The position numbers and the translations under genes were made by a program. Shown here in pieces: positions 1-24,384 of a stretch of DNA of 24,384 nucleotides; position 1 is the first letter of the stretch, and each line of letters begins with the position of its first letter. The notes under the pieces were generated by a model, which saw only the letters and a list, made by a program, of their open reading frames with translations, had not been told where the DNA came from and ran no database searches. Origin of the DNA: Candidatus Bathyarchaeota archaeon BA1 (GTDB taxonomy: Archaea > Thermoproteota > Bathyarchaeia > Bathyarchaeales > Bathyarchaeaceae); assembly GCA_001399805.1 (NCBI GenBank), contig LIHJ01000038.1:1-24384 (forward strand), read 5' to 3'.

Positions 1-2
1 TA

Positions 3-317
3 GCGTTCACAATTTTTATATACAGAGCGATTTCTGGGCTTAAAGAAATAATCGATGCTTTTTCCGTTCTACCTGCCAAGAAATATGGCTTAAAAAAGGG
101 AATAAACCACGAAGATGCGATAACCCTCTTTAGATGCACCTTTTACATTATTCCCCTTCTCCTCTTTTATGCACTCTTTTTCCCCTTATTAATGAGCATC
201 CATCCGACGATTAACAGCATCATCTTGATCCTCACTTTAATTTGGGTCTTCTTTTTCGCATTAAAAATTCTCTCCATTCTGTCTCCTAAAATTTTAGGGT
301 GGTTTGAAAAACAGTAG
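3..317 (+). CDS. C-terminal part of an unknown membrane protein (start outside window)
   Basis: An open frame enters from the left edge and ends at TAG 315-317, giving about 104 residues. After a basic, soluble stretch it has two long hydrophobic segments (about residues 47-68, rich in Phe/Leu/Ile, and 74-97, containing LIWVFFFALKIL), then a short charged tail ending WFEKQ. Two membrane helices in the visible part are therefore likely. The codon pattern and the clean stop suggest a real gene truncated by the window edge. I do not recognise the family and assign no function. It is followed by about 140 bases of non-coding DNA that carry the promoter of the ABC importer, so it is probably not part of that operon. 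Confidence 0.6.
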   Translation, partial: AFTIFIYRAISGLKEIIDAFSVLPAKKYGLKKGINHEDAITLFRCTFYIIPLLLFYALFFPLLMSIHPTINSIILILTLIWVFFFALKILSILSPKILGWFEKQ

Positions 318-411
318 TTATAACAAAATGGTATTTAAGCATACTTACAAATAGCGTATTCGGTTCAATTGGTCCCCCTAACCCAAGCCATGCGCATCGA
401 AGAGAATTAGA

Positions 412-419
412 TTTATATA
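412..419 (+). promoter_or_regulatory. TATA-like box of the ABC importer operon
   Basis: TTTATATA lies 38 bases ahead of the ATG at 457, in an AT-rich stretch of a non-coding gap. An archaeal TATA box here would put transcription start near 440, just ahead of the Shine-Dalgarno GAGGTG at 443-448. The leader would be very short. Confidence 0.5.
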
Positions 420-456
420 GTGGTTAGAACCTCAAGTTGGTTGAGGTGTTTGAGAA

Positions 457-2010
457 ATGGCTGAGAGGAGAGTTCTGGCGTTTGTTATCGCTGGACTGGT
501 GATAGGTTTAATCATAGGCGCTGTCGTTGGCAGGGCACCCGTGGGGGAGCTAGAGGAAAAGTTGTCGGAGAGGGAGAAAGAGTTAGCCGAAACCCTCAAA
601 AAGCTTTCAGAAAGGGATAAAACGCTTTCCGAGACAATTAAAAAGCTTGCTGAAACCGAAATGAAATTAGCGAAATTGACAGGTCTAGAGGTTCCGGTCC
701 TTTACAAGATGATGGATCTTTTGGCAAAAAAAGATGAGCTTAAAGTCGACAAGGTCTACAAGTTGAGGGCATATGTCGTTGGGCCAGGCCCGATGGGAAT
801 TAAGAAAGCTACAAATCTTGAACTTGGAGCTAGAGATCTCAACGCGATGTTGGCAATGATCGGCCTTCCAGCCAGAGTTGAAATCTCTGTAGAGTTTACC
901 GAACTCAAATGGGAGCCAGCTATAGAAAAATTCTACACGGATTTCAAAGCAGGGGTTGCGCCCGATATCGTCACTTTTAGGGACATCGCTGATCTCGCGA
1001 AAGGTGGGTTTATTGTTTCAATGGATGAACATGTAAAAGAATTCTGGGATGTTCATTATTATGATTTCCATCCCATCATCTGGGAAGGCGCTACATGGGG
1101 CGGCAAGATCTGGGGAATACCCCACGATCTCTGTCCCGTTGGGGTTTGGTACAGAAAGGATGTGCTGCGGAGATTGGGCTACACTGATGCGAAGATAGCG
1201 GAGATGTTACCCGTGACTGGTAAAACAACGATGGATACCTTAGCGAAGTTGGCTAAGGAGGCCGTTGACGCGAAATTGGTCGACTTCGGCATTCTCCATA
1301 GGCCCAGCTGGGGCCCAGGTACCTATGCAACCTTGCTCGCTTTCGGTGCGGAGATGTATGATCCAATAACGGACAAACCAGTATTAAATAAGCCAGCTTT
1401 GCTGAAATTTTTCGAATGGCATGAAAAAATGGTGAAGGATAAGGTGATACCCGCTGCACCACCCACATGGGCAACTATCCATACGACATTCGTCGAGGGC
1501 AAGACTTTTAGCACATGGGCGAGTCATGTTGGGACGCCCTCTGAATGGAAAGAGAAATACGGTCTGACGGATGAAGTCTTGGAAAAAGATCTTGGATTTC
1601 TACCGTTCCCACCAGCTGTTGCTGGCGTTGAACCAATTTCAGTACATGACTTTCCAGGTTACCTCGTGACAACACAGTCGAAGCATCCGGAGATAGCTAA
1701 ACTGGTGATAATGTTCGCAACATCTGTCGAGGCTGATGCCATCCACTCTGAGTTCACGCTGAGGCCGCCCTATAGAAAATCAACCGTGGATCACCCGCGC
1801 ATTAAGGCCATAGATTATATCGTGAGGACCGCTCCGGTCGCCGCAACAGTGAGACCATTGCCGATATATCCAAAATTCGGGGCCTACGGGGCGAAGGTGT
1901 TCGAAGCTCTTAAGGGAGTGGAGGCAGGTGTAGTAACCCCAGCCAGAGCTGTCGCGGATTTGGAGGCCTGGTTCAAGGCTGAGTTGCCAGATGGAATAAT
2001 AAGGGGGTAA
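457..2010 (+). CDS. Membrane-anchored extracellular solute-binding protein of a sugar ABC importer
   Basis: This is the substrate-capturing protein of a CUT1-type ABC importer, acting outside the membrane. Residues 6-25 form one hydrophobic segment (LAFVIAGLVIGLIIGAVVG) with no lipobox cysteine, so it is probably an uncleaved anchor. Residues 35-76 are a predicted coiled coil made of three 14-residue units (KLSEREKELAETLK, KLSERDKTLSETIK, and a degraded third). The rest is a maltose-binding-protein-like fold with many aromatic residues. The ATG at 457 has GAGGTG at 443-448. At 517 residues it is longer than typical binding proteins of 400-450 because of the stalk. Two permeases follow after 14 bases and then an ATPase. 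The substrate cannot be read from sequence; a di- or oligosaccharide is inferred from the family and the downstream glycosidase. Confidence 0.88.
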   Translation: MAERRVLAFVIAGLVIGLIIGAVVGRAPVGELEEKLSEREKELAETLKKLSERDKTLSETIKKLAETEMKLAKLTGLEVPVLYKMMDLLAKKDELKVDKVYKLRAYVVGPGPMGIKKATNLELGARDLNAMLAMIGLPARVEISVEFTELKWEPAIEKFYTDFKAGVAPDIVTFRDIADLAKGGFIVSMDEHVKEFWDVHYYDFHPIIWEGATWGGKIWGIPHDLCPVGVWYRKDVLRRLGYTDAKIAEMLPVTGKTTMDTLAKLAKEAVDAKLVDFGILHRPSWGPGTYATLLAFGAEMYDPITDKPVLNKPALLKFFEWHEKMVKDKVIPAAPPTWATIHTTFVEGKTFSTWASHVGTPSEWKEKYGLTDEVLEKDLGFLPFPPAVAGVEPISVHDFPGYLVTTQSKHPEIAKLVIMFATSVEADAIHSEFTLRPPYRKSTVDHPRIKAIDYIVRTAPVAATVRPLPIYPKFGAYGAKVFEALKGVEAGVVTPARAVADLEAWFKAELPDGIIRG

Positions 2011-2024
2011 AGGGAAGGTCATTC

Positions 2025-2951
2025 ATGCCCCCAACCACTCTTCCCTTTTTAAAATTGAGGAAAAAATTTAAACTTTCGAGCCTTCATTTCTTTTTGGGTC
2101 CGTGTACTTTCTTCGTGTTCCTATTTTGTTTTGTCCCTATTGTTCTTAATGCATTGATATCCTTCACATCAATGGGGCGAACTCTTGAATGGGAATTCAT
2201 CGGTATCGAAAATTTTGTGAGAATGTTCGGCGGCGGAGACCCGTTGGTCCCGAGAATAGTGATAAATACTATCATTTATGTAGCTGGAGGTCTACCCGTG
2301 ACGATAGGTTTTGGACTTTTGATATCGCTTCTGTCAATGAGGATGATGAAAACGGCAGGGCTTTTCTTTAGGACGGTATTTTTCATCCCAAGAGTTGTCC
2401 CGCCAGTAGTTTGGGGTTTTCTCTGGGCTTGGAGCTTCGAGGGGACGCGCTATGGAGTTTTCAATCAAATTTTGGAGGGCTTCGGGGCTTCGCCGGTTTC
2501 TTGGCTTACTCAGTATCCGATGTTGATAGTAATTCTGTCAAATGGATTTCTAGGGGTTTCCTTAGCCATGCTTGTATTTACATCTGCAATTGCCGGGATA
2601 CCTATTGATTACACAAGGGCGGCCGAGGTAGATGGGGCCTCTTATTGGCAGATGTGTAGGTATATAATAATCCCCTTGTTAAAGTGGCCCATAGCCATTA
2701 TGACAATATGGCACTTGATGTCGTTCATAAATTCATATGTTTACATATTTTTGATCACGGGTGGCGGACCATACTATGCAACCTCGGTATGGTCGCTTTA
2801 TGGCTACACTTCCGCATTTAAAGAATACCTATATGGCTACGGCAGCAGCTTAATGATGGTGCTCGTGGTTGTCAACGCGATTCTATTTTTCATAGTATGG
2901 AGAGCATTTGGTGGTAAGAGGTTGGTGGCGCCGACGAGGGTGGAAGCATGA
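2025..2951 (+). CDS. ABC sugar importer permease, MalF/UgpA type
   Basis: One of two membrane subunits forming the translocation channel of the importer. The 308 residues carry about six hydrophobic helices, the first near residues 22-45 (FFLGPCTFFVFLFCFVPIVL). The cytoplasmic EAA loop, which docks on the ATPase, is visible as AAEVDGASYWQMCRYIIIPL (about residues 202-221), with the conserved Glu, Asp, Gly and Pro positions. The start is ATG 2025, 14 bases after the binding-protein stop, with a purine-rich AGGGAAGG just upstream. The last codons overlap the next permease by ATGA, so the two are translationally coupled. It belongs to the MalF-like family (CUT1 importers). Confidence 0.88.
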   Translation: MPPTTLPFLKLRKKFKLSSLHFFLGPCTFFVFLFCFVPIVLNALISFTSMGRTLEWEFIGIENFVRMFGGGDPLVPRIVINTIIYVAGGLPVTIGFGLLISLLSMRMMKTAGLFFRTVFFIPRVVPPVVWGFLWAWSFEGTRYGVFNQILEGFGASPVSWLTQYPMLIVILSNGFLGVSLAMLVFTSAIAGIPIDYTRAAEVDGASYWQMCRYIIIPLLKWPIAIMTIWHLMSFINSYVYIFLITGGGPYYATSVWSLYGYTSAFKEYLYGYGSSLMMVLVVVNAILFFIVWRAFGGKRLVAPTRVEA

Positions 2952-3775
2952 GGTCACTAAAGAGGGCTTCTCCGTATTTAGTTCTCGGATTGGTTTCTCT
3001 TCCTCCTCTGATAATGTACCTTGCCTTTTTCGTCCAATCCTTCAGCGAGCGGATATCACTGGGGATAATTCCAATAGGTGTAGGCATCTCCAATTTCAAT
3101 TTTCTATGGAGACCTATCCCCTGGGGTCTTGAGAAGACGACCATTTGGGAGGTCCTACGTAACACCATCCTTTATGCAGGCGCGTCCGGTGGAACCGTGA
3201 CTATAATATGCCTCTTGGGTGGCTATGCCCTTTCGAGGATGAGCTTCAAGGGCAAGGGCTTCTTCTTATCACTTCAGCTATTGTTACACGCATTCCCTGG
3301 GCACATTCTCCTCATAGCGGTATTCTTCTTGCTCCTTTACTTAAAACTGCTGTACACCATCCCTGGGGTAGCCACAGCTAGGGCCTCTATAGAAATTCCA
3401 CTCGGAATAATGATGGCGAAGGGTTTCTTTGATGCCGTGCCATGGGATCTAGAGAGGGCTGCGATGGTAGATGGGTGCGGCAGGTTCGGAGTATGGCTGA
3501 AAATTTTCCTGCCGTTAATCAAACCAGGCATAGCGGCGGTTTTCATATGGGGTTTCATTTTCGCTTGGCATGAGTTCATTTTCGTTTTCACCCTCCTGCC
3601 GGGTGCGGTTAGGTTGATGTCTACACTCATCCAAGCGATGATAGCCACTGAGGTGTTGCCCACCGGGCTTCTTGCGGCTGTATCGCTGTTTTATATGCTT
3701 CCCCCATTGATGTTCTTCATTATCCTTCAGAAAGCGTTGCTTAAAGTTCCGGTATTAGGCGGGAAGGGGATGTAA
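2948..3775 (+). CDS. ABC sugar importer permease, MalG/UgpE type
   Basis: Second channel subunit of the importer. Its ATG shares the ATGA overlap (2948-2951) with the end of the first permease. The 275 residues hold about six membrane helices; the first spans roughly residues 9-31 (YLVLGLVSLPPLIMYLAFFV). The EAA loop reads LERAAMVDGCGRFGVWLKIF followed by LPLIKPG, matching the MalG-type consensus. The length and C-terminal helix pattern are normal for the family. The ATPase gene follows after 44 bases that contain a TATA-like sequence and a good Shine-Dalgarno site. Confidence 0.88.
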   Translation: MRSLKRASPYLVLGLVSLPPLIMYLAFFVQSFSERISLGIIPIGVGISNFNFLWRPIPWGLEKTTIWEVLRNTILYAGASGGTVTIICLLGGYALSRMSFKGKGFFLSLQLLLHAFPGHILLIAVFFLLLYLKLLYTIPGVATARASIEIPLGIMMAKGFFDAVPWDLERAAMVDGCGRFGVWLKIFLPLIKPGIAAVFIWGFIFAWHEFIFVFTLLPGAVRLMSTLIQAMIATEVLPTGLLAAVSLFYMLPPLMFFIILQKALLKVPVLGGKGM

Positions 3776-3786
3776 GGATTTATGAG

Positions 3787-3795
3787 TTATAAAAA
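3787..3795 (+). promoter_or_regulatory. Possible internal TATA-like box ahead of the ATPase gene
   Basis: TTATAAAAA lies about 29 bases ahead of the ATPase start, within the 44-base gap after the permease stop. It may give the ATPase its own promoter in addition to read-through, but start and Shine-Dalgarno (GGAGGA, about 3809-3814) would then nearly coincide with the transcript start. The call rests on base composition only. Confidence 0.25.
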
Positions 3796-3819
3796 TTTCT
3801 GTAGAGTAGGAGGATAAAA

Positions 3820-4908
3820 ATGGTCAGCGTAAAACTAGAGAATCTTTCCAAATATTTCGGTGAGGTTAAAGCTGTTGATAACGTCAATCTCAGCTTGAGA
3901 AATGGGGAATTTTTTGCCTTACTCGGTCCAAGCGGTTGTGGAAAGTCGACCGCGATGCTCACCATCGCGGGGATATACAAACAGACGACGGGGCACATTT
4001 ATTTCGACGATAAAGCCGTGGATGACTTACCACCCAAAGATCGAAACGTCGGCATGGTCTTCCAGAGCTATGCTCTTTATCCACACATGAAAGTTTCCGA
4101 TAACATAGCTTTCCCGCTTAAGCTAAAAAAGATATCTAAAGGGGAAATAAAGAAAAAAGTAAAAGAAACCGCAGAGTTTGTCGGCGTTGGGGAGCTATTA
4201 AACCGTAAACCAAGCGAGCTCTCCGGCGGCCAGCAGCAAAGGGTTGCCCTTGCTCGAGCTCTGATAAAAGAGCCAAATCTTTTCCTAATGGATGAGCCGT
4301 TGAGCAATCTTGATGCAAAGCTTCGCGTAACAATGAGGGCTGAGCTGAAGAGGTTGCAAAGGCAGCTGGGTATAACGACAATTTACGTTACCCATGATCA
4401 AGTTGAGGCGATGACCATGGCTGAGAGGATTGCGGTCATGAATCAGGGAAAGCTTATGCAAGTCGGCTCTGCGGATGAACTTTATAATAGGCCCGAAAAT
4501 TTGTTCGTTGCCGGCTTCATCGGAAGTCCCCCAATGAACTTCATTGATTGCTCAGCAAACTTAAACAAATATGGAAAAGTTCTCTTAGACACTGGGGTCT
4601 TTAAATTAGAACTTCCTAATGACATAGGTAATGTGCTAAGGGAAAAAGCATCCGCAGAGGTTGTACTTGGCATAAGGCCTGAGGATATTGCAATCCAAGG
4701 AAAACGCTCACCTGAAAGTATAAATGCGGAAATTTACGTGGTAGAACCTCTCGGGAGGGAGACCCTAATTAACTTGAGTATAGGGAATATTCGCATTAGG
4801 GCGCTTGCACAAGCACTGAAGGCAGACGTTAAGGAAAAAGTGTGGATAAATTTCGACTTGAAGAAAATCCACACATTCGACAAAAGAACCGGAAAAGTTC
4901 TAGTGTAA
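3820..4908 (+). CDS. ABC sugar importer ATPase, MalK/UgpC type
   Basis: ATP-hydrolysing subunit that powers the importer from the cytoplasmic side. Visible motifs in order: Walker [10 protein letters not shown] (36-44), Q-loop Q82 ([12 protein letters not shown]), signature LSGGQQQR (134-141), Walker B LFLMDE (154-159), D-loop SNLDA, and switch His192 (YVTHD). Residues from about 240 form the C-terminal TOBE regulatory region, with the typical LGIRPEDI and [13 protein letters not shown] segments. At 362 residues it is full length for the family. The start ATG 3820 has GGAGGA seven bases upstream. It closes the importer operon; such ATPases sometimes serve several importers. A second, isolated TOBE domain lies directly downstream (4995-5276). 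Confidence 0.93.
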
Positions 4909-4994
4909 GTAAAATTTTACAAACAATTGTGAGATATCGAAGGGAGCAGTTTTATGCGCTTCATAGGGAGCCTTCTCGACAGGGCATCGGAAAG

Positions 4995-5276
4995 ATGATA
5001 AAGGAGGATGCCACGGGTTCAGAGCTGATGTTGGGGGTGAGGCCCGAGGATATATTGGTACGAGGCGAGGGATTGTCTGGAGCCTTCGAGGCTGAGGCCT
5101 ACGCGATGGAGCCATTGGGGAGAGACGTTATTGTCAACCTAAGACTCAATGACATCATAATCAAGATGATGACCACACCCGCGTTTAGAGCTGGCATAGG
5201 CGAGAGAGTCTGGGTAGGCTTCGACCTAGACAAAATGCACCTTTTCGACATGAAGACGGAAGAGGCCATACTCTAA
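4995..5276 (+). pseudogene. Orphan TOBE-domain remnant of a second MalK-like ATPase
   Basis: From ATG 4995 this frame encodes 93 residues that match the C-terminal TOBE region of the intact ATPase just upstream: LMLGVRPEDILVRGEG aligns with [30 protein letters not shown] with [14 protein letters not shown], and ERVWVGFDLDKMHLFD with [16 protein letters not shown]. No Walker A, signature or Walker B sequence precedes it; the frame upstream of 4995 does not resemble an ATPase. It is best read as the 3' end of a duplicated ATPase gene whose 5' three quarters were deleted. The codons remain open for about 90 positions, so loss may be recent or the domain may still be made; GGAGG occurs only inside the frame, not ahead of the ATG. 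A free-standing TOBE protein is the alternative. Confidence 0.7.
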
Positions 5277-5521
5277 TGCTTTACCACGAAAGTAGCGAAT
5301 ATTTCATCTTTTGGCATAATTTTGACATTTTAACACATAAGCCCTTTACTGCTACATCTTCCCACAATAAGTCTTGGCTTCCTTCAGGGCTAAGACGCTT
5401 AGATAGAAGCTCGTGAGATTCCAGCGTTCAGCTACGGCTTTACGCGGCCTAGCAGCATTAAGCGGAAAAGTTTTTGAGAAGGCACGCTGGTAAACTGGTG
5501 CAGGTAGCTGGTGAGATGAAA
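5277..5521. other. Intergenic stretch with an unrecognised minus-strand open frame
   Basis: No recognisable gene. On the minus strand a frame (stop at the 5352 end) reads through about 30 codons of plausible protein composition (for example ERWNLTSFYLSVLALKEAK) before reaching low-complexity sequence. This might be the tail of an older, deleted gene. I could not match it to a family. Confidence 0.2.
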
Positions 5522-5737
5522 ATGTGGGGATACGTCCTTGGCGGAGCCACAATGTTCGGAGTAATCGTTGGCCTATTTTCCATCTATAATGGTAGAGCTA
5601 CAAGAAAGGTGATCATCGAAGAGGAAAGAAGAACGCAAGAGATTTTGAGAGAGCATGGGAAGATCCTAGAGAAGCTGTCTGAGCAACATGGCGCCATGGT
5701 GGAGATACTGAAATCAATCCAAACACAAGGGAAATAG
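5522..5737 (+). CDS. Small membrane-anchored coiled-coil protein, copy 1
   Basis: A 71-residue protein starting MWGYVLGGATMFGVIVGLFS: one membrane segment (about residues 2-21), then YNGRATRK and a charged, heptad-like helix (EEERRTQEILREHGKILEKL, and onward). A paralogue lies at 8323-8622. The two share W-x-Y-V-x-GGAT-x-FG-x-IVGLFSIYNGRATRK, and their DNA differs mainly at third codon positions, which indicates selection on the protein. ATG 5522 is chosen over ATG 5516 because it aligns with the paralogue's start and has GGTGAG at 5510-5515. The function is unknown; the fold resembles signal-anchor proteins with a cytoplasmic coiled-coil tail. It sits on the left side of the terminase module. 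Confidence 0.65.
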   Translation: MWGYVLGGATMFGVIVGLFSIYNGRATRKVIIEEERRTQEILREHGKILEKLSEQHGAMVEILKSIQTQGK

Positions 5738-5962
5738 CGCGTTCACGTAACGTGCGATGACGTTATCTCTTCTTTTGTAGAAGCCTTATTTTCACCTTCT
5801 CCTTATGGCATGAATACCTCCACTCATATGAATTTAAACTGTTGTTTCCATTGCGTTTTTCGCGACGCAACCTCCACGCTTTTGCTTAAGGAACGTCCGA
5901 GGTTCATCATCAATTCATCCAGCTGACTGTTAATTGGTTTCATTTTTCGCTGCATTTTTTAA

Positions 5963-6018
5963 CTGTTTTCTTAAAACTGTTATTTTATTGCTGTTTTAAA
6001 AAAGCTGTTTCAATCGAG
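5963..6018 (+). repeat. Four direct repeats with exact 14-bp period (CTGTT-type)
   Basis: CTGTT recurs at 5963, 5977, 5991 and 6005, that is exactly every 14 bases. The units are CTGTTTTCTTAAAA, CTGTTATTTTATTG, CTGTTTTAAAAAAG and CTGTTTCAATCGAG. A weaker CTGCATTTTTTAA precedes at 5950, and a further CTGTT lies at 5927 out of phase. The array ends about 10 bases before a TATA-like box for the terminase genes. It could be a regulator-binding array, an iteron-like site, or a decayed minisatellite. Confidence 0.6.
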
Positions 6019-6026
6019 CAAAATTG

Positions 6027-6035
6027 TTTAAATTT
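6027..6035 (+). promoter_or_regulatory. TATA-like box ahead of the terminase genes
   Basis: TTTAAATTT lies just downstream of the 14-bp repeats and about 110 bases ahead of the likely first gene. It would place transcription start near 6060. The call rests on AT composition and position only. Confidence 0.25.
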
Positions 6036-6138
6036 AAGCTTTTCAATTTGATTTCAGGTCGGACCACTTGCATCATGTTGATTGGTCAATTGAAGGGGTT
6101 CTCAACCCAACCTAAGGAATTTGGCGAGGTTGGAAGCT

Positions 6139-6594
6139 GTGGCTAGGGGTAAACCTTGGACACGAGAGGAGATTCATCGGTTGCGGGAAATGATTGAGCG
6201 AGAGATGACCGCGGATGAGATCTTTAAAAGCGGGAAGTTTCCGGGAAGGACGTATCGAGCCATCGCTAAACAAATCCACATCCTGAAAAGCGGCTTAATA
6301 GTGCCACTAAACAAAAAATTTATAGTGCCACTAATACAGCCCGCCCCACAGGTCCTTCATCCCGAGGAAATCATTAAGCGGTATTGCTCAGCATTCAAGG
6401 GGATCTGCGAAACCGCCGAGCTAACCAGGGAGGAGCTGGAACGTTTCCGCATCATCTTCATGGCGGCTTGGAAATACACAGACATCTACGCTGAATATGA
6501 GAGGTTGAAGCAGATTGAGGAGCAGATGGAGGAGATTCGCAGACGCCTGGAGGCGTTGGAAGCTCAGAGTGGAGCTGCAACCAAGGCTGAATGA
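6139..6594 (+). CDS. Putative small terminase subunit (DNA-binding HTH plus coiled coil)
   Basis: About 151 residues. The N-terminal part (GKPWTREEIHRLREMIEREM, then TADEIFKSGKFPGRTYRAIAKQI) looks like a Myb/SANT-type helix-turn-helix. The C-terminal part is a charged coiled coil (ERLKQIEEQMEEIRRRLEAL). A DNA-binding head plus an oligomerising helix directly before a large terminase is the usual layout of a small terminase, which recognises viral DNA for packaging. The assignment rests on this layout, not on a matched family. The frame is open from TTG 6121, but GTG 6139 is preferred because GAGGT at 6126-6130 is well spaced. The end overlaps the large terminase frame. Confidence 0.55.
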   Translation: MARGKPWTREEIHRLREMIEREMTADEIFKSGKFPGRTYRAIAKQIHILKSGLIVPLNKKFIVPLIQPAPQVLHPEEIIKRYCSAFKGICETAELTREELERFRIIFMAAWKYTDIYAEYERLKQIEEQMEEIRRRLEALEAQSGAATKAE

Positions 6595-7984
6595 CTACAT
6601 CGAGAGGCTCAAAGTGGTGGAGGCATCAATTCAGCTCACCCACTTAAACCTGACAGCAGAGGAATTTTTTGGAAAGGTCTCGGGGTTCAAGCCCACGAGA
6701 TATCAAGCCGAGCTGGCCAGGCTTTTTCAGGAGAACCAATTCACGGCGGCCAGGTGGTGCCGCCAATCCGGTAAGAGCCACTTCATCGCCAGCCTCCTGC
6801 TTTATTATGCATTAACGCACCCAGGCTCATGGATAGGCGTTGTGGCTCCTGGACTGAGACAAGCCAAGTACGTCATCCGCAAGATCGAGTTGTTCCTCAA
6901 AAAGATGCCAGCCAGCAAGTACCTTTGCCCACGGCCCATGCGGACGGCCCTGCACTTCACCAACGGAAGCAGCATAGAGGCCTTCCCAAACAATCCGGAG
7001 ACTATACGAGGCCCAGCCCTAAACGTTGTGTATTGGGATGAGGCCTGCCTCACACCAAACGATGAGGAGCTATTTGACGCTGTTTTGTTCACGTTGGGAG
7101 CCACCGGTGGAAAGTTCATCTGCTCGAGCACGCCTTGGAGAAAGGACTCCGTCTTCTATAAGATCTTCCATCATCGAGCCTTCGGAGACTTCGCCGTTAG
7201 CCACGTCACATGGGAGCAGGCTGTCGAGCCTTACGGCCCGTTAAAAAGCAGCATCCTGGAGAAGATCCGAAACCAGTATGCGGAGGATCCTTGGCGTTGG
7301 AGACGTGAGATGGAGGCAGAATGGGCTGAAGACGAGACGACGTGGCTCAGCCAAGACCTCATCACCAGATGCATAGCAACCGAGAGGACCCTCGGCTATG
7401 AATTGGAGCTCTGGGATCCCGACGATGTTCACAAAGGAGCTGAGCTCTATGCTGGCTTGGACCTCGGCAAACATAGGGACTACAGCGTCCTCGTAGTGAT
7501 CGAGAAGGTGAAAGGCGTTTTCCTGCTCCGCTACGTGAAGATCTTCCCTTTAGAGACGCCATACGCCACCGTGATCGGTTGGGTGAAGACGCTTCAGGAC
7601 CGTTGGGGAGGGTTCCGCTGCATAAGAGTGGACATGACCGGTGTGGGTGATTATATCGTCGAGGACATGACAAATGCTGGAATAGAAAACGTGGAGGGCG
7701 TGCTGTTCACGCAGTTCCGTAAGCGGGAGATGGCAAGCCTCCTAAAGGAGCGAATGAAAAGCAAGCAGTTCTACTTCCCATACTTTGAGTTTAACCTGCC
7801 ATACTACCGCAGCTCCTACGTGGCTGAGCTCCACGTTGAGCGATTTGAGCTCACCAAAGATGGCTCCATCAAGTTCAGCCACCCGGCGGGAAGTAAAGAC
7901 GACGTCTTTTGGGCCACAGCCCTTGCGATTGTTGCGACAATGGAGTTAGGTCCAGAGCCATTCTTGGCGGTGGCTCCGCGTTAA
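6569..7984 (+). CDS. terL: Terminase large subunit (DNA-packaging ATPase/nuclease)
   Basis: Motor and nuclease that packages and cuts viral DNA. Visible motifs (numbered from the in-frame TTG at 6515): Walker A-like RQSGKS (83-88), Walker B VVYWDEA (Asp175, Glu176), coupling motif CSSTPW (203-208), and an RNase H-like nuclease with GLDLGKHRDYS (Asp316), RVDMTGVG (Asp373) and SKDDVFWA (Asp462/463). Both catalytic halves look intact over about 470 residues, normal for the family. Possible starts are all non-ATG: TTG 6515, GTG 6569, GTG 6614 (GAGAGG upstream). I use 6569; conserved sequence begins only near FKPTRYQAELARLF. No portal, capsid or protease gene follows; the next frame is interrupted after about ten codons. 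Confidence 0.9.
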   Translation: MELQPRLNDYIERLKVVEASIQLTHLNLTAEEFFGKVSGFKPTRYQAELARLFQENQFTAARWCRQSGKSHFIASLLLYYALTHPGSWIGVVAPGLRQAKYVIRKIELFLKKMPASKYLCPRPMRTALHFTNGSSIEAFPNNPETIRGPALNVVYWDEACLTPNDEELFDAVLFTLGATGGKFICSSTPWRKDSVFYKIFHHRAFGDFAVSHVTWEQAVEPYGPLKSSILEKIRNQYAEDPWRWRREMEAEWAEDETTWLSQDLITRCIATERTLGYELELWDPDDVHKGAELYAGLDLGKHRDYSVLVVIEKVKGVFLLRYVKIFPLETPYATVIGWVKTLQDRWGGFRCIRVDMTGVGDYIVEDMTNAGIENVEGVLFTQFRKREMASLLKERMKSKQFYFPYFEFNLPYYRSSYVAELHVERFELTKDGSIKFSHPAGSKDDVFWATALAIVATMELGPEPFLAVAPR

Positions 7985-7995
7985 GGGTGATGACC

Positions 7996-8157
7996 ATGAT
8001 GGAAAGGTCAAGGTTGCGGCGGTTGCGGAAGCATCTCAGACCGGACCGAACGAGGTGGGGGCGCAGGATACCCTTTGTTCTGTTTGGCGCGCGCCCTTCC
8101 CTCCATGTTGTAAAGCCCGTTAACCTTAGCCCTGAATGGAGCCCAGTCCACACCTGA
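7996..8157 (+). pseudogene. Truncated post-terminase gene fused to a symporter-gene fragment
   Basis: GGGTGATG right after the large terminase stop is a strong ribosome-binding site for ATG 7996 or 7999, so another gene of the viral operon (often the portal gene in viruses) should start here. After about 11 basic codons the DNA turns into a fragment of the symporter gene at 12007: 8032-8084 matches 12216-12269 with one missing base and one mismatch, giving the residues DRTRTRWGRRIPFVLF with a frameshift ahead of them. The frame then runs on without meaning to TGA 8155. I read this as a recombination junction, not a functional gene. Confidence 0.6.
8032..8084 (+). repeat. 53-bp fragment of the symporter gene (copy of 12216-12269)
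   Basis: Aligned by eye: 52 of 54 positions are identical (one gap after CAGACCGGAC, one C/T difference). It encodes the diagnostic RTRWGRRIP loop of the GPH symporter. This is far closer than the other symporter remnant (9113-9766) is to the intact gene, so it stems from a separate, more recent event. Confidence 0.85.
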
Positions 8158-8322
8158 GAAAAGTTCCTTTAATCTATCGAGTATAACGACATCAACGAAG
8201 AAGGAGGTAGAAGGGCAACTATTTTTTGTTACATGCTGGCGCGCTATCCTGGAAGTTCAAGATATAGGAAGGAGGTATATTTATTATTCAGAAGAGCTAA
8301 CAATCATGGTTGGTGTGAAGCC
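8158..8322. other. Junction DNA with an unrecognised minus-strand coding trace
   Basis: On the minus strand, from about 8215 down to about 8090, a frame reads SFFVDVVILDRLKELFSGVD followed by WAPFRAKVNGLYNMEG, which has protein-like composition, then runs into the symporter fragment. It has no start or stop of its own and may be the piece of another gene caught in the same rearrangement. AGGAAGGAGGTATATTTATT (8268-8287) provides a TATA-like sequence for the following gene. Confidence 0.25.
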
Positions 8323-8622
8323 TTGTGGGAGTACGTGATAGGCGGTGCCACGATCTTCGGCTTAATAGTCGGCTTATTCTCGATATATAATGGGAGGGCT
8401 ACAAGGAAGCTGCTCGTCGAGGAGGAGAGGATGACCAGAGAACTGATAGCAAAGATGGATGAGAGGTTTGCTAAGATGGATGAGAGGTTCGGGCAACTGC
8501 TTAAGGAAAGCTCAGAGGGGCATGCGAAGATTTTAGAGGCTATAAGGGAGATCAGCTCCCGGTCAAAAAGGGAACGAGGGGGAAGATATCGGTCGAACTT
8601 TGTCCTCCGTACCGAGGGATGA
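8323..8622 (+). CDS. Small membrane-anchored coiled-coil protein, copy 2 (TTG start)
   Basis: About 99 residues. The start TTG 8323 gives (M)WEYVIGGATIFGLIVGLFS, aligned residue for residue with copy 1 at 5522, and GGTG at 8312-8315 is well placed. After one membrane segment and YNGRATRK come EEER and a longer coiled coil with a seven-residue duplication (KMDERFA, KMDERFG) and LLKESSEGHAKILEAIREI. The C-terminal 20 residues (basic, SKRERGGRYRSNF) have no counterpart in copy 1. The two genes bracket the terminase pair. No function is known to me; a sensor, scaffold or viral membrane protein are all possible. Confidence 0.62.
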   Translation: MWEYVIGGATIFGLIVGLFSIYNGRATRKLLVEEERMTRELIAKMDERFAKMDERFGQLLKESSEGHAKILEAIREISSRSKRERGGRYRSNFVLRTEG

Positions 8623-8672
8623 GCTAGTTCTTTGTTACATAATTGGTAAAGCGCGTACAAAGAGGTGGAAAT

Positions 8673-8873
8673 ATGAATTTTGAAGTCGACGCAACAGAAA
8701 GTCGGAGAGGAAGTCTCGTTTCTGAGCGTGGAGACGGATTGCCGTTAAACATATATTTCTTATGGTTTTTCCTCCTCTGTGCAAGATGCCACCCTAAGCG
8801 AGTTACTGTGAGGGATGGGAAGGTCGCAGAGGCATGCGTAAAACCCAGTCCGAGAAAGCGGGACGTGGGATGA
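8673..8873 (+). CDS. Possible small protein of unknown function
   Basis: A 66-residue frame from ATG 8673 with a strong ribosome-binding site (GAGGTGG, 8662-8668). It reads MNFEVDATESRRGSLVSERG, then a hydrophobic piece NIYFLWFFLLCARCHP, then a basic tail, ending at TGA 8871. Nothing in it is recognisable and no paralogue is in the window. It may be the 5' end of a gene whose remainder was lost, since degraded gene pieces begin 170 bases downstream. The Shine-Dalgarno site is the main support. Confidence 0.3.
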   Translation: MNFEVDATESRRGSLVSERGDGLPLNIYFLWFFLLCARCHPKRVTVRDGKVAEACVKPSPRKRDVG

Positions 8874-9045
8874 TGACGCAAGATAATCCCCTACAGTTTT
8901 AAGATGGGCTTCCCATGTACCTTTTTACGTGCCTGCCCCTAAACTTTAGATAGAGTGAAAGAGATCGATGAATTCCTTAGCTACCTTTTCTGGGGAATGT
9001 TCCTTACGAACTCTACAGCTGACTCCTTAGCGGTACTGTATTTCT

Positions 9046-9121
9046 CTCCTCGAAAAAGCGCTTTAAAGGTACATGGCACGATAAAAGTTTCCCCAGAAGC
9101 CGATCAAGGCAAATCTGATGA
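9046..9121 (-). pseudogene. PAP2 phosphatase 3'-end remnant A
   Basis: Read on the minus strand, this piece encodes IRFALIGFWG, then with one extra base removed TFIVPCTFKALF, matching the C-terminus of the intact phosphatase at 15186-16187 (IRFALIGFLGTFIVPCIFRT). Only about 25 codons remain, with a frameshift. It is joined head-on to the symporter remnant at about 9113-9121, where both parents share CTGATGAT, so the joint probably arose through this short homology. Confidence 0.7.
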
Positions 9122-9766
9122 TTTGCTATATGTGGAGCTGGCTCTCGGCTATGGTCCCATTTTTCACTAAGTATGTTATTGGCGCGGGTGAACAAGAGAT
9201 GGGGATCTTGTTTCTCGCCATGTTTATTACATCGATGGCCCTATACGCCCTCTGGAGGAAAGTTGTCATCCGCTACGGCTCGAAGCAGACGCTAATCATG
9301 GCTGTAACGCTATTTGTAGCGTTTCTGTTTCCCGTTCTGGTCGTTGGCAACTTTATGCAGGCACTCACGATGATGCTTTTCGCTGGAGCTGCAAACTCAG
9401 GGATAACCCTCACCAGAGAAGTTGTGCTCAGTGATGTGATAGATGAGGATGACATCAACACTGGCGTTAGGACGGAGGGCACCTACTTCGGGGTAAACGC
9501 ATTCATTGAAAGATTTGCAATGGTTATCGTCGGAGGTACAACGGCCTTAGCCTTAGGTTTAAGCGGGTATGTTCCAGGCTTAATAACACAGCCTCCATCT
9601 GCAGTTTTTGGAATTAGACTTGGCATGACGATGCTTCCGCTCGCAGCCCTTCTTGTTTTCCTCATCTCGCTAAAATATTATCCATAAGGTCGAGAGAGAG
9701 TCGCCGAAATGAAAAAAGGCTCTTGAAAAGCTTCACAGACAGAAGGCGGAGCGAATGAAAAATTAA
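9113..9766 (+). pseudogene. Remnant of a GPH-type sugar symporter (C-terminal half)
   Basis: Encodes the second half of a symporter like the intact one at 12007: MWSWLSAMVPF aligns with IWSLLSAMGPF, WRKVVIRYGSKQTL with WRKICIRYGTKKTL, NSGITLTREVVLSDVIDEDD with NSGVTLVREILMPDVIDEDQ. By eye about 45 % of residues agree. The N-terminal half is missing, a stop (TAA 9685-9687) interrupts where the relative has Leu, and after a further frameshift the tail is recognisable as LLEKLHRQKAERMKN up to TAA 9764. It is therefore dead or at most a half protein. Its position directly before a corrinoid/methyltransferase pair mirrors the intact copy. Confidence 0.85.
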
Positions 9767-9770
9767 TATA
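9763..9770 (+). promoter_or_regulatory. TATA-like box and Shine-Dalgarno of corrinoid gene 1
   Basis: TTAATATA lies 36 bases before ATG 9806; GGGAGGA at 9792-9798 is a strong ribosome-binding site. With the upstream symporter dead, this promoter may let the corrinoid/methyltransferase pair be transcribed on its own. Confidence 0.4.
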
Positions 9771-9805
9771 GAGACGATTTCATCTTAACTAGGGAGGAAA
9801 ACGAG

Positions 9806-10444
9806 ATGCCAAATCAAGTATATAAGTTTGCAATGGAATTGAAGCCATTTGAAGCCGAGGAAGAAATTAAACGACTTTTGTTAGCCCAAATAAGCGCTGA
9901 TGAAATTTTGGGGTCTCTGCAAAAAGCAATGATAGATGCCTGTGAAAAGTATCATGCGGGGGAGTTCGCCATTCCTCATCTCTGGGCCGTGGTGACAACT
10001 TTCAGCATGGGATATAAGCTCATTAAGGATAGAGTGAAAGGGGGAGAGAAAGGAAAAGTTTTGATGGGAACTCTTGGCTCCATGCATTACATTGGGAAAG
10101 ACATCATAAAGTTCTTATTCATGGCCAATGGGTTCGAGGTCCGCGATTTAGGCGAAAATTTATTGGCTGAGGATTATATAGATGGCATAAGAGAATTTAA
10201 CCCGGATGTAATTGGGGTGTCGATATTTCTTACAAACGCCATTCCCTCTCTTCGGGAGATTGTGGAGTTCATGAAGAAAAGTAGCCTTAGGGATAGAATG
10301 AAAATCATAATAGGCGGTGTACAAGCAAATTCCGAAGTTGCTAAAAAATTTGATGTCGATGGATGGGCTCGCGACCCTAAATCGGCTCTTAGCTTAGTAA
10401 ACACTTTGATGGATGAATTGAAAAAGGTGAAAAGACGTGGCTGA
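9806..10444 (+). CDS. Corrinoid (B12-binding) methyl-carrier protein, copy 1
   Basis: Carries a methyl group on a cobamide between methyltransferases (MtaC/MtbC-like layout, 212 residues). Residues about 12-80 form the helical methionine-synthase-like cap; about 83-208 the Rossmann-like B12 domain. The lower-ligand motif normally D-x-H-x-x-G reads S92-M-H94-Y-I-G97: the histidine that binds cobalt is kept, its aspartate partner is serine. The other B12-pocket motifs are visible as S139-I-F-L and I-I-G170-G171. The start ATG 9806 has GGGAGGA seven bases upstream. The stop overlaps the start of the methyltransferase gene, so both are made together. Its duplicate at 13427 is frameshifted. Confidence 0.88.
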   Translation: MPNQVYKFAMELKPFEAEEEIKRLLLAQISADEILGSLQKAMIDACEKYHAGEFAIPHLWAVVTTFSMGYKLIKDRVKGGEKGKVLMGTLGSMHYIGKDIIKFLFMANGFEVRDLGENLLAEDYIDGIREFNPDVIGVSIFLTNAIPSLREIVEFMKKSSLRDRMKIIIGGVQANSEVAKKFDVDGWARDPKSALSLVNTLMDELKKVKRRG

Positions 10445-11519
10445 AATGATGGGTTTGGAAAGAGCTCTCATATATCTACAAGGTGAAAAGCCAGATAAGA
10501 TGCCCATTTGGCATGAGTCAGTATATTTAGCTTGGAAATACTCCGGCGTTCCGAGTTTAAGGCAATACGTTTACAATCCTGAGGCAATAGTGCGAGGACA
10601 TATGAACTATGCTGAAAAATTCAAAGTCGACATAACAGGGGTGAACATCGATATTTGGTGGATGTATGAACCATTCGGCGCTCAAGTTGATATTCGGGAC
10701 CACATAATTCAGCCAAAAGCCCCTCCATGGCGTTATAGACCAGACCCAAACATTTATGAAAAAATAGAGTATCACGACCCTAAGGAGGGAGAGAGGGCTA
10801 AAATAATGTTTGAGGCATGGGAGACCGCCCATAGAAAATATGGGAATAAAATTCTCATAAGACAGGGATGGTTTGGGCCCATAGCGATGCTTGGCTTAAC
10901 GTTTGGAATGCCGGAATTAATGAGGGACGTTGTGGTTTTTCCAGAAGTGATAGGGGCAATAGAGAAAGCTGTGAGGGATGTTTTATTGGATTGGGCCGTT
11001 GATTTTGCGAAGGCAATGATCGAGGCAATGAAGCCCAATGTCACCAATTTCTGCATGTGTTTAAGCGGATATGATAAATCGATGGTCGGCAGGGATTTAG
11101 AGGAATATGTAAGTAAATTCGATTTAGAATATTTAAAAAAGGTAAGAGAATACATAGGCAAAGATGTTCCTATCACGACTCATATTTGCAGCTACGATCC
11201 AGACCTGGATTTCATATACGAAAAATTTGGAAAATACATAAATGAGCTTCAATTTTACGCTCCCGGATCAACCTATCCCTTAGAGGAGGCTGTCAGAAAG
11301 TTCGGCGATAAGATACCAATTTGTGCTGGGATAGACCACCTTGGCACCTTATTTGCTGGCACCCCAGTTGATGTTGAAAGAATGGTGAAACGCTCCATTG
11401 AGCTGGGCAAACAATGCATTAGCTTCGCCTTGGGTCCAGGTTGCGGTCTTGGTTATGGTACGCCAGAAGAAAATATTTGGATGGTAACGGAAGCTAGAGA
11501 TAAATATGGGGTATATTGA
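10437..11519 (+). CDS. UroD-family corrinoid methyltransferase, copy 1
   Basis: A TIM-barrel methyltransferase of the uroporphyrinogen-decarboxylase superfamily (relatives: MtaA, MtbA and several O-demethylases), 360 residues. A zinc site of the MtaA kind is visible: H249-I-C251 (TTHICS) and C336 (ALGPGCGLG). With the overlapping corrinoid gene it should move a methyl group onto or off the corrinoid; which direction and which substrate cannot be read. The start GTG 10437 is supported by AGGTGA at 10425-10430 and by overlap with the upstream stop. The N-terminus (MMGLERALIYLQGEKPDKMP) is typical. It is intact, unlike the duplicate at 14084-15152. Haem synthesis is unlikely given the corrinoid partner and the zinc motif. 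Confidence 0.85.
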   Translation: MAEMMGLERALIYLQGEKPDKMPIWHESVYLAWKYSGVPSLRQYVYNPEAIVRGHMNYAEKFKVDITGVNIDIWWMYEPFGAQVDIRDHIIQPKAPPWRYRPDPNIYEKIEYHDPKEGERAKIMFEAWETAHRKYGNKILIRQGWFGPIAMLGLTFGMPELMRDVVVFPEVIGAIEKAVRDVLLDWAVDFAKAMIEAMKPNVTNFCMCLSGYDKSMVGRDLEEYVSKFDLEYLKKVREYIGKDVPITTHICSYDPDLDFIYEKFGKYINELQFYAPGSTYPLEEAVRKFGDKIPICAGIDHLGTLFAGTPVDVERMVKRSIELGKQCISFALGPGCGLGYGTPEENIWMVTEARDKYGVY

Positions 11520-11783
11520 CATTTAAAGGGTTCAAATTCTGCGTAAGCATCGTCGCCGTTAATCTACCTTCCTTAAAAATTTAGGACTCATCGTTGAAGA
11601 GACCTTAGAGACCATATATTCATGAGCCAGGTCTGCGTGCTGGGTATCTGTTCAGTGTTAGAAGTAAAACGTCAGTGTGGGGGTCTTTGTTAAGGCACCT
11701 TATGATTCCTAGTAAACAATGAAAATGAAATCCTTTCAGATAGTGAAGAAAAGTTGTAAGTAAAAAGGAATGATGACCTGGCT
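11520..11783. other. Intergenic region, nothing recognised
   Basis: About 260 bases after the methyltransferase gene with stops in all frames and no hairpin that stands out. It separates copy 1 of the cassette from the phosphatase remnant; in copy 2 the same gap is only 33 bases. Confidence 0.4.
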
Positions 11784-11985
11784 TTATCCCTGCTTACCAA
11801 AAAGTGCTCTAAAGATACATGACACGATAAAAGTTCCTCCGAAGCTGATCAAGGCAAATCTGATGAAGCGTAACCAGATTTCTCCGCGTAAGGCCTGTCC
11901 GAGAAAAATCTGCATCCTGAAAATCAGAAGTAGACCGATTGCTACTTTAGCTACTTGCTTCTCAAAAGAATATTTTATAAGTTAA
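11784..11985 (-). pseudogene. PAP2 phosphatase 3'-end remnant B
   Basis: On the minus strand about 65 codons remain open and end at the original-type stop (TAA at 11786-11784): KQVAKVAIGLLLIFRMQIFL, GQALRGEIWLRFIRFALI, GGTFIVSCIFRALFGKQG. This matches the last 60 residues of the intact phosphatase (KVAIGLFLVFLMQMFLGWVL and onward) at roughly three residues in four. All catalytic motifs lie in the missing part and a stop precedes the fragment, so no function is expected. The end of the fragment overlaps the promoter of the symporter gene. Confidence 0.8.
11973..11981 (+). promoter_or_regulatory. TATA-like box of the symporter-corrinoid-methyltransferase operon
   Basis: TTTTATAAG ends 26 bases before ATG 12007, which would give a transcript with almost no leader. 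No clear Shine-Dalgarno site is present ahead of this ATG (GTAGGGTTTGG), consistent with leaderless or near-leaderless translation. Confidence 0.45.
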
Positions 11986-12006
11986 TAACTAAAATGTAGG
12001 GTTTGG

Positions 12007-13425
12007 ATGTCTATGATAGGCAGGTTGAGAGGTAGACCTGGAAAAATAGCTTATGGCTTTGGCAATCTTGGCACAGCGCTTATCTTCCATTCAATAGGTT
12101 CATTTTTGATATATTTTTACATTAATGAGGTTCGTCTCGATCCCGCCTTGGTCGGACTTGGGTTTTTGATCTCCTATGGAATCTGGAATTCCATAAACGA
12201 CCCGATCGCTGGATACATCTCAGACCGGACTCGAACGAGGTGGGGGCGCAGGATACCTTTTGTTCTGTTCTGTACGCCATTGATGATGTTATTTTTTATT
12301 CTATTGTGGTCTCCGCCAGTTGGGGGTGTGCCCTTGCCTACGCCTTACAACATTTGGATATTTCTCTATTTCATCGTCATTGTAGGAATTTTCGAGCTCG
12401 TGTATACTTTCGTCGGTGTTGGGTGGGGCGCGCTGTTCCCGGAGATGTTTCAGGATCTTAAAGAAAGAACCGAGGTATCCATTTATAGACAAGTCGCCGC
12501 AATGATCGGGAGCATGGTAGGCTTCGTTCTAACGCCGCTAATTATAGCCTCTCTTACCGGAAGATTGGGCACTTTCAGCGGGTGGACATTGACGGGAGTA
12601 GCCCTAGGTTGCATTGGGGGTTGCGCCTACTTGACATCCCTGCTCGGAAGCAGGGAGCGGAGGGAGTTCAGCGTGGCGGGGACGTTGCCAATCAAAACAG
12701 CGTTTAAAGTTACCCTTACAAATAGATCCTTCCTCACCGCTGCCTTCTGCGTTTTAATGATCAGCTGGATTTGGAGTCTGCTTTCGGCGATGGGCCCCTT
12801 TTTGGTTGTGTATATGCTTGGAGGGGCCCTCGCTGATGTTGCCCTTGTGAGTTCTCCTATTTTCTTCATGGGAATACTCTTCTACCCGCAATGGAGAAAG
12901 ATTTGCATCCGCTACGGTACGAAGAAGACACTCATCATTGCTACATTCTTATCGGCCTTATTTCTTTTACCCCTTTTATTGGTAGCAGATACCATTTTGA
13001 AAGCGACCTTGATGATGCTTTTCTATGGGTTCGCGAACTCTGGGGTAACTCTCGTGAGGGAGATCCTGATGCCCGATGTGATAGATGAGGACCAAATTAA
13101 GACAGGCTTTAGGAGGGAGGGCATATATCTGGGAGTGGGCACGTTCGTAGATAGGTTCGCGCTAGCACTCACTGGTGCCAGTACCGTTCTCGTCTTTAGC
13201 TTAACTGGTTTTGTCCCTGGGGTTCCCCAGCCCTCACATGTTATCTTGGGCATGAGACTCGCAACCGCTATGATTCTCATAGTGGCCCTGCTCGGGTTTT
13301 TAGTTTCAATGAAATACTACCCCCTAGGGGCTGAGAAAGTTGTTGAGATAAGGAGGATGCTTGAAAAGCTCCATGGGGAGAGAGCCGAGCGACTAAAATT
13401 GGTTGCCGAAAAGAGGGAAGGGTAA
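12007..13425 (+). CDS. GPH-family (glycoside/pentoside/hexuronide) cation symporter
   Basis: A 472-residue carrier of the major facilitator superfamily with about 12 membrane helices. The cation- and sugar-site region of the GPH (MelB-like) family is clear: N64-D65-P66 (SINDPIAGYISDRTRTRWG) and the following loop RWGRRIP (78-84). The C-terminal half carries the family signatures WRKICIRYGTKK and DVIDEDQ. It should import a glycoside, pentose or hexuronide with H+ or Na+. Its stop is one base from the ATG of the corrinoid gene, so transport and methyl transfer are probably one operon; that suggests an O-methylated sugar or glycoside as cargo. A half copy lies at 9113-9766 and a 53-bp copy at 8032. 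Confidence 0.88.
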   Translation: MSMIGRLRGRPGKIAYGFGNLGTALIFHSIGSFLIYFYINEVRLDPALVGLGFLISYGIWNSINDPIAGYISDRTRTRWGRRIPFVLFCTPLMMLFFILLWSPPVGGVPLPTPYNIWIFLYFIVIVGIFELVYTFVGVGWGALFPEMFQDLKERTEVSIYRQVAAMIGSMVGFVLTPLIIASLTGRLGTFSGWTLTGVALGCIGGCAYLTSLLGSRERREFSVAGTLPIKTAFKVTLTNRSFLTAAFCVLMISWIWSLLSAMGPFLVVYMLGGALADVALVSSPIFFMGILFYPQWRKICIRYGTKKTLIIATFLSALFLLPLLLVADTILKATLMMLFYGFANSGVTLVREILMPDVIDEDQIKTGFRREGIYLGVGTFVDRFALALTGASTVLVFSLTGFVPGVPQPSHVILGMRLATAMILIVALLGFLVSMKYYPLGAEKVVEIRRMLEKLHGERAERLKLVAEKREG

Positions 13426-13426
13426 A

Positions 13427-14078
13427 ATGGTAACAGAGGAGATCTTAGAGAGAAAAATCGAGGAGCATTTGAAAAGTATATTTAAATATTTTTTAGGCTT
13501 TAAGTTTTTCGAGACGAAGGGAGAAATAAAGCAAGCCTTGGAGGCTGGGGTGCCTAGTAATGAAATAATAAGAACCCTTTTGAGAGCGTTTCATGAGGCT
13601 GTTGAGAAATACGAGAAAGGTGAATACTGCATTGCTCATCTAACAGCTTCCTCCTCCATCTTTGAGACAGGATACAATTTAGTAAGATCGGAGATTAAAC
13701 CTAAGGGTAAGGTCATCATAGGCACGCTAGGGTCTTCACATTATCTCGGAAAGGATATCGTGAGGTTGCTACTTGTGGCGGATGGATTTGAAGTTGTCGA
13801 TTTGGGAGAAATAGTCTTCCTGAAGATGTTATAAGGGCCATTGAAAGGGAAAGGCCTGACATTGTGGGTCTATCCGTCCTCATTATAGCATGCCTCCCGT
13901 TGCAGAAGGAAGTTATAAGATTACTCAAAGAGAAAAGTCTAAGGCAAAAAGTGAAGGTCATGGTGGAGCCGTAACCTCTCAAAGGTGGGCATCGGAAATA
14001 GGGGCGGACGGTTGGGCTCCAAATGGTCCACTCGCCGTTAAGGAAGCAAATAGATTGTTGGAGGAGCTTAGGAGGTAA
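13427..14078 (+). pseudogene. Corrinoid methyl-carrier protein, copy 2 (two frameshifts)
   Basis: Duplicate of the gene at 9806. The ATG 13427 lies one base after the symporter stop. The frame codes for the helical cap and the B12 motif S-S-H-Y-L-G (again Ser for Asp), then shifts near 13817 (after VVDLGEIV; one base missing before PEDVIRAIERERPDIVGLSV) and again near 13963 (after VKVMV; GGAVTSQRWASEIGADGW follows in the third frame). Read through the shifts, the whole protein to TAA 14076-14078 aligns with copy 1 and with the protein at 22614. Both shifts are losses of one base. No other damage is seen, so it is either a very young pseudogene or a sequence with base-calling errors. Confidence 0.8.
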
Positions 14079-14083
14079 GGTAA

Positions 14084-15152
14084 ATGGTCAGGATGACCGG
14101 ATTAGAAAGGGCTTTATGCTATTTAAGGGGGAAAAACCAGATAAAATACCCATCTGGCATCAATCTGTCGACCTCTCCCGAGCACTTGCGGGTGTTTCGA
14201 TGCGTGAATTCATCTTTGACGCGAGGAAAATAGCTTTCGGACACATAAGATATGTGGAAAATTACAAGGTTGACATCTCCGGCGTAGGTACAGACATGTG
14301 GTGGATGCTCGAACCCTATGGAGTTGAAGTCGAGGTCACTGATTATCTAATTTATCCGAAGAAAACTCTTGCAAGCCGCAAAGAGCCAAACCCGGCGATA
14401 TATGATGAACTTGAATACCGCGATCCATTTGAAGGTAGAAGGGCTAAAATTGTGCTGGAGGCTTGCGGAATTGTTTCCAAGGAAATCGGCGATAAGATAT
14501 TACTAAGGCATGGATGGTATGGACCCCTTGCGAACCTTGCCCTCGTGGTTGCGTAAAAGAAGCCTTTAGGGACGTTATACTCTTCCCGGATGCTGTCTTT
14601 AAGGCCGCAAAGAGGGTTTTCTTGGACTGGACGGTGGACTTTGTCACGGGCTTTTGTGAGGGCATGAAACCCAACGTAACGAATATTTGCTGGGCTATGA
14701 CCACTTTCGATAGGGAACCGCTTCCAAAAGAATTCATGAATGAGGCTGCAAAACTCGAATTAGAAGCCTTCAAAAGGATAAGAGATAACTTAGGCCATGA
14801 CTTACCTGTTACGACACATCTTTGTAGCCCAAGGCCAAATCTGGATTTCGTGGTAGAGGAATTCGGCGAGCATATAAATGAACTTCAATATTGGCGGCCC
14901 GGATCGGATTATCCGCTAGAGGAGGCTGTAAGAAAGTTCGGCGATAGATTCCCGATCATGGCGGGCATAGATCACACCAAAACTATGCTGATGGGCACAC
15001 CTAATGAAGTTGAGGTGATGGTTAAGAGATCCATATGCATAGCTAAAGGTCGATGCAGCTTTGCTCTTGGACCCGGGTGCGAACTTGGTTTAAACACACC
15101 CGAGGAAAACATTTTAGCGCTTGTAAAAGCAAGGGGCAAATACGGATCCTAG
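14084..15152 (+). pseudogene. UroD-family corrinoid methyltransferase, copy 2 (two frameshifts)
   Basis: Duplicate of the gene at 10437. Read from ATG 14084 (GGAGGTAAGG upstream) it gives MVRMTGLERALCYLRG, then a base is missing in a G run near 14126 (GEKPDKIPIWHQSVDL continues in the next frame), and another near 14548 (LANLALV, then VKEAFRDVILFP in the third frame). The zinc motif H-L-C (TTHLCS) and the later Cys (ALGPGCELG) are intact, as is the C-terminus to TAG 15150-15152. The last 110 residues agree with copy 1 at roughly 60 % by eye. With no stop other than those caused by the shifts, loss must be recent, or the indels are sequencing errors. Confidence 0.8.
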
Positions 15153-15171
15153 ATATAAAGAAAACAAAAGG

Positions 15172-15187
15172 AAGCTGAGCACAGCTT
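15172..15187. terminator. Hairpin between convergent genes
   Basis: AAGCTG (15172-15177) and CAGCTT (15182-15187) pair perfectly around AGCA, between the methyltransferase end (15152) and the convergent phosphatase stop (15186). No T run follows on the plus strand. It may slow both converging transcripts; weak support. Confidence 0.3.
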
Positions 15188-16187
15188 ATTCTTGCTTACC
15201 AAAAAGTGTTCTAAAGATGCATGGCACGATGAAAGTTCCCAAAAAGCCTATTAAAGCAAATCTGATGATACGCAACCAAACCTCTCCACGCAATACCCAT
15301 CCGAGAAACATCTGCATCAAGAAAACCAGAAACAGGCCAATTGCTACCTTGGCTAGTTGCCTTGTAAAAACAACCCGAACGGGAAAACGGACGTAGCGAC
15401 GTTCTAGCGAATATCCTATAACAACACCAAGGGACGTGCCTGTGACCATGGTAACAGTAGAAATCGAAGGTTTAGGTGTTAAGGGCGGTTCTGGATAGAT
15501 GATGAAGAAAAGAACTGGAATAACCGTGCCAAGAGCCAGTCGCCAAAACATCGATAATGCAACTTGCTTTTTATCCCAAAGTCGATAGATGATGAACCCA
15601 AACCACACTAAGGCGATGCCCATAGCAACCCCGCCAAGTATGTCTGACGGCCAGTGCGCCCCTCGATAAATTCTCGAAAGCCCCAGCAGAGGAATAGCGA
15701 TCAAAGTGATAGTAATCAAAGGTTTTCTTCTGTAAAGTCCAGCGAGATATGCAAATAGAACAGTTGAATTCATCACGTCGCCACTTGGAAAGGCGAAGCT
15801 GCCATCAGGGGGCTCAGCAAGAAAATAAACTTGGTCAGCCGCGGGACGAGGAATGCGGAAGATATCTTTTGCAGCGGTATGAAGGTAGCCTGAGGCGAGA
15901 AGGACCAGTAAAAATCTCAGTCCGAGCGTTGGATTAACGCACCAGTAGAGAATAACCGCCACGATGGTGATGAAGTCGTCTTTACCTAGGTAACCAATAA
16001 AACTAAAGAGGCCATCAAGTGGAGGAGAGCGAAAAGATTGTAGCCAGAAAATGAAATCGAGCTCCCGATCAACCTGCGTTGGCGGCCGAATTTTTACGTA
16101 TATCGTAGTCATAATGATTATTGTTATTAAAAGGGTCGTGATAATTATGGCTACGTATTCCTTTTTCAATGTTGTCAATTTTTTCAA
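15186..16187 (-). CDS. PAP2-family membrane phosphatase with altered PSGH motif
   Basis: A 333-residue membrane protein of the PAP2 (phosphatidate phosphatase / undecaprenyl- or dolichyl-diphosphate phosphatase) superfamily. The three motifs are visible: KDIFRIPRP (K-x6-R-P), PSGDV where the family has PSGH, and SRIYRGAHWPSDILGG (SR-x5-H-x3-D). The His of motif 2 is Asp, while the nucleophilic His of motif 3 is kept. It has an N-terminal anchor helix (YVAIIITTLLITIIIMTTIY), several further helices and an extra C-terminal pair (KVAIGLFLVFLMQMFLGWVL and later). The start TTG 16187 has GGGG about six bases upstream. Remnants of its 3' end lie at 9046 and 11784. A role in lipid-carrier recycling or phospholipid turnover is inferred from the family. 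Confidence 0.8.
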   Translation of the reverse strand: MKKLTTLKKEYVAIIITTLLITIIIMTTIYVKIRPPTQVDRELDFIFWLQSFRSPPLDGLFSFIGYLGKDDFITIVAVILYWCVNPTLGLRFLLVLLASGYLHTAAKDIFRIPRPAADQVYFLAEPPDGSFAFPSGDVMNSTVLFAYLAGLYRRKPLITITLIAIPLLGLSRIYRGAHWPSDILGGVAMGIALVWFGFIIYRLWDKKQVALSMFWRLALGTVIPVLFFIIYPEPPLTPKPSISTVTMVTGTSLGVVIGYSLERRYVRFPVRVVFTRQLAKVAIGLFLVFLMQMFLGWVLRGEVWLRIIRFALIGFLGTFIVPCIFRTLFGKQE

Positions 16188-16285
16188 TTTTTACCCCTTT
16201 TGTCTTATAACATTTTTGAAATAATCCATTTAAAGGCATGTTTCCTCATATTGATAAGGCGCGGTTTCTGAGCTCTTTACCTTCC

Positions 16286-18874
16286 TTACTCACCTATTTT
16301 AGCCTTAAGGGTAACGATTTTGTAGGGTTTAATATCAATTTTAAAGCCATTTTCTGGCTCTACCTTTGCTAGAGATTTTTCATCTAGGGTTGAAATCCAG
16401 AGGTCTTCTACTGCTTGAAAGAATTTTATGCGACCTGAAATTTCCTCATCGCTAATGTTATAAAACCTCACCACTAGGGCATCTTCATCTTGGGATTTCT
16501 TCACTGCAGTCAGGACCAGTTTGTCCGGGTAAATCTCAAGAAAATGTCTCTCCGGGGGCAGATTGCCTTCATGCACTCCCGTTTCAAACGCTATTAATGG
16601 CATGTTGAAGTTGTAGGCCTCTTTATATGCTCTGCTTTCAAGCCAGTCTCCATCATGTGGAATTATGGAATATTCGAACCGATTTGTGCCTAGACACTGC
16701 GCCCCGGGAGTTGGGATTATTGGGCCTATCTTTTCGTCTCTCGAAAGCCAGCCGACGCATCTTAAAAGTGTTAATAAGATCTGAAGGCAACCTTGTTTCC
16801 TCACCTCATATTCAGGCAACCCCTTGTTTGCTACCATCAAGCCTGTTGCCCCATTATTTATATCGACAAAGAAACGTTGTGGGTGAGTAGTTGGAGGATG
16901 GTCAATCCAGTTTTCTCCCTTTGGAGGAATTATTGGTCTTTTTGTAACGTGAAATTGATCATGGGCAAAGGATTTGGTTGCACCGTCTTCAATTCTTAAG
17001 TTTGTTGGGAAGATCGCGCGAAGTTTATGATCTTTAGCTTGATTATTGATTTCACCACTAATGTCGATGCGTGGGATTTTGAGGTAAGTAGAAATATTCA
17101 TGGCAATAGGGCAAGGGACATAGTCGCTTCCTCTGTCACCTTTTTCATTAAGCTCTCTAGGTATGAGCATGTCTAGCTTAACCTTGAGAGTTGCCTTTAC
17201 TGGGCCTCTTTCGATAACTTCAATCGAGGCCTTTACGCCTTTACTAATAACGGTAGGTGGGGTGGGAAATGAATAATACTCATCTCCGGCATCGCCTTCG
17301 TCTTCAAGCTCGTTCAGATTTTTATAAACTCTGCCACTTCTTTTATCAACGGCACTCATGGAACCGCCGTTTTCAGGGTCAATACTAACTTTGAGGATTT
17401 CATTTTCAAGCTCGTTTTCACCGCACCTCAAGTGAAAGCTAAATTCAGGAGGTTTCTCAGATTCAACAATAGCGAAAGTTTTGTAGCCGCATGGCGGGAC
17501 ATCTTCCGCCATAAAAACTAAGCTGATTTTACTTGAGTCAGCGCTAATTATCTGATACGGCATGCTTTGTCCATCTGGAGCTTTAATCTCGAAATATCTT
17601 GTTGTGGGTTTTGATATTCTAGCTTTAACCACCTCAGACCTTGACCAATTCAAAGGATTAAAAACGAGGACCGCTGCTTTAGCCTCTTTACATGTGGTCT
17701 TGACCCCTTTTGAGATGAAGTTCAGGCTATCCTCAATGATGGCTTCAGCTATCTGCTTCACCCACAGAAATCGCAAAACGTTTTCCCTGTGGATTTCATC
17801 TATGCATGTGCAACATATGGTGTCATGGGCCTGGTTTTGTATGAGATATTTCCAAGCCTTCAATAGCAAGCCTGAAGGATATCTGTATCCAAGCATCCAA
17901 GCGTAGGTGGCAAGCGGCTCTGCGTAATATTGAAGTATTGTCTGGGCTAGGATGTTCTCACGCTTTAGATAGAGCCTACTTGAAAGCACCCCGGCTAGAA
18001 TGGCGTGATATCTTGCTCCTCTCAGCTCTCCCTGATAAAGGCCCAGCTTCACGTTCGCCCTTTTTATACTTTCAACATAATCCACCAAGCTACCGTGCAT
18101 GAGGACTTCTCGACCTAAAAGCTTGTTCACCCTCTCGATGATGACGGGAATCTCCTGTTGAATTGAGCGATGATCGCAGCCGTTCATCAATAGTATGTAA
18201 TTCGTCGACGCCTTTGGCAATAGCTCTGACTTAAGCCATTCTAACATCGGCAGAGCCTCCTTTGGGTCTTCGCGAATTTTTTCCCTCGACTTCCCCAATA
18301 AATGAGCCATTTCAAGGTCAGCGTTACAATAGCCCTTTAGAAGGTGAACCGCAAGAACCTCGGACCCATCTGGAGCGCGCCATATAAACTCGGTCTTAAG
18401 CTTTTCTCCCTCGTCGCCCATCCCCCTTGTAAAAATGAAAGAGTCGATGTCAAAGCCCCTCAAGAGTTGCGGCAGTTGGGCGATGTGTCCAAAAGAGTCT
18501 GGAACATAGCCGACGGGCATCGCTCCTCCGTGCTCTTTTGCCATTCTTAGCCCGATGATCAGATTCCTGATTAACGCTTCATCACCCTCCAAAAACTCAT
18601 CCATCTGAATGTACCAGGGCCCAACAAAAAGTCGCCCCTCCTTCACAAGGCGTTCGATCTCCTTTCTTCGCTCGGGTTTTATCTCGAGGTAGTCCTCAAG
18701 AATTGCCGTTTGACCATCAAGGGTAAAACTTCTAAATTTTTCGTCTTTATCAAGCACCTCAAGAATCTCATCCATTATGTGCAACAACCTTGCCCTGAAT
18801 CTTTGATATGGCAAATACCACTCCCGGTCCCAGTGGGTGTGAGAAACGATTATAGCCTGATAATCTTCGCTCAT
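16286..18874 (-). CDS. GH38 alpha-mannosidase
   Basis: A glycoside hydrolase of family 38 that removes alpha-mannose from glycans or oligosaccharides; 862 residues, normal for prokaryotic members. The zinc-site motif HTHWDREW is at 12-19 (His14 and Asp16 as ligands), the nucleophile region GYVPDSFGH at 122-130 (Asp126), and a later zinc ligand in the QAHDT segment. The C-terminal half is the all-beta region of the family. It has no signal peptide, so it acts in the cytoplasm on imported sugars. The start ATG 18874 has GAGGTTGAGG directly upstream. It lies 119 bases behind the isomerase-like gene on the same strand and probably shares a catabolic unit with it. Confidence 0.93.
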   Translation of the reverse strand: MSEDYQAIIVSHTHWDREWYLPYQRFRARLLHIMDEILEVLDKDEKFRSFTLDGQTAILEDYLEIKPERRKEIERLVKEGRLFVGPWYIQMDEFLEGDEALIRNLIIGLRMAKEHGGAMPVGYVPDSFGHIAQLPQLLRGFDIDSFIFTRGMGDEGEKLKTEFIWRAPDGSEVLAVHLLKGYCNADLEMAHLLGKSREKIREDPKEALPMLEWLKSELLPKASTNYILLMNGCDHRSIQQEIPVIIERVNKLLGREVLMHGSLVDYVESIKRANVKLGLYQGELRGARYHAILAGVLSSRLYLKRENILAQTILQYYAEPLATYAWMLGYRYPSGLLLKAWKYLIQNQAHDTICCTCIDEIHRENVLRFLWVKQIAEAIIEDSLNFISKGVKTTCKEAKAAVLVFNPLNWSRSEVVKARISKPTTRYFEIKAPDGQSMPYQIISADSSKISLVFMAEDVPPCGYKTFAIVESEKPPEFSFHLRCGENELENEILKVSIDPENGGSMSAVDKRSGRVYKNLNELEDEGDAGDEYYSFPTPPTVISKGVKASIEVIERGPVKATLKVKLDMLIPRELNEKGDRGSDYVPCPIAMNISTYLKIPRIDISGEINNQAKDHKLRAIFPTNLRIEDGATKSFAHDQFHVTKRPIIPPKGENWIDHPPTTHPQRFFVDINNGATGLMVANKGLPEYEVRKQGCLQILLTLLRCVGWLSRDEKIGPIIPTPGAQCLGTNRFEYSIIPHDGDWLESRAYKEAYNFNMPLIAFETGVHEGNLPPERHFLEIYPDKLVLTAVKKSQDEDALVVRFYNISDEEISGRIKFFQAVEDLWISTLDEKSLAKVEPENGFKIDIKPYKIVTLKAKIGE

Positions 18875-18993
18875 TCCTCAACCTCTAGCTGAAGCGTTAA
18901 ATTTCATCATTACTGACAGTTCTTTAAGCCAAATGTCACCGAGCTATCGCCTGCATGTAAAGAATTTCCAGTAAGTTGCGTAAAGGAGTCTTA

Positions 18994-20508
18994 CTAAACA
19001 TGTTCTTCAACTACCTCTAGTCCGAGTAATCTAGCTGCAGCTTTGAACTCCTGTCTTAAATCTCCGAGGAATGATACCTTATGCCAACCAAATACATTTT
19101 GATCATGTTTCTCTAGTATCCCGGCGGCATTCGTCTCTACAAGCAACTTATCTCTACATGCCTTCTCATCTTCAACCAGACCTAGGCTTCTGCCATATCG
19201 GATACAGATCTTCCCGTGAAGTACACTTACCTTTACAGTTGTGACATCCTCCCCGGATGGGAACCTGACCACGGGTGATGCTCCCAGAAAATGCGCTTCA
19301 CCATGTTTCGTTATATAATATTCTAAAGGTGGTTTATCATATCCATGCAACTTAGTTGGCGACATACAGTGAAGGTATGTTGCACGGTTATGAGGCACAT
19401 CCAGACAGTAGTTACCCATCATTCCAGGTCTACCAACAACATACCTTCCTAGGAGCAGAGTTACTGCTGAGTCCACATCTGATTCGCAGGCAGCAGTTGT
19501 TCCTTCATCGTTCAACTTAGAGAATGCCATACATGGAAATGCGGGTATCTTACCTGACATTAAAACTGGACAGCATTCGATTCCCACAGCATCGCATCCG
19601 GTATCCTCAATTAGCTTCTTTAGCGCTAGGTAAAGTCTTGCCGCGTTTACTATTGTTTGGCGTGAAGCATTGACTCTCTCAGCGTTTCTTACCCATTCAT
19701 CGGCTATTCTCTCGGCTTCCTCAGGGCTGGCGTTCTCATAATACCTACAGAGATCACTAGGCTCACATCTAACCATCTCCAAACCAAAGATACGCCTCAA
19801 ATTCTCCTTATACTTATCCACATTCCTTCTCCATTGGACGGCCTGGTCCACGCCGTGAACATCAACTGAAACTTTATCGTCAGACAAAATTCCCGTTAAC
19901 CACTCCTTTGCTTCTTCACCGACTTTTTCAATATCGGTACCTAAGAGGTCGGTCAATAACCTCCTTCTATCTTCCTTATTCCTAACCACCTCAGCTTCAT
20001 CAAAGGTGAAAATCATGATCCTCTTTTCTCTCATTTCATGTAGTCTCTCCATGATTCCTATGGCCTTTTCGAAATCCTCGAGGTCTGAAGAGGACACCGG
20101 GAGAACGGAAAGTTTTCTTCCTCTAACTCTCTCATATATCCGGATAAATCCCCAGTCTCCTCCATACATATAGCTTGCCAAAACAGTGGGCTTTCCGACC
20201 TCTATAGACTCAACTCCGATGTTATCAATTAGCGGATTTGTCCCATAATTCCCAACTATACAGAGGAAAACACCGTCTGTATCTTTTATACCTCTCTTGA
20301 TCTCCCACAACTCTTTGGCATCGTATCTTGAAACAACTTTACTTCCTGTAAACTCTATGTGGGGAAACTTCTCCTTTAATCTTCTTATGATTGATCCACA
20401 CAGTTCTTCTTCATCATATCCAACATAGGGCCAACCAATTCCCCATTTGCCTTTCCCTAAAAATAATGTATAGATCTTCATTGAATAAGGCGTTTTACTT
20501 TGTTGCAT
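18994..20508 (-). CDS. L-fucose/L-arabinose isomerase-like protein
   Basis: A 504-residue cytoplasmic protein of the FucI/AraA-like fold. The C-terminal half carries the recognisable metal and substrate region: CPVLM, PAFPCMAFSKLNDEGTTAAC and ESDVDSAVTLLLG, in which Glu and Asp of DEG and ESD fit the manganese ligands, and then GMMGNYCLDVPHNRATYLHC. It should interconvert an aldose and a ketose, but members of this group have diverged in substrate and the exact sugar is open. Start: ATG 20508, or ATG 20481 (MKIYTLFLGKG), where family similarity begins; neither has a Shine-Dalgarno site. It is 44 bases behind the esterase gene, on the same strand as the mannosidase, which suggests one transcript. 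Confidence 0.78.
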   Translation of the reverse strand: MQQSKTPYSMKIYTLFLGKGKWGIGWPYVGYDEEELCGSIIRRLKEKFPHIEFTGSKVVSRYDAKELWEIKRGIKDTDGVFLCIVGNYGTNPLIDNIGVESIEVGKPTVLASYMYGGDWGFIRIYERVRGRKLSVLPVSSSDLEDFEKAIGIMERLHEMREKRIMIFTFDEAEVVRNKEDRRRLLTDLLGTDIEKVGEEAKEWLTGILSDDKVSVDVHGVDQAVQWRRNVDKYKENLRRIFGLEMVRCEPSDLCRYYENASPEEAERIADEWVRNAERVNASRQTIVNAARLYLALKKLIEDTGCDAVGIECCPVLMSGKIPAFPCMAFSKLNDEGTTAACESDVDSAVTLLLGRYVVGRPGMMGNYCLDVPHNRATYLHCMSPTKLHGYDKPPLEYYITKHGEAHFLGASPVVRFPSGEDVTTVKVSVLHGKICIRYGRSLGLVEDEKACRDKLLVETNAAGILEKHDQNVFGWHKVSFLGDLRQEFKAAARLLGLEVVEEHV

Positions 20509-20552
20509 ATTTAAGTTTTCTGGTTATTTTTTGATGCCCGTCCGACCATCCA

Positions 20553-21362
20553 TTAAAGGCTCAACGCCTTTTCGAACCAGTCGGCCGTGTGCCTTATCAC
20601 GGCCCATTGCCAGTCCCAACGATTGAATGTATGATCAGCACCATCAACGAAAAACTTCTGCTTAGGCTCTTTGGCTCCCTTATATAATTTTTCTGCCTGC
20701 CAAATTGGGATGTACGGGTCTTTAGTGCCATGTATTATTAACAAGGGTCTTGGAGAAATTTTTACAACACTTTCTAAAATGTTATGTTTTGGTGCATCGA
20801 TCAAAAACTCGCGGCCGATGCGGTCCCCTGAAGGCAAATCGATGTAGCTTTTAGCCACCAACTTTTCGATCTCGATTTCTCCAAAAACGATTTTTGCGGC
20901 GTTTTGTAGCGCTCTGAACTCGGCGGGCGTGCTCCAAGTGCACAAAGCCCTTATCCTTTCATCCCGAGCAGCTGTTAAAATTGCCACCACGCCGCCCAAG
21001 CTGAGACCAGTAACCCCTATCTTATCCTTTAGGACCTCCTCCCTTTCATAAAGCCAACTGAGGGCCGCTTCTAAATCACTTATCTCCCTTGAAATTGTCA
21101 TCGATTGAAACGATCCCTCGCTCTCACCTGAGCCGCGAAAATCAAAGCGCAGGGCTGCAAAACCCCTCTTACATGATTCCCTTGCGGCATACACAAAGAG
21201 TCTATGCGCCTCAATTCTATTTCCAGTGAAGCCATGGCAGAAGATTATGGTCGGCGCTGGTATGCACTCTGGTATATGAAATACTCCAACCAGCTTTTCT
21301 CCTTCATTCATAAAAAATACATATTCCTCTTTCACTTTATCGACCTCAATTTTACTGATCAT
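20553..21362 (-). CDS. Alpha/beta hydrolase resembling cinnamoyl/feruloyl esterases
   Basis: A 269-residue cytoplasmic serine hydrolase. The catalytic triad is visible: Ser121 in G-L-S-L-G-G, Asp215 in HGTKDPYIP and His244 in DGADHTFNR. The oxyanion segment CHGFTGN (42-48) and the block LRFDFRGSGESEGSF (71-85) followed by MTISREISDLEAAL resemble the cinnamoyl/feruloyl esterase branch (for example Lactobacillus LJ0536: HGFTAN, RFDFNGHGDSDGKF, recalled, not searched). The enzyme would split an ester, possibly between a phenolic acid and a sugar. A TATA-like GTATAAAAAT (plus positions 21411-21420) precedes it. The gene is first in a minus-strand series with the isomerase and mannosidase and is divergent from the methyltransferase at 21547. 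A general carboxylesterase is the alternative. Confidence 0.82.
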   Translation of the reverse strand: MISKIEVDKVKEEYVFFMNEGEKLVGVFHIPECIPAPTIIFCHGFTGNRIEAHRLFVYAARESCKRGFAALRFDFRGSGESEGSFQSMTISREISDLEAALSWLYEREEVLKDKIGVTGLSLGGVVAILTAARDERIRALCTWSTPAEFRALQNAAKIVFGEIEIEKLVAKSYIDLPSGDRIGREFLIDAPKHNILESVVKISPRPLLIIHGTKDPYIPIWQAEKLYKGAKEPKQKFFVDGADHTFNRWDWQWAVIRHTADWFEKALSL

Positions 21363-21410
21363 TTAATACATTAACGCCTTGCATATTGATATGATTTTAG
21401 TGTTTAAGTA

Positions 21411-21420
21411 ATTTTTATAC
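21411..21420 (-). promoter_or_regulatory. TATA-like box of the minus-strand sugar gene cluster
   Basis: On the minus strand GTATAAAAAT lies about 50 bases ahead of the esterase ATG, placing transcription start near 21388. It sits in the 184-base divergent gap shared with the methyltransferase promoter. Confidence 0.45.
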
Positions 21421-21515
21421 TTCAGAAAAACTCGTTAATAGTGCACATTTTATGCCCCATCCTGGCATGTTCCAAGCGGATCTTAGTGGTAAATATTAAA
21501 AACTTATTAGCTCAA

Positions 21516-21522
21516 TTTAAAT
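21516..21522 (+). promoter_or_regulatory. TATA-like box, leaderless arrangement
   Basis: TTTAAAT is centred 28 bases ahead of ATG 21547. No Shine-Dalgarno site precedes that ATG, so the transcript probably begins at or very near the start codon. This supports ATG 21547 over GTG 21538. Confidence 0.4.
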
Positions 21523-21546
21523 GTTAAACGATGGCATGTGATTCAT

Positions 21547-22617
21547 ATGAAGCCTAGGGAGCGCATATTCAAAGCATTAGAGCGGGAGGAGCCAGATCGT
21601 ATCCCAATCTTCGATTGGGATTTCCTTCGTTTGGATATGAGGGGAATCATCAAGGACTTGATTGGAACCATTGAAAGTCCAAGCGTTGATCCGATAAGAG
21701 CCTGCGGTTTGGTAGGTCTAGATGCTACTATCGTGAAACCAAGCATTTCTGAACAGAAAATAAGAAAGAATGTCTGGATGGACGAGTGGGGGGTTAAACA
21801 CAGAATAATAACCGACGCGACTGGTCAGAAAAGATCCTTCGCCGTTGAACCTGCAATAAAAACAAAGGAAGACATGGAAAGTTATGAAATGCCAGATCCT
21901 TGCGCGGAAGAAAGAATGAAACCCGTCAGGGAAGTAATGAAAATTCCTTGGGAGAAACCCTATATTTTCGGGCACCCGCAACCAGATGGTCCGGCATTTG
22001 TTTTGCACCTTAGGGGTTACGAAAAAGGACTTACAGATCCCTATATGCATCCAACTCTTTTCAAAGGATTAATACATAAAGTGACCGAGTTTAGCATAGA
22101 AGTATGCAAGATGATGATAGAGGAGGGCATAGAGGTCTTTATATTTGGTGATGACATAGCCTACAAAGATGGGCCCTTCTGGTCTCCGAAAATACTTAGA
22201 GAGTTCTTCTTCCCTGAATATAAACGAATAGTGAGAGAGCTGAAAAGATATGGTGCACAATTTGTAATAAAGCATACCGATGGAGACATCAGCCTAATGA
22301 TAGATGACATAATTGACGCTGGTTTTGACGTCCTTCACCCGATAGAGCCGCCTTACATGAGTCTTAAGGAGGTAAAAGAGAAATATGGCGATAGAATAGC
22401 TGTGATGGGAAACGTGGATTGTGCCCACATCTTACCTTTTGGATCTCTACTCGACGTTGAAAGGGATGTTATAAGATGCATTCGAGAAGCAGCGGAGGGC
22501 GGGGGCTATATCTTATCATCAAGCAACTCTATTCATTCGGGAGTGAAGACAGCCAATTTTATCTGGATGGTTCAATCCGCTAAGAAATATGGAAAATATC
22601 CCATAAGTGGTGTATGA
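21547..22617 (+). CDS. UroD-family methyltransferase, divergent type (candidate O-demethylase)
   Basis: A 356-residue TIM-barrel protein of the uroporphyrinogen-decarboxylase superfamily, paired with a corrinoid protein by an ATGA overlap (22614-22617). It is a different subgroup from copies 1 and 2. The N-terminus MKPRERIFKALEREEPDRIP is typical; instead of H-x-C it has KHTDGD (H246-T-D248, numbered from GTG 21538), and near the C-terminus SSSNSIHSGV (327-336) instead of GPGC. The metal site, if present, must use other ligands. Such proteins commonly take methyl groups from methoxylated substrates, so it is a candidate methyltransferase I. The start is ATG 21547 (see promoter); GTG 21538 would add three residues. 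mtrH lies convergent 845 bases downstream. Confidence 0.82.
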   Translation: MKPRERIFKALEREEPDRIPIFDWDFLRLDMRGIIKDLIGTIESPSVDPIRACGLVGLDATIVKPSISEQKIRKNVWMDEWGVKHRIITDATGQKRSFAVEPAIKTKEDMESYEMPDPCAEERMKPVREVMKIPWEKPYIFGHPQPDGPAFVLHLRGYEKGLTDPYMHPTLFKGLIHKVTEFSIEVCKMMIEEGIEVFIFGDDIAYKDGPFWSPKILREFFFPEYKRIVRELKRYGAQFVIKHTDGDISLMIDDIIDAGFDVLHPIEPPYMSLKEVKEKYGDRIAVMGNVDCAHILPFGSLLDVERDVIRCIREAAEGGGYILSSSNSIHSGVKTANFIWMVQSAKKYGKYPISGV

Positions 22618-23270
22618 AAGTGTCAAGAAAAGAGGTAACGGATAGGTTGGCCAGAGCCATCGCAGACTTAAGGATGGAAGAGGCAAATAAGTCATTAAAT
22701 GATGCCATAGAGACGGGCGTCCCTGTCTCTGATATAATACAAAATGGCTTAGTTAGGGGGATGGAAATCGTTGGGGAGAGGTATGAGAGAAAGGAATATT
22801 TTCTCTCTGAGCTAGTGTTATCGGCAATGATAGTGAAATCATCCATAAGAACCCTCAAGCCACATCTTCCTAAAGAGGGGAGAGAAATATCGGGTAAGGT
22901 TGTTGTAGGGACGATTAAAGGCCAGATCCATGATATAGGTAAAGACTTGGTTGCAACTTTACTGGAGACCTCCGGCTTTGAGGTCTACGATTTAGGTTCC
23001 GATGTCCCCCCTGAAAAATTCGTTGAAAAAGCAAAAGAAGTGAATGCGGATATAATAGCGATCTCTGCCCTCCTTACAATGACGCTCACTAATATTGAAA
23101 AGGTTATCCAGATGCTCGAGAAAGAGGGGCTTAGGGACAAAATTAGTGTGATGGTGGGTGGAAGGGCCGTTACAAAGGAATTTGCCGATAAGATAGGGGT
23201 TGCCTACGGAGAAACAGCTTTTGATGCTGCAAAGATAGCAAAAATGCTAACCAAGAAAAAGTGGCAATAA
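22614..23270 (+). CDS. Corrinoid (B12-binding) methyl-carrier protein, copy 3
   Basis: A 218-residue MtaC/MtbC-like protein, full length. Residues about 5-90 are the helical cap (KEVTDRLARAIADLRMEEAN), 93-215 the B12 domain. The lower-ligand motif reads Q104-I-H106-D-I-G109 (GTIKGQIHDIGKDLV): the cobalt-binding His is present but the usual Asp is Gln. The pocket motifs S151-A-L-L and V-G-G183 are normal. It overlaps the methyltransferase gene by ATGA, so it is the cognate carrier. It should hand the methyl group to a second methyltransferase; mtrH, convergent and 190 bases away, is the obvious candidate. It is more similar to standard methanogen carriers than copies 1 and 2. Confidence 0.9.
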   Translation: MKVSRKEVTDRLARAIADLRMEEANKSLNDAIETGVPVSDIIQNGLVRGMEIVGERYERKEYFLSELVLSAMIVKSSIRTLKPHLPKEGREISGKVVVGTIKGQIHDIGKDLVATLLETSGFEVYDLGSDVPPEKFVEKAKEVNADIIAISALLTMTLTNIEKVIQMLEKEGLRDKISVMVGGRAVTKEFADKIGVAYGETAFDAAKIAKMLTKKKWQ

Positions 23271-23461
23271 ATAATATCGTTCATCCTTGGATGTGATCCC
23301 AAAATTTTCTCTTACAGATGATGCCGTTTTTTTATATATAAGCGTTATAAACGCGCAAGGCTTCCTCAAGTTTAATGGTACTCTATTGCTTTCCTTTCCA
23401 AAATCATGGAAACCACTAAACTTTAAGAAGATGTTAAGCGAGCACGCCTGGGGTATTTGCC
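23271..23461. other. Convergent intergenic region with T run and small inverted repeat
   Basis: Seven T (23327-23333) follow GATGATGCCG, a likely archaeal-type terminator for the plus-strand pair. GCGTT-ATA-AACGC (23342-23354) is a perfect short inverted repeat next to TTTATATATA, which might also be a promoter pointing right, though no gene follows on that strand. Confidence 0.35.
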
Positions 23462-24379
23462 CTAAAAGATTTTGTAGAGCGGATGTTTCTCTGTCTTCGG
23501 TGCGACACCATGCAGTCTGGCAGCATACGCTATTACAGCATCCGTCATAGCAACGGCAGGGAAGACCACGTCTGCTTTGCCAATCGGCCCATATAAAATG
23601 AAGTCAGCTCCAGCATGTTGCATAGCCACTATTGCGCTGGCAACACACACATTCTTAGCGTGGACACCGAGTTCCTTAGCACGTCTCCACTCAAGAACAG
23701 CATTTGATGGACTTGCTCCACTGGGCAGTGCTAACTGTTTTTTCACCAAATACACAGCCTCAGCTGCCAACCCAATGCTTGGCACATCGAGAACTGCTGT
23801 GTCAACTAGGATATTTTTAATCCCAGCCTCCTCAGCGATTTTCAGAAGGCCCCTCTCCGATGAGCATCCTTGTAGAAGCTCTATTCTCCCTCTAGGCCAA
23901 ACATTTCTGGGATTATAGGCTAATATGACCGCGGATTTTATCCCCACATCCCTCAAAGCCTTAATTTCCTCATCCTTAATGTGATATGTGATTGAGTTGT
24001 AGATTATCCTATCGAGGAGGCCAGTCTCAGCAGCATATTTAACCCCTGAGATACTCACATCCGCAAATGGGCTGTCCACGAGTATGGGCGCATCCGTGAC
24101 GCCAGCAACAAAATCAATGTATCTTAAAATGGCCTTAGATGTTAAGCCTATGACATCTACCATGTGAGGGTTCCCGGTCCTTTCAGAGAGTTCCTCTTGC
24201 TTCACAATCAGCCCCTCCGCCTTCTCCCTGCCGAAAGCCCCACTTTCAGCGTCCTTTACAATCTTATGGCCTTCATAGAAAATTGTTCCAATAAGGCATG
24301 TGGGTAACTCTCCAGGTTGTCCACCCACATCCACACTGCCGATATGAAGCGTCCTCTGTTCATTCTCGAACTTAAGCAT
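23462..24379 (-). CDS. mtrH: Tetrahydromethanopterin S-methyltransferase subunit H (MtrH)
   Basis: Subunit that moves a methyl group between a corrinoid protein and the N5 of tetrahydromethanopterin, in the cytoplasm. The 305 residues show the family start MLKFENEQ, then VGGQPGELPTCLIGTIFYEG with HKIV, VDVIGLTSKAILRYIDFV, APILVDSPFADV, ILVDTAVLDVPSIG and PSGASPSNAVLEW, all typical of MtrH. Length and both ends fit a complete gene; the ATG is only five bases from the window edge, so its promoter is unseen. No other Mtr subunit is in the window. Free-standing MtrH relatives beside corrinoid proteins and UroD-type enzymes are known as the second methyltransferase of methyl- or methoxy-compound use, and that role is inferred here. 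Confidence 0.94.
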   Translation of the reverse strand: MLKFENEQRTLHIGSVDVGGQPGELPTCLIGTIFYEGHKIVKDAESGAFGREKAEGLIVKQEELSERTGNPHMVDVIGLTSKAILRYIDFVAGVTDAPILVDSPFADVSISGVKYAAETGLLDRIIYNSITYHIKDEEIKALRDVGIKSAVILAYNPRNVWPRGRIELLQGCSSERGLLKIAEEAGIKNILVDTAVLDVPSIGLAAEAVYLVKKQLALPSGASPSNAVLEWRRAKELGVHAKNVCVASAIVAMQHAGADFILYGPIGKADVVFPAVAMTDAVIAYAARLHGVAPKTEKHPLYKIF

Positions 24380-24384
24380 ATTTA

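Follow-up and report, generated by a model that had tools for sequence, protein, structure and literature searches.

A conserved gene neighbourhood of a GPH sugar-type carrier with a zinc UroD-type methyltransferase and corrinoid protein: a candidate module for the use of O-methylated sugars

Introduction

The closest described counterparts of the locus studied here are the methoxy-aromatic demethylase clusters of Archaeoglobus and Methermicoccus, in which a corrinoid protein, a methyltransferase and an MFS transporter are encoded together (accessible portions of PMC8359953 and PMC8630106). The bathyarchaeial MtgB system acting on lignin methoxy groups represents another type of demethylation (available text of PMC10989822), the demethylase content treated in the accessible part of PMC11697101 concerns lignin aromatics, and 3-O-methylmannose is reported from an archaeal S-layer (excerpt of PMC2948927). 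No report of an anaerobic corrinoid route for the demethylation of O-methyl sugars was found in the open-licence literature. To our knowledge, no corrinoid enzyme is known to cleave an unactivated sugar methyl ether. O-methyl sugars are nonetheless present in surface glycans.

Here we follow up the original prediction that a GPH symporter, a corrinoid protein and a UroD-type methyltransferase encoded in a 24,384-base stretch of DNA (hereafter the window) form an operon for uptake and demethylation of such sugars.

Results

The window has a G+C content of 45% and holds two copies of the unit, flanked by sugar-related genes and by a second methyltransferase set:

457-4908: ABC importer, sugar-type
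6515-7984: phage terminase gene
9118..9687, + strand: GPH symporter remnant, copy 1 (C-terminal part only), 189 amino acids
9806..10444, + strand: corrinoid protein, copy 1, intact; PF02310; S-x-H-Y-x-G replaces DxHxxG
10437..11519, + strand: zinc UroD-type methyltransferase, copy 1, intact; invariant H249-x-C251 and C336
12007..13425, + strand: GPH/MelB-type symporter, intact, 472 amino acids; PF13347 (MFS_2), 216 bits
13427..14078, + strand: corrinoid protein, copy 2, two frame changes; N-terminal part 63% identical to that of locus L006
14084..15152, + strand: zinc UroD-type methyltransferase, copy 2, two frame changes; C-terminal part 75% identical to those of L006 and L010
15186..16187, - strand: PAP2 membrane phosphatase
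16286..18874, - strand: GH38 alpha-mannosidase-type glycoside hydrolase
18994..20508, - strand: sugar isomerase-like protein, predicted L-arabinose isomerase fold, no Pfam match
20553..21362, - strand: alpha/beta hydrolase, esterase-like
21538..22617, + strand: second UroD-type methyltransferase, lacking the HxC zinc motif
22614..23270, + strand: second corrinoid protein, nearly ordinary
23462..24379, - strand: MtrH/MtgA-like methyl-corrinoid:tetrahydropterin methyltransferase, candidate methyl acceptor enzyme

The closest named relatives of the isomerase-like protein belong to Bathyarchaeia (64-66% identity), which makes an archaeal origin of the window probable. Three stretches resembling the PAP2 gene at its 3' end run in step with both copy units.

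The gene identities and junctions originally read in 12007-15152 proved exact: the stop of the GPH gene lies one base before the ATG of the copy-2 corrinoid gene at 13427, whose own stop (14076-14078) is followed after five bases by the methyltransferase ATG at 14084. The operon itself stands as to gene order and an intact GPH gene, but its other two genes are broken and neither has a single open frame, the corrinoid gene shifting near 13810-13835 and again near 13955-13970, the methyltransferase gene near 14120-14130 and near 14545-14556. Three copy-2 fragments tested against L006 gave pN of 0.144-0.227 and pS of 0.751-0.841, that is, low amino-acid change with synonymous change near saturation; intact window genes taken for comparison gave pN of 0.162-0.270. 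These three fragments look protein-coding and, because their pN is low against so high a pS, the breaks are either recent or sequencing errors. Taken together, the two copies still leave the window with a single intact GPH gene and a single intact pair.

The copy at 9113-11519 had been read as an older one with the same order; its pair is indeed intact, but the GPH gene survives there only as a C-terminal remnant, covering profile positions 243-424 of 427 and about 60% identical to the GPH proteins of L008 and L010 (Hakubella and Dehalococcoidia). In a 38-row tree of the C-terminal part of the methyltransferase, the two window enzymes sit in different deep clades. For copy 1 this is a clade of 25 rows in which every named member is archaeal; copy 2 belongs to the other one (13 rows including itself), where all bacterial rows are found (Chloroflexota, Bacillota, Hakubella); Dehalococcoidia proteins are 75% identical to its C-terminal part. 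These differing clades speak against a recent duplication, and the 'older copy' of the original prediction is not a simple duplicate. The nearest neighbours of the intact GPH protein among the sequences included in its tree come from archaeal loci of a different type (70-71%), and a closer relative, P0056, reaches 83%. The two copies fit a history of horizontal transfer and shuffling.

At E 0.001 a protein search retrieved 27 proteins related to the methyltransferase, among them the copy-2 fragment of the window and a distant protein, P0027. Twelve loci were compared, ten from a scan of species genomes and two from genome searches. The gene of the B12-binding corrinoid protein adjoins the UroD/MtaA-superfamily methyltransferase gene on its 5' side in all 11 testable loci of the 12 (the match at L002 is split over two frames), and a GPH gene on the same strand adjoins the methyltransferase gene or is one gene off in all 10 testable ones. 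In eight archaeal loci the corrinoid gene comes first, the methyltransferase second and GPH third, all on one strand; GPH follows the methyltransferase directly in eight loci (L001, L002, L003, L004, L005, L009, L023 and L024), and in two bacterial ones (L008 and L010) a single GH38 or GH63 hydrolase gene is inserted ahead of it. The linkage expected by the original prediction thus holds across archaea, Chloroflexota and Hakubella, but the GPH-first order seen in the window does not prevail among the 12 loci. The gene set itself is rare, occurring in thermophilic archaea and a small number of bacteria. Since only 25 proteins exceed the GPH cut-off in the 12 genomes carrying these loci (about 21 Mb) and yet all 10 testable loci are linked, the neighbourhood exceeds chance, which we estimate at about one in a hundred per locus. 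We take the linkage to be real and conserved, and apparently undescribed.

Discussion

We tentatively propose, with confidence just short of even, that these genes constitute a transferable catabolic module by which an alpha-linked sugar or glycoside bearing O-methyl groups is imported and demethylated with the help of a corrinoid. What the analysis shows is the conserved gene neighbourhood, the protein families, a predicted fold, the conserved zinc-type residues and the activase family present in most of the genomes concerned; we infer the cargo and its methylation, which way the methyl group moves, in what order the steps run, and the acceptor. A sugar or glycoside is the likeliest cargo because hydrolases and a sugar isomerase-like gene adjoin; its O-methylation, and its demethylation by this enzyme, would be a further step of reasoning. 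In the proposed pathway a small sugar with O-methyl groups, or a small alpha-glycoside, would enter through the GPH symporter. The UroD-type zinc enzyme would then act as MT1, its His-x-Cys...Cys zinc serving as a Lewis acid by which the sugar alkoxide is freed, and the Co(I) corrinoid protein would accept the methyl group. The alpha-glycosidase (GH38 here, GH63 in other loci) would cleave the glycoside, the arabinose-isomerase-fold enzyme would take the freed aldose, and the MtrH-like enzyme of the window might pass the methyl group to tetrahydromethanopterin.

The features of the carrier bear on the most serious alternative, which we consider unlikely without thinking it negligible: that an ordinary unmethylated alpha-glycoside is imported and the pair, merely co-transferred, serves another methyl donor or a thiol, as an MtaA-like MT2 or in a thiol/amine system. 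The window GPH protein matches PF13347 well above the cut-off (216 against 27 bits) and scores 195.9 bits with TIGR00792, below its cut-off of 231.35. In the alignment, Ala and Gly occupy the positions of Asp19 and Asp124, which we take to be sugar-binding residues of MelB, and their loss counts against the methyl-sugar reading. At E 1e-60 or better the carrier has 157 relatives and the methyltransferase 26, each figure including one window protein and obtained from candidates preselected by shared words; of the 120 GPH relatives listed, at least 8 carry the names Chloroflexota, Anaerolineae or Dehalococcoidia. As the GPH clade is so much the wider, the usual cargo of the carrier may be unmethylated, and this leaves room for the very case, a symporter of unmethylated sugars, that the original prediction had named as refuting it. 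Moreover, the closest GPH relatives whose surroundings were examined lie in loci lacking the corrinoid pair, and one genome with the pair (G005) has no GPH match across its whole assembly, its locus (L007) ending within the GH38 gene, which likewise speaks against the methyl-sugar reading. What this alternative leaves poorly accounted for is the close same-strand linkage found in archaea and bacteria alike, whether or not a hydrolase gene lies between.

The enzymes of the pair can be read both ways. The methyltransferase has a UroD fold, MtaA-like, and a His-x-Cys...Cys motif that we take to be the zinc motif of the thiol-methylating MtaA; this MtaA-type character favours the unmethylated cargo, and by analogy the enzyme could have an MT2 role. 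Only the last Cys of its zinc-type residues was seen aligned to MtaA, its score with the NCBIfam MtaA model is 46.3 bits for a cut-off of 400, and a PDB profile search matched MtaA and, at E 0.018, CdmB only. We think that it probably acts as MT1. Its corrinoid partner keeps the His of DxHxxG but has Ser at the Asp position, as do all 8 clade members that were aligned (a set without L002, L003, L004 and L007), so that the complete cobalt-ligand motif of the Mto/Odm kind is not found in this protein. An activase of family PF14574 is encoded in 11 of the 12 genomes with the module (8 of 8 archaea; absent from G004), in all 11 on a different contig from the pair; it also occurs in 133 of 398 genomes of the phylum sample, a contrast that includes five of our genomes and is weakened by their kinship. 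MtrH is present in 2 of the 12, besides the MtrH-like gene of the window. Both this rarity and the off-contig activase are points against the methyl-sugar reading.

The corrinoid protein also bears on a further alternative, that methoxy-aromatics or their glycosides are taken up and demethylated in the Mto/Odm style, which we regard as improbable. Its best PDB match (copy 1) is 4jgi, labelled uncharacterized, which is presumably the corrinoid protein of an O-demethylase. The published Mto clusters share the set of corrinoid protein, methyltransferase and built-in MFS transporter (accessible portions of PMC8359953 and PMC8630106), so that the claim of a system differing from the known ones is only partly right. 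Here, however, the transporter belongs to PF13347, a sugar-type family, and is encoded near alpha-glycosidases and a sugar isomerase-like protein. The GH38 and GH63 families act on alpha-glycosides, which makes the methoxyphenyl glycoside of the original prediction a less likely cargo, and plant phenol glucosides are mostly beta-linked.

The hydrolases themselves are found in half of the loci. A GH38 or GH63 alpha-glycosidase gene is present in 6 of 12, GH38 at L007 and L008 and GH63 (PF22422) at the other four: L006, L010 and, past the GPH gene and in reverse orientation, L023 and L024; L001, L002, L005 and L009 gave no match to either within the locus stretch examined, and the stretches of L003 and L004 stop inside the GPH gene. 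Three genomes (G001, G002 and G007) contain neither family, which counts against the methyl-sugar reading, and the two families are common, occurring in 7 and 4 of 14 control genomes. A second type of sugar locus holds close relatives of the window GPH gene in three genomes, G204 (L046), G095 (L056) and G009 (L057). All three loci include an isomerase-like gene (44-46%) and an alpha/beta hydrolase (68-69%); PAP2 occurs in G204 and G095, GH38 (about 66% identical) in G204 alone, and a UroD-type gene in two of the three, in pieces in G095. No corrinoid gene was matched in these three stretches, and each genome carries a corrinoid-methyltransferase-GPH locus elsewhere. The window combines both gene sets within one stretch. 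In another genome, G003, the gene after a GH38 gene belongs to the L-fucose isomerase family.

These hydrolases raise the slim chance that the module serves glycosylglycerate-type compatible solutes (mannosyl- or glucosylglycerate), possibly methylated. The window GH38 protein has N-terminal, middle and C-terminal GH38 Pfam domains (four domains over their cut-offs) and matches the NCBIfam mannosylglycerate hydrolase model PRK09819 with 528.3 bits, and that of L008 reaches 634 bits; all model scores nevertheless remain below the curated cut-offs (1138, that of PRK09819, and 550 bits). The GH63 of L010 finds its best match in the T. thermophilus protein TTHA0978, which we take to be a mannosylglycerate hydrolase. 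In our alignment the catalytic and sugar-site residues named in the accessible part of PMC6608630 look kept in L010, but this enzyme lacks the loop that carries Tyr88 of the glycerate site. The GH63 of L024 departs further from the reference by eye, and the alpha-glucosidase YgjK is among the top matches of the GH63 proteins of the module and the best one for L024. We know of no methylated glycosylglycerate.

That the pair works biosynthetically, to methylate a sugar or thiol, is very improbable given the importer and hydrolase genes that adjoin it, even though corrinoid methyl transfer is reversible in principle and an activase shows merely that Co(I) is maintained.

In its broadest form, the methyl-sugar reading would describe a horizontally shared module of hot-spring-type archaea and bacteria by which sugar methyl ethers are imported and then demethylated by a zinc UroD/corrinoid pair of a new kind, with no Asp in the DxHxxG position of its corrinoid protein, so that sugar and C1 unit are both put to use: a methyl-ether diet beside methanol and methoxy-aromatics. 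We consider this wider picture possible, and would sooner expect it to need revision than to stand as drawn. If true, it would add a new substrate class to anaerobic methyl metabolism, tie the breakdown of glycans by uncultured archaea to their C1 pathways and imply Co(I) cleavage of an unactivated alkyl methyl ether; the module supplies a small, concrete set of proteins on which the methyl-sugar question is testable.

Compared with known systems, the carrier resembles the GPH:cation symporters (MelB, GusB, YjmB) in exceeding the PF13347 cut-off, and differs from MelB in having WNxxN instead of WDxxN and in remaining below the TIGR00792 cut-off. Unlike the MtaA/MtbA methylcobamide:CoM methyltransferases, from which its low MtaA score sets it apart, the zinc UroD-type enzyme has an unusual corrinoid gene as its partner in all 11 loci that could be tested. 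The MtgB system, as far as the available text of PMC10989822 describes it, also clusters a corrinoid protein with an MtgA/MtrH-like partner and a transporter candidate, whereas MtgB is a protein of about 300 amino acids said to lack homology to known MT1 enzymes and ours is of the UroD type. In that work MtgB was combined with the activase of Acetobacterium dehalogenans. With the Mto clusters of Archaeoglobus fulgidus (AF_0006-0013) and Methermicoccus shengliensis, our loci share clustered corrinoid protein, methyltransferase and transporter genes (accessible portions of PMC8359953 and PMC8630106); Mto also has an MtrH-like acceptor enzyme, for which the window offers a candidate. They differ from Mto in a GPH sugar-type carrier, in alpha-glycosidases and a sugar isomerase-like gene as neighbours, in a methyltransferase with an MtaA-type zinc motif and in an activase that, where present, is encoded on a separate contig.

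In the clade to which the product of the intact window gene at 9806-10444 belongs, all eight corrinoid proteins that were aligned lack the Asp of the DxHxxG motif, and in the same eight one residue just before that Asp is missing as well. Breaks in the corrinoid gene were also found outside the window. On a Nitrososphaeria contig (locus L002, 7084-7694) the match to this gene is split into two pieces, no single ORF of at least 120 aa covering it among the ORFs listed; therefore, such breaks are not unique to the window.

The 3' end of the PAP2 membrane phosphatase gene occurs three times in the window (9053-9121, 11784-11967 and 15186-15369), the copies being 78-87% alike in the repeats reported, and their spacing follows that of the two GPH-corrinoid-methyltransferase units. 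A phage-type terminase large subunit gene, which matches PF03237 at 55.5 bits and is preceded by a small gene (together 6121-7984), separates the ABC importer from the GPH remnant. The first GPH gene of the window may perhaps have been cut by an inserted element carrying this terminase gene. Directly after the intact ABC ATPase gene, the ORF at 4842-5276 resembles by eye the end portion of another ABC ATPase, including a VRPED motif, and is probably a remnant of such a gene.

Among the relatives, the loci of genomes G204 (L046, 5883-6911) and G095 (L056, 10983-12014) each encode a protein of 342-343 aa with no Pfam match, whose gene adjoins UroD-type and isomerase-like genes in both. In Hakubella (L008, 1524-3862), an additional UroD-type gene and a creatininase-family gene stand ahead of the corrinoid-methyltransferase-GH38-GPH row.
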